From Methylophilus sp. TWE2 (GTDB lineage Bacteria; Pseudomonadota; Gammaproteobacteria; Burkholderiales; Methylophilaceae), in assembly GCF_001183865.1 (NCBI RefSeq), contig NZ_CP012020.1, positions 2,103,839 to 2,167,838 on the forward strand: a stretch of 64,000 nt of DNA. Reading direction: 5' to 3'. This document shows, one piece after another, positions 1-64,000 of this stretch (position 1 is the stretch's first letter; each line of letters opens with the position of its first letter). The notes beneath the pieces are model-generated. The model was not told where the DNA came from. It was given only the letters and a program-made list of their open reading frames with translations, and searched no databases. The position numbers and the translations under genes are program-made.

Positions 1-655
1 TGCCCGATTTGTTATACCCGTCGAAATAGCGCTTCCATGGCTGATGCGGTTCTGTATTGTCGGCCAGCCAGTAGATCCCAGGCAACCCATGAGCTTGCGC
101 GCATTGCTTAAAGGTATCAATAAACACTTCAAGATCGGGAATATCCTTCGGACTAAAAATCGAGAAAACAGGCTTGCCATCGACTTTAATATAGTTAGCA
201 GACTGAAAGTGCGGTAACAATTGGTCAAAATAAGCAGAATAGTCTTCTTTACCTAGATACAACTGCTCCTGCAAGGTAATATGTTGCCGCTTGTTATACC
301 AGGTGTGATTCGCCCAGCAAAAAGCATATTTAAAATTGAGCTGCTGATCCAGCACGAGCTGCATCGGCTTTTCCAGTAACTTTTTACCTCTGCCAAACCA
401 GTAATCGAACACCAAAAAACCGTCAATGCCGTGCTTTCCTGCGATGGCCTGCTGCCACTCAAAAACTGCGGGGTTTAACAGATCGTAGTCCCCAAACGGG
501 GTATCCGGCTTGCGTATGTGCTGCCAGCTGAAATATGACTTTGCGCTATTAAGCTGCTGCCACTCCGTGAAACCAGGTCCCCACCAGCGGTTATTTTCTT
601 CAATCTCGTGAAATTGCGGCAAATAATAAGCCAGGCTCAGTAATTTTGAACGCAT
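1..655 (-). CDS. WbsX-family glycan-processing protein (partial, 3' end outside window)
   Basis: The minus-strand reading starts with ATG at 655 and stays open to the window edge (about 218 residues visible). The opening residues contain YYLPQFHEIEENNRWWGPGF followed by TEW, which is the signature of the WbsX (GH99-like) family found in O-antigen and exopolysaccharide clusters. A later CWANHTW motif also fits. Family members are thought to act as glycosyltransferases or glycoside hydrolases on surface polysaccharide; the substrate cannot be read from sequence. The gene begins 6 bp after the stop of the GT2 gene at 662, so the two are probably co-transcribed. There is no clear Shine-Dalgarno, suggesting translational coupling. 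The C-terminus is missing. Confidence 0.85.
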   Translation of the reverse strand, partial: MRSKLLSLAYYLPQFHEIEENNRWWGPGFTEWQQLNSAKSYFSWQHIRKPDTPFGDYDLLNPAVFEWQQAIAGKHGIDGFLVFDYWFGRGKKLLEKPMQLVLDQQLNFKYAFCWANHTWYNKRQHITLQEQLYLGKEDYSAYFDQLLPHFQSANYIKVDGKPVFSIFSPKDIPDLEVFIDTFKQCAQAHGLPGIYWLADNTEPHQPWKRYFDGYNKSG

Positions 656-661
656 GATAGG

Positions 662-1477
662 TTATTGATCCAGGCAGCTATCGGCGAGAATGGCCTCACC
701 GTCTATTCCGCGTAGCTTGGCGTTAATGCGCTTGGTGCCTTCACGCATATTTTTGTCGCTGGTGCCTAATTGCGGATTAAAAATCAGCGTCGCATGATTG
801 AGATGATCTACATACTCACCTAATTGCAATGAGTCTAGAAACAGCATCTGATAACCAGCGGCCACCATTTTTTCATGCATCACTTTACCTGCTGTCTGGT
901 CACCATCAGAAAAACTGGTATTCAATGCACGAATCACGTCTGTACGATACATGGCACAGTGGCTGCGAAGATAGTATTTACTCTGGTCAAGCCGATTTGG
1001 ATTATAGCCTCGGTAACCAAAGCATTGATGCAAGGCCTTTTTCCAGCATTGTTCAAACTGTATCCCCCAACGCTGCAATGCCGTTTTTGACTCCAGCTTC
1101 CATGAGCCCACACCGGCCAGCGCGGGCTGCTCGTCGAAAGGTTTTAATAGCACATCCAGCCAGTCACTGCGTTTGACAAATGTATCGGTATGAATGGATA
1201 AGACAAATGGCGTCTTGACTTCAGCAAGCGCAAGATCCAGCGCACGCGAATGCGATAAGGGGACGGTATCATCCGGGGCGGGTTGACGTTCAATCAACTT
1301 AATCCAGGATAAACCACGCAAATATGCCAAGGAAGCATCCTGAGAGTTGTTGTCTATCACCACCACTTCAACTTGACTGAAATCAGTAAATTTACGCAAC
1401 AAGCGCAAACAGATTTTAGTGATTTCAGGCGTTTTGTAGTTGGGCACCAGTATGGTGACTTTTTTTTCTTTTGCCAT
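662..1477 (-). CDS. Glycosyltransferase family 2
   Basis: A GT-A fold glycosyltransferase of about 271 residues. It opens with KKVTILVPNYKTPEI and continues with VVVIDNNSQD, the nucleotide-sugar binding strand and loop. A HTDTF motif in the position of the metal-binding DxD follows. It probably adds a sugar to a surface glycan together with the WbsX gene downstream; donor and acceptor are unknown. A longer reading frame runs back to 1513, but I chose ATG 1477 (MAKEKK) because a near-consensus promoter (1485-1513) lies inside that extension. Its predicted transcription start falls at or next to this ATG, so the mRNA may be leaderless. Confidence 0.85.
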   Translation of the reverse strand: MAKEKKVTILVPNYKTPEITKICLRLLRKFTDFSQVEVVVIDNNSQDASLAYLRGLSWIKLIERQPAPDDTVPLSHSRALDLALAEVKTPFVLSIHTDTFVKRSDWLDVLLKPFDEQPALAGVGSWKLESKTALQRWGIQFEQCWKKALHQCFGYRGYNPNRLDQSKYYLRSHCAMYRTDVIRALNTSFSDGDQTAGKVMHEKMVAAGYQMLFLDSLQLGEYVDHLNHATLIFNPQLGTSDKNMREGTKRINAKLRGIDGEAILADSCLDQ

Positions 1478-1484
1478 GTTCGGT

Positions 1485-1513
1485 ATTATAGTTGAGTAGA
1501 CGCACCCTCTCAA
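1485..1513 (-). promoter_or_regulatory. Sigma70 promoter of the GT2 gene, probably leaderless
   Basis: On the minus strand TTGAGA (1513-1508), a 17-bp spacer and a perfect TATAAT (1490-1485) precede the GT2 start ATG at 1477. The usual 6-7 nt from the -10 box to the transcription start puts +1 at about 1478, next to the initiator A. No ribosome binding site is present. Confidence 0.65.
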
Positions 1514-1523
1514 AGGTGCTCAA

Positions 1524-2207
1524 TTAATGGTGAACGTCGTTATTCAGGCACATTTCCAGATGGTGACACACGACTATGTGATGCTGTTTGCAGTAACTCT
1601 GCCAATCTGGCATATCCGTCCAGTCCGATACAAATATAAAATCTAGCCCGGCACCTGTCGACGCTTGGTGATCAAAGCGACTATCACCAATAAACAGGGC
1701 AGGAAACTGGATGGTGCCATCCGCAATCATGTTTGCCAGATGCTCATTTTTTTTGGTGGGGCCACCATAAATGCCCAGTTCGAACAAATTATCCAGGCCA
1801 CGGCGCGGAAAAATGTTCCTGAGCTCTTCCTGGTCCCCTCCTGACATCAGCATCCATTTTGCTTGTGCAGTTTCTTGCTTCAGCTCGTTTAACGCCGGGG
1901 CAACCTCACATTGCATCAAGGTTTCGTCGAGGATCTCAGTAAAGGTATCCATAAAGGCCTGGAACAATTCCGGTGTCAGCGGCTGCTTGATGATCTCGGT
2001 AATGTAATAGCGGATTTTGTCATTACGCGGGATGCTACCGAGCTTGATATGGTAGTCGACAAACGCTTGCGCCTGTTCGTCTGTCCCACCCATCCGTTTG
2101 GCGGTATTGTAATAAGCATCCACTTTGGTCTGATTACTATTGAGGACGACACCATCGCAATCAAGCACGATGGTTTTGTATTGGGAAAGGTCTGGGCGCT
2201 GTGACAT
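1524..2207 (-). CDS. HAD-superfamily hydrolase (phosphatase)
   Basis: A 227-residue haloacid-dehalogenase-type phosphatase. Motif I is VLDCDGVVLNSNQ, with the nucleophile D16 and acid D18. Motif II is the MLMSGG serine, a lysine in PTKKNE serves as motif III, and motif IV is IGDSRFD. The helical cap between motifs I and II resembles phosphoglucomutase/phosphoglycolate-type HADs. The substrate is unknown. It sits between the eda terminator (2224-2247) and the GT2 gene, so a sugar-phosphate or nucleotide-sugar intermediate is a reasonable guess. The start at 2207 has no clear Shine-Dalgarno; its leader overlaps the terminator U-tract. Confidence 0.82.
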   Translation of the reverse strand: MSQRPDLSQYKTIVLDCDGVVLNSNQTKVDAYYNTAKRMGGTDEQAQAFVDYHIKLGSIPRNDKIRYYITEIIKQPLTPELFQAFMDTFTEILDETLMQCEVAPALNELKQETAQAKWMLMSGGDQEELRNIFPRRGLDNLFELGIYGGPTKKNEHLANMIADGTIQFPALFIGDSRFDHQASTGAGLDFIFVSDWTDMPDWQSYCKQHHIVVCHHLEMCLNNDVHH

Positions 2208-2223
2208 AGGCTGAATAATAAAA

Positions 2224-2247
2224 AAGGCTTGTATTACTACAAGCCTT
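2224..2247 (-). terminator. Intrinsic terminator after eda
   Basis: AAGGCTTGTA, a 4-nt loop and TACAAGCCTT form a perfect 10-bp stem. On the minus strand it is followed by a run of six T and further T-rich sequence. It lies 30 bp past the eda stop and ends the edd-eda transcript. Confidence 0.88.
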
Positions 2248-2276
2248 CATTATAAACGATAGACTGAATGCGTCGC

Positions 2277-2906
2277 TTATTTCGCAGCGACAATCGCCGA
2301 TGCTTCTTTCGCCAGTTTGGTGATATGCGCCCAATCTTTGTTTGCGACGGCATCTGCTGGCGTCAACCACGTGCCGCCACAGACGACGACATTAGGCAAA
2401 GCCAGGAACTGTGGTGCACTTTCAACGCTCACGCCACCTGTTGGGCAGAATTTCACATCAGCAAACGGGCCGGCAAAGCCTTTAAGCAAGTTAATACCAC
2501 CCACAGCGACTGCAGGGAACAATTTCAGGAAGTAGTAATCATCGGCATTCGCCATCATGATCTCTGAGCCTGTAGACACGCCTGGCAGCAATGGCAGGCC
2601 GATTTCACGGGCATATTTACCCAACTCACTGGTGTAGCCTGGGCTGACTGCAAACTGGCAACCTACATCTTTTGAGTTCTTGGCATCCTTGAGGTTTCGC
2701 ACAGTGCCGGAACCCAAAATCGCATCAGGCACATGCTTGGCAATTTCCTCCATGGCTTGCAAAGCCACTGGTGAACGCAAAGTCACTTCCAGCACCTTGA
2801 TGCCGCCTTCCAGCAGGGCTTCTGCCATAGGCACGGCATCTTCCACTTTGTTGATGACAATGACCGGAATCACCGGGCCATGATTAGCTAACTCTAATGT
2901 ACTCAT
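2277..2906 (-). CDS. eda: KDPG/KHG aldolase
   Basis: 2-dehydro-3-deoxy-6-phosphogluconate aldolase, the cytosolic second enzyme of the Entner-Doudoroff pathway. It splits KDPG into pyruvate and glyceraldehyde 3-phosphate. From MSTLEL the protein is 209 residues, the usual family length. KVLEVTLR carries the catalytic glutamate (about E40) and the phosphate-site arginine, and FLKLFPA carries the Schiff-base lysine (K128). The reading frame extends upstream to 2960, but those 18 residues are not family-like, so ATG 2906 is preferred. It lies downstream of edd, separated by a 100-bp palindromic element (2990-3089). Confidence 0.95.
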   Translation of the reverse strand: MSTLELANHGPVIPVIVINKVEDAVPMAEALLEGGIKVLEVTLRSPVALQAMEEIAKHVPDAILGSGTVRNLKDAKNSKDVGCQFAVSPGYTSELGKYAREIGLPLLPGVSTGSEIMMANADDYYFLKLFPAVAVGGINLLKGFAGPFADVKFCPTGGVSVESAPQFLALPNVVVCGGTWLTPADAVANKDWAHITKLAKEASAIVAAK

Positions 2907-2989
2907 AGTCTCTATCAGTTTGAATAAAATTTGAGAGGCTTCAAGTGCATTCACTCGCACTTAAAGAATTATTTTCTTTGGCATCCATT

Positions 2990-3089
2990 AAACTTTGACA
3001 ATCAAGCGATAACGCGACGTACGAGCGCAGACAGTACAATAAGTACGGCAAGCGAGTACAACAAAGTTAGCGCTTGATTTGCAAAGTTT
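2990..3089 (-). repeat. Stop-codon-linked imperfect palindrome, copy A (edd-eda gap)
   Basis: An inverted repeat of 100 bp with outer arms AAACTTTG/CAAAGTTT, then AATCAAGCG/CGCTTGATT and TAAC/GTTA. The apex is GTAC-N5-GTAC. In the direction of edd transcription the apex reads GCCGTACTTATTGTACTG. The outer arm overlaps the TAA of edd (3088-3090). It is related to copies B, C and D. It may act as an mRNA 3'-end structure or partial terminator between edd and eda. Confidence 0.8.
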
Positions 3090-4902
3090 ATAACCAGGTG
3101 ACTGCGCCTTCTTCGGCTGACAATACATTCCTACGCATGCCACCGAACAATTCACGACCCAAGCCATGCGCATTGTAATGGCGCTTGGCATCACTCAATT
3201 CCTCAGCTTCACGTTCAGCCCAGGTATCTTCGTCTACCAGCACATTCAACTGACCGACGGTACCATTCAAGCGGATAATGTCGCCGTTGCGGATTTTGGC
3301 AATGGGGCCACCAGCGCTTGCTTCAGGACTCAAGTGAATTGCTGCCGGGATCTTGCCAGACGCGCCACTCATACGGCCATCTGTGACAATCGCCACGCGG
3401 AAACCCTTGTTCTGCAAAACCGCCAGTGGTGGCGTCAGTTTATGCAGTTCCGGCATACCATTGGCTTTAGGGCCCTGGAAACGCACCACGGCGACAAAGT
3501 CTTTTTCCAGCTCGCCACGGTCGAAGGCTGCTAGCAGCTCTTCCTGTGCATCAAACACAATCGCAGGCGCTTCAATAATATGACGGTCTTCTGGCACCGC
3601 AGAAATCTTGATCACGCTACGGCCTAAATTACCTTTAAGCAAACGCAGGCCACCTGACTCATTGAAAGGATGTGCTGCGGTACGTACGATGGTTTCGTCA
3701 CCGCTTTCAGCCGGGTAGTCCTTCCAGACCAGCTTGTCACCTTCTTTTTCAGGTTTTTTGCCGTAAGAACGTAAATCGCCACCGTCAACAGTGTAGACAT
3801 CAGGGTACATGTAGCCCCCCTCAATGAGCTCGCGGATCACAAAGCCAGGGCCACCTGCGGTCTGGAACTCGTTGACGTCAGCCTTACCGTTAGGATACAC
3901 ACTTGCCAGTAAAGGTGTGGCTTTTGCCAGGTAGTGAAAATCAGTCCAGTCAATGATGATACCTGCGGCACGTGCAACCGCTACCCAGTGGATCAAATGA
4001 TTGGTAGAACCACCTGTCGCCAGCAAGGCCACCATAGCATTCACAATCACGTGCTCATCTACCAGGCGGCCAATCGGCACAAATTTGTCTTTCTTGGCAT
4101 TTTGCAATACCAAGCGCACAGCCTCACGGGTCAAGTCTTCACGCATGCCATCATGCGGATGAATAAACGCCGCCCCTGGTACATGCAAGCCCATCGCTTC
4201 GAGTAGCATCTGGTTACTGTTGGCTGTTCCATAGAAGGTGCAGGTACCGGCGCCGTGATATGCCGCTGACTCACTGGCCAGCAACTCATCGCGATCACAC
4301 AGGCCTTGCGCGTATTTTTCGCGTACTTTGGATTTGGAGGTGTTATCAATACCGGTGCTCATCGGGCCTGCTGGCACGAATACACATGGCAAATGGCCAA
4401 AGTGCAAGGCACCAATCAGCAACCCCGGCACGATCTTGTCACACACGCCCAACAGTAATGCGGCGTCAAACACGTCATGTGACAATGCCACAGCAGTACT
4501 CATGGCAATGGTATCGCGGCTGAACAGGCTAAGCTCCATGCCGGGCTCACCCTGGGTAATGCCGTCACACATGGCGGGCACACCGCCAGCAACCTGTACA
4601 GTGGCGCCGTGCTTGCGTGCTTCATCTCGAATAATATCGGGATAGTTCACATAAGGCTGGTGGGCAGACAACATCTCGTTGTAAGCGGTCACAATGCCGA
4701 CATGGGTGGGCTTTTCAGCATAAATTTTGAACTTGTCGTTTTGTGGCATGGCCGCAAATGCGTGCGCCACATTGGCACAGCCCAGGCGGTCTGGGCCCTT
4801 TTCGCGGTTCAGGTAATCATCAATGCGCTGCAAATACGCCTTACGTGTCGGACGGCTACGCTCGATGATGCGTTCTGTTACTTCAATGTGAGATTGTTTC
4901 AT
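3088..4902 (-). CDS. edd: 6-phosphogluconate dehydratase
   Basis: First enzyme of the Entner-Doudoroff branch: dehydrates 6-phosphogluconate to KDPG. At 604 residues it is the standard family length. IlvD/Edd signatures are visible: [36 protein letters not shown] and [15 protein letters not shown]. The cysteines in MCDG and VCDK, with a further conserved one, are expected to hold the iron-sulphur cluster. It starts at ATG 4902, behind a near-consensus promoter at 5028-5056 with an operator-like palindrome at the predicted +1. In methylotrophs using the ribulose monophosphate cycle, edd/eda provide the cleavage branch; that role here is inferred. Confidence 0.96.
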
Positions 4903-5010
4903 TGACTATCGCTCAACTGTGTTTTAACTACCTGATGAACTATCCTAGATGAACTGCTTTGAACTTGCTATTTAGTCACAGTTTAGGGTCGTAATATATA
5001 TGAATCCAAA

Positions 5011-5025
5011 CAGGTTCCCTACCTG
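5011..5025. promoter_or_regulatory. Operator-like palindrome at the edd transcription start
   Basis: CAGGT-N5-ACCTG lies just downstream of the edd -10 box and spans the predicted +1. This is a typical repressor position. It does not match the HexR or GntR consensus that I know, so no regulator is assigned. Confidence 0.45.
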
Positions 5026-5027
5026 CG

Positions 5028-5056
5028 ATTATCGCCAAACTGGTGCAAGACGTCAA
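5028..5056 (-). promoter_or_regulatory. Sigma70 promoter of edd-eda
   Basis: TTGACG (5056-5051), a 17-bp spacer and GATAAT (5033-5028) on the minus strand. Predicted +1 is near 5021, giving a leader of about 120 nt before edd. Confidence 0.65.
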
Positions 5057-5125
5057 ACTGAATTACCAGATTTGATTGTTTTTTTAGAGGATTCAATGAC
5101 TTAAAACAATATACACCGTTTGCAG

Positions 5126-5160
5126 AAACCAGCTTGAAGCGGTGTGCTTCAGGCTGGTTT
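5126..5160 (-). terminator. Hairpin terminator after the carbamoyltransferase
   Basis: AAACCAGC-T-TGAAG and CTTCA-G-GCTGGTTT form a 14-bp stem with one G-T pair and a 7-nt loop, directly past the carbamoyltransferase stop. The T-tract that follows on the minus strand is short, so termination may be partial. Confidence 0.6.
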
Positions 5161-6897
5161 TCAGGCAGACTTGGTGACCAGAATATCTTCCATCATCAGA
5201 TATTCGAGATCGCAGCCATAAAACATGTTCAGGGCATCGGTCGGGCTGCAAATCATGGGTTCGCCACGCCGGTTGAGTGAAGTATTGAGCACCACGCCAT
5301 TGCCGCGCAATTGCTCCAGATGTTCAATCAAAGCGTAATAGCGTGGATTGGTTGCCTTGGTAACGATCTGCGCGCGTGCCGTTCCGTCTTCGTGCACAAC
5401 TTCTGGAATACGTGCTTTCCAGGCCGGGTTCACATCAAAGGTAAACGTCATGTATGGCGCCGGATGATCGGTTTGCAGGATATCTTCTGCCACACGGTCA
5501 AGCATGCTCGGGCAGAATGGCCGCCAGCGTTCACGGTATTTAATCTGCGCATTAATACGGTCGGCCACGCCAGGAAAGCTTGGATCCCCGAGGATACTGC
5601 GGCAACCCAACGCACGCGGGCCAAACTCCATGCGGCCCTGAAACCAGGCCAAAGGATTCCCTGCCGCCAGCAACTCGGCCGCTTTACGCGGGCCATCTTC
5701 TACGCGGGTAAAGACCGGCTTGGACGGATGGGCTTCACACGCAGCGATACATTCTTCGTTCGTGAAAGCAGGCCCGAGGTAGGCATGTTCCATTTTATGG
5801 ATGGTTTCGCCGGCCAGGTGTGCAGCATACGTGGCTGCGCCCAGGCTGGTACCATTATCGCCAGACGCCGGTTGCACAAACAATTCTTTCACATGCGGCA
5901 AGGCGATAATGCGCTGATTGAGCTTCACATTAAGCGCCACCCCGCCCGCCATCACAATCTTACCGGTCTCGCGGATGATATCGCCCAGATAATACTCAAT
6001 CATCTGCAAAGCCAAGTCTTCGAGTAGCTTTTGCACACTGGCCGCGTAGTGGATATACGGATCGTCGATCTCGTCACCTTCGCGCTTGGGCCCTAACCAC
6101 TCAATGAGTTTAGGCGTGAAGTAATAACCCTTAGATTTGCCATCAGGACCTTGCTCCTTATAGCGACGCAAACCCACTACGTTCACGTATTCGGTATTGA
6201 TGATGAGCTCACCATTTTCAAACTTGGCCAGGCGGCTTAAGTCATATTTATTAGGATCGCCATAAGGCGCCATGCCCATGACCTTAAACTCACCATCGAG
6301 CATTTCAAAACCCAGGTATTCCGTGATGGCGCCATATAGGCCACCCAGTGAATCCGGGTCATAGAATTCTTTTATCTTGTGAATCTTGCCGTTTTCGCCA
6401 TAACCGAAAAAGGTCGTCGCATACTCACCTTTACCATCAATGCCGACAATCGCTGTTTTTTCTTTGAATCCACTCAGGTGATAAGCACTGGATGCATGCG
6501 CCAGATGGTGCTCAACCGGCACATATTTGGCTTTGGTCAAGCCCAATTCTTCCATCAGTTTGAGCGATTTGTCACGGTTGCGGCGGAAACGGCGGTTCCC
6601 GTTAAAAATTGCATCCAGCGAACGGTCGGGAGCATACCAGTAGCGTTTGGCATAATGCCAGCGCGCAGCAGAAGTCAACGGTATTTCACCATAAGGAAAA
6701 GCGACAATATCCACTTGGTCTGGCGTGATGCCTGCCTGCTTCAAACAGAATCTTGCGGCTTCATAAGGCCAGTGGTTTTTGGCGTGCTTGTCGCGGATAA
6801 AACGTTCTTCTTCCGCCGCAGCGACAATTTTGCCGTCCACCAGAATGGCAGCCGAAGCGTCATGCCCCAAGGCACCGGATAAACCTAAAACAATCAT
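5161..6897 (-). CDS. Carbamoyltransferase (NodU/CmcH/TobZ family)
   Basis: A 578-residue O-carbamoyltransferase using carbamoyl phosphate and ATP. The N-terminal Kae1-like domain opens LGLSGALGHDASAAIL and carries the HHLAHA metal-binding motif at residues 130-135. GGVALNVKLNQR belongs to the nucleotide site. The C-terminal YrdC-like domain has FGPRALGCRSIL at about residue 425 and RERWRPFCPSML. NodU carbamoylates Nod factors and CmcH/TobZ carbamoylate antibiotics; many environmental relatives act on surface glycans. The gene follows the tandem kinase-like gene by 34 bp on the same strand, so a joint role in decorating LPS or another cell-surface sugar is inferred. A hairpin terminator follows. 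Confidence 0.92.
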   Translation of the reverse strand: MIVLGLSGALGHDASAAILVDGKIVAAAEEERFIRDKHAKNHWPYEAARFCLKQAGITPDQVDIVAFPYGEIPLTSAARWHYAKRYWYAPDRSLDAIFNGNRRFRRNRDKSLKLMEELGLTKAKYVPVEHHLAHASSAYHLSGFKEKTAIVGIDGKGEYATTFFGYGENGKIHKIKEFYDPDSLGGLYGAITEYLGFEMLDGEFKVMGMAPYGDPNKYDLSRLAKFENGELIINTEYVNVVGLRRYKEQGPDGKSKGYYFTPKLIEWLGPKREGDEIDDPYIHYAASVQKLLEDLALQMIEYYLGDIIRETGKIVMAGGVALNVKLNQRIIALPHVKELFVQPASGDNGTSLGAATYAAHLAGETIHKMEHAYLGPAFTNEECIAACEAHPSKPVFTRVEDGPRKAAELLAAGNPLAWFQGRMEFGPRALGCRSILGDPSFPGVADRINAQIKYRERWRPFCPSMLDRVAEDILQTDHPAPYMTFTFDVNPAWKARIPEVVHEDGTARAQIVTKATNPRYYALIEHLEQLRGNGVVLNTSLNRRGEPMICSPTDALNMFYGCDLEYLMMEDILVTKSA

Positions 6898-6931
6898 GCA
6901 GAAACTCGCGTAATGATCTTAATGGAAACAA

Positions 6932-8380
6932 CTAAATGGAAATGCCTGCCAGTTTTAGTGGCGTATGGTCCTGATAAACCAGGCTAAACGACTTCACCAG
7001 CGCATTATACAGGGAAGTATCGGCTTGCCAATTTTGCAGCAGGCGGCGAATATCTTTGGCATGGGCCCGCAAAGCCATTTGTGTGCGGCGGTGCTGTTGC
7101 ATGCTATCGAGGTCAATAACGACAATCTCACCCTGATCAGTCACCTGCAAATTGCTAGTTTTCATATCACCATGGGAAATCTTGAGCAAAAACCACTGGT
7201 AGCAAAGCGTGACCAGTTGCTCGATCACGCGCTGGCGCATATCTTGATCGCGGCATTGCTGAAAAAAAGTATTCGCATCAGGCCATGGACTATAGGCAGA
7301 CACAAAATAGGCGCGGCCACGCAGACCATAAAAGCGGCGCTCGTACATCAATAGTGGTTGCGGAGTAAGCATGCCATAGTATCGCAGGCGATGTGCATTC
7401 TGCCATGAAGACATTGCTCGACTAGGCCGCCATGCACGGCTTAAAGCATGCCAGCAGTGCTTGATATTATACCGCTTAATGACGACCGCTCTGTCTTGCA
7501 ACTGAGTATGGACAACGGTGCAGGTATTACCCGCCTTGAGCACCTGACCACAATGCATGGCAACCTCCAGCGCGGGTAGATCGGTGATGTGAAGTCCACC
7601 GGCAGTCGTCACTGATTGCGCAGACTGCGAATCTCGGTGCCAACTCACGTCACTGCAGTTACGCAAGAGTTTACGCGTCACAAACCGCTCGACTTCACGC
7701 GTTTTCATCTCACGAGCCGACGCCAGAACTTGAGTAGCTGGCAACGTCTCTGTCCAGCCACGAACTTTGAGGTAGGTTTGCAGCAACATTTCCGTCATCT
7801 TCATCTGATCCAGCACATGCAACTTTGCAATCAATTCTGAAAGTTGCATGTGTGACTGCTTCAGGCTGATGGATTGCTGCCGTATCCCGTCTCCATCAAT
7901 CGCCCATACCAAGCCATCCGCCAATAAAAAATTCTTCAAGTGTAAGTCTGTTTGGCAGAGATTTGCCGCGTGCTGACGTGCAAGCACTTCCACTAGCTCG
8001 CACAACAAATGACAACGAGAGGCATCATCAGATTGCAGATAGGCCGCTTCAGCATCCATCGCATGGGGTACTTCCGCGTATAAAAGACCAAAGACCTGAT
8101 CTGATTGATGATCAAAAGTCCCATGCCATAGCAAGTCCGGGGTGCGAATGCCCGCCTGCCCCATGGCCTGAGCGCCGTCTGCATCACGGCGGGCATAGCG
8201 AGCAGCATCCTTCCCCATAAAGAGCTTCGCATAAACAGCCTGACCGTTCCAACGCCCTTTGCAAACCAGCCGACGGCCTTTGAGCACACGGACCAGCGTA
8301 TCCAGATACAGGATTGAGTGGTCTGCCAGTGTGATTGGTAGATGCAGTGGGCCAGGAGATGTCAATTGCGTCAGTATCAT
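6932..8380 (-). CDS. Tandem WaaP/Kdo-kinase-like protein (two kinase folds)
   Basis: A 482-residue protein that appears to hold two lipopolysaccharide-kinase-like domains. Domain 1 (about 25-190) has a candidate ATP lysine in VYAKLF (K52), a catalytic loop TDLHLKN (144-150) and a metal motif IDGDG (D162). Domain 2 (about 280-465) has VIKRY (K302), SHGDMKTSN (402-410) and IDLD (422-425). WaaP/KdkA/InaA proteins phosphorylate LPS core sugars. Both loops keep the aspartate and asparagine, so both may be active, with domain 1 slightly atypical. It is the first gene of a pair with the carbamoyltransferase and is divergent from an LpxL-type acyltransferase, which supports a lipid A/LPS role. Confidence 0.75.
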   Translation of the reverse strand: MILTQLTSPGPLHLPITLADHSILYLDTLVRVLKGRRLVCKGRWNGQAVYAKLFMGKDAARYARRDADGAQAMGQAGIRTPDLLWHGTFDHQSDQVFGLLYAEVPHAMDAEAAYLQSDDASRCHLLCELVEVLARQHAANLCQTDLHLKNFLLADGLVWAIDGDGIRQQSISLKQSHMQLSELIAKLHVLDQMKMTEMLLQTYLKVRGWTETLPATQVLASAREMKTREVERFVTRKLLRNCSDVSWHRDSQSAQSVTTAGGLHITDLPALEVAMHCGQVLKAGNTCTVVHTQLQDRAVVIKRYNIKHCWHALSRAWRPSRAMSSWQNAHRLRYYGMLTPQPLLMYERRFYGLRGRAYFVSAYSPWPDANTFFQQCRDQDMRQRVIEQLVTLCYQWFLLKISHGDMKTSNLQVTDQGEIVVIDLDSMQQHRRTQMALRAHAKDIRRLLQNWQADTSLYNALVKSFSLVYQDHTPLKLAGISI

Positions 8381-8728
8381 ACTTGCGTCAAGATTCCTGG
8401 TTTTTTGCAGCCATGTGGCGTATTAACATACCAGCGTTGCTTGTTGCTTATAAGCATAAAGGATGAATACATAAGTCATGTTTATCTTGGTACGATGATT
8501 CTTTGCCCGCGAGGCTACCAGGCAAGATAGCGTTCATGCATAGACTCAAAAATCGATTAATCCAAGCAATATCGCTCATAGTGACCTGCCATGATCAGTC
8601 GCGTTTATTTACAAAATAAATCAATCAATGGCAGGCTAACAAACCATGATTTGTTAATATGATGCGTTTACGGCGTGGATTTTAACAGAATGCACCCGAA
8701 ATGAGATTTTCGACAAGGCAGATTTTTG
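8381..8728. other. Divergent intergenic region (kinase / acyltransferase)
   Basis: About 350 bp without a credible gene. It must carry the promoters for the minus-strand kinase gene and the plus-strand acyltransferase. The main structure is the palindrome at 8585-8635. No tRNA or other RNA gene was recognised. Confidence 0.6.
8585..8635. promoter_or_regulatory. Long inverted repeat upstream of the acyltransferase gene
   Basis: CCTGCCAT (8585-8592) pairs with ATGGCAGG (8628-8635). Inside it TTTATTT and AAATAAA form a second stem around a short loop. It lies about 95 bp before the acyltransferase start. It could be an operator or a leader hairpin; no T-tract marks it as a terminator. Confidence 0.45.
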
Positions 8729-9598
8729 ATGTTGGCACTTTTTTGCAAATGGCTTTCCAAATTGCCACTTGGCTACATCCAAGGCTTGGGCGCAATGTTG
8801 GGGAGGTTGAATTGGTGGCTGGATCAAAAAAGTACCCGCATAGCCATTGAGAACATCCAGCAGAGCGGTCTTTGCAACGATATCAAGGCTGTTCATCAAC
8901 TGGCCAAACATAGCTGGATAGAAGCGGGTAAATCCTTGATGGAATCACTATTTATCTGGGGCGCCCCGCAATCCGGTTTACTGCCTTTGGTGAAGGCAGC
9001 AACTGGCTGGCACCTCGTAGAGGAAGCACAACGTGCGGGCAAAGGCCTGATTTTCCTCACGCCACATCTGGGCTGTTTTGAGATCACCTCGATTTATTAT
9101 GGCAGTCAACACCCAATCACCGTGCTCTATCGCCCCCCAAAACTGACTTGGCTGGAAGACTTACTGCAACAGGGCCGGCAAAAAGGCAATGTTTCCCTGG
9201 CGCCAGCCAATGCCGCCGGGGTTAAAAAATTGCTGCAAGCCCTAAAACGTGGAGAAGCGATTGGTATTTTACCCGACCAGATTCCCAGAAAAGGCGAAGG
9301 CGAATGGGCTGATTTTTTTGGCAAACCGGCTTATACCATGGGGCTAGCGAGCAAACTGGCGGTTAAATCTGGAGCAACAGTGATTATGGCGTTTGGCGAA
9401 CGCTTAGCCGCAGGCGAAGGGTTTCACATTCACCTATCCAAAGTGGACGATATCCACACCCCCGGCTTGCTTAACCAGGCAATTGAACGTCAGATTGCAC
9501 AATGCCCGGGGCAGTATTTATGGCAATACAACCGTTACAAAAAAAGGCGTTACGCCATGCGTAAACTGCAACCTCACCAAAGCGAACACGCGGATTAA
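8729..9598 (+). CDS. Lipid A biosynthesis acyltransferase (LpxL/HtrB family)
   Basis: A 289-residue inner-membrane acyltransferase that adds a secondary acyl chain from acyl-ACP to a Kdo-lipid A precursor. The HX4(D/E) catalytic motif is in TPHLGCFE. Further signatures are TVLYRPPK, GILPDQIPRKGEGEWADFFG and PGQYLWQYNRYKKRR near the C-terminus. The start is ATG 8729 (MLALFCKW), behind a modest AAGG; an in-frame TTG directly before it is not needed. Length and motifs are normal for the family; whether it is the LpxL or LpxM type cannot be told. It is divergent from the kinase/carbamoyltransferase pair. Confidence 0.92.
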   Translation: MLALFCKWLSKLPLGYIQGLGAMLGRLNWWLDQKSTRIAIENIQQSGLCNDIKAVHQLAKHSWIEAGKSLMESLFIWGAPQSGLLPLVKAATGWHLVEEAQRAGKGLIFLTPHLGCFEITSIYYGSQHPITVLYRPPKLTWLEDLLQQGRQKGNVSLAPANAAGVKKLLQALKRGEAIGILPDQIPRKGEGEWADFFGKPAYTMGLASKLAVKSGATVIMAFGERLAAGEGFHIHLSKVDDIHTPGLLNQAIERQIAQCPGQYLWQYNRYKKRRYAMRKLQPHQSEHAD

Positions 9599-9622
9599 TC
9601 GGTGACTGTGAGCTGGGCTTGA

Positions 9623-10327
9623 TTATGCCAGCCCCTGTATCCAGCGGCTGTAGACCCTATCGGCAACGGCATGTAGCACGTCGCAATCCTCGTTCACTTT
9701 TGCCAGCATGGTATCCGCAGACTGTACAGCCGGGCTGGCTGCAGACGTGGCAATATCGTTCTTCCATTGTTCCGTCCAAATCTTGACCATCTCCGGCATC
9801 ATCTCAATATGGCATTGCAAACCGATGTGTTTGCCCATGACATAAGCCTGGTTGATGCAATACGGGCTGGATAGCACGTGTGTCGCCCCTTGCGGCACCG
9901 AAAAAGTTTCGCCATGCCAGTGAAAGCTGTTAAAGCCTTGCAAGTCACCAAACCAATCTCTAGCGACAGGATGATCTGCCACCTGCACTTGCCCCCAGCC
10001 TATTTCTTTAACCGGGTTTTTACTGACCACACCGCCCAATGCCTTGCTGATTAACTGCCCTCCCAGGCAGTGCCCAAGCAAAGGAACATCTTTTTCTACT
10101 GCCTGGCGAATTAATTGCAGTAAGGGCGGAATCCAGGGCAAATCATCGTTGACACTCATGGGGCCGCCCATCAACACAATGCCACTATATGCATCGACTG
10201 AGTCAGGCACGGGCTCGCCTTTATCAATACGCACCTCGCACCAAGGAATGGCATGCCGCGCTAAAAAAGTGCCCAAATAACCAGCACCCTCGCAGCAAGC
10301 GTGCCTGAATACCACCACCTGTTTCAT
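9623..10327 (-). CDS. Class I glutamine amidotransferase (GMP synthase-like)
   Basis: A 234-residue stand-alone GATase1 domain. The nucleophile elbow is [26 protein letters not shown] is a typical substrate-pocket motif, and QCHIEMM supplies the catalytic His-Glu pair. An early [11 protein letters not shown] oxyanion strand is present. Such proteins hydrolyse glutamine or gamma-glutamyl compounds; without a synthetase partner the substrate is unknown. Its ATG overlaps the stop of the upstream pseudouridine synthase gene (ATGA), so translation is coupled. The protein ends normally, followed by 24 bp to the convergent acyltransferase. Confidence 0.9.
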
Positions 10328-10875
10328 GACATTACCTTCTTATAACTGACTTCCTGGTATTGCCCAAGCAAGATTCCGTCCAACGTGTACGGGCCTATGG
10401 CATAACGGATCAGGCGCAAGGTCGGAAACCCCACATGGGCGGTCATTCGCCGCACCTGGCGGTTCTTGCCTTCACTGATTTTAATCTCCAGCCAGGTCGT
10501 CGGGATATGTTTGCGTTCGCGTATGGGTGGCTCGCGCTGCCACAAATGGTCAGGTTCGGCGATGATTCTGACCTGCGCTGGCTGCGTGACAAAATCCCCT
10601 AAATCGACGCCCTGCTTTAATGGCATCAATTCTGCTTCTGTAGGAGTACCTTCGACTTGCGCCCAGTAGGTTTTGACCTGTTTATGTTTGGGATGGCTTA
10701 AACGATGTTGTAATCCGCCGTCATCGGTTAAAATAAGCAATCCTTCAGAATCGGTATCTAACCGCCCGGCAGCATACACGTTGGGAATCGGAATATAGTC
10801 CTTGAGCGTCGCATGCTTCTCGTGAGCAGTGAACTGGCAAACGACGTTAAAGGGTTTGTTAAACAGTAATAACAT
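10324..10875 (-). CDS. rluE: rRNA pseudouridine synthase, RluE-type (RsuA/RluB/E/F family)
   Basis: A 183-residue RsuA-family pseudouridine synthase. The catalytic motif is [17 protein letters not shown], with the active-site aspartate in [16 protein letters not shown] and [11 protein letters not shown] are conserved C-terminal signatures. There is no N-terminal S4 domain, as in RluE, which modifies 23S rRNA. The frame is open back to 11025, but family members begin with [10 protein letters not shown], so ATG 10875 is chosen. That places it 10 bp from the icd start on the other strand. It overlaps the amidotransferase gene by 4 bp. Confidence 0.88.
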
Positions 10876-10885
10876 GGAAAGTGCT

Positions 10886-12124
10886 ATGTCTAAAATCAAG
10901 GTGCCCGCCACAGGCAGCAAAATCACCGTCAATGCTGATAATACCCTAAATGTTCCCGACCAACCTATTATCCCGTTTATCGAGGGCGATGGTATCGGCG
11001 TTGACATTACGCCGCCCATGATCAAAGTGGTGGATACCTCTGTTGAAAAAGCCTACGGCGGCAAACGCAAGATTTCCTGGATGGAAGTCTACGCCGGCGA
11101 AAAATCGACGACGGTTTATGACAAAGATACCTGGCTTTCAGATGAAACCATGGCGGCCTTGAAAGACTATGTCATTTCGATCAAAGGTCCGTTGACGACT
11201 CCAGTCGGCGGTGGCATCCGTTCATTGAATGTGACTTTGCGCCAGGAACTGGATTTATACGTCTGCTTGCGCCCTATCCAGTATTTCACAGGTGTCCCCA
11301 GCCCGGTCAAGCATCCTGAAAAAACCGACATGGTGATTTTCCGTGAAAATACGGAAGATATTTACGCCGGCATCGAATGGGCCGCTGGCACTGAGGAAGT
11401 GAAAAAAGTCATCAACTTCTTGAGCGACATGGGCGTACGCAAGAAAATCCGTTTCCCTGAAGCGTCTTCCATCGGCATCAAGCCAGTGTCTATTGATGGC
11501 AGCAAGCGCCTGATCCGCAAAGCAATCCAATATGCGATTGATAACAACCGCAAATCGGTGACCATCACCCACAAGGGCAACATCATGAAGTTCACCGAAG
11601 GTGGCTTCCGTGACTGGGGTTACCAGCTGGCTAAAGAAGAATTTGGTGCCGAGCTGATTGACGGTGGTCCATGGTGCAAATTGCCTAACGGCATTGTCAT
11701 CAAAGACTGTATCGCAGATGCCTTCCTGCAAGAGATTTTGCTGCATCCGGAAGATTATGATGTGGTTGCTGCCTTGAACCTGAATGGTGACTACATGAGC
11801 GATGCTTTAGCCGCACAAGTGGGCGGCATCGGCATTGCCCCAGGCGCGAACTTGAGCGACACCGTTGCCATGTTTGAAGCCACCCATGGCACTGCGCCTA
11901 AAATTGCCGGTAAAAACCTGGCCAATCCGAGCTCACTGATTCTGTCAGCCGAAATGATGTTGCGCCACATGGGTTGGGTTGAAGCCGCAGACCTGGTATT
12001 GAATGGCGTCGCCAAAGCAATTGCCAGCAAGCGCGTGACCGGCGACTTTAGCAGCCAGATGGAAGGCGCCACGCAAGTAGGCACCGCTGAATTTGGTGAC
12101 GAGATCATCAAGCAAATGGCTTAA
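10886..12124 (+). CDS. icd: NADP-dependent isocitrate dehydrogenase
   Basis: A 412-residue decarboxylating isocitrate dehydrogenase of the E. coli type, acting in the TCA cycle. Family motifs are [24 protein letters not shown] (the substrate-binding serine that AceK phosphorylates in enterics), [13 protein letters not shown], and a [14 protein letters not shown] region with the metal aspartates. [12 protein letters not shown] is the NADP loop. The frame extends to 10829, but ATG 10886 (MSKIKV) has a GGAAAG Shine-Dalgarno at 10876-10881 and matches the family start. Its promoter must lie within the 5' end of the divergent rluE. A strong bidirectional terminator follows. Confidence 0.97.
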
Positions 12125-12156
12125 TGCCTTACCGGGCCTTCGGCTGATGGCATAAA

Positions 12157-12184
12157 AAAACGGCTCGCACTGCGAGCCGTTTTG
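12157..12184. terminator. Bidirectional terminator between icd and the cold-shock gene
   Basis: AAAACGGCTCGCA, a single-base centre, and TGCGAGCCGTTTT form a near-perfect stem flanked by A and T runs. It can serve icd (plus) and the convergent csp gene (minus). Confidence 0.9.
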
Positions 12185-12207
12185 CATTTGGTGCCCCTAA
12201 ACAATCA

Positions 12208-12411
12208 TTATGCTTTTTGGATATTGCTTGCTTGCTTGCCTTTTGGACCTTCAGTCACATCGAAAGACACACGCTGGCCCTCTTTCAGGCTTTTGTAACC
12301 AGATTCTACAATTGCGGAAAAGTGTGCGAACAAATCATCACCACCATCATCCGGCGTAATAAATCCAAAGCCCTTAGAATCATTGAACCACTTTACGGTA
12401 CCTGTTGCCAT
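12208..12411 (-). CDS. cspA: Cold-shock domain protein (CspA family)
   Basis: A 67-residue single cold-shock domain. The RNA-binding motifs KGFGFITPD (RNP1) and DLFAHFSAI (RNP2) are intact. It acts as an RNA chaperone or antiterminator in the cytoplasm. It has a consensus promoter at 12543-12571 and a leader of about 125 nt, the long 5' untranslated region typical of cold-inducible csp mRNAs. Whether this copy is cold-induced or constitutive cannot be told. Confidence 0.95.
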
Positions 12412-12756
12412 TTTACTTCCTTACTTTTTTACTTAACAGGGAGGCGCCCCAAAAGTTTGTCTCAAGTACTCCAGTCGCAATAAACAAGCTTTGCTTTACT
12501 TAAAGACGGCTACAAAAAACCTGAACCCAAACGCCTTAAGGATTTATAAGTGAGCATTATTTAAATGTCAAGTGCATTTTTGTATCTTTTAACGAAAGCT
12601 AAAAAATCCAGTTAAAATTTGTATAAATGCCGCACCAGAGGCCGTCTATTCTACGATTTGAATTCATGATGAAAAACGTATACTCAAAGGAAAAGTATTG
12701 GTATATCAGTTAATTAACACATTTATCACGGTTTAACAGAGGCCTTTGAAACGTTT
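12412..12756. other. csp leader and csp/pilB divergent promoter region
   Basis: A 345-bp gap. It holds the csp leader (about 12412-12536) and promoter on the minus strand. The remaining AT-rich 180 bp before pilB holds no recognisable gene. Confidence 0.6.
12543..12571 (-). promoter_or_regulatory. Consensus sigma70 promoter of the cold-shock gene
   Basis: A perfect TTGACA (12571-12566), a 17-bp spacer and TATAAA (12548-12543) on the minus strand. Predicted +1 is near 12536, leaving a leader of about 125 nt. Confidence 0.75.
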
Positions 12757-14478
12757 ATGGCAGCAGTGGAAAGTACAAAGAAACTTGGTGGTATGGCACG
12801 CATGCTGGTGCAATCTTCGCTCATGAGTGAAGAAGACGCCTCAGCATTGCAGGAAAAATCATACGCCCAGAAAATCAGTTTCCTGGCTGCCGCACTGGCG
12901 CAAAAGAAGATATCTTCCCGGGACATTGCGCAATCGGCATCAAATGCTTTTGGCTTTCCTTTTTTTGACCTGGACGTACTAGACCAGGACTCCCTCCCTG
13001 AGAAAACCATCGATATCAAGCTGATGCAATCGCATCGCGTGATGCTGTTACAGCAGAAAAACAACGTCGCTTATATCGCCCTCTCCGATCCCACCAACCT
13101 GCACTCACTGGATACCATCCAGTTCCAGATGGGCGCTACGCTGTTCCCCATCGTGGTCGAAGATGACAAGCTGGGTAAATGGATAGATAAAATCGTCGAA
13201 TCCAAAGACACCAGCATGTCTAGCCTGAATAGCGGTGCGGACGATTTTGACTTGGGGCTGGAAGAATCTAACCAGGAGCAAGAAGTAGAAATACAGCAGG
13301 AGGTGGACGATGCACCTGTCGTCAAATTCCTGCAGAAGGTATTGATGGATGCCATCAATATGGGCGCATCTGACTTGCACTTTGAACCTTATGAGAAGTT
13401 TTACCGGATCCGCTTCAGGGTAGATGGCGTATTGCGAGACATGTCGCAGCCACCCCTGGCGATTAAAGAAAAACTGGCTTCGCGCATCAAGGTCATTTCC
13501 AATCTGGATATTTCCGAAAAAAGAATCCCGCAAGATGGCCGCATGAAGCTGATCCTCAGCAAAACCCGCGCCATCGACTTTCGTGTCAGCACATTGCCAT
13601 TAATCCATGGTGAGAAAATTGTGATGCGAATTCTGGACCCGACCAGCGCAACATTGGGCATTGAGGCATTAGGTTATGAGCCTGAACAGCAGGATGCTTT
13701 GCTTAAAGCAATTCATCGCCCTTATGGCCTGGTATTAGTGACGGGGCCGACGGGTTCCGGCAAGACAGTATCACTGTATACCTGCCTCAACCTGCTCAAT
13801 AACCCCGAAGTCAATATTTCCACTGCAGAGGATCCGGCAGAGATCCCCTTACCTGGCATCAATCAGGTGAACGTCAATGACAAACAGGGCCTGACATTTG
13901 CTGCAGCGCTAAAGTCTTTCCTGCGCCAGGATCCTGACATTATCATGATTGGTGAAATCCGTGACCTGGAAACGGCTGACATGGCCATCAAGGCGGCCTC
14001 TACCGGGCACATGGTGTTATCCACATTGCATACCAATGATGCGCCCACCACCTTATCGCGATTATTAAATATGGGCGTAGCCCCCTTCAACATTGCCTCG
14101 GCGGTGACGTTAATTACGGCACAACGCCTGGCCAGGCGCTTGTGTAAGCACTGCAAGGTACCCTTGGATCTACCGAAGGAAGCATTATTGAATGTAGGCT
14201 TTAACGAGACGGATCTTGACGGCAGCTGGCAATTATATGGCGCCAAGGAAGGCGGCTGCGAGCATTGTAATAACGGCTATAAGGGTCGTGTCGGGATTTA
14301 CCAGGTGATGCCCATTAGCGAGGAAATGACGCGTATTATCATGACCAATGGCAATGCGCTGGATATTGCTGCACAGGCCAAAAAAGAAGGCATCAAAGAC
14401 CTGAGGGAATCAGGCCTGCTCAAAGTAAAACAAGGACTAACCTCCATTGAGGAAGTAGAAGCCGTGACGAATGAATAA
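12757..14478 (+). CDS. pilB: Type IV pilus extension ATPase PilB
   Basis: A 573-residue cytoplasmic hexameric ATPase that powers pilus extension. An N-terminal MshEN-type domain (about 1-160) is followed by the GspE/PilB core. Walker A is GPTGSGKT (330-337). The Asp box and Walker B are in DPDIIMIGEIRD. The His box is STLHTNDAPTT. The zinc-binding pairs CKHC and CEHC lie near 466 and 498, as in PilB/GspE. It is followed after 37 bp by pilC, and the two form a motor/platform operon. The pilin and prepilin peptidase genes are not in this window. Confidence 0.95.
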   Translation: MAAVESTKKLGGMARMLVQSSLMSEEDASALQEKSYAQKISFLAAALAQKKISSRDIAQSASNAFGFPFFDLDVLDQDSLPEKTIDIKLMQSHRVMLLQQKNNVAYIALSDPTNLHSLDTIQFQMGATLFPIVVEDDKLGKWIDKIVESKDTSMSSLNSGADDFDLGLEESNQEQEVEIQQEVDDAPVVKFLQKVLMDAINMGASDLHFEPYEKFYRIRFRVDGVLRDMSQPPLAIKEKLASRIKVISNLDISEKRIPQDGRMKLILSKTRAIDFRVSTLPLIHGEKIVMRILDPTSATLGIEALGYEPEQQDALLKAIHRPYGLVLVTGPTGSGKTVSLYTCLNLLNNPEVNISTAEDPAEIPLPGINQVNVNDKQGLTFAAALKSFLRQDPDIIMIGEIRDLETADMAIKAASTGHMVLSTLHTNDAPTTLSRLLNMGVAPFNIASAVTLITAQRLARRLCKHCKVPLDLPKEALLNVGFNETDLDGSWQLYGAKEGGCEHCNNGYKGRVGIYQVMPISEEMTRIIMTNGNALDIAAQAKKEGIKDLRESGLLKVKQGLTSIEEVEAVTNE

Positions 14479-14515
14479 CTGTTGTCACTGATCAAATATT
14501 CTTGAAGAAAACATT

Positions 14516-15739
14516 ATGGCGACTGGCAATATCAAACAATCCGTGTATCAGTGGGAAGGCAAGGACCGTAAAGGCAAGCTGGTTAAAGGCGAAATGCGCG
14601 CCAATGGCGAAGCGGTCGTCAATGCCACTTTGCGTCGCCAGGGCATTACCATCATCAAGGTAAAGAAGCAAAGCGCACTGGTCACCAAAGGTAAAGTCAC
14701 CGAAAAAGATATCACCTTATTTACGCGTCAGCTGGCCACCATGATGAAAGCAGGCGTGCCTTTATTGCAAGCCTTTGATATTGTTGGCAAAGGACATCAC
14801 AACCCTGCAGTCTCCAAACTATTGAGCGACATTAAAGCCGATGTCGAAACCGGTAGCAGTCTGAGTGCGGCTTTCCGTAAATACCCTTTATATTTTGATC
14901 AATTGTTCTGCAACTTGGTGGGCGCGGGTGAACAAGCCGGTATCCTGGACAGTTTACTGGAGCGATTGGCCACCTATAAAGAAAAGATTCTTGCCATCAA
15001 AAGCAAAATCAAATCCGCCCTGGTTTATCCTACCTCGATTATCGTGGTAGCTTTTGTCATCACCGCCGTCATCATGATTTTTGTCGTGCCCGCGTTTAAA
15101 GATCTGTTCAGCAGCTTTGGGGCAGACTTGCCGGGCCCCACTGTAGTGGTCATTAATATATCCGACTTTTTCGTTAAATGGTGGTGGGCCATTTTCGGCA
15201 CTCTGGGGTTTGGTTTATGGTTCTTTTTCTACACCTGGAAACGCTCTGAAAAAATGCAGGCGACCATGGATCGACTCATGCTGCGCCTGCCTATTTTTGG
15301 TGAACTGATCCGTAAAGCGACCATCGCGCGTTTTGCCCGCACACTCTCCACTATGTTTGCTGCCGGTGTCCCACTTGTTGAGGCCCTGGATTCTGTGGCT
15401 GGTGCTTCGGGCAACAAAGTCTATTTTGATGCGACCAAGAAAATCCAAAGCGAAGTCAGCACGGGTACCAGCTTTACAGTGTCCATGCAGAACGCAAATG
15501 TGTTCCCCAATATGGTGATCCAGATGACGGCCATTGGGGAGGAGTCTGGCTCTTTGGATGGCATGCTAACCAAAGTAGCAGACTTTTACGAAGGCGAAGT
15601 CGATGATGCCGTGGCCGCGATCTCTAGTTTGATGGAGCCTGTGATTATGGTTGTCCTGGGCGTACTGATTGGCGGCCTGGTGGTTGCCATGTATATGCCT
15701 ATCTTCAAAATGGGCAAGGTGGTCAGTGGTGGAGGATAA
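14516..15739 (+). CDS. pilC: Type IV pilus inner-membrane platform protein PilC
   Basis: A 407-residue GspF/PilC-family protein with two cytoplasmic helical T2SSF domains. Membrane segments are near 170-195 (VYPTSIIVVAFVITAVIMIF), near 220-240 and at the C-terminus. Repeated signatures are FTRQLATMMKAGVPLLQAFD and RFARTLSTMFAAGVPLVEAL. It couples PilB to pilus assembly at the inner membrane. A strong terminator follows at 15756-15784, so the usual downstream pilD/coaE genes are not part of this operon. Confidence 0.95.
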   Translation: MATGNIKQSVYQWEGKDRKGKLVKGEMRANGEAVVNATLRRQGITIIKVKKQSALVTKGKVTEKDITLFTRQLATMMKAGVPLLQAFDIVGKGHHNPAVSKLLSDIKADVETGSSLSAAFRKYPLYFDQLFCNLVGAGEQAGILDSLLERLATYKEKILAIKSKIKSALVYPTSIIVVAFVITAVIMIFVVPAFKDLFSSFGADLPGPTVVVINISDFFVKWWWAIFGTLGFGLWFFFYTWKRSEKMQATMDRLMLRLPIFGELIRKATIARFARTLSTMFAAGVPLVEALDSVAGASGNKVYFDATKKIQSEVSTGTSFTVSMQNANVFPNMVIQMTAIGEESGSLDGMLTKVADFYEGEVDDAVAAISSLMEPVIMVVLGVLIGGLVVAMYMPIFKMGKVVSGGG

Positions 15740-15755
15740 TCGGTAAACCCTAACG

Positions 15756-15784
15756 AAAAAAGGCTGTTACAAACAGCCTTTTTT
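15756..15784. terminator. Intrinsic terminator between pilC and dsbC
   Basis: AAAAAAGGCTGTT, a 3-nt loop and AACAGCCTTTTTT. The 13-bp stem has A and T runs on either side, so it can work for pilC (plus) and for the convergent dsbC (minus). Confidence 0.9.
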
Positions 15785-15803
15785 AATGCCACAGATTGTT
15801 GGA

Positions 15804-16544
15804 TTACATGGTTTTTTTCGCAGCTTGCAATGATTTTTCAATCTCATCATATGGCTGCGCACCTAGCATGCGCTTGCCATTTTCAAAAAACAACGTAGGG
15901 GTGCTATTCACACCAACCTTGTGCGCCAACTCCCCCACCTTTTCTAACGGCACGTCACATTTGGCTGTCGTCGTTGGTAGTTTATTGTTGAATATCCAAT
16001 CTTGCCAGGCTTTCACGCGATTGCTGGCACACCAGATACTACGTGATTTATTCGCTGCATCCGGATGTAATTGCTCAATCGGATATAAGAAAGTATAAAT
16101 AGTGACGTCATTGATGTTGGTCAGCTCTTTCTGTTCCAATCGTTTGCAAAATGGACAATCCACATCCGAAAATACGACCAGTTTGCGACTACCGTTGCCT
16201 TTGACCACTTTAATCGCCTGGTCCAAAGGTAAACTATTGAAGTCAATTTTAGTGAGTTCATCCATGCGCTCACCTGTCAGGTCTTTCTTGGTTTTTGGGT
16301 CAACCAGGCGCCCTTCGGCAATCAGAAAACTGAATTTTTCATCGGTATAAATGATCTGCCCACCCATAAAAACTTCATACAAGCCGTTATAAGGCGTTTT
16401 GGTCACGCTATCCACTTTGAATTTTGGATAGGCAGCTTCTATCGTTTTTTTCAGGCTGGCTTCGTCAGCAACGCTGTTTAATGACCACAATGCCGCCAAG
16501 GCAGCTAAGCCCAGCATGACCGACTGACCGATAAATTTTTTCAT
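15804..16544 (-). CDS. dsbC: Thiol:disulfide interchange protein DsbC
   Basis: A 246-residue periplasmic disulfide isomerase. A signal peptide of about 26 residues (MKKFIGQS, a hydrophobic stretch, then VADEAS) precedes an N-terminal dimerisation domain. The thioredoxin fold carries VVFSDVDCPFCKRLEQ with the CxxC active site, and NSTPTLFFENGKR includes the cis-proline loop. It refolds proteins with wrong disulfides and is kept reduced by DsbD (not in the window). It lies 48 bp downstream of the ubiI-like gene on the same strand and may share its transcript. Confidence 0.93.
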   Translation of the reverse strand: MKKFIGQSVMLGLAALAALWSLNSVADEASLKKTIEAAYPKFKVDSVTKTPYNGLYEVFMGGQIIYTDEKFSFLIAEGRLVDPKTKKDLTGERMDELTKIDFNSLPLDQAIKVVKGNGSRKLVVFSDVDCPFCKRLEQKELTNINDVTIYTFLYPIEQLHPDAANKSRSIWCASNRVKAWQDWIFNNKLPTTTAKCDVPLEKVGELAHKVGVNSTPTLFFENGKRMLGAQPYDEIEKSLQAAKKTM

Positions 16545-16592
16545 TACTCACTCTTTCTCAAACATGCACAGCTTTGACTCATCAAATGTCAA

Positions 16593-17801
16593 TTAATTTT
16601 GCGTGGCTGTACGAATTAAAAAACGTTTTAGCATAGCACTGTTTTCCACCGCTCGTATGCCTAACAATGCAGCATGTGTCCAGGCAGCTTGTGGGCGCGC
16701 AAACAGGCCATCCAGACCGCGCGTCAATGCATGCATTTTCAAAATATCCATGTGCCGCGTACGCGTCACATGGCGCAAAAAGTTGGCATCACCCAACGGC
16801 CTGACAGCAGGCAATTGCGCAATATGCTGACACAGCGCCTGCACGTCCTGAAAACCCAAATTAACGCCTTGCCCAGCCATTGGATGCACCTGATGCGCAG
16901 CATCTCCCAACAACAGCACATGCGGCAAGGCCATGCTATCTGCCGTGTTTTGTACCAGCGGGAAAGCCAGTATCTCGCCATTGGGCGTCAATGTTCCCAA
17001 TACATTGCCACAGCGCGCTTCAACCTCTCTAGCCAATGCCTCTGCCAATAAAGCCTGTTTTTGTGCCGCGTCTGCATGCGGCAATGCCCAAACCAACGAT
17101 ACCTGCTGCTGGGGCATAGGCAACAAAGCCAGGGTTTCGTGCGCACCAAACCATTGCCTGGCGATATCGCCGTGCGGCCGCTCGGCACGGTAGTTGGTCA
17201 CCAGTGCGGTCTGTGCAAAATCAACCTTGTGTACATTCACGCCACATTGCGTTCGCACCCATGATCGCCCGCCATCGGCCCCTATCAACAACGCAGCTTC
17301 AATCTCATGTTGCGGCAAGGATAACCGGGCCACATGACCGGAATATTGCAAAGTATGTGCCGGAGCGTCGGTGATCACAGTCACCTCTAAATCTTTCAGG
17401 GCTTGCCAGCAGGCATCCATCAAGGCCTGGCTTTCCACAATAAAGCCCATCTCGGTCAAATGGGCATCGTCCGCATCCAGGCAAAGACTAGGCGTTGCAT
17501 GGCTGTGGGTAGGCGACCATAAATGCATGGCGGAAATCGGATTAATCCGGCTTGCAGGCATGTGCGCCCATATGCCAAGGCTACGTAACCAGTCCACCGT
17601 TTGATTGGTAAGTGCATAAATACGGCTATCCCAGTGATTCACATCGTCGACCCAGTTCTCGGCCAAAGACTGCGCGGGCTTAGCATCTGTCAGCACGACT
17701 TTTTTGCCCAGTCTTGACAGTGCAATCGCCGCGGTCAAGCCCACCAGGCCAGCGCCGACAATGACCACATCGGTTTTAATCAAGGGAGGATTAACTGCCA
17801 T
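16593..17801 (-). CDS. FAD-dependent ubiquinone hydroxylase (UbiI/UbiF/VisC type)
   Basis: A 402-residue class A flavoprotein monooxygenase of the UbiH/COQ6 family, hydroxylating the ubiquinone ring precursor. The Rossmann motif is VVIVGAGLVGLTAAIALSRLG; LIGADGGRSWVR is the DG loop; LLLGDAAHQVHPMAGQGVNL is the second FAD motif. It overlaps the preceding ubiH-like gene by 11 bp, matching the pepP-ubiH-ubiI order of enteric bacteria. Which ring position it hydroxylates cannot be decided from sequence alone. Confidence 0.88.
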   Translation of the reverse strand: MAVNPPLIKTDVVIVGAGLVGLTAAIALSRLGKKVVLTDAKPAQSLAENWVDDVNHWDSRIYALTNQTVDWLRSLGIWAHMPASRINPISAMHLWSPTHSHATPSLCLDADDAHLTEMGFIVESQALMDACWQALKDLEVTVITDAPAHTLQYSGHVARLSLPQHEIEAALLIGADGGRSWVRTQCGVNVHKVDFAQTALVTNYRAERPHGDIARQWFGAHETLALLPMPQQQVSLVWALPHADAAQKQALLAEALAREVEARCGNVLGTLTPNGEILAFPLVQNTADSMALPHVLLLGDAAHQVHPMAGQGVNLGFQDVQALCQHIAQLPAVRPLGDANFLRHVTRTRHMDILKMHALTRGLDGLFARPQAAWTHAALLGIRAVENSAMLKRFLIRTATQN

Positions 17802-18984
17802 AACTCATCTTGTTCACGAGGAAACGGCGCGCCATCGGCAACATGCTGAGCGCTCCCAGGCCCGCACCGCGTAACAAGCCGACACCTACCAAATCATTGG
17901 AAAATACATTCACAAGGAAATCCGTGAACTGCAGGCCTCGACCGGTATCCCTTTGCCGTGACGCATGATATTCAGTCAATCTATGTGCAGCGCCCCATTC
18001 ACCAGCCTCTGTGGAAGCAACATTTTTCGCTAATGCTACAGCGTCGCGAATACCCACATTAAAGCCCTGTCCAGCCACTGGGTGCATGGTTTGTGCCGCA
18101 TTGCCTATCACCACACAATGCGCAGCAAAGGTCTGGTCCAACTTACTCAGTTTGAGTGGAAACTTGAATCGCTTGCCAATATGCAAGAATTTTCCAACAC
18201 GATCGCCAAACGCTGCGTGCAAAGCCTCTAGAAAAGCGGCATCCTTTAGCGCGGCGATTTCATCTATATACGTTTGCTCACCCGTCCATACCAGCGAGAA
18301 TTGTTTCCCGTTCGGTAACAATGCCATCGGACCCCGGGGCGTGAAACGCTCATACGCAATATTGTGATGTGGTTGCTCGGTTTGCACCAGGCCAACCAGT
18401 GCATCATGCCCGTAATGCTTGGTTTCCCGTACCAGGCCGGGGATGGCATCCAGGCTACGTCCGCCATCGGCAATCACCGCCAGGGGCGTCGATAATTGTT
18501 GCACTGAACCATCCGCAAGCGAGTATTGAATATCGGCTGCGTGAGCGTGTACATCCAAGCCTGTTACCGGTGCCTGGTATTGAATATTAATCCCTGCAGG
18601 CGATTGCTCGATACGGGCATCGAGTGCCTGCATTAACGCACCGTAAGACACGACATAGCCCAAGGCAGGCAATGAGTGTTCATGTGCTTTGAGCACGGTG
18701 CGGCCAAAGCCTTTCTGCTGCGAGACATGAATGGTTTCGATGGCTGTGACTGCCATTTCAAGCAGTGGCCAGACACCCAGTTGTTCCAGCACCTGACGCG
18801 TACCGTAAGAGAGCGCCAACGCCCTGCCATCACCATACATCGCACCCGGTGCCTGTGCTTCAAGTATGGTCACAGGCACACTGGACTGTTGCAACGATAG
18901 CGCGAGCACCAGCCCAACCGGGCCGCCGCCTATCACGACAGGATGACTGAGAGTTTGCATGACGCTTGTTGCCTTTTGATCCAT
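17791..18984 (-). CDS. ubiH: 2-polyprenyl-6-methoxyphenol hydroxylase, UbiH-like
   Basis: A 397-residue FAD monooxygenase paralogous to the following gene. It shows VVIGGGPVGLVLALSLQQ, VIADGGRSLDAIPGL and VVIGNAAQTMHPVAGQGFNV. It acts in aerobic ubiquinone synthesis, probably at the inner membrane in the Ubi complex. The name ubiH is given by position (between pepP and a second hydroxylase) and general similarity. The start at 18984 lacks a Shine-Dalgarno; ATG 18960 (MQTLSHPVV) with an upstream AAGG is an alternative. It begins 17 bp after the pepP stop. Confidence 0.82.
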   Translation of the reverse strand: MDQKATSVMQTLSHPVVIGGGPVGLVLALSLQQSSVPVTILEAQAPGAMYGDGRALALSYGTRQVLEQLGVWPLLEMAVTAIETIHVSQQKGFGRTVLKAHEHSLPALGYVVSYGALMQALDARIEQSPAGINIQYQAPVTGLDVHAHAADIQYSLADGSVQQLSTPLAVIADGGRSLDAIPGLVRETKHYGHDALVGLVQTEQPHHNIAYERFTPRGPMALLPNGKQFSLVWTGEQTYIDEIAALKDAAFLEALHAAFGDRVGKFLHIGKRFKFPLKLSKLDQTFAAHCVVIGNAAQTMHPVAGQGFNVGIRDAVALAKNVASTEAGEWGAAHRLTEYHASRQRDTGRGLQFTDFLVNVFSNDLVGVGLLRGAGLGALSMLPMARRFLVNKMSYGS

Positions 18985-19001
18985 CTATAAACAATCAACT
19001 T

Positions 19002-20312
19002 TTATTGCTGCCGCATCAATGCCTCAATATCTGCTACCGTCTTGATGGCAGCAGACGTGATCACTTCATGGCCAGAAGGGGTGACCAGTACATCATCTTC
19101 AATACGGATGCCAATGTTCCAGAAATGCTCAGGCACATTCTCTGCGGGCCGCACATAGCACCCTGGCTCTACCGTCAACATATTGCCAGGCTGCAACATG
19201 ACCCAATCACCCGCAGGCGTTTTGTATTCGCCGGCATCATGTACATCCAGACCCAGCCAGTGCCCGGTACGATGCATGTAAAACTGGCGGTAGCTGCCGC
19301 TTTCAAGCACGGCCTCCCGGCTACCCTGGCATAAGCCATAATGAATAAACCCATCCACCAGGACATCCAGCGCAGCTTCATGTGGCGCATTCCAGTGATG
19401 CTGTGGACTGACACTCGCAATCGCGGCAGCCTGGGCTGCGAGCACGAGTTGATATAAATCCTTTTGCGGACCATTGAAGCGGCCACTGACAGGAAAAGTA
19501 CGGGTAATGTCAGAAGCATAGCCATCCAGCTCACAACCCGCATCAATCAGTAACAGGTCGCCAGCTTTCAACTCAGCATTATTGGCGTTGTAATGCAAAG
19601 TACAGGCATTAGACCCGCCTGCCACAATACTCGTATAAGCCGGTGCCTGTGCACCCTGCCGGTAAAATTCGTGCAAAAATTCGGCTTCGATTTCATATTC
19701 CCACTTACCCGGCTGGACTGCCTGCATAGCGCGGTTATGGGCACTGGCGGCAATACTGGCTGAACGACGCATGAGGTCGACTTCATAAGGAGATTTAAGC
19801 AGACGCATGGCATCCAGTGCTTGACGCACATCAACCAGCCTGGCTGGCGCCTGTACACCGGTACGGGCTTGCGCCTTGACAGCATTGAGCCAGCCGCTGA
19901 CTTTGGCATCCCAGCCAGCATCCGCGCCCAAACTAAAAAACAGCTCTGGCTGGTTCGCCATCAACTTGGGCAATTGCTCATCAAGTTGCGTGATGGAATA
20001 CGCTTCATCAAAGCCAAATTCTTTTTTTGTCGCCTCTGGACCATAACGAAAACCATCCCAGATTTCACGTTCGATGTCTTTGTCGCGGCAAAACAGAATA
20101 CTTCTTGGTTGCGCACCTGCAATCAGAACCAGCACGGCTTCCGGCTCTTTAAACCCAGTCAGGTAGTAAAAATAGCTGTCAAAACGGTAGGGATAATGAC
20201 TGTCGCGGTTACGCGTCACTTCTGGCGCAGTAGGAATCACGGCAATCCCGGCCTGCATGCTGTCCATCAGTTGCTGGCGGCGACGTGAAAATTCTTGCAT
20301 GGAGGTACTCAA
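19002..20312 (-). CDS. pepP: Xaa-Pro aminopeptidase P
   Basis: A 436-residue M24B metallopeptidase removing N-terminal residues before proline. An AMP_N domain (about 1-170) precedes the pita-bread fold. Metal ligands are visible in LLIDAGCELDGYASDITRTF (two aspartates), HRTGHWLGLDVHD (histidine), MLTVEPGCYV (glutamate) and IRIEDDVLV (glutamate). The predicted start at 20312 is TTG, with AAGGA spaced 6 nt upstream, whereas the ATG at 20300 has no ribosome site, so TTG is preferred. It heads the ubiquinone hydroxylase pair as in E. coli. Confidence 0.93.
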   Translation of the reverse strand: MSTSMQEFSRRRQQLMDSMQAGIAVIPTAPEVTRNRDSHYPYRFDSYFYYLTGFKEPEAVLVLIAGAQPRSILFCRDKDIEREIWDGFRYGPEATKKEFGFDEAYSITQLDEQLPKLMANQPELFFSLGADAGWDAKVSGWLNAVKAQARTGVQAPARLVDVRQALDAMRLLKSPYEVDLMRRSASIAASAHNRAMQAVQPGKWEYEIEAEFLHEFYRQGAQAPAYTSIVAGGSNACTLHYNANNAELKAGDLLLIDAGCELDGYASDITRTFPVSGRFNGPQKDLYQLVLAAQAAAIASVSPQHHWNAPHEAALDVLVDGFIHYGLCQGSREAVLESGSYRQFYMHRTGHWLGLDVHDAGEYKTPAGDWVMLQPGNMLTVEPGCYVRPAENVPEHFWNIGIRIEDDVLVTPSGHEVITSAAIKTVADIEALMRQQ

Positions 20313-20405
20313 AGCAAATCCTTGGCAATCAATCTGGTAAAGCAGTTGGGCATTGTAGCGTATTTAGTGTGCAATTGCTGGAATGGTTCCGCCCTGCAAC
20401 GCCCT

Positions 20406-21185
20406 TCAGAACCCCATCATTTCATATAACTCTGACTGCCTGACATTCTTCTCGGCATCCTGAATAGTGCCATCATTTTGCCACTGTTTGAGCAGCTTAT
20501 CGAGCACGGAACGTACCTGGTGAGCACGCATGCCAGGCTTGACTGCTGGCGCATAAAGCATTTTCAGCAGCAATGCATCCAGGCCAGTCAGCAATGACTC
20601 TGGCGTTTTGTCATTAAAAATGGAGGGAAAGACTTTTTCTGAGTCGTTTGGCAAACCCATGGCCTGCGTGGTTTCCTCCACAATGCAAGACAGCAGTTGG
20701 CGATGCTCCTGCGCCAGATCAACAGGAATCACCACCCAGGCTTTTTTAATCGCTTTTTTGTCATCAAGATCCAAGCCAAACACACAAGCGGCGTCAGCAG
20801 GTGGCTTGATCAATAAATTGCCGCTGACCAATGCGATGTCATTACGCCAAAGCTGTAAATGGGAGAACACCACCATAAAATTGGCTTCCTGACGAGACGT
20901 GGCAAAAACAATGGGATGGCCCGTGATTCTGGACAAATGCTGCATATGATATTTTGTCAGCATGGCGCGCTGCTCGGCCTGGGTTTGGTCTGCATGATGC
21001 TCTAACCAGACCCTGATCGGTTGCTGCCATTTACGTACCGGCTGCTCGCCGCCAGTGTACTCATTGTGTAAAGCCACTTCGAAGAATGCTTGCTGGAGGT
21101 AAGCGGAAGATTGCCAGGCCTCCTCGGCCCTCACGGCAGGCATTGCCAGCAAGCCTAAAAACAACCACCAGCAACGATTAATCAT
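20406..21185 (-). CDS. Secreted DUF2927 protein
   Basis: A 259-residue protein with a signal peptide (MINRCWWLFLGLLAMPAVRA). It has the DUF2927 pattern: a SCIVEETTQAMGLPND stretch, SIFNDKTPESLLTGLDALLL, and LYAPAVKPGMRAHQVRSVL. The EE pair after the cysteine looks like the helix of a zinc-less metallopeptidase-like fold, but the function of this family is unknown. It overlaps the upstream DUF3820 gene by 8 bp, so the two are coupled, and it precedes pepP by about 95 bp. Confidence 0.8.
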   Translation of the reverse strand: MINRCWWLFLGLLAMPAVRAEEAWQSSAYLQQAFFEVALHNEYTGGEQPVRKWQQPIRVWLEHHADQTQAEQRAMLTKYHMQHLSRITGHPIVFATSRQEANFMVVFSHLQLWRNDIALVSGNLLIKPPADAACVFGLDLDDKKAIKKAWVVIPVDLAQEHRQLLSCIVEETTQAMGLPNDSEKVFPSIFNDKTPESLLTGLDALLLKMLYAPAVKPGMRAHQVRSVLDKLLKQWQNDGTIQDAEKNVRQSELYEMMGF

Positions 21186-21408
21186 GCAGCTTCCCGCCCT
21201 CGGCGCGCAAGGGTGTTAACAGTGCAGATAACCCATTGTGGTCAATTTCACGCATCAAATGCAGCAAACGCCCCAACTCCCCAGGCGGGAAGCCCTCGCG
21301 TGCAAACCAGTGCAAATAATGCCCAGGCAAATCGGCAATCAGCCTGCCCTGATATTTTCCATAAGGCATTTTCAGGGTGACCAGTTGGATCAAGTCTTCT
21401 TGTTTCAT
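21178..21408 (-). CDS. DUF3820 family small protein
   Basis: A 76-residue cytoplasmic protein with the family core MPYGKYQGRLIADLPGHYL and HWFAREGFPPGELGRLL. DUF3820 proteins are small and uncharacterised; some relatives have been described as quorum-sensing-regulated virulence factors. There is no signal peptide or membrane segment. It is the first gene of the apparent minus-strand run through DUF2927 towards pepP-ubiH. Function not assigned. Confidence 0.78.
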   Translation of the reverse strand: MKQEDLIQLVTLKMPYGKYQGRLIADLPGHYLHWFAREGFPPGELGRLLHLMREIDHNGLSALLTPLRAEGGKLHD

Positions 21409-21579
21409 AGCGCTATTATTGCAGTATCAGCAGAATTTTTAAGCAAATCATGAGGTGTTGAAATTATTTTCACACTCACCCTCAAAAAATCTGGTTTTTA
21501 TCCGTTATTTCCTTTGAGTCTGTCTCAAGTACTGAGAATAACAACATTCATTGCGAATTGAACATCGTTAGAGTCCAAG

Positions 21580-22608
21580 ATGCTATACGAAATCAGTAAA
21601 GAAAAAAGTGCAGAATATCTGCGACAAGCCATCCACCATATGTCTAGGCAGGATACAGCTTTCCATCCGGTCAGCTACGCTGTCTGGTATGAGTATTCGT
21701 CCGGCGAACATGCGCGCCTGATTGAAGAGGTGAATAGCCTGATCGAAAAAGAAAAAAAACTCAACGAAAAAAGTACCTCCCATCTTTATAACAAGCATAT
21801 CGCCAGTATGGATGCCGATAGCGCTCAAGTTCTGGTTGATCGCTTTAATCAGGTGGTCACTGACATCACCTCATCCACCCAGAAAGCAGACAAGGATACG
21901 ACAGTATTTAGAAAAGCGCTGGAGGCTTGGTCTGGCGAAATCCATCACCTGGATGCAGAGCTTGGTGTCAAGTTTGCTCCCTTGTTATCTGATACCTTGC
22001 AAATGCAAACTTCCATGCACAGTCTGCAAACGCAGTTAGAATCCAGCCTGAAAGAGATTTCGGACTTGAAAAGCGAGATCATGAAGGCCAAGCAAGAGGC
22101 AATCTCTGATGGCCTGACTGGCCTCATGAACCGCAAGGGATTTGATAGTGCCTTGCATCAATGCCTGGACACAGTCGCGACCGATGATACTTGCCTGGTG
22201 ATTGCCGATATCGACTTTTTCAAACGCGTCAATGACAGTTATGGCCATTTGTTTGGAGATAAGGTGATTCAGGCCGTGGCGAGGATTTTAAAAACGGTTT
22301 CCGGAGACCTGTATACTGCGGCACGTTACGGCGGCGAAGAGTTTGTGCTTTTGTTACCACATACCAGTGTGGAAATGGCTAACGAGATTGCGGAAACCAT
22401 ACGCCGCCAGGTCGCGGCGATCACGATTAAAAACAATGTGACGCAACGCCTGATTTCCAACATCACGGTTTCGCTTGGAGTGACAGCCTACCAGCCGGGT
22501 GAATCTGCCGACAGCTTTATCACACGCGCAGACCAGGCGCTCTACACCTCAAAAGCGCATGGCCGTAATCAGGTGACCATGCTGACCGAGGACCTGGCAA
22601 CCGCCTGA
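21580..22608 (+). CDS. Diguanylate cyclase (GGDEF domain)
   Basis: A 342-residue cytoplasmic protein. The N-terminal 165 residues are helical and charged, with coiled-coil character just before the catalytic domain; this region has no recognised sensor domain. The GGDEF domain begins at DGLTGLMNRKGFD and has DIDFFKRVNDSYGHLFGD, then RYGGEEF as the active-site loop. The GGEEF form is active. No RxxD inhibitory site is obvious just before it. It should make cyclic di-GMP from GTP. It stands alone between oppositely oriented genes. Confidence 0.9.
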   Translation: MLYEISKEKSAEYLRQAIHHMSRQDTAFHPVSYAVWYEYSSGEHARLIEEVNSLIEKEKKLNEKSTSHLYNKHIASMDADSAQVLVDRFNQVVTDITSSTQKADKDTTVFRKALEAWSGEIHHLDAELGVKFAPLLSDTLQMQTSMHSLQTQLESSLKEISDLKSEIMKAKQEAISDGLTGLMNRKGFDSALHQCLDTVATDDTCLVIADIDFFKRVNDSYGHLFGDKVIQAVARILKTVSGDLYTAARYGGEEFVLLLPHTSVEMANEIAETIRRQVAAITIKNNVTQRLISNITVSLGVTAYQPGESADSFITRADQALYTSKAHGRNQVTMLTEDLATA

Positions 22609-22660
22609 CCTGGCTTGCGCCAGTCTTAGTTATGGCGCAAAAATTTGCCTAAATGACACC

Positions 22661-23089
22661 CTAAAGTAAATCGCGTTTTTGCTCGGGAATATCCTCATAG
22701 GGATACTGTGAATGTCCAAAACGCATGACCAATACCGAAATTGCCAATATGAGGATAGCCACAGACACCGCCAGCATATGGGTTTCGGTCATTTCCTTCA
22801 TGTCCAGCAGCAGGTAACGCGCCAAAGCCACCATGGCAATATAAATCGGATAGCGCATGGGCAGTTTACCCGTGCCAAAGTAGCTGTTGATCATGGAAAA
22901 GACTTCCAGATACAAAAACAGCTGCAACAGATCGCCCAGCCCCACCATGCCAGCATGCCACATACGCGCCAACTCATGTGCCAGCGAGAAGAAAGTGGCA
23001 ATGGTCACCAGGCCCAGCCCTAACCGCTCTATCCACATCAAGGCCTGGTGTGCCATTTTATCGGTGCGATGTTCGTACGGTGGCCTCAT
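22661..23089 (-). CDS. PsiE-family inner-membrane protein
   Basis: A 142-residue protein with four predicted membrane helices, near 20-40, 55-75, 85-100 and 107-127. It resembles the phosphate-starvation-inducible PsiE family, whose role is unknown. Its start overlaps the murU stop as TAATG, so it is translationally coupled to the amgK-murU cell-wall recycling pair. A functional link to that pathway is only inferred from position. Confidence 0.8.
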   Translation of the reverse strand: MRPPYEHRTDKMAHQALMWIERLGLGLVTIATFFSLAHELARMWHAGMVGLGDLLQLFLYLEVFSMINSYFGTGKLPMRYPIYIAMVALARYLLLDMKEMTETHMLAVSVAILILAISVLVMRFGHSQYPYEDIPEQKRDLL

Positions 23090-23763
23090 TATTCCCCCTG
23101 ATTGTTATTTAGCCAATGATCAAGTTGTTGTAAACGCTCCGGCGTGCCGATATCATGCCACAAACCATGGTGATGTTGTCCAGTCACACGTTGATGTTGC
23201 ATAGCCTCTTTTAACAGCGGCGCCAGTTTGGCGGCCTGACCACGTTGCACTGAGTCAAACAGCTCTGGATGGTAGACCCCCACACCTGAAAAGGTCAACC
23301 TCTGGTCGGCCGACTCGCACACCAGCCCATCTTTCAGGCCAAAATCCCCGGCAGCATGCTGCGGTGGGTTATCCACCATGACCAGATGCGCTAATTTGCC
23401 AGCTGGCAGAGCCAGGCTGGCGTAATCAATATTGGTAAACACATCACCGTTTACGACCAGAAAAGGCTGGTCACCTAGCAATGGCAAGGCGTTTGCGATG
23501 CCACCCGCGGTTTCCAGCGCAACTTGTTCAGCACTGTAGCGGATATGTATTCCCCACTGTTCACCGTGACCCAGAGCCGTTTCAATCTGCTGCCCTAAAT
23601 GCGCATGATTAATCACCAGCTCGGTGAATCCGGCGCGTGCCAGTCGTTCGATATGCCAGACGATCAGAGGTTTACCACCCACCTGCAATAAAGGTTTTGG
23701 CGTATGGTCGGTCAACGGCCGCATGCGCTCGCCCCGTCCTGCCGCCAGGATCATTGCGCGCAC
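23089..23763 (-). CDS. murU: N-acetylmuramate-1-phosphate uridylyltransferase
   Basis: A 224-residue nucleotidyltransferase making UDP-MurNAc from MurNAc-1-phosphate in the peptidoglycan recycling bypass. The signature is MILAAGRGERMRPLTDHTPK followed by PLLQVGGKPLI. FLVVNGDVFTN carries the metal aspartate. The pairing with amgK, 3 bp upstream, is diagnostic: the same amgK-murU pair lies divergent from lptD in pseudomonads, as here. Confidence 0.93.
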   Translation of the reverse strand: MRAMILAAGRGERMRPLTDHTPKPLLQVGGKPLIVWHIERLARAGFTELVINHAHLGQQIETALGHGEQWGIHIRYSAEQVALETAGGIANALPLLGDQPFLVVNGDVFTNIDYASLALPAGKLAHLVMVDNPPQHAAGDFGLKDGLVCESADQRLTFSGVGVYHPELFDSVQRGQAAKLAPLLKEAMQHQRVTGQHHHGLWHDIGTPERLQQLDHWLNNNQGE

Positions 23764-23766
23764 GAC

Positions 23767-24750
23767 TTACGCTCCGTTTTCCAGCGTACGCAACAATTTA
23801 AGGAATGGTCGCAACTCTACATAGCGCTCACAGGCTGCCTGCAAATACTGCATGACGAGTGGCATATCCTTCAGGTAGCCATCCTTGCCATCGCGATGAT
23901 ATAAACGGGCAAAAATACCCAGCACTTTGATGTGACGCTGTACGCCCATCCACTCAAAGTCTTTATAAAATTCACCAAAATCTTCATTCACAGGCAAACC
24001 TGCTTTTTTTGCTGATTGCCAGTAACGCACCACCCAGTCCATCAAGTCTTCTTCATCCCAACGGATATAGGCATCCTTAAATAAGGACACCAGGTCATAG
24101 GTGATCGCACCAATCACGGCATCTTGGAAATCGAGGATGCCGGGGTTGTTTTCCGAGGTGACCATGAGGTTGCGAGAATGATAATCGCGGTGCACAGTGA
24201 CTTGCGGTTGATGCAAGATATTATCTAGCAGCAAGGCAAACGTTTTATCCATCACCGCCTGTTGCTCAGCTGTTAACGTTTTACCCAAATGTTTTGCTAT
24301 GTACCACTCAGGGAATAACTGCAGCTCACGCATTAGTAACGCACTATCGTAAGGAGGCAATGCATTTGGCTGCGTGGCCAGTTGCATCTTGATCAGTGCC
24401 TGGCAAGCATCTCCATACAAGACCTTGGCATTCTCTCGCTTCAATTGTGACAAATAAGTATCGTTACCCAGATCACTCAGTAACAAGAAGCCTTGCGTCA
24501 TATCTTGCGCCACAATCTTCGGTACATTGAGACCAGCAGCCAGCAATTGTTCAGCCACACGCACAAAAGGTCTGCAGTCCTCCTGGGGTGGTGGCGCATC
24601 CATGGCAATCAGGGTTCCGGTAGGCAAATGCACGCGAAAATAACGCCTGAAACTGGCATCTGCTGAAGCAGTAGTCAATGTAAAGGGCTGGTCCACGACC
24701 TGTGCCAGCCATTGTTGAAGTTGCTGTGTTCTATCCACAAACGTTCCCAA
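23767..24750 (-). CDS. amgK: Anomeric MurNAc/GlcNAc kinase
   Basis: A 327-residue aminoglycoside-phosphotransferase-fold kinase that phosphorylates MurNAc and GlcNAc at the anomeric carbon. It feeds MurU and bypasses de novo UDP-MurNAc synthesis (a route linked to fosfomycin tolerance in Pseudomonas). The catalytic loop is VHRDYHSRNLMV, the metal motif ILDFQDAVIGAITYDLVSL, and the N-lobe contains ASFRRYFRVHL. It begins 156 bp from the divergent lptD and runs into murU and psiE. Confidence 0.93.
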   Translation of the reverse strand: MGTFVDRTQQLQQWLAQVVDQPFTLTTASADASFRRYFRVHLPTGTLIAMDAPPPQEDCRPFVRVAEQLLAAGLNVPKIVAQDMTQGFLLLSDLGNDTYLSQLKRENAKVLYGDACQALIKMQLATQPNALPPYDSALLMRELQLFPEWYIAKHLGKTLTAEQQAVMDKTFALLLDNILHQPQVTVHRDYHSRNLMVTSENNPGILDFQDAVIGAITYDLVSLFKDAYIRWDEEDLMDWVVRYWQSAKKAGLPVNEDFGEFYKDFEWMGVQRHIKVLGIFARLYHRDGKDGYLKDMPLVMQYLQAACERYVELRPFLKLLRTLENGA

Positions 24751-24906
24751 ATGATGAATCAGCCCGTGCTATCGGGCAATGCTGTTAAAATGCGGCTGTT
24801 ATTTTAAGTGAAAAATGACTTTTTAAGCGTTTTCATGAATAATATAGCGCAATTGAATGGGGCATCCGGCCGCACGGCCCGACATGCGTGCACATAACAC
24901 TCTGCG

Positions 24907-27336
24907 ATGAGCAGGCCTGACCGAAACGATCACTCTTTGAATAATTTGCAAGCTTACTCATCTACCTTTCAGGCATGTGGCTCTCAGGAACGCGGCATCC
25001 GTCTGATTTTTGCGCTGATCGCAATCAGTACGCTCTCGTCGGGCTCGGTACGTGCGGATGATGAAGCTGGCCAAGCGTCCATCATGGTCGCTGAAAATGC
25101 CACTTTGCCTGGTGCCATTGAAATTGAGGGTGACAGTTTGCAATTGCGCATGGACAGGCAGATGCGCGCCGTCGGTAACGCGGTCATTCGTAAAGACGGT
25201 CAGCAAGTCACTGGGGATGAAATCCGTTATGACATGCAGAACGATGAGCTACAGGTAGATGGCAACGCCACGATCACAGCCGGGGAAACCAAAATCACCG
25301 GTCCCTTGTTGCGTATGCGCATGAGTGAAAGCATAGGTGAAATGCGCGATGTTTCGATTGAATTCAAAAGCAGTCCGCCACCGCCCAGCAACCAGGATAG
25401 CAGCGCACTGTTAAATGATGACGCAATCCTGATCAGCGACCCCAAAAGATATCTGGAGGATAATCAGTCTTACAGCGCTAAGCAGAAAACGAGTGCCTTT
25501 GACAACATCCGCGCGACAGCCAAACAAGTACTGTTTGAAGGTCAGAACGTCAAACGACTGAAAAATGCCAGCTATACCTCCTGTGCTGCCGATGTGGACG
25601 ACTGGTACATCAAGACCAACAATCTCGAACTTAATGACTACACGCGTACCGGCGTGGCCACCAATGCCTATGTGGAGTTCAAGGGCGTCCCCATTTTGTA
25701 CACACCCTGGATGAGTTTCTCGTATAACAACCAGCGGAAAAGCGGTTTCCTGGCGCCATTATGGGGCACGACATCACGCAGTGGTTTTGAACTGCTAACG
25801 CCTTACTATATCAATATCCGGCCGGATATGGACGCCACTATTGCAACTCGTGTCCTGAGCAAGCGTGGCGTGCAAGTGCAAGGTGAATTCCGCTACCTGG
25901 ATGAGAACTACTCCGGGATCAACAATATTGAATACCTGGATAATGACAGTATGACGAACCAAACCCGTTATTACGTCAAGCTATCACATCGGCAAAATTT
26001 CAGTGAGCACTGGTCGGGCGGCTATAACCTAGAGAAAGTGTCTGATGACACCTACTTCTCTGAAATGGCAACACGAATCCAGGTCACTTCTCGTGTTAAC
26101 TTACCGCAAACCGTGTTTGCAAACTACAACAGCGAGCATCTTACTTTCAACAGCACGATACAACGTTATCAAAACCTGGATAATATTTCCTTTGTTTATC
26201 AAAGACTTCCGCAACTGACATTAACATACAACGATGAGTGGAAAGGGTTTAAAACCCAGACTGGCGCGCAATATGTCAACTTTCAGCCGATGGACGAAAT
26301 GTTGAATGCACCTTCGGGAAGTCGTCTAAGTGTGTACCCCTCAGTCTCTTATCCAATGAAAAATTCATATGGATATATCACACCTAAAGTTGGCGTACAG
26401 AGCACTCAATATAGTCTGAACAACAACATACCTCTAGGATATTCTCAGGAGTTCAATCAGATAAACCGTACGCTCCCTATCGTGAGTTTGGATTCAGGGA
26501 TTTACTTTGACCGCGATGCCAATCTGTTTGATAAAAACTATACGCTGACAATGGAGCCAAGAGCTTATTACGTTTATATTCCTTACAAAGATCAAAGCAG
26601 AATCCCTATTTTTGATAGTTCACTCAATACGCTGAACCAAAACTCGATTTTCTATGAAAATCAGTTCAGTGGCGATGACCGTATCAACAATGCTAACCAG
26701 ATGACAATGGCGCTGACCAGTCGCCTGATCGACAGTGAAACCGGGATCGAGCGTTTAAGCGCAACCATTGGCCAGCGTTTTTACTTCGAGGATCAGAGAG
26801 TGACCCTGCCAAATGCGTCAGTGAACACCCGAAAATCCTCTGACCTGCTTGCAGGATTCACTGCGCGTTTATCCAGTCGGCTCAATTTGGATACATTTTG
26901 GCAGTACGACCCCGAGCGCAGCAATACAGAACGGAATAACTTTCTCTTACGCTACAATCCGGAGCCTGGCAAATCATTCACTTTTGGCTATCGCTACACT
27001 GCAAATACGCTTGAACAGCTGGATACTTCAGCCCAATGGCCGTTAGGATCCGGATGGTACGGTATTGGCCGCCTGAACTACTCGATCCGAGACTCCAATG
27101 CCGTCCAATTCCTGGGTGGTCTTGAATATGATGCCGGTTGCTGGCAGGCACGTGCCGTCATGCAGCGTGTACAGACAGCGACTGCAAATGCGAACACCGC
27201 CATGTTTTTCCAACTCGAACTGGGCGGTTTAACCTCTATCGGCGCCAATCCCCTCAACGTCATCAAGCGTAATATCCCAAGTTATATGCGCACTTATGAC
27301 CTCCCGACAATTTACAGAGACCAGAACTTGCAATGA
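24907..27336 (+). CDS. lptD: LPS-assembly outer-membrane protein LptD
   Basis: An 809-residue protein that inserts LPS into the outer leaflet with LptE. A long positively charged N-terminus leads to a hydrophobic segment (LIFALIAISTLSSGSVRA, about 33-50) acting as signal peptide. An OstA/LptA-like beta-jellyroll follows (about 70-160), then the C-terminal 26-strand barrel. Cysteines in YTSCAAD and in AGCWQARAVMQ fit the disulfides that link jellyroll and barrel. It is the first gene of lptD-surA-pdxA-rsmA, a conserved envelope operon. Its stop overlaps the surA start. Confidence 0.95.
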   Translation: MSRPDRNDHSLNNLQAYSSTFQACGSQERGIRLIFALIAISTLSSGSVRADDEAGQASIMVAENATLPGAIEIEGDSLQLRMDRQMRAVGNAVIRKDGQQVTGDEIRYDMQNDELQVDGNATITAGETKITGPLLRMRMSESIGEMRDVSIEFKSSPPPPSNQDSSALLNDDAILISDPKRYLEDNQSYSAKQKTSAFDNIRATAKQVLFEGQNVKRLKNASYTSCAADVDDWYIKTNNLELNDYTRTGVATNAYVEFKGVPILYTPWMSFSYNNQRKSGFLAPLWGTTSRSGFELLTPYYINIRPDMDATIATRVLSKRGVQVQGEFRYLDENYSGINNIEYLDNDSMTNQTRYYVKLSHRQNFSEHWSGGYNLEKVSDDTYFSEMATRIQVTSRVNLPQTVFANYNSEHLTFNSTIQRYQNLDNISFVYQRLPQLTLTYNDEWKGFKTQTGAQYVNFQPMDEMLNAPSGSRLSVYPSVSYPMKNSYGYITPKVGVQSTQYSLNNNIPLGYSQEFNQINRTLPIVSLDSGIYFDRDANLFDKNYTLTMEPRAYYVYIPYKDQSRIPIFDSSLNTLNQNSIFYENQFSGDDRINNANQMTMALTSRLIDSETGIERLSATIGQRFYFEDQRVTLPNASVNTRKSSDLLAGFTARLSSRLNLDTFWQYDPERSNTERNNFLLRYNPEPGKSFTFGYRYTANTLEQLDTSAQWPLGSGWYGIGRLNYSIRDSNAVQFLGGLEYDAGCWQARAVMQRVQTATANANTAMFFQLELGGLTSIGANPLNVIKRNIPSYMRTYDLPTIYRDQNLQ

Positions 27337-28649
27337 TGAAAAGATTACTCACCCTCCTGCTACCGGCCATTGTATTTGCGCTGAGTACAACATCTACAGC
27401 ATTATTGGCCGCAGAGAAAGCACCTATTGAGAAGATGGACCGTATTATTGCGGTCGTTGACCAATCCGTGATTACGGAAAGGGAACTGCTGGGCCGTATG
27501 GAATCGGTGAAGGCACAAATGATCAAGAAAGGTGTGGAGGTACCACCGGACGATATCTTGCAGAAACAGATTCTGGAGCGTCTGATTGTGGATAGCCTGC
27601 AGCTGCAACTGGCAGCCCAAACCGGCATCAAGGTGGATGACGCACAGCTGGACAAAACCATAGACCGGATTGCAGAACAAAATAACCTGACCTTGCCAGC
27701 CTTTAAAAAAGCGCTGGAAGAGGATGGCATGAAGTTTTACAAATTCCGTGAAGATATCCGCAATGATATTATTCTGGCCCGCCTGCGGGAGCGCGACGTG
27801 GACAACAAGGTCAATATTTCTGAGGCCGAAATTGACAACTACCTGAGCACCCAGGAGAAAGAAGGCGACCTGGATGAGTTCAATATCTCGCAAATATTGA
27901 TCCGCTTGCCTGAAGACAGCTCTCCGGAAGATATCCAGAAAGCCAGAACCCGCACTGAACAGGTGATCAAGGCTTTGTCTGAAGGCATGAGTTTTGAAAA
28001 AGCATCAGCCAACTTTTCAGATGCGCCCAATGCACTGGATGGCGGCGCGCTGGGCTGGCGTAGTGGCCAGCAAATGCCTCCAGAATTTCTGGAGCTGATC
28101 AAAACGCTGCAAGTCGGTGGCGTCTCACGCCCGTTCCGTAGCGGTAATGGGGTGCATATCCTCAAACTGAATGAGAGACGCGCCGGTACCAGCACCCTGA
28201 TTGTCGAGCAAACCCATGTACGTCATATCTTGCTCAAGCCAAATGAAGTGCTCTCCGACAAAGAGGCCAAGCAGAAAATTGAAGGCATCAAGGAGCGTAT
28301 AGACCACGGCACACCATTCCAGGATATGGCACGCCAATATTCTGATGACGGCAGCGCCTCGAATGGCGGCGATTTAGGCTGGATCAGCCCAGGTGACACG
28401 GTGCCTGTATTCGAAAAAACCATGGCTGAGTTAGCCATTAATGAAGTCAGCGCACCTATCCGCAGTCAATTCGGCTGGCATGTGATCCAGGTGCTGGAAC
28501 GCCGTAAACAGGACATGTCCAAAGAGTCCAAACGTCTGAAGGCGCGCCAGGAAATCCGTGCGCGCAAAGCTGAAGAGGCCTATAACGAGTGGATACATGA
28601 ACTGCGTGACAAAGCCTTTGTCGAGCTGCGGTTAGAAGACAAATTCTAA
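27333..28649 (+). CDS. surA: Periplasmic chaperone / peptidyl-prolyl isomerase SurA
   Basis: A 438-residue outer-membrane-protein chaperone. A signal peptide (MMKRLLTLLLPAIVFALSTT to about residue 27) precedes the SurA N-terminal domain with IIAVVDQSVITERELLGRM. Two parvulin domains follow: the first around NISQILIRLPE, the second beginning VRHILLKPNEV with GGDLGWISPGDTVPVFEKTM. A C-terminal helix closes the fold. It escorts LptD and porins through the periplasm, which fits its place immediately after lptD (4-bp overlap). Confidence 0.96.
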   Translation: MMKRLLTLLLPAIVFALSTTSTALLAAEKAPIEKMDRIIAVVDQSVITERELLGRMESVKAQMIKKGVEVPPDDILQKQILERLIVDSLQLQLAAQTGIKVDDAQLDKTIDRIAEQNNLTLPAFKKALEEDGMKFYKFREDIRNDIILARLRERDVDNKVNISEAEIDNYLSTQEKEGDLDEFNISQILIRLPEDSSPEDIQKARTRTEQVIKALSEGMSFEKASANFSDAPNALDGGALGWRSGQQMPPEFLELIKTLQVGGVSRPFRSGNGVHILKLNERRAGTSTLIVEQTHVRHILLKPNEVLSDKEAKQKIEGIKERIDHGTPFQDMARQYSDDGSASNGGDLGWISPGDTVPVFEKTMAELAINEVSAPIRSQFGWHVIQVLERRKQDMSKESKRLKARQEIRARKAEEAYNEWIHELRDKAFVELRLEDKF

Positions 28650-28652
28650 CGA

Positions 28653-29651
28653 ATGAACCACTTACCGCGCATTGCGATTACTGCTGGCGAACCCGCCGGT
28701 GTTGGCCTGGATATTTGCGTTAAGCTCGCCCACACGGCAACGCCTGCGGCCCTGGTTGTCCTGGCAGATCCACAAGCCTTGCAGGCCCGGGCTTCACAGT
28801 TAGGCTTACCTGTAAGAATAACGCCTTACACAGAAAACCTCATACCGCATGCCGGTGACGGTCATTTAACTGTGTTACCAGTGGCCACAGCCGTCCCCGT
28901 GGTCGCAGGTGCGCTCAATCAAAATAACAGTATTGCCGTATTAAACATGCTGGATCGCGCTTTATCTGGCTGCCAGTCTGGCGAATTTGATGCCATGGTC
29001 ACGGCCCCCGTGCATAAAGGCATTATCAACGATGCCGGGATCTCTTTTAGCGGCCACACAGAATATCTGGCAGAAAAAACCCATGCCGAACAAGTGGTGA
29101 TGATGCTGGTTGGCGGAGGTATGCGGGTGGCGCTCGCGACCACGCATTTGCCACTGACTCAGGTCAGTCAGGCCATTACCGCCAGTGCACTCACCACCAC
29201 CATACGCATCCTGCATCACGACCTGGTGCACAAATTCGGTATCGGCCAACCACGTATCTATGTAGCAGGACTCAACCCACACGCAGGGGAAAATGGCTAT
29301 CTGGGCACAGAAGAAATTGAAACAATTAACCCGGTGCTAGACCAGCTTCGTGCAGAAGGCATGCAACTGATCGGTGCCCTGCCTGCAGATACCATGTTTT
29401 CGCAAAAAAACCTGGCGCAAGCCGATGCCTTCCTGGCCATGTACCATGACCAGGGCTTGAGCGTCCTCAAACATGCCAGCTTTGGCGAAGGCGTCAATGT
29501 CACGCTAGGACTACCGATTATCCGTACATCCGTCGATCACGGCACCGCCCTGGATATTGCCGGTAGCGGCAAAGCTGACATAGGCAGCATGCTCAGCGCC
29601 ATCCAGCTTGCCATCGATTTGTCAGTGTCACGCCATACAAAGAATTCATGA
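28653..29651 (+). CDS. pdxA: 4-hydroxythreonine-4-phosphate dehydrogenase
   Basis: A 332-residue enzyme of pyridoxal 5'-phosphate synthesis (DXP-dependent route). PdxA signatures are RIAITAGEPAGVGLDI, VTAPVHKGIINDAG, FSGHTEYLAE, GLNPHAGENGYLGTEE and AMYHDQGLSVLKHASFGEGV, with the zinc-binding histidines in SGHTE, NPHAGE and YHDQG. It begins 3 bp after surA and overlaps rsmA by 4 bp (ATGA), the classic surA-pdxA-rsmA order. Confidence 0.96.
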   Translation: MNHLPRIAITAGEPAGVGLDICVKLAHTATPAALVVLADPQALQARASQLGLPVRITPYTENLIPHAGDGHLTVLPVATAVPVVAGALNQNNSIAVLNMLDRALSGCQSGEFDAMVTAPVHKGIINDAGISFSGHTEYLAEKTHAEQVVMMLVGGGMRVALATTHLPLTQVSQAITASALTTTIRILHHDLVHKFGIGQPRIYVAGLNPHAGENGYLGTEEIETINPVLDQLRAEGMQLIGALPADTMFSQKNLAQADAFLAMYHDQGLSVLKHASFGEGVNVTLGLPIIRTSVDHGTALDIAGSGKADIGSMLSAIQLAIDLSVSRHTKNS

Positions 29652-30412
29652 AACATATCGCCAAGAAAAAATTTGGTCAGAACTTCCTCATTGACCAGGG
29701 TATTATCCAAAGCCTGATCAATGCCATCCACCCGCAAGCGGATGACGTGATGGTGGAAATCGGGCCTGGCCTCGGTGCAATGACGCAGCCCTTGATTAAA
29801 CATCTGGATCATCTGCATGTCGTGGAAATTGACCGTGACATTATCCAGTGGATGCAAGGATTTTACCCGCCCAAGAAAATCACCATTCACAATTCTGACG
29901 TATTGAAATTTAACTTCGCTACCCTTGGGGATCACATACGCGTCGTTGGCAATTTACCGTATAACATTTCCAGTCCTATCCTGTTCAAGCTGCTGGAAAA
30001 CACGGCGCAGATCATAGACATGCACTTTATGCTGCAAAAAGAAGTGGTGGAGCGAATGGTGGCAGAACCGTCGAGCCCGGAATATGGGCGTTTGTCCGTT
30101 ATGCTGCAATACCGCCTGCAAATGGAATATCTGGTCACCGTCCCACCAGAAGCTTTTGACCCCGCGCCCAAGGTCGAGTCTGCCTTTGTACGCTGCGTGC
30201 CTTATGCAACACTGCCCTATCCCGCCAAAGATGAAGGTCTGTTTGCCAAAGTGGTCACGGCAGCCTTTGGCCAGCGGCGTAAAACCTTGCGCAATACGCT
30301 GAAAGGACTGCTGGATGATGCCGGATTTGCCGCCCTTGGCATCAATCCACAATTGCGTGCAGAAAACCTGGGGGTGGCCGAATTTGTCGCCATCAGTAAT
30401 TATCTTGCTTAA
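29648..30412 (+). CDS. rsmA: 16S rRNA (adenine1518/1519-N6)-dimethyltransferase
   Basis: A 254-residue KsgA-family SAM methyltransferase that dimethylates two adjacent adenines near the 3' end of 16S rRNA. KKKFGQNFLIDQGIIQSLI is the family N-terminus, MVEIGPGLGAMTQPL is the SAM motif I, and VVGNLPYNISSPILFKLL is the catalytic NLPY motif. The usual C-terminal helical domain is complete. It ends the lptD operon, 65 bp before adk. Confidence 0.96.
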   Translation: MKHIAKKKFGQNFLIDQGIIQSLINAIHPQADDVMVEIGPGLGAMTQPLIKHLDHLHVVEIDRDIIQWMQGFYPPKKITIHNSDVLKFNFATLGDHIRVVGNLPYNISSPILFKLLENTAQIIDMHFMLQKEVVERMVAEPSSPEYGRLSVMLQYRLQMEYLVTVPPEAFDPAPKVESAFVRCVPYATLPYPAKDEGLFAKVVTAAFGQRRKTLRNTLKGLLDDAGFAALGINPQLRAENLGVAEFVAISNYLA

Positions 30413-30429
30413 CCTGATTTAAAGTTTAG

Positions 30430-31131
<702 letters not shown>

Positions 31132-31149
31132 GCCACCGTTGTAAATAAC

Positions 31150-31177
31150 AAAAAGCCCGCAATCGCGGGCTTTTTTG
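31150..31177. terminator. Bidirectional terminator between adk and the FecA-like gene
   Basis: AAAAAGCCCGC, loop AATC, GCGGGCTTTTTT. The GC-rich stem has an A run on one side and a T run on the other, serving both convergent genes. Confidence 0.92.
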
Positions 31178-31197
31178 TTCTAATGCGATGCAGCGCG

Positions 31198-33441
31198 TTA
31201 GAAGTCGTAGCGAATACCAGCAAAGACCTGACGCTGACGTCCTGCCACCATCCCGTCCACGCGGCTGGCCAGATACTCACGATCACCCAGATTGTAGGCA
31301 CTGGCAAAGTAAGTCAGATTACTTCCTACAGGCTTGTAATTCACCGTTGCATTAATCAGTGCATAGGATGGAATCTTGCCTGTCACACCTGCAAGAACGC
31401 CTGAGACACCACTCCCATCATAATCAATCGCCTCTGGTCGCCCGGCCCTGAAAGCGACATCTTCCTGCTGTTCACTGACATAATCCACTCCAATACGTGC
31501 ATCCAACCCGACTGGATGCTGATAGCCGAAATTAATGGATGCCAAATGTTTAGGTGCGTATGGCAAGCGGTCTCCACTGAAAATATCAGCGCCCGCATTC
31601 GTTTTCTTAAATTTGGCGGTAAACAAGTTAGTGTAGGACCCTGAAATATAGATGTTATGACTGGTCTCTAAAATTTTTCCAAAATCTACTCTACCTGCAA
31701 ACTCAATACCGGATTGTTGCGACTCACCACCGTTAATGAATGATCCTTGTGTGGGGCCTGCAACCACGATGTCTTCAAATACGGTGTGGAACAAGGTCGA
31801 TTCAAGTGTGACACCTTTGAAATAGTTGGAACGAAAGCCAAGCTCCCAGTTGGTGCTTTCTTCAGGCTTTGTATTCACGGCAACCGCGGTATTCGCACCG
31901 CCCGGGGCAAAAATATCACGGTCAGGTCTCGGTGGCGCAAACCCTTTGTGCACGCCGGCAAATACAGTGGTGTTTTGAATACCGTTCCAAGTCAAGCCAA
32001 AGCCCGGCAATAGCTTGCTCTGGTTGTTGGTAGCGTCTGATTGCGGGTTGTTTTGTGGCTGCCCTTCGGCGCGTCTAATATCGGTTTTGATGCGAATATC
32101 TTCGAATCTCAAACCAGGCGTAAAGGTCCAGTCTCCGGCATAAAAAGTGTTCTGTGCATAATAAGACTTAGCTTCAACATTGGTAAAAATCTGTTCGCGA
32201 TGCCCTGTTCCGCCATTCACATTTTCAAATGTTTTAGCGAATGACAGGCTTTGGAATCGTGGGTCTGCACCTCGATACTGATTACGCTCAATATCTTCTC
32301 TGTGGTATCTAAAACCAATAACGGCATTACTTTCTATCCCAAAAAGACTATGTTGGATATCAAGCCTGGGTTCAATCCCCCAGTATTCAAAATCACGCGG
32401 GCGCCAGCGTCCACCACAAGAAATAGAGTTTGCAACAGTTGCAGATGTACCACAGCGATCAAGCTCTGATCTGCCAGGAACGGCTGATGTGCCCGGCGCG
32501 TTTATTTGCCTGAATGAGGCTCGCTCAGAATCAGCATAGTAAGCTTGCGTAGAGAGTTTGACCTGTTGATTGATTTGAAAAAGATGCTGTAACTGAAATG
32601 TTTTACGTTCATGCTGAAAAACATCACGGTCACCCGTTGGCGCCTGATACTTGTTCTCGTTATATTCCACTAGTCCCAAACCGGTTTCTGAGACATGCGA
32701 ATCCTCGCGGAAATAACTAGCCTTGGCAATCAACGTATGCCTGTCTGAGAGGTTTAATTGGCCCTTGGCGGTGTATTCCTGAATCTCAAAGTCGTGATTG
32801 TCACGAATACCATCGCCTTTCTTATGCAAGGCATCAATCATCAGGCCACCGCGCTCGTCACCAGCGCCAATCGTGCCATAGAGACTGGTAAAGTCATTGT
32901 TACCAACTGTCGCTTGAACATTGCCATGTACTTGACCATCCGTTGGCACTGGCCGGGTCACAAAATTGATCATACCGCCTACCGTTTGCGGGCCGTATAA
33001 AATCTGGCCAGATCCTTTAACAACCTCAATGCGCTGCACACGCTCAAGTGGTGTGGTGTAATGCGCGGCAGGGTCGCCGTACGGTGCCAAAAACAGAGGC
33101 ATACCATCTTCCATCAACAACGTACGGGCAGTCCGTCTTGGGTTCAAGCCTCGAATACCAATATTCACACCCAGGCCAAATGTATTTTCCCCCACTACGT
33201 TCACGCCAGGGACATTGTTTAATGCTTCCTGTACAGAAAACGGCCGACGTTCCTCTAACGCTTTTTCATCAACGAGATAGTATGAACCCGGCACCGATTC
33301 CAATCTATCCGGCAAGATACCTTTCACCATTACCGGCGGCACATCCAGCGTGGCATCCTGCCGCTCTTTTTCCTCAGCAAACACCTCCATGGCTGGATTA
33401 AACGCCAATACGGTTGCCATCAATATGCTTTGTTTTTTCAT
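31198..33441 (-). CDS. TonB-dependent receptor, FecA-like
   Basis: A 747-residue outer-membrane gated channel. The start is ATG 33441 (MKKQSILMATVLAFNPAMEVFA, a signal peptide), with AGAGG upstream; the longer frame to 33507 is discarded. There is no N-terminal STN signalling domain, so it does not drive a sigma cascade itself. The plug contains IRGLNPRRTARTLLMEDGMP, APYGDP and YGPQTVGGMINFVTR, which closely follow E. coli FecA. The C-terminus ends with VFAGIRYDF, a terminal beta strand with aromatic residue. The likely ligand is ferric citrate or another siderophore; ligand assignment is tentative. Confidence 0.88.
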   Translation of the reverse strand: MKKQSILMATVLAFNPAMEVFAEEKERQDATLDVPPVMVKGILPDRLESVPGSYYLVDEKALEERRPFSVQEALNNVPGVNVVGENTFGLGVNIGIRGLNPRRTARTLLMEDGMPLFLAPYGDPAAHYTTPLERVQRIEVVKGSGQILYGPQTVGGMINFVTRPVPTDGQVHGNVQATVGNNDFTSLYGTIGAGDERGGLMIDALHKKGDGIRDNHDFEIQEYTAKGQLNLSDRHTLIAKASYFREDSHVSETGLGLVEYNENKYQAPTGDRDVFQHERKTFQLQHLFQINQQVKLSTQAYYADSERASFRQINAPGTSAVPGRSELDRCGTSATVANSISCGGRWRPRDFEYWGIEPRLDIQHSLFGIESNAVIGFRYHREDIERNQYRGADPRFQSLSFAKTFENVNGGTGHREQIFTNVEAKSYYAQNTFYAGDWTFTPGLRFEDIRIKTDIRRAEGQPQNNPQSDATNNQSKLLPGFGLTWNGIQNTTVFAGVHKGFAPPRPDRDIFAPGGANTAVAVNTKPEESTNWELGFRSNYFKGVTLESTLFHTVFEDIVVAGPTQGSFINGGESQQSGIEFAGRVDFGKILETSHNIYISGSYTNLFTAKFKKTNAGADIFSGDRLPYAPKHLASINFGYQHPVGLDARIGVDYVSEQQEDVAFRAGRPEAIDYDGSGVSGVLAGVTGKIPSYALINATVNYKPVGSNLTYFASAYNLGDREYLASRVDGMVAGRQRQVFAGIRYDF

Positions 33442-33515
33442 GCGTACACCCTCTTCTGTCCTTGTTGTTATCAAAAAACGCACAATCACCAGCAACATTG
33501 GTGCCAAAGCTATCG

Positions 33516-33535
33516 CAGTAATATTTATCTTACTG
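33516..33535. promoter_or_regulatory. CAGTAA-N8-TTACTG inverted repeat
   Basis: A 6-bp perfect inverted repeat about 75 bp upstream of the FecA-like start, in AT-rich DNA. A metal-responsive operator is possible; it does not match the Fur box well. Confidence 0.35.
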
Positions 33536-33570
33536 TTTTAATTAAAACAAATTATATTTATGAATATATT

Positions 33571-33641
33571 AATCAACTCTCAAGGCGGGTTGATGGCGGG
33601 TTGATATCAACCACACTTATGCCGATTGCAGCATATCAACC
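33571..33641. promoter_or_regulatory. Cluster of GGTTGAT/ATCAACC half sites
   Basis: Two direct copies of GCGGGTTGAT end in a perfect 14-bp palindrome GGTTGATATCAACC (33599-33612). A further ATATCAACCAC (33633-33643) repeats its right half, and a weaker ATCAACT lies at 33571. The array between two divergent genes looks like a multi-site operator. No regulator is assigned. Confidence 0.5.
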
Positions 33642-33745
33642 ACCAATCGCGTGAATCCTTCCTAGAGTGACGGTTAACTCAAAACATGCCCATGCGTTCT
33701 CGGGTATAATCAAGGCTTCTATTTAGTTACGTTCAAGCCAAGCAC

Positions 33746-36361
33746 ATGCAACAGCAGTATCCATTCAAAGAAGTCGAACAACAGGCACAACAACATTGGG
33801 AGTCGAATCTCAGCTTTCAGGCCAAGACTGATAGCAACAAACCCAAATACTATTGCCTGTCCATGTTCCCCTACCCTAGTGGAAAACTGCATATGGGGCA
33901 TGTACGCAACTACACCATTGGTGACGTGTTAAGCCGCTACCACCACATGAAAGGCTTTAATGTGTTGCAGCCCATGGGCTGGGATGCGTTTGGCCTGCCT
34001 GCTGAAAATGCGGCTATCCAGAACAGCGTGCCGCCCGCGCAATGGACATATGACAACATTGCCTATATGCGCAAGCAGCTTAAATCGCTGGGGTTTGCCA
34101 TCGACTGGAGCCGTGAGCTGGCCACCTGCCAGCCTGATTACTACAAGTGGAACCAATGGCTATTTTTACGCATGCTGGAAAAAGGCATTGCCTACAAAAA
34201 AACCCAGGTCGTGAACTGGGATCCAGTAGACCAGACAGTACTCGCCAACGAGCAGGTGATTGATGGCCGTGGCTGGCGGACGGGCGCCGTGGTCGAAAAA
34301 CGTGAAATCCCCGGCTACTATCTCAACATCACTGGTTACGCCCAGCAACTGCTGGATGACCTGGACAAACTACCAGGTTGGCCAGAGCGTGTGAAAACCA
34401 TGCAGGCCAACTGGATAGGCAAGAGCGTGGGTGTGCGCTTTGCCTTTACGCACGATATCAAAAACAGTGACAACCAGTTAATTGATGACGGCAAACTGTG
34501 GGTATTCACCACGCGTGCCGACACCATCATGGGCGTCACTTTCTGTGCGGTGGCCGCTGAGCATCCGCTCTCCACGCATGCGGCGCAAAACAACCCGGCG
34601 CTACAAGCCTTTATTGAAAAATGCAAGCAAGGCTCAGTCATGGAAGCCGACATGGCGACCATGGAAAAAGAAGGCATGGACACAGGCCTGACCGTTGCGC
34701 ACCCGATCACAGGTGAGCAAGTGCCTGTCTGGGTGGGCAACTATGTGCTCATGACCTACGGCGAAGGTGCCGTGATGGCCGTGCCTGCGCACGATGAGCG
34801 TGATTTTGGCTTTGCCAAGAAATACAACTTGCCGATCAAACAAGTGATTAGCGTGGTCGGCCAGGAGTTTGACCTCGCTGGCTGGCAAGAGTGGTACGGC
34901 GACAAAACCAAAGGCGTGTGCATCCATTCCGGCAAATACAATGACCTGAACTACGCTGAAGCAGTTGAGGCTGTGGCTGCTGATCTGGCAGAAAAAAATC
35001 TGGGCGGCAAGCAGACCAACTGGCGCCTGCGCGACTGGGGAGTGTCCCGTCAGCGTTACTGGGGCTGCCCGATTCCGATTATTCACTGCGATGACTGTGG
35101 CGATGTACCGGTCCCTGATGATCAGCTGCCAGTCAAATTGCCGGAAGACTGCGTGCCGGATGGCTCAGGCAATCCGCTCAACAAGCGCCAGGACTTCTTG
35201 AACTGTGCCTGCCCCAAGTGCGGCAAGCCAGCCAAGCGTGAAACTGACACCATGGATACCTTTGTGGATTCCAGCTGGTACTACGCGCGCTATGCCTCAG
35301 GCTTTAGCGACACTGCCATGGTCGATGCACAAACCAACCACTGGATGCCAGTAGACCAGTATATTGGCGGTATTGAACACGCCATTTTGCATCTGCTCTA
35401 CTCCCGCTTCTGGAGCAAGGTCATGCGCGACCTGGGCCTTGTCAACTACGACGAACCATTCGCCAACCTGCTGACGCAAGGCATGGTGCTCAACCATATT
35501 TTTTCACGTCGTACCGCCAAAGGCGGCATTGAATACTTTGCGCCGGAAGAAGTGCAACTGGTACAAGACGAAAACGGCAAAATCACGGGTGCCAAACTGG
35601 TAGCCGATGGCTCAGCCATTGATTACCAGGGCATAGGTACCATGTCCAAGTCCAAGCGTAACGGCGTAGATCCGCAATCACTTATCGAGCAATACGGTGC
35701 CGATACCGCCCGTTTCTTCATGATGTTTGCCGCGCCGCCAGAGCAAACCCTGGAGTGGTCAGACAGTGGCGTGGAAGGTTCACACCGCTTCCTGAAACGT
35801 GTATGGAATTTTGGCTACGCCTTGGCAGACATTCAACCAGCCGATATGCCAACCAAGCTCACGGGCGAACTCGCCAATCACAGGCGTGAAATCCACAGCG
35901 TGCTCAAACAAGCCAACATTGACTTGGCCAAGCTGCAATTCAACACGGTCGCTTCTGCATGCATGAAAATCCTCAACACGCTGGAAAAAGTGCAGAAAGA
36001 AGCTGAAAAAGACTGGCAAGCCGTGGCCTTTGAAGGTTACAGCATCCTGCTGCGCGTGCTGTCACCGATTGCGCCACATATCACACAAGTCATGTGGCAA
36101 AGCCTGAAATTGGGCACGGATATCCTGACTGCCAAATGGCCAGAACCGGCCAACTCTGCCTTGGTGCAGGATGAAGTCGAATACGTGGTGCAGGTCAACG
36201 GCAAATTGCGCGGTAGCATCAGCATCCCCAAAAGCATGGCCAAAGAACAGATTGAAGCCACCGCCGTCAACCAGGACTTTGTACAGAAATTTCTCAATGA
36301 AGGCAGTGTGAAGAAAATCATTGTGGTGCCTAACAAGCTGATTAATATTGTGGTGGCTTAA
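33746..36361 (+). CDS. leuS: Leucyl-tRNA synthetase
   Basis: An 871-residue class I aminoacyl-tRNA synthetase. The HIGH-type motif is in [12 protein letters not shown] (about 48) and KMSKS appears as TMSKSKRNG (MSKSK at 633-637). The CP1 editing domain lies between about 220 and 420, with [11 protein letters not shown] and the conserved [17 protein letters not shown] zinc-like CPKCGKPA element is present. It is the first gene of leuS-lptE-holA, a conserved proteobacterial order. Confidence 0.97.
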
Positions 36362-36376
36362 ACTAAGGAGCGAACG

Positions 36377-36886
36377 TTGCTGCGAATACTCAAGCATAAG
36401 AGTCTGGCTGTCTGGTTGAGCATGCTGGCATTGTCAGTCATGCTCACTGCTTGCGGTTTCCATTTACGTCAACCGTCGCCCATTGCGTTTAAAACCATTC
36501 ACATTAAAGGCACAACGCAGATCAACAAGGCACTCCAAACCGCACTGACCGAGCAAGGGGTCAAAGTGGTTGCAGATCCTCAAGATGCTGAACTGCAACT
36601 GGAGCTGCTTAAGGAAGAAAACGAACAGCGCATTCTGTCTTTAAGCGGTACCGGTGTGGTGCGGGAATACGAACTGTACTATCGCGTGCAATACCGTACC
36701 AAAATGACTGAAGAAGCCGTGTGGGCCTTACCCCTGATCATGGAAGGCCGTCGTGACTATACCTATAACGACGCCAACTTGCTGGCCAAACAAGCCGAAC
36801 AAAAGCTGCTGACAGAGAGCATGCAAACCGATGTGCTCAATGGCATTCTGCGTCGCCTCTCTGCGCTGAAAAAAGCGCCGCAATAA
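36377..36886 (+). CDS. lptE: LPS-assembly lipoprotein LptE
   Basis: A 169-residue outer-membrane lipoprotein that plugs the LptD barrel. The lipobox is LTAC, with the lipidated cysteine at residue 26, followed by GFHLRQPSP, the typical LptE start. The initiation codon is TTG at 36377: AAGGAG (36365-36370) sits 6 nt upstream, and the next in-frame ATG would cut into the signal peptide. It lies between leuS and holA, as in E. coli, and is the partner of LptD at 24907. Confidence 0.92.
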   Translation: MLRILKHKSLAVWLSMLALSVMLTACGFHLRQPSPIAFKTIHIKGTTQINKALQTALTEQGVKVVADPQDAELQLELLKEENEQRILSLSGTGVVREYELYYRVQYRTKMTEEAVWALPLIMEGRRDYTYNDANLLAKQAEQKLLTESMQTDVLNGILRRLSALKKAPQ

Positions 36887-36888
36887 AC

Positions 36889-37923
36889 ATGCGCATCCAG
36901 GCAGCGCAACTGGCTCAACACCTGCCGCCGAGACAACACTTGTTTGTGCTGGCGGGTGACGAGCCGCTCTCCATCACCGAAGCTCTAGACCAGATTCGTG
37001 CCGCGGCGCGCCAGCAGGGTGCCCAGGAGCGCGCCAGTTTTACGGTAGAACGCTACTTTAATTGGGGACAAGTCACCCAGTTCCTGCAAAGCTTTTCGCT
37101 GTTTGCCGAGCAACGTATCCTCGAAATCAATATTCCCACTGGCAAACCCGGCGTGGAGGGCGCCAAAGCCTTGCAACAACTGGCTGAACTGCCTGCCGCT
37201 GATACCACGACTATCATCACCCTGCCCGCGCCAGACCGCGACATGACCAGCAGCGCCTGGTATGAAGCGCTGTCACAGCATGGCGTGTTACTGGTGCTCA
37301 ACCAGGTGCCACTGGCGCAATTACCGGAGTGGATTGCGCAACGCCTGGCCATGCAACAGCAAACGGCAGATGAAGCTTCGCGCCGTTTTATTGCCGAACA
37401 GGTGGAAGGTAATTTACTCGCCGCGCATCAGGAAATCCAAAAGCTGGGCCTGCTCTATCCGCCAGGCCCCTTGTCTGAAGATGCCATCAGGCTATGCGTA
37501 CTCAATGTGGCGCGTTTCGATGTCTCGCAGCTGGGTGAAGCCATGCTGCAAGGCGACCAGAGCAGGGTCATGCGCATCATTGAAGGCCTGCGTGAAGAAG
37601 GCGAAACCGCCGTCGCCGTCATGAACCCGCTGGTCTGGTTATTCCGCCCGCTCTTGCAGGTACGCCTCGCCATGCAAAACGGCCTGGCCGCGCAAGCTGC
37701 CATGAGCCAGGCCCGGTTATTTGGTGACCGCCAGATACTGGTGAAACGCGCATTGGAATTTTTACCGCAAAAACATATCGAAGCTGCTTTGCAAAAATTG
37801 TCAGACATAGACCGCATGGCAAAAGGCGTAGGCGATGGCGATGCCTGGCTTGAGCTCTCCCGCCTCTGCAGCGGCATTGCGCGCATGGCAGCCAACAAAT
37901 CTGCCAGGGCCAGGGCGCGTTAA
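36889..37923 (+). CDS. holA: DNA polymerase III delta subunit
   Basis: A 344-residue clamp-loader subunit that opens the beta sliding clamp. The N-terminal HolA fold includes HLFVLAGDEPLSITEALDQIR, and a YFNWGQVTQFLQSFSLFAEQ segment contains the clamp-binding helix region. The C-terminal domain includes VAVMNPLVWLFRPLLQVR. It begins 2 bp after lptE, so the two are tightly coupled. Normal family length. Confidence 0.95.
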   Translation: MRIQAAQLAQHLPPRQHLFVLAGDEPLSITEALDQIRAAARQQGAQERASFTVERYFNWGQVTQFLQSFSLFAEQRILEINIPTGKPGVEGAKALQQLAELPAADTTTIITLPAPDRDMTSSAWYEALSQHGVLLVLNQVPLAQLPEWIAQRLAMQQQTADEASRRFIAEQVEGNLLAAHQEIQKLGLLYPPGPLSEDAIRLCVLNVARFDVSQLGEAMLQGDQSRVMRIIEGLREEGETAVAVMNPLVWLFRPLLQVRLAMQNGLAAQAAMSQARLFGDRQILVKRALEFLPQKHIEAALQKLSDIDRMAKGVGDGDAWLELSRLCSGIARMAANKSARARAR

Positions 37924-37971
37924 CACTCAGACAATTTGGGCCACATCGGGTTTAGGATAGAATAAGAAGTT

Positions 37972-39228
37972 ATGGACATTCAAAATTATATGAAACAACT
38001 GGGCGAGCAGGCACGTGCCGCTTCCCGTTTGATGGCAAAAGCCGACACCAACACCAAGAACCAGGCCTTGCGCAATATTGCTGCCCTGATCCGCCAGCAT
38101 GAAAAAGCACTACTAGCGGCTAACCAGCAAGACATGGACGCCGCCAAAGCCAATGGCATGGAAGCTGCCATGCTGGACCGCCTGGCCTTGAGCGAAAAAT
38201 CCGTCGCCACCATGGCAGAAGGCCTGGAGCAAATTGCCAGCCTGCCAGACCCCATCGGCGAAATGAGCAACTTCAAATACCGCCCTTCCGGTATCCAGAT
38301 CGGCCAGATGCGCGTGCCACTGGGCGTGATCGGCATTATTTACGAAGCCCGCCCTAACGTGACCGTGGACGCCGCTGGCCTGTGCATCAAATCCGGCAAC
38401 GCCTGTATCCTGCGTGGTGGCTCCGAGGCCATCCACTGCAACCAGGCGCTGGCCAAACTCGTACATCAGGGTTTGCAACAAGCGGGCTTGCCACAAGCCG
38501 CCGTGCTCGTGGTGGAAACGACAGACCGCGCTGCCGTGGGTGAACTGATCACCATGAAGCAATACGTCGATGTGATCGTGCCACGCGGTGGCAAAGGCCT
38601 GATCGAGCGCATCAGCAACGACGCCCGTATTCCAGTCATCAAGCACCTGGACGGGAACTGCCATGTGTATGTGGATGACGAAGCCGACCTGGATAAAGCC
38701 GTGCGCATTCTTGAGAATGCCAAAACCCAGCGCCTGGGCACCTGCAACACGGCAGAATCCCTGCTGGTGGCCCGTAGCATTGCCAAAACCGCCCTGCCTA
38801 AACTGGCCGACATGCTACTCAGCAAAGGCGTGGAAATCCGCGGCTGTGACGAAACCCGCGCCATCGTGCCACAAGCCAAAGCGGCGACCGAGGAAGACTA
38901 TTACACCGAATACCTGGATTCGATTATCTCGTGCAAGGTGGTCAGTGGCCTGGATGAAGCGATTGAGCACATCAACAAGTATTCCAGCCAGCACACTGAA
39001 GCCATTGTGACTGAAAACTACACCAAGGCACGCCAGTTCCTGCGCGAAGTGGATTCCAGCAGCGTCATGGTCAACGCCTCTACCCGCTTTGCTGACGGCT
39101 TTGAATATGGCTTTGGTGCAGAAATCGGTATTTCTACTGACAAGTTGCATGCACGCGGTCCGGTAGGCCTGGAAGGACTGACGTCACTCAAATATGTCGT
39201 TCTAGGTGACGGCCACGTTCGAGCATAA
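37972..39228 (+). CDS. proA: Glutamate-5-semialdehyde dehydrogenase
   Basis: Gamma-glutamyl phosphate reductase, second enzyme of proline synthesis, 418 residues. The ALDH-type catalytic cysteine is C258 in [12 protein letters not shown]. Other signatures are [33 protein letters not shown] and [20 protein letters not shown] near the C-terminus. It starts 48 bp after holA. The stop codon TAA at 39226-39228 is itself the first three bases of palindromic element D. Confidence 0.97.
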
Positions 39229-39363
39229 ATTGCATGAATTGGGCACATCACGTGGTTTCGCGGTGCTCGAAATCCTCATGTACTACAATGTACACTGCGG
39301 TTCCTGCGCTCCGTGCGTGCCCGCTCTCAATACAAAGCACTGACACTCAATTGATGCAATTTA
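39226..39363 (+). repeat. Stop-codon-linked imperfect palindrome, copy D (proA-nadD gap)
   Basis: 138 bp with outer arms TAAATTGCAT (39226-39235) and ATGCAATTTA (39354-39363), the first of which begins with the proA stop codon. The next AATTG/CAATT also pairs. The apex is ATGTAC-N6-GTACA. In the proA direction it shares CGAAATCCTCATGTAC with copy C. Confidence 0.8.
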
Positions 39364-39399
39364 ATGATTGCCGCGATGCGCTCAAAGAATGACTGAAAT

Positions 39400-40044
39400 A
39401 TGGAAGTGATCGGGATTTTTGGCGGCACCTTCAACCCCATCCACAAAGGGCATTTGGTGCTGGCCGAGACGGTGCTCGATACCCTGCACTGCACGCAAAT
39501 CCGTGTGATTCCAGCCGCCGTGCCGCCACATAAAGAAACGCCTGCCGTCACCGCGCAACACCGGGCAGAAATGGTGAAGCTGGCGATACAAGACCAGCCA
39601 AAACTTGTGCTCGATACCTGCGAGCTGGACCGCCAGGGTCCTTCGTATACCATAGAAACCTTACACCTGTTGCGTACCCGTTTTCCTGACCAGGCCTTAT
39701 GCCTGATCATGGGCCAGGACAGTTACGCCAAACTACCCACCTGGCACCGCTGGCTGGAGTTACTGAACTACTGCCACCTGCTCGTTGTACACCGGGCCGA
39801 TAAGGAAAAAACCTTAACCTTGCATCCACAGCACGAAGGAAAACTGGTTGATATCGCCACAGCCCCACAAGCATTTGCTGCGCAAGCAAATGGGCTAATC
39901 AGCTTTTTAACCCAGGCACCGCCAGATATTTCCTCAACACGCATCCGCGAGCAACTGAGCCAAAACGGCGAAATGACGATCACGGACATCCCGCCACGGG
40001 TTTGGCAGTATATTAAAGAGAATCGGTTGTACCAAAAAACATAA
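39400..40044 (+). CDS. nadD: Nicotinate-nucleotide adenylyltransferase
   Basis: A 214-residue enzyme making NaAD from NaMN and ATP, for NAD synthesis. The nucleotidyltransferase motif GIFGGTFNPIHKGHLVLAE and the C-terminal SSTRIREQL (ISSTxIR) motif are intact; LIMGQDSYAKLPTWHRW is also typical. It starts 36 bp after element D. The usual downstream rsfS is absent; instead a terminator overlaps the stop codon. Confidence 0.95.
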   Translation: MEVIGIFGGTFNPIHKGHLVLAETVLDTLHCTQIRVIPAAVPPHKETPAVTAQHRAEMVKLAIQDQPKLVLDTCELDRQGPSYTIETLHLLRTRFPDQALCLIMGQDSYAKLPTWHRWLELLNYCHLLVVHRADKEKTLTLHPQHEGKLVDIATAPQAFAAQANGLISFLTQAPPDISSTRIREQLSQNGEMTITDIPPRVWQYIKENRLYQKT

Positions 40045-40072
40045 AGCCACAGCATTTATACACTGTGGCTTT
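40043..40072 (+). terminator. Terminator overlapping the nadD stop
   Basis: AAAGCCACAG, a 10-nt loop, CTGTGGCTTT. A 10-bp perfect stem whose left arm starts in the nadD stop codon. The T run is short. It can also act on the convergent YcaO transcript. Confidence 0.65.
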
Positions 40073-40120
40073 AAACTTGTCTGATGGATAACGAATTACT
40101 CGCTGTTTATCTCGCCAGGC

Positions 40121-42319
40121 CTATATTGCAGCCCATTTAGCCCTGGCCGTATGCAGCTTCCTGTAGCTGTCTATCAGGCGGTGATGCCTGTCCAGCCCTT
40201 CCAGCTTCATGCTGGTGGGCGTCAAACCATAGAAGCGTACACTGCCGTCCACTGCGCCTAACGCAGCGTCCATGCGCGCATCGCCAAACATTTTACGAAA
40301 GTTGGTTTCGTAATCCGCCATTTCCAGTTCATCATCCAGCGTGACTTCGAGCACCACATTCAACGCTTGGTAAAACAAACCGCGTTCCAGCGTGTTGTCG
40401 TTGTATTGCAAAAAGGCGCCCACCAGGTCATGCGCTTCTTCAAACTGCTGCAAGGCGAGATGAATCAGTAGTTTTAATTCCATCACCGTGAGCTGACCCC
40501 AATCGGTGTTTTCGTCAAACTCAATGCCAATCAGGGTGGCAATATCACCGTAATCATCGAGCTCGTTATTCTCCAACCGCTCCAGCAAGGCTTCCAGTCG
40601 ATCATCGTCCAGCGTATGCAGGTTTAAAATATCCTCGCGGAACAAGAGCGCTTTATTGGTGTTATCCCACACCAGGTCTTCGACCGGATACACTTCCGAA
40701 TACCCCGGCACCAGAATGCGGCAGGCCACTGCGCCTAGCTGATCATAGACGGCGACATAAGCTTCCTTGCCCATCTCAGCCAGCATGCCAAACATGGTCG
40801 CGGCTTCTTCAGCATTTGCATGCTCGCCCTCACCCGAAAAATCCCATTCCACAAACTCGTAATCGGATTTGGCGCTGAAAAAACGCCACGACACAATGCC
40901 GCTGGAATCAATAAAATGCTCAACAAAGTTATTCGGCTCGGTCACCGCTTCGCTGGCAAAAGTTGGTTGCGGCAAATCATTCAAGCCTTCAAAGCTGCGG
41001 CCTTGCAGCAATTCGGTCAGGCTGCGTTCCAGCGCGACTTCCATGGTCGGGTGCGCGCCAAACGAAGCGAATACACCGCCGGTGCGCGGGTTCATCAGGG
41101 TCACACACATGACCGGGAATTGCCCGCCCAGTGAAGCATCCTTGACTAATACCGGGAAACCCTGCTCTTCCAGGCCCTTAATTCCGGCCACCACGCCAGG
41201 GTATTTCGCCAGCACTGCCTGTGGCACATCAGGCAAGGCGATTTCGCCTTCAATGATTTCGCGCTTCACTGCACGTTCAAAGATTTCTGACAAGCACTGC
41301 ACCTGTGCTTCCACCAGCGTATTGCCAGCGCTCATACCATTGCTCACAAACAGGTTTTCCACCAGGTTGGTCGGGAAGTAAACAGTTTCACCATCACTCT
41401 GACGCACAAACGGCAGCGAACAGATCCCGCGTTGAACATTGCCCGAGTTAGTGTCTATCAGGTGTGAACCACGCAGCTCGCCATCGGGGTTATAAATCGC
41501 CAGCGTGTATTCATCGAGTATTTCTTTCGGCAACGCATCCTTGCGGCCAGGCTTGAACCAGCGCTCGTTCGGGTAATGCACAAATTCGGCATTGGCAATC
41601 TCTTCGCCCCAGTATGATCCGGCATAAAAATGGTTGTTACTCAGCCGCTCGATATACTCGCCCAAGGCTGACGCCAGCGCGCTTTCCTTGGTTGATCCTT
41701 TGCCGTTGGTGAAGCACATTGGCGAATGCGCATCGCGGATATGCAGCGACCACACGTTAGGCACGATATTGCGCCACGAAGCGATCTCGATCTTGATGCC
41801 AAGCTCAGCCAATACGCGGGTCATATTGGCGATGGTTTGTTCTAAAGGTAAGTCTTTACCGGTGATATACGTTTGTGAGTCAGCCGAAGTATCTACAGTC
41901 AACAAGGCTTGCGCATCGGCATCCAGGTTAGCCACTTCTTCAATGACAAAGTCCGGTCCTTCTTGCACCACTTTTTTCACGGTACAGCGGTCAATCGAAC
42001 GCAAAATGCCAATGCGGTCTTTCTCAGAAATATCGCTTGGCAACTCGATCTGTATCTTGAAAATCTGCTTGTAACGGTTTTCCGGGTTGACAATATTGTT
42101 GTGCGACAGGCGGATATTCTCGGTCGGGATATTGCGCGTGCTGCAATAGAGCTTCACAAAATACGCCGCGCACAAAGCCGATGAAGCCAGAAAATAATCA
42201 AACGGCCCCGGTGCAGAGCCATCGCCCTTATAGCGAATAGGCTGGTCAGCAATCACCGTAAAGTCATCAAACTTGGCTTCAAGGCGCAGCTTATCGAGAA
42301 AATTGACTTTGACTTCCAT
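40121..42319 (-). CDS. OsmC-YcaO fusion protein
   Basis: A 732-residue protein from ATG 42319 (MEVKVNFL). Residues 1 to about 140 are an OsmC-like domain (FDYFLASSALCAAYFVKLYC contains the usual C-terminal cysteine helix). Residues about 170-560 are a YcaO domain, with the ATP-binding helix GKGSTKESALASALGEYIERLSNN visible in two parts (GKGSTKESALASA, GEYIERLSNN). A helical C-terminal region follows. YcaO enzymes activate peptide amide oxygens with ATP to make azolines, thioamides or amidines; the OsmC-fused form is widespread but of unknown substrate, and E. coli YcaO has been linked to RimO-dependent S12 methylthiolation. No precursor peptide or RimO gene is nearby. Confidence 0.88.
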   Translation of the reverse strand: MEVKVNFLDKLRLEAKFDDFTVIADQPIRYKGDGSAPGPFDYFLASSALCAAYFVKLYCSTRNIPTENIRLSHNNIVNPENRYKQIFKIQIELPSDISEKDRIGILRSIDRCTVKKVVQEGPDFVIEEVANLDADAQALLTVDTSADSQTYITGKDLPLEQTIANMTRVLAELGIKIEIASWRNIVPNVWSLHIRDAHSPMCFTNGKGSTKESALASALGEYIERLSNNHFYAGSYWGEEIANAEFVHYPNERWFKPGRKDALPKEILDEYTLAIYNPDGELRGSHLIDTNSGNVQRGICSLPFVRQSDGETVYFPTNLVENLFVSNGMSAGNTLVEAQVQCLSEIFERAVKREIIEGEIALPDVPQAVLAKYPGVVAGIKGLEEQGFPVLVKDASLGGQFPVMCVTLMNPRTGGVFASFGAHPTMEVALERSLTELLQGRSFEGLNDLPQPTFASEAVTEPNNFVEHFIDSSGIVSWRFFSAKSDYEFVEWDFSGEGEHANAEEAATMFGMLAEMGKEAYVAVYDQLGAVACRILVPGYSEVYPVEDLVWDNTNKALLFREDILNLHTLDDDRLEALLERLENNELDDYGDIATLIGIEFDENTDWGQLTVMELKLLIHLALQQFEEAHDLVGAFLQYNDNTLERGLFYQALNVVLEVTLDDELEMADYETNFRKMFGDARMDAALGAVDGSVRFYGLTPTSMKLEGLDRHHRLIDSYRKLHTARAKWAAI

Positions 42320-42604
42320 GGGGAGAATTCCAGAATAACGTTTAAAACAAAGACCGCCATTATCGCCCACAAACCACACGCCACCTAATAGCGCAGCAGC
42401 GTTGACTGCCTCACTTGCTGAAAATGGGCCAAATTAAGACTTTTAGCATTGCAAATGAACGATTTTCTTAAACCTCGTCTCGATGATCAAAGCGAGTGCG
42501 CAAACTCAAAAATGATTGGCAGCGCCCCTAAATAACCAGTGAAGGCAACAAAGTTTGTGTGATATTCTTTAACGAATAAAACTATATTCCTCGGGGTTAC
42601 CACC

Positions 42605-45226
42605 ATGGCTGCTGATGACAGAAAATTCATCACGCTGACTGATTATCTGCATGAGCCTGTCATCCATTATGATAGGGATTGCAAGCGCACTTATCTCAAT
42701 CCAGCCGCCATCAGCCTGATTGGTGAACCTGCTAAAGACCTGCAGGGCAAAACACCAAGCTCGCTCAGACCGAGTTCGGTCGCTTTACAACACTACCAGG
42801 AAAAAATTCTCGGCGTCATAGAAACTGGCACGGATACCGAGTTTGATTTTTTTCTCGACCGTCTCCCTGATGGTCCGAATGTTCACACCAAGGTCCTCAG
42901 GATTCGTGCCGTCCCTGAGCTGGATAGTGAGGGCAACGTGATCGGCGTCCTGGCGATTGCCCATGACATCACCGCACTCAAATTAAGTGAAAAGCGTTTA
43001 CGCGCGCTCATCGAAAACCATCCTGACCACATTACCCGCTTTGACCAGCATGCCAGGTACAGCTACGTCAGCTCCTCTTTCACAGCGTTATTTGGCATAG
43101 AAGAATCCGCACTGCTGGGTAAGACCCTGCTGGAATGTGATCAAATTGCCACGGCAGCAGAACGTGAAAAAATTCACCATGCGATTTTGCAAACCTTAGC
43201 GCAGGAGACATCTTGTACTCTTGAGAGCCACTGGCCGGATGACCGCATTATAGAGCTCCGCCTGGTTCAGGAAAAAGATGCCATCGGCGAGGTCTCTGGT
43301 GTGCTCTGTATCTTGCGTGATATCACCCAGCAAAAGCATTCCGAAAAAGCGTTGCTGACACTCAATCGTTCACTGCGTTTGCTGAGTAGCGCTAATCAGA
43401 CGCTCATTCATGCAGAAAACGAACAACAACTCCTTAATGACATTTGCCAGCTGGTGATTGAGTATGGTGGCTATGCACTTTCATGGGTGGGTTATCCTGA
43501 GCATGGCACTTATCAACCATTGCGCATTGCTGCCATCGCCGGTAAACCGCAGACGCATAAAAAAACGATAGCGCTTGAGCAGCAAACGCCGGAAATTAGC
43601 CTGGCCGTGAAAGCCTTTCAAACCGGTCGTGTAGAAATTATTCAGGACTACCCCAGTGCAGCCCGATTGAGCAGCCTCGGCGAGATGGCCAGCCAAGAAG
43701 GCCTGCTCTCGTGCATCGCCTTGCCACTCCTAATCACAAAACAAAAGGTAGCAAAACAAAAAGTGGCAAAACAAGCCATAGGTGTCCTCACCATTTACGC
43801 CTCCCACACCCACGCGTTTTCGGATGAAGAAGTCACCCTGCTACAAGAACTTGCCAATGATTTAGCTTTTGGTATTCAGTCGCTGCGCATCAAGGCTGAG
43901 CACCGGGAGGCAGAAAAAAAACTGGAATATCTGGCGCACCATGACCCGCTCACCGGCCTGCCTAACCGCCTGCTACTGCGCAAACGCTTTGAACAGTTCA
44001 TACAACAGTCAAACAAGCGCGATCACGGCATCGCCATGTTGTTTCTTGATATGGACAACTTCAAAGAGATTAATGACAGCTTTGGTCATGCCACCGGCGA
44101 TGCGCTGCTGATCGCAGTTGTCTGGCGGCTGGAACGATTGCTGACTGAGGCGTGCATCTTCAGCCGCGAAGGCGGTGACGAATTTGTGCTGCTCATTAAC
44201 AACACACAAGTCGCAGAGACCGTCGCGCGCACTGCCCAACAGATTCTCACCGCCATGCAAGAGCCATTTGAGGTGAGCGGTAACACACTGCATGCCTCTT
44301 TCAGTATCGGCATCAGCCTCTATCCAACCGATGGCAAGGACTTTGAAACCCTGCGCAAAAACGCAGATGCAGCGTTATACCTGGCAAAAGATTGTGGCCG
44401 CAACACCTACCGCTTTTTTGTGACGCAGATGAATGCCGACGCCCAGAAACGTATGCGCATTCAAACCGACCTGCACACCGCACTTAAAAACAATGAGTTT
44501 TTGCTGCACTACCAACCACAAATACGCCTATGCGATGGCCGCATAAGTGGCATTGAAGCCTTGATCCGCTGGCAAAATGCCGATGGGCAAATGCTCCCCC
44601 CATGTGAATTTATTCCCATTGCTGAACAAAGCGGGCTGATTATCCAAATGGGTGAGTGGGTACTGCGGGAAGCGTGTCGGCAACTGGCCGCATGGCACCA
44701 GCAAGGGCAAACCCGGCTAGTGGTTGCAGTCAATTTATCCTCCCACCAGTTCCGGCATGGCAACATTGTAGAAACCATCAGTGCAGCCCTGCATGACTTC
44801 GGGCTGCCGCCAGAATGCCTTGAACTCGAGCTGACAGAGTCCATTTTGATTCAGGACACAGAATCGGTGATCAACACCCTGCACACGCTCAAACACATCG
44901 GCGTCAAGCTCGCCATTGATGATTTTGGCACTGGCTATTCCAGCCTCTCATACCTCAAACAGCTATCAGTAGACAAACTCAAGATTGATAAATCCTTCAT
45001 CCGCGACCTTCATCAAGACAAGGACAGTGCAGAGATCGTCAGGGCCATCATCCAGCTTGGACACATCCTGCAACTCACAGTGGTGGCCGAAGGGGTAGAG
45101 ACCCAGGAGCAACTGGCTTTTCTCACCCACTGCCAATGTGACCAGATACAGGGCTATCTGTTTAGCCGCCCGGTGGCCGCAGAACACATACCGGAGATAC
45201 TTGCACGAGTAGGCATGAGGGTCTGA
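42605..45226 (+). CDS. PAS-PAS-GAF-GGDEF-EAL cyclic-di-GMP protein
   Basis: An 873-residue soluble signalling protein. Two PAS domains (about 10-125 and 135-245) and a GAF domain (about 260-430) precede GGDEF (about 445-600) and EAL (about 625-865). The cyclase signature is GGDEF at 523-527 with DPLTGLPNRLLL before it. The phosphodiesterase part has EAL at 651-653, NLSSHQF, ELELTES, IDDFGTGYSSLSYLKQL and EGVET, all apparently intact. It could make or degrade cyclic di-GMP. There is no membrane segment. Inside the GAF domain a 15-bp imperfect tandem repeat encodes KQKVA twice (about 43738-43776). Confidence 0.93.
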   Translation: MAADDRKFITLTDYLHEPVIHYDRDCKRTYLNPAAISLIGEPAKDLQGKTPSSLRPSSVALQHYQEKILGVIETGTDTEFDFFLDRLPDGPNVHTKVLRIRAVPELDSEGNVIGVLAIAHDITALKLSEKRLRALIENHPDHITRFDQHARYSYVSSSFTALFGIEESALLGKTLLECDQIATAAEREKIHHAILQTLAQETSCTLESHWPDDRIIELRLVQEKDAIGEVSGVLCILRDITQQKHSEKALLTLNRSLRLLSSANQTLIHAENEQQLLNDICQLVIEYGGYALSWVGYPEHGTYQPLRIAAIAGKPQTHKKTIALEQQTPEISLAVKAFQTGRVEIIQDYPSAARLSSLGEMASQEGLLSCIALPLLITKQKVAKQKVAKQAIGVLTIYASHTHAFSDEEVTLLQELANDLAFGIQSLRIKAEHREAEKKLEYLAHHDPLTGLPNRLLLRKRFEQFIQQSNKRDHGIAMLFLDMDNFKEINDSFGHATGDALLIAVVWRLERLLTEACIFSREGGDEFVLLINNTQVAETVARTAQQILTAMQEPFEVSGNTLHASFSIGISLYPTDGKDFETLRKNADAALYLAKDCGRNTYRFFVTQMNADAQKRMRIQTDLHTALKNNEFLLHYQPQIRLCDGRISGIEALIRWQNADGQMLPPCEFIPIAEQSGLIIQMGEWVLREACRQLAAWHQQGQTRLVVAVNLSSHQFRHGNIVETISAALHDFGLPPECLELELTESILIQDTESVINTLHTLKHIGVKLAIDDFGTGYSSLSYLKQLSVDKLKIDKSFIRDLHQDKDSAEIVRAIIQLGHILQLTVVAEGVETQEQLAFLTHCQCDQIQGYLFSRPVAAEHIPEILARVGMRV

Positions 45227-45237
45227 TCCCAAATCTT

Positions 45238-45384
45238 TTGACAAAGCCAGTTAAAGAGGCAATTGAACCCGCCAAGTTTTTTAGCGTGCGGCAACAACTG
45301 GCAGACTATGAAAAGTTTGATGCCATTATGAATAGATCAGGTGGTCAAGCGCCGATTAAAGGCGATGTGATAGATGAAGAATAG
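45238..45384 (+). pseudogene. Short coding-like remnant, unrecognised
   Basis: From TTG 45238 a 48-codon frame runs to TAG 45384, encoding a peptide ending in RQQLADYEKFDAIMNRSGGQ and then APIKGDVIDEE. The composition is protein-like (amphipathic, charged), but there is no Shine-Dalgarno, and it begins 11 bp after the EAL gene stop. It looks like the C-terminal piece of a lost small gene, perhaps an antitoxin-type protein, though I do not recognise it. A hairpin (45380-45401) overlaps its stop codon. Confidence 0.35.
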
Positions 45385-45401
45385 GCTTGATTGAGCCTAT
45401 T
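45380..45401. terminator. Hairpin between the EAL gene and rlmF
   Basis: AATAGGCT, a 6-nt loop and AGCCTATT form an 8-bp perfect stem between two convergent genes. No strong T-tract, so terminator function is likely but partial. Confidence 0.5.
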
Positions 45402-45417
45402 GAAATTAAGCCGTTGA

Positions 45418-46326
45418 TTACACGCGCGTTTTAGCAGCCACAGCTTGAAAACTCCACGCCACAAACCGGCTTTGCTTTTGGCCTTGCGCCATCTCCACCG
45501 TTTTCACCGTCACCGCCTGCACTTTCTTTAACTCGCGATACACCAGCGGCAGATTAGTCGCTTTAGAAACCAGCGTGGTAAACCACACACACTGCTTGGC
45601 AAACAGCTTGCTCTCACGGATCATGATGGTTAAAAACGCCGCCTCGCCACCCTCACAGAATAATTCATTAGATTGCCCGCCAAAATTCAATGCCTGCGGT
45701 GGCTTTTTACCCAATCCGCGCCATTTGCGCTGCGTACCCGCCAACGCTTCTTCAGCGGATGCATGAAAAGGTGGGTTACATAAGGTGACGGTGAATTGCT
45801 CGCCCGGCAACATCACGCCTTTAAAAATCGAGCTGGGGTTAGGCTGCTGGCGCACACCAATCTGCTGCTGCAACCCATTCGCCTCAATAATCTGCTGCGC
45901 ATTACGCAAAGCTTTTGCATCAATATCCACGCCCACACATTGCCAGCCATAAGTATGCGAGGCAATCAGCGGATATACCAAGTTCGCACCCGTACCAATA
46001 TCCAGCAAGCGCACTGGTTGAGTAATACTGCTCTCAGCCAATAAATCCGCCAGGTAATGCACATAATCCGCCCGCCCAGGGATAGGCGGACATAAGTAAT
46101 TCTTTGGAATATCCCACACCACCACGCCGTAATAGTGCTTGAGCAAGGCTTGGTTTAAAGCTTTCACGGCTTGCGGGTTGGCAAAGTCTATTGAATCATC
46201 GCCATAGGCGTTAGGTCGGACATAACAAGAAAGTGCCGGATGTGTTTGCACCAGCACAGAAAAATCATAGCCAGTGCAATGAAGATTATGTGGGTGCAGG
46301 ATTGAAGAGGTAGAGTCAGGCTTCAT
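45418..46326 (-). CDS. rlmF: 23S rRNA (adenine1618-N6)-methyltransferase
   Basis: A 302-residue SAM-dependent methyltransferase. LLDIGTGANLVYPLI is motif I and LCNPPFHAS is the NPPF catalytic motif of N6-adenine methyltransferases. The N-terminal HPHNLHCTGYDFSVL stretch is characteristic of RlmF. It modifies A1618 of 23S rRNA during ribosome assembly. It is single-gene and convergent with the EAL gene; the AT-rich accessory stretch starts just beyond its 5' end. Confidence 0.93.
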   Translation of the reverse strand: MKPDSTSSILHPHNLHCTGYDFSVLVQTHPALSCYVRPNAYGDDSIDFANPQAVKALNQALLKHYYGVVVWDIPKNYLCPPIPGRADYVHYLADLLAESSITQPVRLLDIGTGANLVYPLIASHTYGWQCVGVDIDAKALRNAQQIIEANGLQQQIGVRQQPNPSSIFKGVMLPGEQFTVTLCNPPFHASAEEALAGTQRKWRGLGKKPPQALNFGGQSNELFCEGGEAAFLTIMIRESKLFAKQCVWFTTLVSKATNLPLVYRELKKVQAVTVKTVEMAQGQKQSRFVAWSFQAVAAKTRV

Positions 46327-46607
46327 AACAGATTAATACAACTGCAAGAAGTTGAATTCTACAGATTATTAATCAAATTAAGAGTTTCTAGTTTTCGCTC
46401 CTACGTTTAGCTACGTTGCCTTATGCGACCACGTTTAAAAATACTCAATTGACCTTTAATAGGTCAGCCCACTCACCTGTGTAATTAAGGCTTTTAAAGC
46501 TGCGCTGCATTTGCCATGGTTTTATCTCACCCTCAGCAGCAGTTTTGATATTTACGCTATAGAATGGATCTAAATAAACCTCTTAGAATAAAAAGTGAGT
46601 TCTTAAA
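46327..46607. other. Left edge of the AT-rich accessory stretch
   Basis: A 281-bp gap between rlmF and the nuclease-like gene, turning AT-rich at about 46370. It must hold promoters for both flanking genes; no convincing promoter, direct repeat, tRNA fragment or other gene is visible. Confidence 0.5.
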
Positions 46608-48923
46608 ATGAGCCGACACAGCAAGTTAAAACGAGATACGAGAAAGAAAAAGAAAAAGGGGGTGGCAAAAGACATAAGAGAAACTGCGCCTATTAATTTA
46701 GCCCCTACACCTCCTGTAATTCAACTTTTGTCCAATCCATTTGAGGGGTTGACGGATAAAGACAGAAAACAGGCACTAATTAAAATTAGCTCGGACTCCA
46801 AAGCTAAAGTTGAAGATTCATTGAAATCCATAATTGAGATTTTCAAGAAACACGATCCAATTGCTATAGTGACTTTTTTTTCCACCTACGGCTTGGCAAT
46901 CGGAGCTGGTGATAGGGGCGTAGATAGCAACGGAGCTCCAATCAAAATCAATCAGGCGCATGTAGAAATACTACAAGCATTAGCTCTAAGCATTCCACCC
47001 AATGAGATGGGAAAACTACCAGCACTTCCACATATCACCCAGCAGATTATGGACAATATTACTGATCTATTAAGGTCTTATGCATTCTCCAGAATTAGTC
47101 CAGAATTGTTAGAAGCATCAGTGATTGATAAGGCAATTCATCATGTCCAGGAAGCCGTGCGAGGATATACGCAAACGGTGAGAAATTGGGGTTATCACAA
47201 ACAGGTGCTTACTTTTTCCAAGGAGATTTATAGTCATTTTGATGCGCAAGTTGAGGCCAAATTTGGTTTTACAGTATCTAATGTAATTGATGTTTTTGAA
47301 CAGCATTTAGAAACAATTGAAGAACAACTAACAAAGAGGTTGAATAATTTAAGAGAAATCCAAGCGCTTAAAAAACCACGGTCAATGCTGAATAAATACC
47401 ATGAGATAAACAGCGCATTAGATCGAAAAGATATAATAGAGGGGCAAGACTTGGAGTTTTTTAAATTGCCTCCTAGGAATGCGTTCATGTGGATTATGAC
47501 GCATTACGACTTGTTCTTATCTGAGATGTATAAAATTAATGAGCCAGATCTGATTGAAAAATTAAAAATTGAATCGAGCAGCCTAACTAAACTTTTGAAC
47601 TATTTTTCATTTGAGCTTGGTGAACTTGAGAAAGAAAATAAGTTATATTTTTTTCTAGATAATCCAGTATGGCGCAAGCCAGTAATATCCACATCGAGCG
47701 GTTATTACTGTGTCATGCCTCAATTGTTTTTCAGTTTTGTTTTGAACATACTTGATAACCTTATTGAGACGATTAACAAAGACAAATTACATGACAGAAG
47801 AGCGAATTATTTAGAGGGCAAGATTGAGGAAATAGTCAAAAGAAGGTTTCCGGAGTCGAAAGTAGTTTCTAGTTTGAAATGGAACCAGGACGGGGTGCAA
47901 TATGAGACCGATCTGGTTGCATTTATAGATTCGTATGCAATTATCATTGAGGCTAAAGCGCACAAAATTTCAAATGTTGCTCTTAGAGGTGCTCCAGATC
48001 GCATCAAAAGACATCTTAATGACATTTTGATTGAGCCTGGGATTCAGTCACATAGATTTGAACTTAAATTGAAGGAGCTTCGTGCCGCCCAAAATCAGAA
48101 TGACCCATTGATAGCTAAACTTCCTGTTGATATCACCACTATTAATAAAGTTATTAGAGTCTCAGTTTCCCTGGAATACTTTGCGTCATTACAGTCAAAT
48201 TTGAAGGTTTTTGAAAATACGGGATGGATTCCTGATGAATACATTCCATGTCCCTCAATGAGTATTGCTGATTTCGAGACTCTTTTTGACTTTCTAGAAC
48301 ATCCAGTACAAATTATTCACTATCTACTTAGAAGAGCTGAAATTGAATCTAGCTATAGCATCCGCGGTGATGAGTTGGATTACATGGGTTTTTATATTTC
48401 TACTTTATTCGATATGGGAAATGTTGATAAAGAAAGTGATCTTCATATCACTAATATGTCAAGCGATCTTGATCGATATTATTCGTCTAGAGATCAAGGC
48501 ATACATATAACAAAGCCTCAGCCAAAAATATCTGAATTTTTCAAAACTATTTTCAATAAGCTTGAAGAGAGAGGTATCCCTCGTTGGGCAGAAATCGGTT
48601 GTATTCTTAATTACTTCCCCCCTTACGACCAGACAAAAATAGTTAAAGCGATTAGAGAGTTGACTTTCGTAGTCAATAGGAACTGGCATGTGGAAGGGCA
48701 TAAGAATATGCTTATATATGAACCTTCTCAGTCGTCTGAGTACGCATTAGCTATCGTTTTATTTAACAATGAAAACAAAGCTCGGCGTCATGAATTTCTT
48801 GATATTGCTGCTGCGAATGGGCTTAAAGCAGACCATGTAAGGACTTGTTTGGTGATAGGAATTAATATTGATAAGAAAGATTCGCCGTATCACACCATTG
48901 GGTTATTTGATAAACCAGGATAG
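46608..48923 (+). CDS. Solitary PD-(D/E)XK nuclease-like protein
   Basis: A 771-residue protein I do not recognise as a named family. It begins with a lysine-rich tail (SKLKRDTRKKKKK), followed by about 380 mainly helical residues without a known domain. Residues about 400-455 carry a nuclease-like core: a helix with E403/E407, a strand with YETD (D435) and IIEAKAHK (E448, K450). This is the E-(X)n-D-(X)n-ExK layout of PD-(D/E)XK enzymes such as NERD/Mrr/RecB-type nucleases. The remaining 300 residues are unassigned. Base composition is clearly more AT-rich than the surrounding core genes, which suggests acquisition. No partner helicase, methylase or toxin is adjacent. A single-gene defence function is a guess. 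Confidence 0.7.
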   Translation: MSRHSKLKRDTRKKKKKGVAKDIRETAPINLAPTPPVIQLLSNPFEGLTDKDRKQALIKISSDSKAKVEDSLKSIIEIFKKHDPIAIVTFFSTYGLAIGAGDRGVDSNGAPIKINQAHVEILQALALSIPPNEMGKLPALPHITQQIMDNITDLLRSYAFSRISPELLEASVIDKAIHHVQEAVRGYTQTVRNWGYHKQVLTFSKEIYSHFDAQVEAKFGFTVSNVIDVFEQHLETIEEQLTKRLNNLREIQALKKPRSMLNKYHEINSALDRKDIIEGQDLEFFKLPPRNAFMWIMTHYDLFLSEMYKINEPDLIEKLKIESSSLTKLLNYFSFELGELEKENKLYFFLDNPVWRKPVISTSSGYYCVMPQLFFSFVLNILDNLIETINKDKLHDRRANYLEGKIEEIVKRRFPESKVVSSLKWNQDGVQYETDLVAFIDSYAIIIEAKAHKISNVALRGAPDRIKRHLNDILIEPGIQSHRFELKLKELRAAQNQNDPLIAKLPVDITTINKVIRVSVSLEYFASLQSNLKVFENTGWIPDEYIPCPSMSIADFETLFDFLEHPVQIIHYLLRRAEIESSYSIRGDELDYMGFYISTLFDMGNVDKESDLHITNMSSDLDRYYSSRDQGIHITKPQPKISEFFKTIFNKLEERGIPRWAEIGCILNYFPPYDQTKIVKAIRELTFVVNRNWHVEGHKNMLIYEPSQSSEYALAIVLFNNENKARRHEFLDIAAANGLKADHVRTCLVIGINIDKKDSPYHTIGLFDKPG

Positions 48924-49363
48924 ATTTAAACATACCTTTGTGTGAAGAGACCGAGGGGGCAGGTCTTGCAAATTCATATTTAATTACGTTGATTCTGATG
49001 CAAAAAACTAGCTTTGAACTCACAAGTAAACAAGCTTCGCTCTTTTGTTTTCTCAATCATTTTTAACCTACCAATCGCTTATGCGTCCCACATAACACTG
49101 CCGTTTCGCGCAACCGGATTTCACTGATTAACCACGTGCAGGTTGCTAGGCTACATGGGAAAAGTATCATTTAACTACAACACAAAAATTCAACTTAGAA
49201 GTGAAATCCGATGCGTTTTATGCAAAAAACCCTTTAAATTATTGAATTAACGATAAAAAAACCATCTTTACAATGTATACATCCCTAAAAATCTTTGATA
49301 TGGTAACGATATATCACTATAAATATGGTGTTTTACACCGCACAAAAGTCGGGGTGACATTGA
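48924..49363. other. AT-rich gap after the nuclease-like gene
   Basis: 440 bp without a gene. It contains the promoter of the small gene at 49364 (49295-49323) and no strong terminator, repeat or RNA gene that I can identify. Confidence 0.55.
49295..49323 (+). promoter_or_regulatory. Sigma70 promoter of the 70-aa gene
   Basis: TTGATA (49295-49300), a 17-bp spacer and TATAAA (49318-49323). Predicted +1 is near 49330, giving a leader of about 34 nt. Confidence 0.65.
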
Positions 49364-49576
49364 ATGATGAATGTTCCAGGAAAGTTTTTGTACACGATTC
49401 GTAGTGCGAATGGTGTGCTGGTTGAGAACTTGCAGGTATTCGGCAAAACACGCAGCGAGGCTGATGAAAAAATCCGCCAGATGTATTGGCGTTGCGAGAT
49501 TATCAGCTGCAATATGGTTTCTAAAGACTCGAAAGCACGTACACCACATATAAAAATGCAGTGGGTACGCCCCTAA
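49364..49576 (+). CDS. Small protein of unknown function (70 aa)
   Basis: A 70-residue basic cytoplasmic protein (KFLYTIRSANGVLVENLQVF and a C-terminal HIKMQWVRP). It has no recognised domain, signal peptide or membrane segment. It is treated as real because it has a near-consensus promoter (49295-49323), a GGGGTGA ribosome site at 49351-49357 and an intrinsic terminator after it. Two consecutive ATG codons (49364 and 49367) could both serve. An antisense 103-aa frame on the other strand is a shadow. Confidence 0.6.
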   Translation: MMNVPGKFLYTIRSANGVLVENLQVFGKTRSEADEKIRQMYWRCEIISCNMVSKDSKARTPHIKMQWVRP

Positions 49577-49625
49577 CATGGGGAGGATAGGCTGGCGTTA
49601 AGAACCTGCCCGTAATTGCGAACTC

Positions 49626-49658
49626 CAAAAGCGCTTGTTTTTACAGGCGCTTTTTTTA
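49626..49658 (+). terminator. Intrinsic terminator after the 70-aa gene
   Basis: AAAAGCGC-T-TG, a 6-nt loop and CAGGCGCTTTTTTT. An 11-bp stem with one G-T pair and a run of seven T. Confidence 0.85.
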
Positions 49659-49685
49659 TTGCTAAAAACAATGGCGGGTTAGCTG

Positions 49686-49922
49686 TTATAGGCTGAAAAG
49701 ACGAGCCACTTTTGTTTTGCCCATTGTGTCAAAATCATCGGGAACCTTGATTTGGCCACTCATGAAACCAATACGCTTAGGGTTAGCTACTGTGGCATCT
49801 AACTTGATGACTTTTACTAGAGGCTGACCAGCCTTAGCAATAATGAAAGACTCACCATTCACAGCTTGGTCTACCAATTTTGAAAGCTGTGCTTGGGCTT
49901 TTTGAATATCAATAATCTTCAT
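49686..49922 (-). CDS. Phd/YefM-type antitoxin, apparently orphan
   Basis: A 78-residue antitoxin-like protein. The N-terminal DNA-binding fold reads MKIIDIQKAQAQLSKLVDQA, VNGESFIIAKAGQPLVKV, the prevent-host-death pattern. The C-terminal tail (IGFMSGQIKVPDDFDTMG) is the type that usually neutralises a VapC/PIN toxin. The toxin normally overlaps or directly follows, yet the 110 bp downstream (to the 70-aa gene) hold only a terminator, and no PIN domain is found nearby. It may be a remnant, or it may guard against a toxin elsewhere. ATG 49922 is the natural start. Confidence 0.8.
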   Translation of the reverse strand: MKIIDIQKAQAQLSKLVDQAVNGESFIIAKAGQPLVKVIKLDATVANPKRIGFMSGQIKVPDDFDTMGKTKVARLFSL

Positions 49923-49992
49923 GATTGAGTGGGTAAGCTAGTTTTAGTGAGTCTAATTTAAAACGTCACATGACTTGCGTAAAGAGCTTTTA

Positions 49993-50403
49993 TCAAAACA
50001 ATGACAGGTTGCGAGCCTGCACGTTATTTTTAACCACTCTTCTACGCAGCAGTTTTTTCACGGGCGTGTCTGCCGTTGGCAGGTCTTCATCAAACAAGGA
50101 TTGCTGTGCGGGGAACATATCGTCTTGCATCTGCGCGGTTTGCAGGTCAAAGCGGAGTTCGCAGTCTAGCCATAAATCGGATTTTGGCACGCAGCAGCAT
50201 GGCAAAATTTCATCGGCGGCGATAAAGGCGAGTGGCAGTTCAACGTAATCGACTTCACCATCGAGCATGCGCACGCGGCAGGCACCACAAAAACCGCTCC
50301 GGCATTGATACTCTACTTCGTGGCCTGTACGTTCCAGACCTTCGAGCAGGGTTTCTTGTGGGAGCAGGCTAAAGCGGCTGTGCTGGCTGCGGATGCTGAT
50401 CAC
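49993..50403 (-). CDS. 2Fe-2S ferredoxin, YfaE-type, with C-terminal extension
   Basis: A 136-residue ferredoxin. The cluster ligands are in CRSGFCGAC and a fourth cysteine in LPCCCVP. In E. coli the equivalent YfaE (84 residues) maintains the diferric-tyrosyl cofactor of NrdB, and the order nrdA-nrdB-yfaE is the same here. The extra 50 or so residues after the fold (MFPAQQSLFDEDLP and a basic tail) are unusual. The start is GTG at 50403, without a clear ribosome site. A palindromic element (copy B) lies between it and nrdB. Confidence 0.87.
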   Translation of the reverse strand: MISIRSQHSRFSLLPQETLLEGLERTGHEVEYQCRSGFCGACRVRMLDGEVDYVELPLAFIAADEILPCCCVPKSDLWLDCELRFDLQTAQMQDDMFPAQQSLFDEDLPTADTPVKKLLRRRVVKNNVQARNLSLF

Positions 50404-50442
50404 TGTAAAAAAGTCTTTTCAAGCTTAATAGCGAAACAATCG

Positions 50443-50563
50443 ATAAGTGACTGTGCGGGATAAAGTGCAAGGCGCCCGGAACGCAACAACTGAGACAGTA
50501 CAGATAGTACGGCGAAGTTGTGAGTACCGCGCAACGCTGCAATTTGCCCGCAAAGCCACTTAT
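50443..50563 (-). repeat. Stop-codon-linked imperfect palindrome, copy B (nrdB-ferredoxin gap)
   Basis: 121 bp with arms ATAAGTG (50443-50449) and CACTTAT (50557-50563), then GCGGG/CCCGC and TGCA-type pairs. The apex is GTAC-N5-GTAC. In the nrdB direction the apex reads GCCGTACTATCTGTACTG, nearly identical to copy A. It abuts the nrdB stop codon (50563-50565). Confidence 0.8.
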
Positions 50564-51696
50564 TACAGTTCAAAATCGTTCAGGTCGTCGGCCGAAACCT
50601 CGGAATCAATCTGACCAATCAAGTATGAACTTAATTCTACTTCTTGCGGTGCGACCTGCACAGTGTCTGAGGCCAGCCAGGTGTTGATCCATGGAATCGG
50701 GTTGTTTTTGGCATTGGGGAATGCTGGTGGCAAACCGACTGAGGCCATACGGGTGTTGGTGATGTATTCCACGTATTGGCACAGAATGTCTTTATTCAAG
50801 CCAATCATTGAGCCATCTTTAAACAGGTATTCTGCCCATTCTTTTTCTTGCTCGGCGGCGGTTTTAAACATCTCAAAACATTCAGTGTGCAACTCGGCAG
50901 CGATCTCGGCGAACTCGGGGTCGTCTTGCCCTGAGCGCATGATATTGAGAATATGCTGGGTGCCGGTGAGGTGCAGGGCTTCGTCACGCGCAATCAGGCG
51001 GATGATTTTGGCGTTGCCTTCCATCACCTTGCGCTCGGCAAAGGCGAACGAGCAAGCAAAGCTGACATAAAAGCGGATGGCTTCGAGGATGTTGACGTTC
51101 ATCAGGCAGCGGTAAAGCAGCTTTTTCAGCTCGCGCTTGTTAACCACTTTAGTTTCGCCGTTGATGACATGATTGCCCTCGCCCAGCTGCGAATACAGCA
51201 TGGTCTGCTGAATCAGCTCGTCGTAATAATGGGCGATATCTGACGCACGCGCGGTGATGTTTTGATTGCGCACGATGTCGTCAAAAATGACGGAAGGGTC
51301 ATTGATGATGTTGCGGATGATGTGGGTGTATGAGCGCGAGTGGATGGTCTCGGAAAACGCCCAGGTTTCAATCCAGGTTTCCAGCTCGGGCAGCGACACC
51401 AGCGGCAGCAAAGCCACGTTCGGGCTACGGCCCTGGATGGAATCCAGCAGCGTCTGATACTTCAGGTTGCTGATGAAAATATGCTTTTCATGCTCGGGCA
51501 GGCCCTGGTAGTCAGCACGGTCTTGCGACACATCCACCTCTTCCGGACGCCAGAAGAAGGAGAGTTGCTTCTCAATCAACTTCTCGAACACGGGATATTT
51601 TTGCTGGTCATACCGCGCCACATTGACGGGCTGACCGAAGAACATGGGTTCTTTGAGTTGGTCGTTGTCGGTTTTGGTGAAGATGCTGTAGGCCAT
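50563..51696 (-). CDS. nrdB: Class Ia ribonucleotide reductase, beta subunit
   Basis: A 377-residue R2 subunit holding the diiron-tyrosyl radical. Its sequence follows E. coli NrdB very closely: [54 protein letters not shown] (iron ligands E and H), and [11 protein letters not shown]. The C-terminal tail is of the usual length for binding NrdA. ATG 51696 has AGGA 7 nt upstream. It is separated from nrdA by a palindromic element rather than a short gap. Confidence 0.97.
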
Positions 51697-51761
51697 CTGT
51701 GTTCCTAATGTTTAAGTTTAATGCTCAAACTGTTTTTTAATTGTACTTATTACCCCACTGC

Positions 51762-51906
51762 AATAAGCGTTGAATCAGTGAGCGAGCGGGATAAAGTGCA
51801 AGGCGTACGGCACGCAGAAACCGGAATGTACACGAGAGTACATGAGGATTTCGCGCACCGCACAACGCAGCAATTTGCCCGCGCAGCCACTGAGTCAATG
51901 CTTATT
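51762..51906 (-). repeat. Stop-codon-linked imperfect palindrome, copy C (nrdA-nrdB gap)
   Basis: 145 bp with arms AATAAGC-N-TTGA-N-TCAGTG and their complement, then GCGGG/CCCGC, TGC/GCA and AACG-type pairs. The apex is TGTAC-N6-GTACA. The right arm ends at the nrdA stop (51906-51908). In the nrdA direction it shares CGAAATCCTCATGTAC with copy D. Confidence 0.82.
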
Positions 51907-54185
51907 TAAATTTTGCAGGCTCCGCTGGCACACCCATCGTCTTCCGCTTCCGTGCCGCCTTCAGTCGCACCGTCTCTGGTGTTGTGGTAGTACAGCGTTT
52001 TAATGCCCAGCTTGTACACTTGCAGCAAGTCTTTGAGCAATTGCCTCATGGGCACACGGCCACCTTCAAAACGGGTCGGGTCGTAGTTGGTGTTGGCAGA
52101 AATCGATTGATCGACAAACTTCTGCATGATGCCCACCAGCTTAAGGTAACCGTCATTGCTTGGAATTTTCCATAGCAACTGGTACTGGTCACGCAGGCGG
52201 TCGATCTCTGGCACGACCTGGCGCAGGATACCGTCTTTGGATTGCTTGACTGTCACTAGGCCGCGCGGTGGCTCAATACCATTGGTGGCGTTGGCGATCT
52301 GGCTGGACGTCTCAGAAGGCATTAGCGCAGTCAGGGTAGAGTTGCGCAGGCCGTCTTTCTGGATTTCTTTACGCAGGCTTTCCCAGTCGAGCAGCAATGG
52401 TTCGCTGCAGACGGCGTCCAAGTCTTTTTTGTAGGTATCAATCGGCAAAATACCTTTGGCGTAGGTGGTTTCGTTAAACGCACCACATGGGCCAAATTCG
52501 CGGGACAACTGCACGGAGGCTTTGAGCAGGTAATACTGAATCGCCTCAAAGGTGCGGTGGGTCAGTCCCAGTGCGGCTTCATCGGTGTAGCTGGTGCCGT
52601 TTTTCGCCAGGTAGTAAGCGTAGTTGATGACGCCCACGCCGAGTGAACGGCGCTTGTTGGTGGCGTTGAGGGCCGCTTTGACCGGGTAATCCTGGTATTC
52701 AAGCAGGGCATCAAGCGCACGCACCACCAGGTCAGCCAGGCCTTCGAGCTCGTCCAAAGACTCCAGCGCACCCAGGTTGAATGCGGATAAGGTGCACAAC
52801 GCGATTTCGCCTTCTTCATCATTGATGTCGTTCAATGGATGGGTCGGCAGCGCGATTTCCATGCACAGGTTGGACTGACGCACCGGTGCCACGGTCGGGT
52901 CAAACGGGCTGTGCGTGTTGCAGTGATCTACGTTCTGGATGTAGATACGGCCAGTCCCGGCACGCTCCTGCATCATGAGTGAGAACAGGTCTACCGCAGG
53001 CATGGTGCGCTTGCGGATGCTGTCATCAGCCTCGTATTGCGTGTACAGGCGCTCAAACTCGTCCTGGTCGGCAAAGAAGGCGTCATACATGCCGGGCACA
53101 TCGTGTGGTGAGAACAAGGTAATGTTCTGGCCTTTGATCAGGCGCTGGTACATCAGGCGGTTGATCTGCACGCCGTAGTCCAAATGACGCACACGGTTTT
53201 CTTCCACGCCTCGGTTGTTTTTCAGAACCAGTAATGACTCGACTTCGAGGTGCCACAGCGGGTAGAACAAGGTCGCCGCCCCACCACGTACACCGCCCTG
53301 TGAGCAGGACTTCACGGCAGATTGGAACAGTTTGTAGAACGGCAGGCAACCGGTATGCTGCGCTTCACCACCACGGATCTCACTGCCCAGCGCGCGGATG
53401 CGGCCCGCGTTGACGCCGATACCGGCACGTTGTGACACGTATTTGACAATCGCGCTCGACGTGGCATTGATACTATCGAGGCTGTCGTCACACTCAATCA
53501 GCACGCAGGAGCTGAACTGGCGTGTAGGCGTACGCACACCGGACATGATAGGCGTAGGCAATGAGATCTTGAAGGTAGAAACGGCATCGTAGAAGCGCTT
53601 GATCAGATCCAGTCTTGCCTGGCCTTTGTAATTGGCAAACAGGCTCATGGCGACCAGGATGTAGAGGAACTGCGGGCTCTCGTAGATTTTCTTGGTGACA
53701 CGGTTTTGCACCAGGTACTTACCCTCCAGCTGCTTGACCGCAGCATAGGAGAAATTGAGGTCACGCCAGTGGTCAATATATCCATTCAGCGTATCGAATT
53801 CTTCACGGCTGTAATCGCTCAGCAAATGTTTGTCGTATTTGCCGAGCTCGACCAGATTGGTGACGTGGTCAAACAGGTGTGGTGGCTCAAACTGGCCGTA
53901 GGCGATCTTGCGCAGGTGAAAAATCGACAGGCGTGCAGCCAGGTACTGGTAATCCGGTGTTTCTTCCGAGATCAGGTCAGCCGCGGACTTGATGATAGTT
54001 TCATGGATATCATCAGTACGGATGCCATCGTAAAACTGGATATGGGAGCGCAACTCAACTTGTGACACCGAGACGTTATTGAGGCCTTGTGCAGCCCAGT
54101 CAATGACGCGGTGAATCTTGTCGAGGTTAATAGGTTCCTTGCGGCCATCGCGTTTCGTGGCCTGCATGGATTCGTATTGTGACAT
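51906..54185 (-). CDS. nrdA: Class Ia ribonucleotide reductase, alpha subunit
   Basis: A 759-residue R1 subunit reducing ribonucleoside diphosphates. An N-terminal ATP-cone (KRDGRKEPINLDKIHRVIDW) gives allosteric control. Active-site residues lie in SSCVLIECDDSLDS and SNLCMEIALPTHP, and the C-terminal shuttle cysteines in DDGCASGACKI. The sequence is very close to the enterobacterial enzyme. The start is ATG 54185 (MSQYES) with GGGAG 6 nt upstream; the longer frame to 54224 is dropped. A cobalamin riboswitch and its own promoter lie upstream, so B12 probably represses this B12-independent enzyme. Confidence 0.97.
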   Translation of the reverse strand: MSQYESMQATKRDGRKEPINLDKIHRVIDWAAQGLNNVSVSQVELRSHIQFYDGIRTDDIHETIIKSAADLISEETPDYQYLAARLSIFHLRKIAYGQFEPPHLFDHVTNLVELGKYDKHLLSDYSREEFDTLNGYIDHWRDLNFSYAAVKQLEGKYLVQNRVTKKIYESPQFLYILVAMSLFANYKGQARLDLIKRFYDAVSTFKISLPTPIMSGVRTPTRQFSSCVLIECDDSLDSINATSSAIVKYVSQRAGIGVNAGRIRALGSEIRGGEAQHTGCLPFYKLFQSAVKSCSQGGVRGGAATLFYPLWHLEVESLLVLKNNRGVEENRVRHLDYGVQINRLMYQRLIKGQNITLFSPHDVPGMYDAFFADQDEFERLYTQYEADDSIRKRTMPAVDLFSLMMQERAGTGRIYIQNVDHCNTHSPFDPTVAPVRQSNLCMEIALPTHPLNDINDEEGEIALCTLSAFNLGALESLDELEGLADLVVRALDALLEYQDYPVKAALNATNKRRSLGVGVINYAYYLAKNGTSYTDEAALGLTHRTFEAIQYYLLKASVQLSREFGPCGAFNETTYAKGILPIDTYKKDLDAVCSEPLLLDWESLRKEIQKDGLRNSTLTALMPSETSSQIANATNGIEPPRGLVTVKQSKDGILRQVVPEIDRLRDQYQLLWKIPSNDGYLKLVGIMQKFVDQSISANTNYDPTRFEGGRVPMRQLLKDLLQVYKLGIKTLYYHNTRDGATEGGTEAEDDGCASGACKI

Positions 54186-54336
54186 TATTGGCTCCCAATT
54201 CCGGCAGCGAAGGTGACCTGACAAGTGGCAAAGACATCATTTTTTCAGGCCGAGCAACCCCTATGTCGAGCCCGCTTCTGAAAAAACTGTATCTGCCGAG
54301 GACACCCCGCCCCAAACGTTAACAAGAAAAAAATCA

Positions 54337-54490
54337 CGGTAGGTCTCCTGGCTCTCAGGTCACCATTATTTGCTTGTGCCTTCCCGAATTTACTCAGTGG
54401 CATCGATGGCAGCAAACAACTCGCTGATCACAGTTGCGGGGGCAGCCCTGGCTTAGTGATTCCTGCGCAGTTTCACGCACCAGGTTCCCT
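54337..54490 (-). promoter_or_regulatory. Cobalamin (B12) riboswitch upstream of nrdA
   Basis: On the minus strand the element opens with GGGAACCTGGTGCGTGAAAC. It continues with the L5 motif GGGCTGCCCCCGCAACTG and a GGGAAGGC segment, and closes with the B12 box AGCCAGGAGACCTACC. These are the conserved blocks of the cobalamin riboswitch, in the correct order. Adenosylcobalamin binding should reduce nrdA expression. Genomes with this arrangement commonly also carry the B12-dependent class II reductase NrdJ, which is not in this window. Confidence 0.93.
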
Positions 54491-54535
54491 ATTAAACACA
54501 GAAGAGGACACTCTTCTGCGTACCGTATGGATGCG

Positions 54536-54564
54536 ACTATAAAACAATATCTATGGCTTTTCAA
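54536..54564 (-). promoter_or_regulatory. Sigma70 promoter of the nrdA operon
   Basis: TTGAAA (54564-54559), a 17-bp spacer and TATAGT (54541-54536) on the minus strand, about 40 bp before the riboswitch core. A hairpin (AGAAGA-N6-TCTTCT) lies between them. Confidence 0.65.
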
Positions 54565-54737
54565 TTACAGAAAACACAATATATTGATTTATTTTGATTG
54601 ACAACGGGCAACTGGTTGTTTTTATTGGGGAATATTTTTTTACGATTTTGCAGCGGACAAATAGGCTTGCTCACATGGCATTTTTAAAGCAACTAGATGC
54701 AGCAGTTTTTTGAAAATGACTGGGTTGTATGGTGTTT

Positions 54738-54771
54738 AGTGCAGGCCCTCCCCACAAGGCCAGCCTGCACT
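54738..54771 (-). terminator. Hairpin after the TonB-dependent receptor
   Basis: AGTGCAGGC and GCCTGCACT form a 9-bp perfect stem about 55 bp past the receptor stop. No T-tract follows, so terminator activity is uncertain. Confidence 0.4.
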
Positions 54772-54826
54772 CTCACCTGCATTATCTTGTCACTTGATGA
54801 TCAAGCGATCTATGGTTTTCAGCCGA

Positions 54827-57097
54827 CTAAAAAGTGGCAGCTACACTGAACAGTACGCTACGCCCTGGCTGATAAAGTGGCGTGACGGTGCCAAAGCCTT
54901 GATAGGTCGCGCGGTCCGCGTAGGTATCATCAAACAGATTACGCACATCCACGCGCCACTTGGTTTTGACTGCCCACTGAGGTTGATATTCGGCATAGAG
55001 ATTAAACACTTCATACGACGGGAACGATAATGTCCCCGCACTGACTTTATTGTACTTTTGCGCAAACTCTGCATCGCCACCGACGGTCACGTTGACAGAC
55101 GGAAAATGATGACCCACGGTCACATATAAAATCTCGCCAACCGGGGTTGCAAGGTAATTACCGGTATCGCTGTCGGTAGGCGTACCGTCAATGGTGACAT
55201 CGATGTCTGCCAGTCTTGCACGGGCAAAACTCTGTTCCCACTGGTAGGCCAGACCCAGTTCATATCCACGTGTGCGTACATCTCTGGCCAATACGCCACT
55301 GTTGGCAGCAAACCGGGCCGCACGGGCGTTGTCTATCTGCGTTTCAAACACCTTGGCATCGGCCGTAAAGCCATAAAAACGGCTTTGCAAACCGAAGAAA
55401 TAGTTATCTGCTTTGGTGGCTTTTGGACCACGCCCGTAGTTCCATGCCGTGTTCATGATAAAGTTTTCTGCCATCTGGCTACCGCTAAACACCTCGGAAT
55501 ACCCTGCTTTCACCGTAAGCAACTCAGGTACCACAGCCAACTCACCCGAAATGTTGGAACTGAGTCCGGAGTGTGACCAACTGCTGCCTTGAGTACCCGT
55601 GAGTTCATGGTGGTCGTTGCGAACACCTGCGGAAAGGTGCAAAGGTTGCCAGGGATTGATTCTCGCCTGGACATAAACACCCCGGTTGTTTGCTTTCTCT
55701 TCAGCCTGGAAAGTGCGATCCTTGTAATCTGCTTTGTCACGATAGAAATCGATACCAGCCGTAATGCTACCTATATCGATTGGAAAACGGTTTTCAAACT
55801 TACCGTTAAAGCTGCTGGTTTCTCCTGTGCCAGGATAAATCACAGTCCCTCCGGCAGTAAAAATAGGCACAGTGATTTCAGTCTTGCTATAGGCCAATAT
55901 GGCCGTCGGATTCCACCAGTGGTCAGGGTTCACTTGCGTATACCGCAGAACAGTATTGTCGCGGGTCATCTCATAGTCACGCACACGTGGCTCCCATGCC
56001 GGGCGGCCTGAAATAAACCCGATATTGCCACGGAAAGGACGTGCAGCATCGTCCCGCACCCGCTCATGACTTAATTGTAATCTGTGGCCATCCTCTGCTT
56101 CGGCGCCCAATTTAAAGAAACCGCTGACCAGGTCGGTGCCTGTGCCATCGACTTTGTCGCCATTGCCCGCTTCAAACCTGTTGCCGTTGGCGACGGTTAA
56201 ATAGGCTAATCCATCCAGTTGTTCAGAAGCAGCATATCCAGCCAGGGTCTGGCTGAAAACATCGCCATTGGTATTAAAGCTGGAGCGGATATAAGCGCCT
56301 TTGCCGGGCGAAGTGAGAAAGTCACGCGCGTTTTTGGTTTCGTAGGCAATCGAACCAGCAATGGCACCAGCGCCTGCATCCGCGGGTGCCACGCCCGCAT
56401 TGACGCTCACTGCCTTCATAAATAATGGATCGATCAATGTGGTCCCGTTATGGTGAAAGACTTTATTGTTTTGACGACTGCCGTCGATGGTGACTGCCAG
56501 ATTGGTTTCCTCAATCCCGTTCACATAGACTTTTTGCGACATGGGCGTAGAACCGCCAACTTTGACCGAGGGCTGCCCGTTAAAGATACCGCGTACGTCA
56601 CTCGGGTTGTTACGCGCAAGGGCCGCTTCGTCAATTAGTATGGTGACAGGCTCCTTAACAGGCACAGATTGATCAACCTTGGCAGATACCGCCACTTCAG
56701 GCAGTGTTTCTGCCTGTTGAGAGAGTGGCTGGAGAGTTGGTTCTTTGCTTGCCACTACCACCGTAAAATGGGTGTCACCGGTTTGCTTCAAGGCCAGGCC
56801 ACTGTTAAGCAACAAGGTGTGCAAGGCCTGCTCTGCGCTGTAGCGGCCTTTGAGGGCTGCGGTTTTTTTATCGCCAATCAACGCGGCATTTGCGCTGAGG
56901 CTAATGCCGGTTTGTGCCGCGACCTGCGTTAAGGCAGTTGATAGCGGCCCGGCGGCAATATCAAACATTTGCGTGGTTTCTACAGCTTGTGCCCAAGCGG
57001 CGGACACAAATGGATTCAGCAGCGTGACAGGCAACAGCATTGCAGTGCGGACTGCCAGCGTGAGCAGATGGGGGCGAAATGAAACAGGATACGGCAT
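54827..57097 (-). CDS. TonB-dependent receptor with STN signalling domain (transducer)
   Basis: A 756-residue outer-membrane receptor from ATG 57097 (MPYPVSF), which has GGAG 9 nt upstream. After the signal peptide a secretin/TonB short N-terminal domain (about residues 45-100: FDIAAGPLSTALTQVAAQTG, LALKQTGDTHFTV) allows signalling to FecR. The plug includes VNGIEETNLAVTIDGSRQ, FHHNGTTLIDP and ADAGAGAIAGSIAYET, resembling haem and ferric-compound receptors. It ends SVLFSVAATF, a terminal strand with aromatic end. It is the third gene of a fecI-fecR-receptor cassette, with a 90-bp gap after fecR. Ligand unknown, probably haem or a ferric siderophore. Confidence 0.88.
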   Translation of the reverse strand: MPYPVSFRPHLLTLAVRTAMLLPVTLLNPFVSAAWAQAVETTQMFDIAAGPLSTALTQVAAQTGISLSANAALIGDKKTAALKGRYSAEQALHTLLLNSGLALKQTGDTHFTVVVASKEPTLQPLSQQAETLPEVAVSAKVDQSVPVKEPVTILIDEAALARNNPSDVRGIFNGQPSVKVGGSTPMSQKVYVNGIEETNLAVTIDGSRQNNKVFHHNGTTLIDPLFMKAVSVNAGVAPADAGAGAIAGSIAYETKNARDFLTSPGKGAYIRSSFNTNGDVFSQTLAGYAASEQLDGLAYLTVANGNRFEAGNGDKVDGTGTDLVSGFFKLGAEAEDGHRLQLSHERVRDDAARPFRGNIGFISGRPAWEPRVRDYEMTRDNTVLRYTQVNPDHWWNPTAILAYSKTEITVPIFTAGGTVIYPGTGETSSFNGKFENRFPIDIGSITAGIDFYRDKADYKDRTFQAEEKANNRGVYVQARINPWQPLHLSAGVRNDHHELTGTQGSSWSHSGLSSNISGELAVVPELLTVKAGYSEVFSGSQMAENFIMNTAWNYGRGPKATKADNYFFGLQSRFYGFTADAKVFETQIDNARAARFAANSGVLARDVRTRGYELGLAYQWEQSFARARLADIDVTIDGTPTDSDTGNYLATPVGEILYVTVGHHFPSVNVTVGGDAEFAQKYNKVSAGTLSFPSYEVFNLYAEYQPQWAVKTKWRVDVRNLFDDTYADRATYQGFGTVTPLYQPGRSVLFSVAATF

Positions 57098-57185
57098 GAG
57101 ATCGGGCTCCAAAGTTGAGTATTAAAAGCGTTTCAACTGGTATGCCGGATGAACGTCAAAAAAGGGAACTCTGCTAGGAAATTGT

Positions 57186-58202
57186 TTATCGCGCGGCGAT
57201 CGCCAGACCACCAGCCGCATCCTGATGGATGCGTACTGGCAATACGTTTTCGACGGCAGCCAGGATCAAGGGGATGTCTAGCTGGGGATGATTGAGAGGA
57301 TACACCCCGACCAGGCGCAAATTTGCCACCGCGGGCTGCACGCGGATAGGGACACTGGTATACCGATTCAACTCGGCAATAAAATGGGCTAACGGCAGAT
57401 TGTCTGCGACGAGTTGCCCGCGTGACCAGGCTTCACGCGCGAGGTCAGCACGGCCATCGGCAATGACACCACTCTGCGTAAAGCTCGCCTGCTGCCCTGC
57501 CAGGATATCCACACTCGCAGCATCATGCGGGCTAATACGAACCGCCCCTTCAAACACAGCCACATGCCCGCCTTGCGGATCGCCGCGTACCGTAAAGCGT
57601 GTGCCGAGTGCGGTCAAACGGGCATGCAGCGTCTCGACGACCAATGGCCTGGACGGTTGCTGCAGATCATGCGCCGTGGTGACCAGGATTTCGCCCTGAT
57701 GCAACACAATGCGTCGCAGATGCTGGTCATAATACACATCGACGGCGGTGGCGGTATTCAATGCCAGCAACGTTCCTTCTGGCAGGCGCCACTGCTTGCG
57801 CTCACCGACCTGCGTGCGGTAACCGGCATGGGCAATCGCATAGGTATTTAGCCAGCCACGCCACGGCAAGGCCTGGCGCAAGAGCAGGCCACTGGCAAGG
57901 ACAGTGACACCCAGACCCAATCGGCGCAAGGTACGGCGACGTTCAATGGAGTGCACCTGTTTCAAGGTCGCTCTCGCAGTGGCTGCGGGCACCGCATTTG
58001 CAAGCTGTTTAAAAGGCTGGCTGATAGCTTCAACGCGTTGCCAGACTCGCGCATGTGCCGGATCTGCCGCCAGCCAGGCTTGCCAACCAGCGTAATCCTC
58101 TGGCTGCGCAGCCTGATCCTGCAAACGCGCAAACCATTCTGCGGCCTGACTTAACACCCGCTGCTCTTCCATAGGGTCAGCGCGCATCTCATTTACCCTC
58201 AT
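57186..58202 (-). CDS. fecR: FecR-family sigma regulator
   Basis: A 338-residue single-pass inner-membrane protein. The cytoplasmic N-terminus (DUF4880-like: AAEWFARLQDQAAQPEDY, then FxAWLAADPAHARVWQ-type) binds FecI. A membrane helix lies near residues 97-115 (LGLGVTVLASGLLLRQAL). The periplasmic FecR domain includes VGERKQWRLPEGTLLALNTAT. It senses the STN domain of the receptor and controls the sigma factor. It overlaps fecI by 14 bp. Confidence 0.9.
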   Translation of the reverse strand: MRVNEMRADPMEEQRVLSQAAEWFARLQDQAAQPEDYAGWQAWLAADPAHARVWQRVEAISQPFKQLANAVPAATARATLKQVHSIERRRTLRRLGLGVTVLASGLLLRQALPWRGWLNTYAIAHAGYRTQVGERKQWRLPEGTLLALNTATAVDVYYDQHLRRIVLHQGEILVTTAHDLQQPSRPLVVETLHARLTALGTRFTVRGDPQGGHVAVFEGAVRISPHDAASVDILAGQQASFTQSGVIADGRADLAREAWSRGQLVADNLPLAHFIAELNRYTSVPIRVQPAVANLRLVGVYPLNHPQLDIPLILAAVENVLPVRIHQDAAGGLAIAAR

Positions 58203-58704
58203 TGATCATGAGGCAAGCCAGCATGGCCTGTGCCATGTATTTTTTTACCATGCGCTCGCCGACGCCCAACCGCTCACCAATCTCGCGATAGCCGAGACCA
58301 TCCAACTGAGACAACAGAAAAGCTTCGCGTACTTTGGGCTTGAGGCGATCCAGCAATTGATCAATGCGGATCAGTACCTCCAGGATTAAAGAACGCTCTT
58401 CGGGAGAGGCAACGAAAGACTGGGACATCACAGCCAGTGTCTCCTGCCACGCACGCTCAACTTCTTGGCGGCGCCAGTGATCTATCAGCAAGTGTTTGGC
58501 AATCTGCGTGAGGTAGGCCCTGGGTTGCTCTAGGGTATGCACATTGCGCTTGCCATGCATCATGCGCAAGAAAGTATCCTGTGCCAGATCAGCGGCCTGC
58601 TCACTGCAGCCAAGCTTGCCTCGCAGCCAGGTCTTTAACCACCGATGATGATCCATATAAATACTTTCAACGGTCTGCTGCCCTAAAAACTCTTTCGCCA
58701 ACAT
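58189..58704 (-). CDS. fecI: FecI-type ECF sigma factor
   Basis: A 171-residue extracytoplasmic-function sigma factor. Region 2 includes DLAQDTFLRMM and LEQPRAYLTQIAKHLLIDHWRR; region 4 includes LKPKVREAFLLSQLDGLGYR and EIGERLGVGERMVKKYMAQA. It directs RNA polymerase to the receptor gene when FecR signals. ATG 58704 (MLAKEF) is chosen because the longer frame to 58728 starts inside a Fur box (58717-58737). Iron repression through Fur is inferred. Confidence 0.92.
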   Translation of the reverse strand: MLAKEFLGQQTVESIYMDHHRWLKTWLRGKLGCSEQAADLAQDTFLRMMHGKRNVHTLEQPRAYLTQIAKHLLIDHWRRQEVERAWQETLAVMSQSFVASPEERSLILEVLIRIDQLLDRLKPKVREAFLLSQLDGLGYREIGERLGVGERMVKKYMAQAMLACLMINEGK

Positions 58705-58716
58705 GCTGATCACTGT

Positions 58717-58737
58717 AAATGATAACAATTCTCATTT
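58717..58737. promoter_or_regulatory. Fur box upstream of fecI
   Basis: AAATGATAACAATTCTCATTT matches the interrupted palindromic Fur site well and lies 12 bp before the fecI start. An extended -10-like TGTTAAAAT overlaps its outer edge on the minus strand. Confidence 0.7.
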
Positions 58738-58797
58738 TAACACGGGTGAGCAACTTTTTAATATGCTGCCTTCATATGTGTGCGAAAGGGACTGGCA

Positions 58798-58866
58798 ATG
58801 ACGCATGCATCACCGCTGATGCTGAATGTATGGTGCGCCTGGCCTATTTTCCTTAAGAATAAATAG
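58798..58866 (+). CDS. Possible 22-aa peptide ORF opposite fecI
   Basis: ATG 58798 to TAG 58866 encodes MTHASPLMLNVWCAWPIFLK and NK. A GAAAGGGA ribosome-site-like sequence lies 8 nt upstream, and the frame is near the Fur box shared with fecI. It could be a leader or small membrane peptide, or chance. Confidence 0.22.
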   Translation: MTHASPLMLNVWCAWPIFLKNK

Positions 58867-58949
58867 CACGCAATTTCCCCTTTATTATCGCGACACAAGG
58901 TGGCCAGACTGTGCGAAACTATGCGCTATAAATAATAGTTCATGCCGCA

Positions 58950-60215
58950 ATGATTTCTACCCGCCTTTTCAGCATACACTTTGCCACCGCGCTCGCCTTA
59001 GCAGGCACTACGAGTGCTGTATACGCCACCAATGGCATCAACCTGATCGGCTTCGGTGCTGAATCAACGCTGATGGGAGGTGCCGACGTGGCCGTGGCGC
59101 GCGATACCAGCGCGCTGAATACCAATCCGGCCGGCCTGACACAGATCAAGGCGCCGCTACTGGATATGTTTGGCTCCATGCTGCGTACCACAGACCTGGT
59201 ACACAAAGACCCGCGCAACGAGGAGCATGCCTCTAACCGTTACACCTTTCTGGGCGGTGGTGGATATGCGCGACCACTGGAGAATACCGATTGTACAGCG
59301 GGCATAGGCTTGTTCGCCCAAGGTGGCGCAGGCGGCGTATTCGAGAAGTTGCGTACGCCGTTTGGCAATCGCGATGATCTTTCCTCGCTATTTGGCATCG
59401 CCAAAATTATTCCTGGCATTGGCTGCCAGGTGACCGAAAAGCTTTCACTAGGTGCCAGCTTGAACCTGGTCTATGGCAGCATAGAGCAGGACTTTTTTTC
59501 CAACACATCAGTAGGCACGGCCTTTGCTGGTTACAAATTAGAAGACGCCTCTGCGATACGTACAGGTTTCAAGCTGGGCATGCAATATCGGGTGACGCCG
59601 ACGCTGACGCTAGCCGCTGCCTATACCGAAAAAACCGAGCTCCCCATGACGGGTGGCACACTGACGGCTGACTTCACAGGTGCAGGATTGGGCAAAGTGA
59701 AGTATTCCGACGCTTCAGTGAAAGGGTTTGCTTTACCGCGCGAAGTAGCAGTAGGTTTGGCATTCAAGCCGACAGATGACTGGCTGCTGTCATTCAAGCT
59801 CAACTGGCTCAATTGGGATGATGCCATTAATGACGTCAAACTGCGTGCCACAAAACCCAATAATGCTGCCGCCCCTGCCGTGTATGGTTCAACCAACCCT
59901 GCTGACTGGAAAGACCAGTGGGTCGTTGCAACAGGGGTTGCTTACACATGGAGCGACAGGACGACGCTTTATGCAGGCCATAACTATGGCAAAAACCCAA
60001 TTCCACGGCAGAACTCCAGCCCGTTACTGGCGGGCATCCTCGAGCATCACCTGACTTTTGGTGCGGCACGCAAGATTGACCAGCACTGGCTGATGACTGG
60101 CGGCGTGGAATGGATGCTGCCGGTACGTGAAAAATATAACAGCGCCTTGCTTGGTGACTCAGAAATCCGCAATGAAGCCCTTTTCCTGCACTTTATGTTG
60201 AGCCGTCGCTGGTAG
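58950..60215 (+). CDS. FadL/OmpP1-family outer-membrane transporter
   Basis: A 421-residue barrel protein with a signal peptide (MISTRLFSIHFATALALAG to about residue 26). NGINLIGFGAESTLMGGADV followed by NTNPAGLTQI is the FadL N-terminal hatch signature with its NPA motif. The final residues LFLHFMLSRRW fit a C-terminal beta strand. FadL-family channels take up hydrophobic compounds such as fatty acids or aromatics. It lies between iron-uptake genes but there is no direct evidence that it shares their control. Confidence 0.88.
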   Translation: MISTRLFSIHFATALALAGTTSAVYATNGINLIGFGAESTLMGGADVAVARDTSALNTNPAGLTQIKAPLLDMFGSMLRTTDLVHKDPRNEEHASNRYTFLGGGGYARPLENTDCTAGIGLFAQGGAGGVFEKLRTPFGNRDDLSSLFGIAKIIPGIGCQVTEKLSLGASLNLVYGSIEQDFFSNTSVGTAFAGYKLEDASAIRTGFKLGMQYRVTPTLTLAAAYTEKTELPMTGGTLTADFTGAGLGKVKYSDASVKGFALPREVAVGLAFKPTDDWLLSFKLNWLNWDDAINDVKLRATKPNNAAAPAVYGSTNPADWKDQWVVATGVAYTWSDRTTLYAGHNYGKNPIPRQNSSPLLAGILEHHLTFGAARKIDQHWLMTGGVEWMLPVREKYNSALLGDSEIRNEALFLHFMLSRRW

Positions 60216-60222
60216 TCTTACG

Positions 60223-61476
60223 CTAACATTTTGATACAAGCCCTGCCTTACGCACGGACGGCTTCATCACTTTTTTGCCTGCGCGCTTTCTGCTCCATAT
60301 CAACACGCTAGTCACGGAAATGGCGACAAGTGCCAGACCCGTTAAACAAACAAATATCCGGTAAGGCAAGCCAAACACCTGCCCCATATGCAACGCGCCT
60401 AACCAGTTGCTAAAGGTATTACCTGCTTCTCCCTGAGTCGGCAACCACCATCCTTTGAGAGCACCGGTCTGGGCATCAATCAGAATAGCCGTATTGCCCC
60501 TGTCTTCGCGCAAATCGGCAGAACTGTGCACCGAGTACATGTATACGCCGCGCACGCGGTCTAAGCGCAACCTGTCTTCAAAATCAATCTTTAAGCCACG
60601 TGCTTGTGCAAAGCCTTGCATGGCCTGCCGCGCCATATGATGCGCCTGTGGCCAGGGCATGGGCAAGCGGTCCAGTGGCTGTTCCAGCTTGGGCACACTG
60701 CGCCACGACAGGTCAAATGGCATGACCTTGGACATGATGGGCAAGTAAACCTGGTCACGCAAATTAAACATGACGCTGGACCATGCAAAAATGAGCAACA
60801 CCGTGCACAGCCACAGGCCCAATGCACGGTGCAGGTCAAAATTGATACGCGTGGCACTGGCCTGCCATTTGACCAGCCAGGCCGGTCGCCAACGTTGCCA
60901 GAAGCGGGTTTTAGCGTTTGCCTGCCGTCGGGGTAGTGTTAAGGCGAAGGCCACAAAGGTATCCAGTGTCCATAACACGGCGACGATACCCATGATCAGG
61001 TGCCCGCTTTTACCCGGCAAGGCAAGCGAATAATGCAATCGATAGAGAAAGGTGATCAGGGTTTCCCGCTGAAACGGGCTTTCGCCATATTTACGCGCGC
61101 CCAACCTGGCTCCGGTTTGCGGGTCAATAAATAGCTGGTCAGCGACCGTTTCGGTTGCAAGCGGGTCAGCGGGACTGAGTCGGAACGCCAGTACCCGTTC
61201 AGTCAGGCCAGAAGCCACTTCTGCATCTGGCAATTTAAACAGCACCTCATCTACCAGTGTCCCCGCAGGCGCTTGCTGCTGCGCCAGGGCTTGCAAGCGG
61301 TAAGCATCAAGCACCGGCTTATCGGGTTGCCAGGCTGGCCGGAACAGTTGCGGGTTTAACCAGGCATCCAGCTCATCCTCAAACGCGATGATCGCGCCGG
61401 TGAAGCCGGAAATGATCAAAAAAGCGGCCATCGCCAGGCCCACCCAGCGATGCCAGAGTACAAGTGTGTGTCGCAT
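60223..61476 (-). CDS. PepSY-associated membrane protein (PiuB-like, putative ferric reductase)
   Basis: A 417-residue inner-membrane protein with four predicted helices. The first is near 11-30 (WVGLAMAAFLIISGFTGAII). HLIMGIVAVLWTLDTFVAFAL, LHRALGLWLCTVLLIFAWS and a last helix near 380-400 follow. PepSY domains occupy the periplasmic loops (ALQAQQ-type and IDPQTGARLG; ILIDAQTGALKGWW). Histidines in the helices (HRWVG, HYSLA, HRALG, HMGQVFG) could hold haem, as in siderophore-iron reductases. It starts 12 bp after the STN receptor stop, so the two form an operon. Confidence 0.85.
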   Translation of the reverse strand: MRHTLVLWHRWVGLAMAAFLIISGFTGAIIAFEDELDAWLNPQLFRPAWQPDKPVLDAYRLQALAQQQAPAGTLVDEVLFKLPDAEVASGLTERVLAFRLSPADPLATETVADQLFIDPQTGARLGARKYGESPFQRETLITFLYRLHYSLALPGKSGHLIMGIVAVLWTLDTFVAFALTLPRRQANAKTRFWQRWRPAWLVKWQASATRINFDLHRALGLWLCTVLLIFAWSSVMFNLRDQVYLPIMSKVMPFDLSWRSVPKLEQPLDRLPMPWPQAHHMARQAMQGFAQARGLKIDFEDRLRLDRVRGVYMYSVHSSADLREDRGNTAILIDAQTGALKGWWLPTQGEAGNTFSNWLGALHMGQVFGLPYRIFVCLTGLALVAISVTSVLIWSRKRAGKKVMKPSVRKAGLVSKC

Positions 61477-61488
61477 TAACCGTGCTTT

Positions 61489-63894
61489 TTACCAATGATA
61501 GTTAAGTTGTGCCATGACGTTGCGGCGGAAGCCCCAGCGGCAGCCGTCACCGTAGTACCCGCAGTTGGAAACATATTCCTTATCGAACAGATTGCTGGCA
61601 TTGAGGGCAAATTGCCAGCCTTTCCAACCTTCGCCCAGCTGGGTCAGGTCGTAACGAACGGCCACATCCACCAGCGTATAGGATGGTAAGCGGATGGTAT
61701 TGGCATCATCACCGTAGCGGCTGCCGATGTACCGCACACCGCCGCCCAGCGTCATGCCCTGTAACAACGCGGTTGGGAAGCGGTAATCGACCCACAGCGA
61801 GGCGGTATGATTAGGTACATGATTAGGGTCTTTGCCTTCGAACGCGATGCCTTGTGCATTGCGGTTATTGCTTTTGGTGATCTCAGGCAGAAGGTAGGTA
61901 TAACTGCCAATGATGGACCAGGCATCCCATTGGGTTTTGGCCTCCAGTTCAATCCCGCGTGAACGCACTTCACCTTGCTGCAACTGGAAGTTAGGATTCT
62001 GCGTATCTTGTGTCGTCACGTTTTGCCTGCGCAAATCGAACAAGGCCACGGTATATAAACTCTGGCTTTCTTTAGGCTGGAAACGCAAGCCCAACTCATA
62101 CTGTTTGCCGGTTTCCGGTTTGAAAGCAGACCCTGCGAACGTGGTGCCTATGACAGGCAGGAAAGATTCGGTATAGCTCGCATAAGGGGAAAGGCCATTA
62201 TCGGCCAGGTAGACCAGGCCCGCACGCCAGGTTTCAGCCTGGTCTTTTTGTGAAGAAGAAGCCGATGGTGTACGCAAATTATCGGTTTCCATACGCGTCC
62301 AGTCTTTACGGCCACCCAAGGTCGCTACCCATTTACCGTCAACCTTGATCTGGTCCTGCAAATAAGCCCCTGTCTGGCGTTGGCGTTGTTCAATATTGGC
62401 ACTTTCAGCCAGGTTAACGGCTGTTTGCCCATAGACAGGTGCATAGATATCCAATGTACCTGCCAGTGCAAAGGTACGGCGCTGATCGTTGTTCAGGCGC
62501 TGGCTATCAATCCCGGCAACGACAGTATGCTCAAAGTCACCGTGTGACCATTTCGCTTGCAAATGACTATCTACCACCAGGTTATCGACATCTTCCTCAT
62601 TGCCACCCGTCTCACGCGTGATGGTGCGCTGGTCAGCCTGCAACGCCCGCAAATAGGTAGAAATCGCATCGGTGGTCATACGCTGGTAGCGCAGGTTCTG
62701 GCGGAAGGTAAAAGTCTGGTTGAAGACATGCTCAAACTGGTAGCCTAATGAATAACGTTCCTGCTCGTATTTATCCAGACCGGGTTCACCAAGGAAGCGG
62801 CTAGTCGACACTTTGCCAAAACGGCCGTCCACTAATGTCCCTATACGCGGCCAGGCCTGGTAGCCCTGGCCGCGGTCATTTTTCTGGTAATCAGAGAGCA
62901 ATGTGAGCGTCGTAAAATCGCTAGGGCGCCAAGTCAATGACGGCGCAATATAAATGCGGTCGTCTTTCACATGATCAATCTGGGTATCACTGTCCTGCAC
63001 CAGGCCAGCAACACGATAAGACCAGATGCCATCCTCGGTGAGGTAGTCACTGAAGTCGCCGTTCACTTGCTTGCGGTCGTATTGCCCGAGAACAACACCC
63101 ACTTCATGTAAAGGCTTATCCGTTGGCCGTTTGCTCACCAGATTCACGATCCCCCCAGGCGCGCCCTGCCCATATAAAATCGACGAGGGTCCCCGCAGCA
63201 CTTCTACACGTTCCAGGCCAAACGGTTCCATCACTGTACCGCCCTGGTTACTGAATGCATAATTGCGCAGGCCATCGCGATACTGGTCACGGCCGATGCT
63301 GAAACCGCGCACGCCTATGGTATCTGCGCGTGGATCAGGCCCATTGGACTCCGCAACAATACCAGCGCTGTAACGCAAGGCTTCCCCCACAGACTGCACC
63401 GCCTGCATGGTCATCTGGTCACGCGTGATGACGGAGATCGACTGCGGAGATTCCAGAATATCGCTGTCGGTTTTGGTCGCAGTGATATTGCGCTTGGCGA
63501 CATAGCCTTTCATCCTGGCATTCGCCCGCTCTCTCTCGGCTGCGCCGGCCACACTCACTTCCGGCATCAATTGGGGTTCTGCATGGCTTTTTTCAGGAGG
63601 TGGCGCTTTAACCAGTGTAAAGCCACCACCTGGCGTGGCTTTAAGTTCCAGGCCGCTGCCGTTCAATAATTTATCCAGCGCTTGGCGTACGCTGTAATCA
63701 CCCTTGAGTGCAGGTGACTTCTTGTTTTCAGTCAGTCCGGTAGAGAAAATAATGCGTTCCCCGGTTTGATGCGCCAAGGCATTGAGCGCTTTATCCAGTG
63801 GTTGCGATGGTATGTCGAGCTCAACCGCATGGACGGAAGTGACAAGGCTGGCCATCAACATGGCCAGTAGAGTAGGTTTGCAAATATGTGACAT
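61489..63894 (-). CDS. TonB-dependent siderophore receptor with STN domain
   Basis: An 801-residue ferric-siderophore receptor of the FhuE/FoxA/FpvA group. The signal peptide (MSHICKPTLLAMLMASLVTS) is followed by an STN domain (about 25-95: LDIPSQPLDKALNALAHQTG, LLNGSGLELK). The plug shows ILESPQSISVITRDQM and ERVEVLRGPSSILYGQGAPG then GIVNLVSKRP. The C-terminus is NVMAQLNYHW. The STN domain implies a sigma-factor partner, but no second fecI/fecR pair is next to it within the window. The start at 63894 has a GGAAAAAAG leader. Confidence 0.92.
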   Translation of the reverse strand: MSHICKPTLLAMLMASLVTSVHAVELDIPSQPLDKALNALAHQTGERIIFSTGLTENKKSPALKGDYSVRQALDKLLNGSGLELKATPGGGFTLVKAPPPEKSHAEPQLMPEVSVAGAAERERANARMKGYVAKRNITATKTDSDILESPQSISVITRDQMTMQAVQSVGEALRYSAGIVAESNGPDPRADTIGVRGFSIGRDQYRDGLRNYAFSNQGGTVMEPFGLERVEVLRGPSSILYGQGAPGGIVNLVSKRPTDKPLHEVGVVLGQYDRKQVNGDFSDYLTEDGIWSYRVAGLVQDSDTQIDHVKDDRIYIAPSLTWRPSDFTTLTLLSDYQKNDRGQGYQAWPRIGTLVDGRFGKVSTSRFLGEPGLDKYEQERYSLGYQFEHVFNQTFTFRQNLRYQRMTTDAISTYLRALQADQRTITRETGGNEEDVDNLVVDSHLQAKWSHGDFEHTVVAGIDSQRLNNDQRRTFALAGTLDIYAPVYGQTAVNLAESANIEQRQRQTGAYLQDQIKVDGKWVATLGGRKDWTRMETDNLRTPSASSSQKDQAETWRAGLVYLADNGLSPYASYTESFLPVIGTTFAGSAFKPETGKQYELGLRFQPKESQSLYTVALFDLRRQNVTTQDTQNPNFQLQQGEVRSRGIELEAKTQWDAWSIIGSYTYLLPEITKSNNRNAQGIAFEGKDPNHVPNHTASLWVDYRFPTALLQGMTLGGGVRYIGSRYGDDANTIRLPSYTLVDVAVRYDLTQLGEGWKGWQFALNASNLFDKEYVSNCGYYGDGCRWGFRRNVMAQLNYHW

Positions 63895-63901
63895 CTTTTT
63901 T

Positions 63902-63925
63902 CCAGTGATTATTTACTTACACTGG
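63902..63925. promoter_or_regulatory. Inverted repeat in the siderophore-receptor leader
   Basis: CCAGTG-N12-CACTGG ends 7 bp before the receptor start codon, next to its GGAAAAAAG ribosome site. It could fold in the mRNA or bind a regulator. The promoter lies at or beyond the window edge. Confidence 0.35.
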
Positions 63926-64000
63926 TATGTCGTTTGAGCGTAGAAAGATGTTGATGTCCGATTAAAAAATTTTAGATCATGATGATTAACGGTGCCTGAT

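Follow-up and report, generated by a model that had tools for sequence, protein, structure and literature searches.

A dispersed palindrome family with a GTAC apex, probably a small mobile element, 3' of stop codons in Methylophilus

REPs occur near stop codons, and De Gregorio is said to have described, in 2006, the insertion of YPAL near stop codons as well. In an excerpt of PMC3733652, REPs are given as 20-40 bp long with GTAG or CGTC tags. The sections of PMC2229807 that deal with YPAL (RU-2) present it as intergenic and mobile, accompanied by target duplications and able to influence upstream transcripts; the same sections present ERIC (IRU, RU-1) as a 127-bp stem-loop repeat that is co-transcribed with its neighbours and has an orientation-dependent effect on mRNA. 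According to a portion of PMC8794818, stems can be created and repaired in a single event by quasipalindrome template switching, and part of PMC9029176 places the sX9 family among the 20 most prevalent in one survey.

The four palindromes and their wider family

Within the window (the whole 64,000-nucleotide stretch of Methylophilus sp. TWE2 DNA that was analysed), an earlier note had drawn attention to four palindromes, A to D, linked to stop codons. These were found to be copies of one dispersed palindrome, with a GTAC-5/6 nt-GTAC apex in each, and to start as described at the stop codon, directly 3' of edd, nrdB, nrdA and proA for A, B, C and D respectively (Table 1). The name proA is a reading from gene length and the nadD-like neighbour. 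In A and D, an inverted-repeat search placed the start of the complementary arm on the first base of the TAA stop; the minimum-energy fold of D paired two further bases ahead of the TAA, and in the folds of B and C the last base of the stop codon was the outermost paired base.

Table 1. Palindromes, apices and neighbouring genes in the window
Feature	Position	Strand	Remarks
Palindrome A, type I apex	2989..3090	-	between edd and eda; arm from edd TAA
Apex of A, GTAC-5 nt-GTAC	3034..3046 (genome 2106872-2106884)	-	
Palindrome D, type II apex	39226..39363	+	between proA and nadD; arm from proA TAA
Apex of D, GTAC-6 nt-GTAC	39280..39293	+	
Palindrome B, type I apex	50443..50565	-	3' of nrdB; ends AATAAGTG
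Apex of B, GTAC-5 nt-GTAC	50498..50510	-	
Palindrome C, type II apex	51762..51908	-	between nrdA and nrdB
Apex of C, GTAC-6 nt-GTAC	51828..51841	-	
edd, 6-phosphogluconate dehydratase, gene 5' of A	3088..4902	-	Pfam ILVD_EDD_N, ILV_EDD_C
eda-type aldolase gene, next after edd	2277-2960		
proA-like aldehyde dehydrogenase family gene, 5' of D	37972..39228	+	Pfam Aldedh
nrdB, gene 5' of B	50563..51696	-	Pfam Ribonuc_red_sm
nrdA, gene 5' of C	51906..54224	-	Pfam Ribonuc_red_lgC, ATP-cone

The apex proposed as common to C and D is present in both, as CGAAATCCTCATGTAC when each is read along its upstream gene. The one proposed for A and B, GCCGTACTNTNTGTACTG, does not fit A, whose apex reads GCCGTACTTATTGTACTG. 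The outer arms had been called copy-specific; they are divergent in A, C and D, but B carries the family consensus there (AATAAGTG). When the window was scanned for ungapped inverted repeats, A scored 19 and C 17, both above the best score (16) reached in 20 Markov-simulated windows. The scores of D (14) and B (13) did not pass this mark, and the standing of these two rests on homologous copies. A covariance model (R1) trained with B, C and D, and with A left out, recovered A at E 2.7e-5 and scored D, a member of the training set, at E 1.5e-18. The GTAC-N-GTAC motif alone was rejected as a detector because it was too unspecific (146 places in the own genome). Intrinsic terminators were also considered and set aside: B, C and D were absent from the terminator-like list, which covered positions 38000-53000.

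The search of the whole genome and of relatives proposed in the earlier note returned a dispersed family, with 23 matches in the own genome and 252 over the genus genomes searched (22/22). The apex of C and D was also found in Chlorobiota, Thermodesulfobacteriota, Nitrospirota and Pseudomonadota. At edd-eda, 16 of the 21 orthologues in the genus have a GTAC-GTAC apex at most 120 nt from the edd stop. As read from 16 orthologous loci, the position 3' of nrdB held four full copies, four apex-less copies and eight alleles without the element, and a type II copy was present between nrdA and nrdB in 12/16. Both filled and element-less alleles occur at ucpA-cysP of E. coli. A viral scan for the element gave one contig; copy C had one match in a phage collection, a Salmonella contig, and no match in a plasmid collection. 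In the plasmid collection, partial matches were obtained in seven records, two or more of which are the size of a chromosome, for the element of a Nitrosomonadales bacterium (L277) and in 14 records, 13 of them Pseudomonas, for a pseudomonad-type element.

Element ends, target duplications and stop codons

The element has transposed: exact target duplications are present at its ends. Exact 4-bp duplications were found at 9/15 genus sites with recognisable ends (null 4.25%) and, counted without a null, at 7/14 Chlorobiota copies; enteric copies (9/14, null 41.6%) and pseudomonad-type copies (1/9, null 14.4%) did not exceed chance. The flanking repeat is 4 bp, and some duplications include TA (CTAA, TTAG, TAAA). 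With up to 3 mismatches allowed, the terminal inverted repeat GGATACACGGAATAAGTG occurs 12 times in the own genome, and 11 of these occurrences lie at the end of an element. Regarding an autonomous partner, paired ends at insertion-sequence distance were absent among 46 places in 22 genomes, all pairs being at element length, and a DDE_Tnp_1 search of the own genome found no gene. In one relative (G012), an element lies about 0.8 kb away from a DDE_Tnp_1 gene; this candidate was rejected after a motif scan, which assigned the family ends to the element and found no matching pair around the transposase.

Stop linkage and orientation were assessed over 65 independent genus sites, namely 17 with terminal repeats (15 from the duplication analysis and two added by eye) and 48 others. 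The stop linkage and the sense bias that the four palindromes had suggested hold over this set. Under a rule for recognisable ends that was set after the data had been seen, and on which the two-population split depends, 2/17 sites with recognisable ends were left-stop-linked in sense versus 31/48 of the others (Fisher P 2e-4), and the sites without recognisable ends had a sense:antisense ratio of 31:6 (P 4e-5). Among 55 codirectional gaps, a stop was within 20 nt in 38 and a start in 7, with 17.5 expected for each. Outside the genus the sense preference was less marked: of 59 phylum copies, 21 were sense-only and 12 antisense-only, and of 65 in the cross-phylum set the figures were 34 and 20. 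A preference for TAA was rejected as the whole cause of the stop linkage: TAA is the stop codon in 26/33 of the linked cases, an odds ratio of 2.1 (P 0.11), which is insufficient. At one site (L046), an open frame of at least 30 aa with a start and ending in the arm was looked for and none was found.

We infer that insertion was scattered and that sense copies abutting stops were retained afterwards, often inside operons; A, D and C are intra-operon (edd-eda, proA-nadD and nrdA-nrdB). A transposase supplied in trans would insert the element at short A+T-rich sites, and where the target is a stop codon, the codon would be restored by the left copy of the duplicated target, so that the insertion would be silent. 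Sense insertions directly after the stop would be kept, often between co-transcribed genes, most likely because the upstream mRNA tolerates, or benefits from, a 3' hairpin. The arms would then drift yet stay complementary, mainly through template switching of replication from arm onto arm (quasipalindrome correction), which would yield copy-specific arms lacking a G-U signature. The palindromes would accordingly be a small, non-autonomous, MITE-like element of about 150 bp when complete, with a conserved asymmetric apex and imperfect complementary stems. To this explanation as a whole, that is MITE-like insertion, retention of sense post-stop copies and quasipalindrome correction of the arms jointly, we assign a probability of roughly 0.6.

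Complementary arms: origin and upkeep

Complementarity of the outer arms, claimed for the four copies, extends to others: the two arms of a copy correspond to each other, and their sequence varies from copy to copy, with an outer-arm score of at least 10 in 43% of comparisons within copies and 4% between copies, most copies thus being below this threshold. In a per-site ranking the own arm was in the top 5% at 30/65 sites, and two copies (L038 and L268) have unmatched arms. Part of the arm variation is ordinary terminal repeat with target duplication.

One of the two options in the earlier note was an element that lengthens itself by copying the DNA beside it; the right arm would then be a copy of adjoining host sequence. 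New stems can arise by template switching, as stated in part of PMC8794818, and the aligned arm reached at least one base into the coding sequence before the stop at 17/33 left-linked sites, a count that includes several weak alignments and has no null of its own. At the few empty and filled sites compared, however, such copying was not seen, and none of the pairs had a right arm newly copied from the end of the coding sequence; we consider this origin quite unlikely.

Equally, the outer arms could come from the target, through insertion into sites with pre-existing dyad symmetry, as reported for YPAL in the relevant section of PMC2229807. The ends of the E. coli K-12 element at ucpA-cysP are near-identical direct repeats, each near-palindromic, and two element-less E. 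coli strains have there a 13-nt stretch that contains a short palindrome, but two other element-less strains have neither. In the element-less nrdA-nrdB allele of G008 the flank showed a 4-bp dyad only and was otherwise diverged, and a target dyad would leave later covariation at a single site unexplained. This source of the arms is quite improbable in our view.

Selection for an mRNA 3' hairpin was the other possibility raised in the earlier note. In this case the hairpins would be kept as mRNA 3' or intercistronic hairpins, and the arms would covary from selected RNA pairing, from the stop codon outwards. The sense bias of the old copies without recognisable ends fits, as do the three intra-operon positions and the recurrence of the apex at the edd stop, but the pairing counts lend the idea little support. 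The transcribed strand was more stable in 51/80 and 20/28 when counted over copies, but in 30/55 only when counted per site (P 0.59). At edd-eda there were 54 G-U pairs in sense and 26 in antisense, an excess that favours RNA selection, whereas the mean energies were equal (sense -33.9, antisense -33.4). In the cross-phylum set, the inner stem had G-U in 18 and A-C in 11 unique contexts, against 16 G-U and 36 A-C contexts in the outer arms (34 and 47 for outer plus inner, P 0.18). Sense-oriented copies had 33 A-C and 20 G-U, family-fixed mismatches being counted in.

Covariation was counted at ten sites, where 525 pairs contained 79 two-sided pair types (42 transition-type, 37 transversion-type) and, as unmatched or wobble pairs, 65 G-U, 65 A-C and 142 other mismatches. 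DNA-level correction of the arms by template switching is favoured because 37/79 two-sided pair types were transversion-type and G-U was no commoner than A-C. Among the outer pairs at edd-eda, 5/14 were changed on both sides, all transversion-type and with no G-U there; stepwise point changes with unpaired intermediates were also seen at this locus (G006, G013, G014) and are compatible with either RNA selection or DNA template switching. Maintenance of the arms by RNA pairing is judged rather unlikely. Many independent, oriented hairpins in one genus, whose arm covariation can be followed, provide a natural test of RNA selection versus DNA template switching.

The sX9 family and comparison with known systems

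In alignments, the Rfam family RF02228 ("Xanthomonas sRNA sX9") agrees with the element in both sequence and strand, beginning at the GTAC apex and continuing along the right arm. The gathering cut-off is 44 bits, and among 16 loci it was exceeded by one element, L314 of Yersinia aleksiciae (44.6 bits). Elements of other lineages matched in 7/8 cases at E 0.15 or better, below the cut-off, and six copies of the own genome matched at 24.4-32.7 bits, all below it (D 32.7 bits, C 24.4 bits). These matches could mean that what occupies the right half is a true small RNA gene acting in trans, the palindrome being incidental. However, the model begins at the apex and finishes in the right arm and is therefore half a hairpin, and the copies are located after stops and have variable arms; an sX9 gene of this kind is very improbable here. 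Open-licence PMC text was also searched by sequence strings: the matching papers were unrelated by title, and in two bacterial papers the string was part of a primer in one and of a CRISPR spacer in the other. Over this text and Rfam, sX9 was the only previously named relative met. The right half is already catalogued, as Xanthomonas sRNA sX9.

A bolder reading, which we hold as possible and with less than even confidence, is that of one mobile hairpin family in at least four phyla, whose apex is recognised by the enzyme that mobilises it, probably in folded single-stranded DNA, whose sense copies at stops are domesticated, whose arms are matched by DNA template switching rather than RNA selection, and of which sX9 is half. 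If sX9 is half a mobile palindrome, as the matches suggest, many genome annotations would be affected. The stop codon region is also a way for a mobile element to settle beside central genes (nrdAB, edd-eda, proA-nadD).

In Rfam, sX9 is a 76-nt sRNA gene; the element here is about twice that size, with a left arm and terminal repeats in addition, and is flanked by target duplications. YPAL (RU-2), as covered in part of PMC2229807, is similar in size and likewise intergenic, mobile and flanked by target duplications, of 3-26 bp in that account and of 4 bp in two lineages here. The RU-2 sequence as printed in one section of PMC2759123 lacks the GTAC apex, judged by eye. ERIC is alike as a stem-loop repeat, with ends described in the same part of PMC2229807 as TA termini and a 7-bp terminal repeat; by description, the element is set apart from ERIC by its 4-bp duplications in two lineages and its longer terminal repeats. 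REPs with REP-associated tyrosine transposases are extragenic palindromes too, whereas the element measures about 100-170 bp and has GTAC at the apex. Quasipalindrome template switching is a mutation process and not an element family, and its action here is deduced from the pattern of changes only. Integron attC sites have conserved outer core boxes and a variable apex; compared by description, the layout of the element is the reverse, with a conserved apex and variable outer arms.

Palindromes A-D and their family

The four palindromes A, B, C and D, first described as sharing an apex of two GTAC tetramers and as beginning no more than 3 nt from the stop codon of the preceding gene, were found as described by sequence reading, an inverted-repeat scan, folds and the apex motif. 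All four immediately follow the 3' end of a gene; A (edd-eda), D (proA-nadD) and C (nrdA-nrdB) occupy gaps in apparent operons of codirectional genes. In an ungapped inverted-repeat scan, A and C rose above the level of 20 simulated windows and D and B did not. A covariance model trained on 14 copies from Methylophilus sp. TWE2 (including B, C and D but excluding A) recovered A at E 2.7e-5. A, B, C and D are members of one family (hereafter the element), with a type I apex (A and B, 5-nt loop) or a type II apex (C and D, 6-nt loop).

With C as blastn query, the TWE2 genome gave 32 places at E ≤10 (22 of these <1e-4), several being two halves of a single copy. Covariance-model matches numbered 23 in TWE2 and 252 in 22 genomes of its genus, with at least one in every genome. 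The best 123 of the 252 matches were analysed; minus two rows (one unreadable, one duplicate), these represent 121 copies from 20 genomes (16 from TWE2) at 65 independent sites. Gene ends were taken from our own hexamer caller, and single assignments may be wrong. The whole TWE2 genome holds 146 occurrences of GTAC-N3-9-GTAC and 850 of the reversed pattern, which suggests that GTAC is rare there. In several copies, a second module with inverted repeats, tens of nucleotides long and GGTTAGCC/GTTAGTTGT-like, lies within the apex or one arm. At L077 (genome G006), upstream of nrdB, the nrdA-nrdB gap holds a second, oppositely oriented element beside the C orthologue.

Scanning one genome per species for the type II apex gave at least 120 stretches; the 80 loci among those listed lie in Chlorobiota, Desulfobacula (Thermodesulfobacteriota), a Manganitrophus genome (Nitrospirota) and many Beta- and Gammaproteobacteria. 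Among 299 genomes sampled from the phylum of TWE2, 57 had matches at E ≤1e-6 to a model of 42 apex-bearing sequences, in which the apex is invariant by construction. Partial matches were found in Pseudomonas plasmids.

Locations of individual copies and neighbouring features
Feature	Source	Position (strand)	Remark
Palindrome B	window		after nrdB, ahead of 2Fe-2S ferredoxin-domain gene
2Fe-2S ferredoxin-domain gene	window	49993-50403 (-)	follows nrdB and B, ~40 nt past palindrome B
Cobalamin riboswitch	window	54321-54542 (-)	102.6 bits; upstream of nrdA
TonB-dependent receptor gene	window	54827-57112	beyond the riboswitch, further upstream of nrdA
FecR-domain gene	window	57186-58202	likewise further upstream of nrdA
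Copy with second module	TWE2 genome	750120-750291	
Copy with second module	TWE2 genome	826706-826908	
Copy with second module	TWE2 genome	929221-929366	
Copy with second module (L112)	G004		at proA-nadD
Hybrid copy (L038)	TWE2 genome	1896846-1896956	
Element locus L314	Yersinia aleksiciae	3174-3366	opposite-strand TPP riboswitch adjoins element

Insertion and stop codons

The element has transposed. Complete copies end in GGATACACGGAATAAGTG or relatives, and outside these ends an exact 4-bp direct repeat was present at 9 of the 15 genus sites with recognisable ends, with a three-of-four match at 3 more; when flanks of different sites were paired, 4.25% matched exactly. Chlorobiota copies with GGGCACCTCTA-like ends had an exact 4-bp repeat in 7/14, a count without a null. 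Ends were readable in 14 of 33 enteric copies (one Aeromonas included), and in 9 of the 14 the same trinucleotide, usually TAA, flanked both ends, against a null of 41.6% that is high because nearly all flanks are TAA. Among pseudomonad-type copies, 9/22 had readable ends and 1/9 an exact 3-bp repeat (null 14.4%). In these last two groups, the target-duplication test does not stand out from the null.

Filled and element-less sites were compared, as the earlier note had proposed, and the presence/absence data support mobility. By our reading, 4 of the 16 loci downstream of nrdB carry a full element, 4 a short hairpin that lacks the apex and 8 neither, and the nrdA-nrdB gap holds a type II copy at 12 of 16 loci, a type I copy at 1 and none at 3. 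Between ucpA and cysP of E. coli, the element is present in K-12 and J6 and absent from four other strains examined; in two of these the site holds 13 nt that include a short palindrome, and in the other two it holds nothing. Thirty matches spread among those listed for the ucpA-cysP query contained the whole query (8), lacked 133-147 bp (21) or lay in a different place (1). In the search for a transposase, no matching end pair at insertion-sequence distance was found in 22 genomes, and the TWE2 genome lacks DDE_Tnp_1, the family looked for.

The proposed linkage to stop codons held overall across the 65 genus sites but was rare at those with recognisable ends. A stop lay within 20 nt to the left of the element at 33/65 sites and to the right at 10/65 (one site counted in both); in 55 codirectional gaps, a stop fell within 20 nt in 38, against 17.5 expected under uniform placement (P 4e-11); a start was that close in 7. 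Left linkage was seen at 2/17 sites with recognisable ends (the 15 of the duplication test plus two added by eye) and at 31/48 others (Fisher P 2e-4), and orientation was 1:3 and 31:6 (P 4e-5), respectively, in a split defined post hoc on data already seen. Stop linkage is not general across copies. Mainly because linkage and orientation concentrate at sites lacking recognisable ends in this post hoc split, we infer that stop-linked copies derive from retention after insertion.

Outside the genus, the stop and sense preference is softer. In the cross-phylum set, 65 of 80 loci had enough flank to be scored (15 did not); a stop at most 60 nt from the apex was present on the sense side in 34 of these 65 and on the opposite side in 20. 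Among phylum copies (59 usable of 60), stops were sense only in 21, antisense only in 12, on both sides in 13 and on neither in 13, with a random-position rate of 14-17% per side. In Yersinia aleksiciae, 6 of 8 copies examined (10 found) had a sense stop 3-17 nt upstream, one of them with another stop 1 nt off on the other side.

Arm matching and covariation

That outer arms particular to a copy complement each other, as reported for A-D, extends to further copies: outer 30-nt arms scored ≥10 in 43% of copies internally versus 4% of pairs across sites. The own right arm ranked in the top 5% for 53/121 copies and 30/65 sites. In the cross-phylum set, the mean arm score was 27.9 within and 14.8 between copies, and 54% of copies exceeded the null's 95th percentile. 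Outer arms might grow by copying host DNA; arm alignments extend into coding sequence at 17/33 linked sites, a count without a null. Two copies at the same gene, L038 (TWE2) and L268 (G020), are hybrids with the left arm of one version and the right arm of the other; their arms do not match, and they are possible intermediates of arm exchange.

For the covariation of the arms we favour DNA-level arm correction, and template switching is described as a source of compensated stems (PMC8794818). At ten orthologous sites (525 pairs), G-U and A-C were equally frequent (65 each), beside 79 two-sided pair types (42 transition-type, 37 transversion-type) and 142 other mismatches. The unit counted throughout is the pair type at each position, which is not a number of events. 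Two sites are antisense to the gene, and turning them round gave 67 and 63 for G-U and A-C. At edd-eda, nine sequences showed two-sided change at 5 of 14 outer pairs, in no case via a G-U state, with a covariation score above all 500 shuffles. The nrdA-nrdB gap, with two-sided change at three pairs, adds little because a structure shifted by two columns scores similarly (0.034 against 0.032). Mismatch counts (family-fixed mismatches included) track the frame of the element, not that of transcription. Selection for RNA pairing of the hairpin arms is a serious rival. That rival would account for the excess of G-U pairs in the sense strand at edd-eda (54, antisense 26) and for the greater stability of the sense strand in 51/80 and 20/28 copies; however, mean sense and antisense energies at edd-eda are equal and, per site, the sense strand is more stable at 30/55 (P 0.59), a count that brought RNA selection down from one chance in four to slightly over one in five.

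Relation to known RNAs and repeats

No family of Rfam release 15 reached its gathering score on A, B, C or D. Among 16 loci, only the Yersinia aleksiciae element L314 exceeded the cut-off of the Xanthomonas sRNA sX9 (RF02228), with 44.6 bits; below the cut-off, sX9 matched 7/8 other elements and, on the same strand, six TWE2 copies including C and D. Since both alignments inspected begin at the apex and continue into the right arm, sX9 appears to correspond to the right half of the palindrome. It is listed among the 20 most prevalent sRNAs in a survey (PMC9029176). Among known repeats, the YPAL/RU-2 sequence printed in PMC2759123 is without the apex of the element, and YPAL and ERIC are like the element in several behaviours (PMC2229807).
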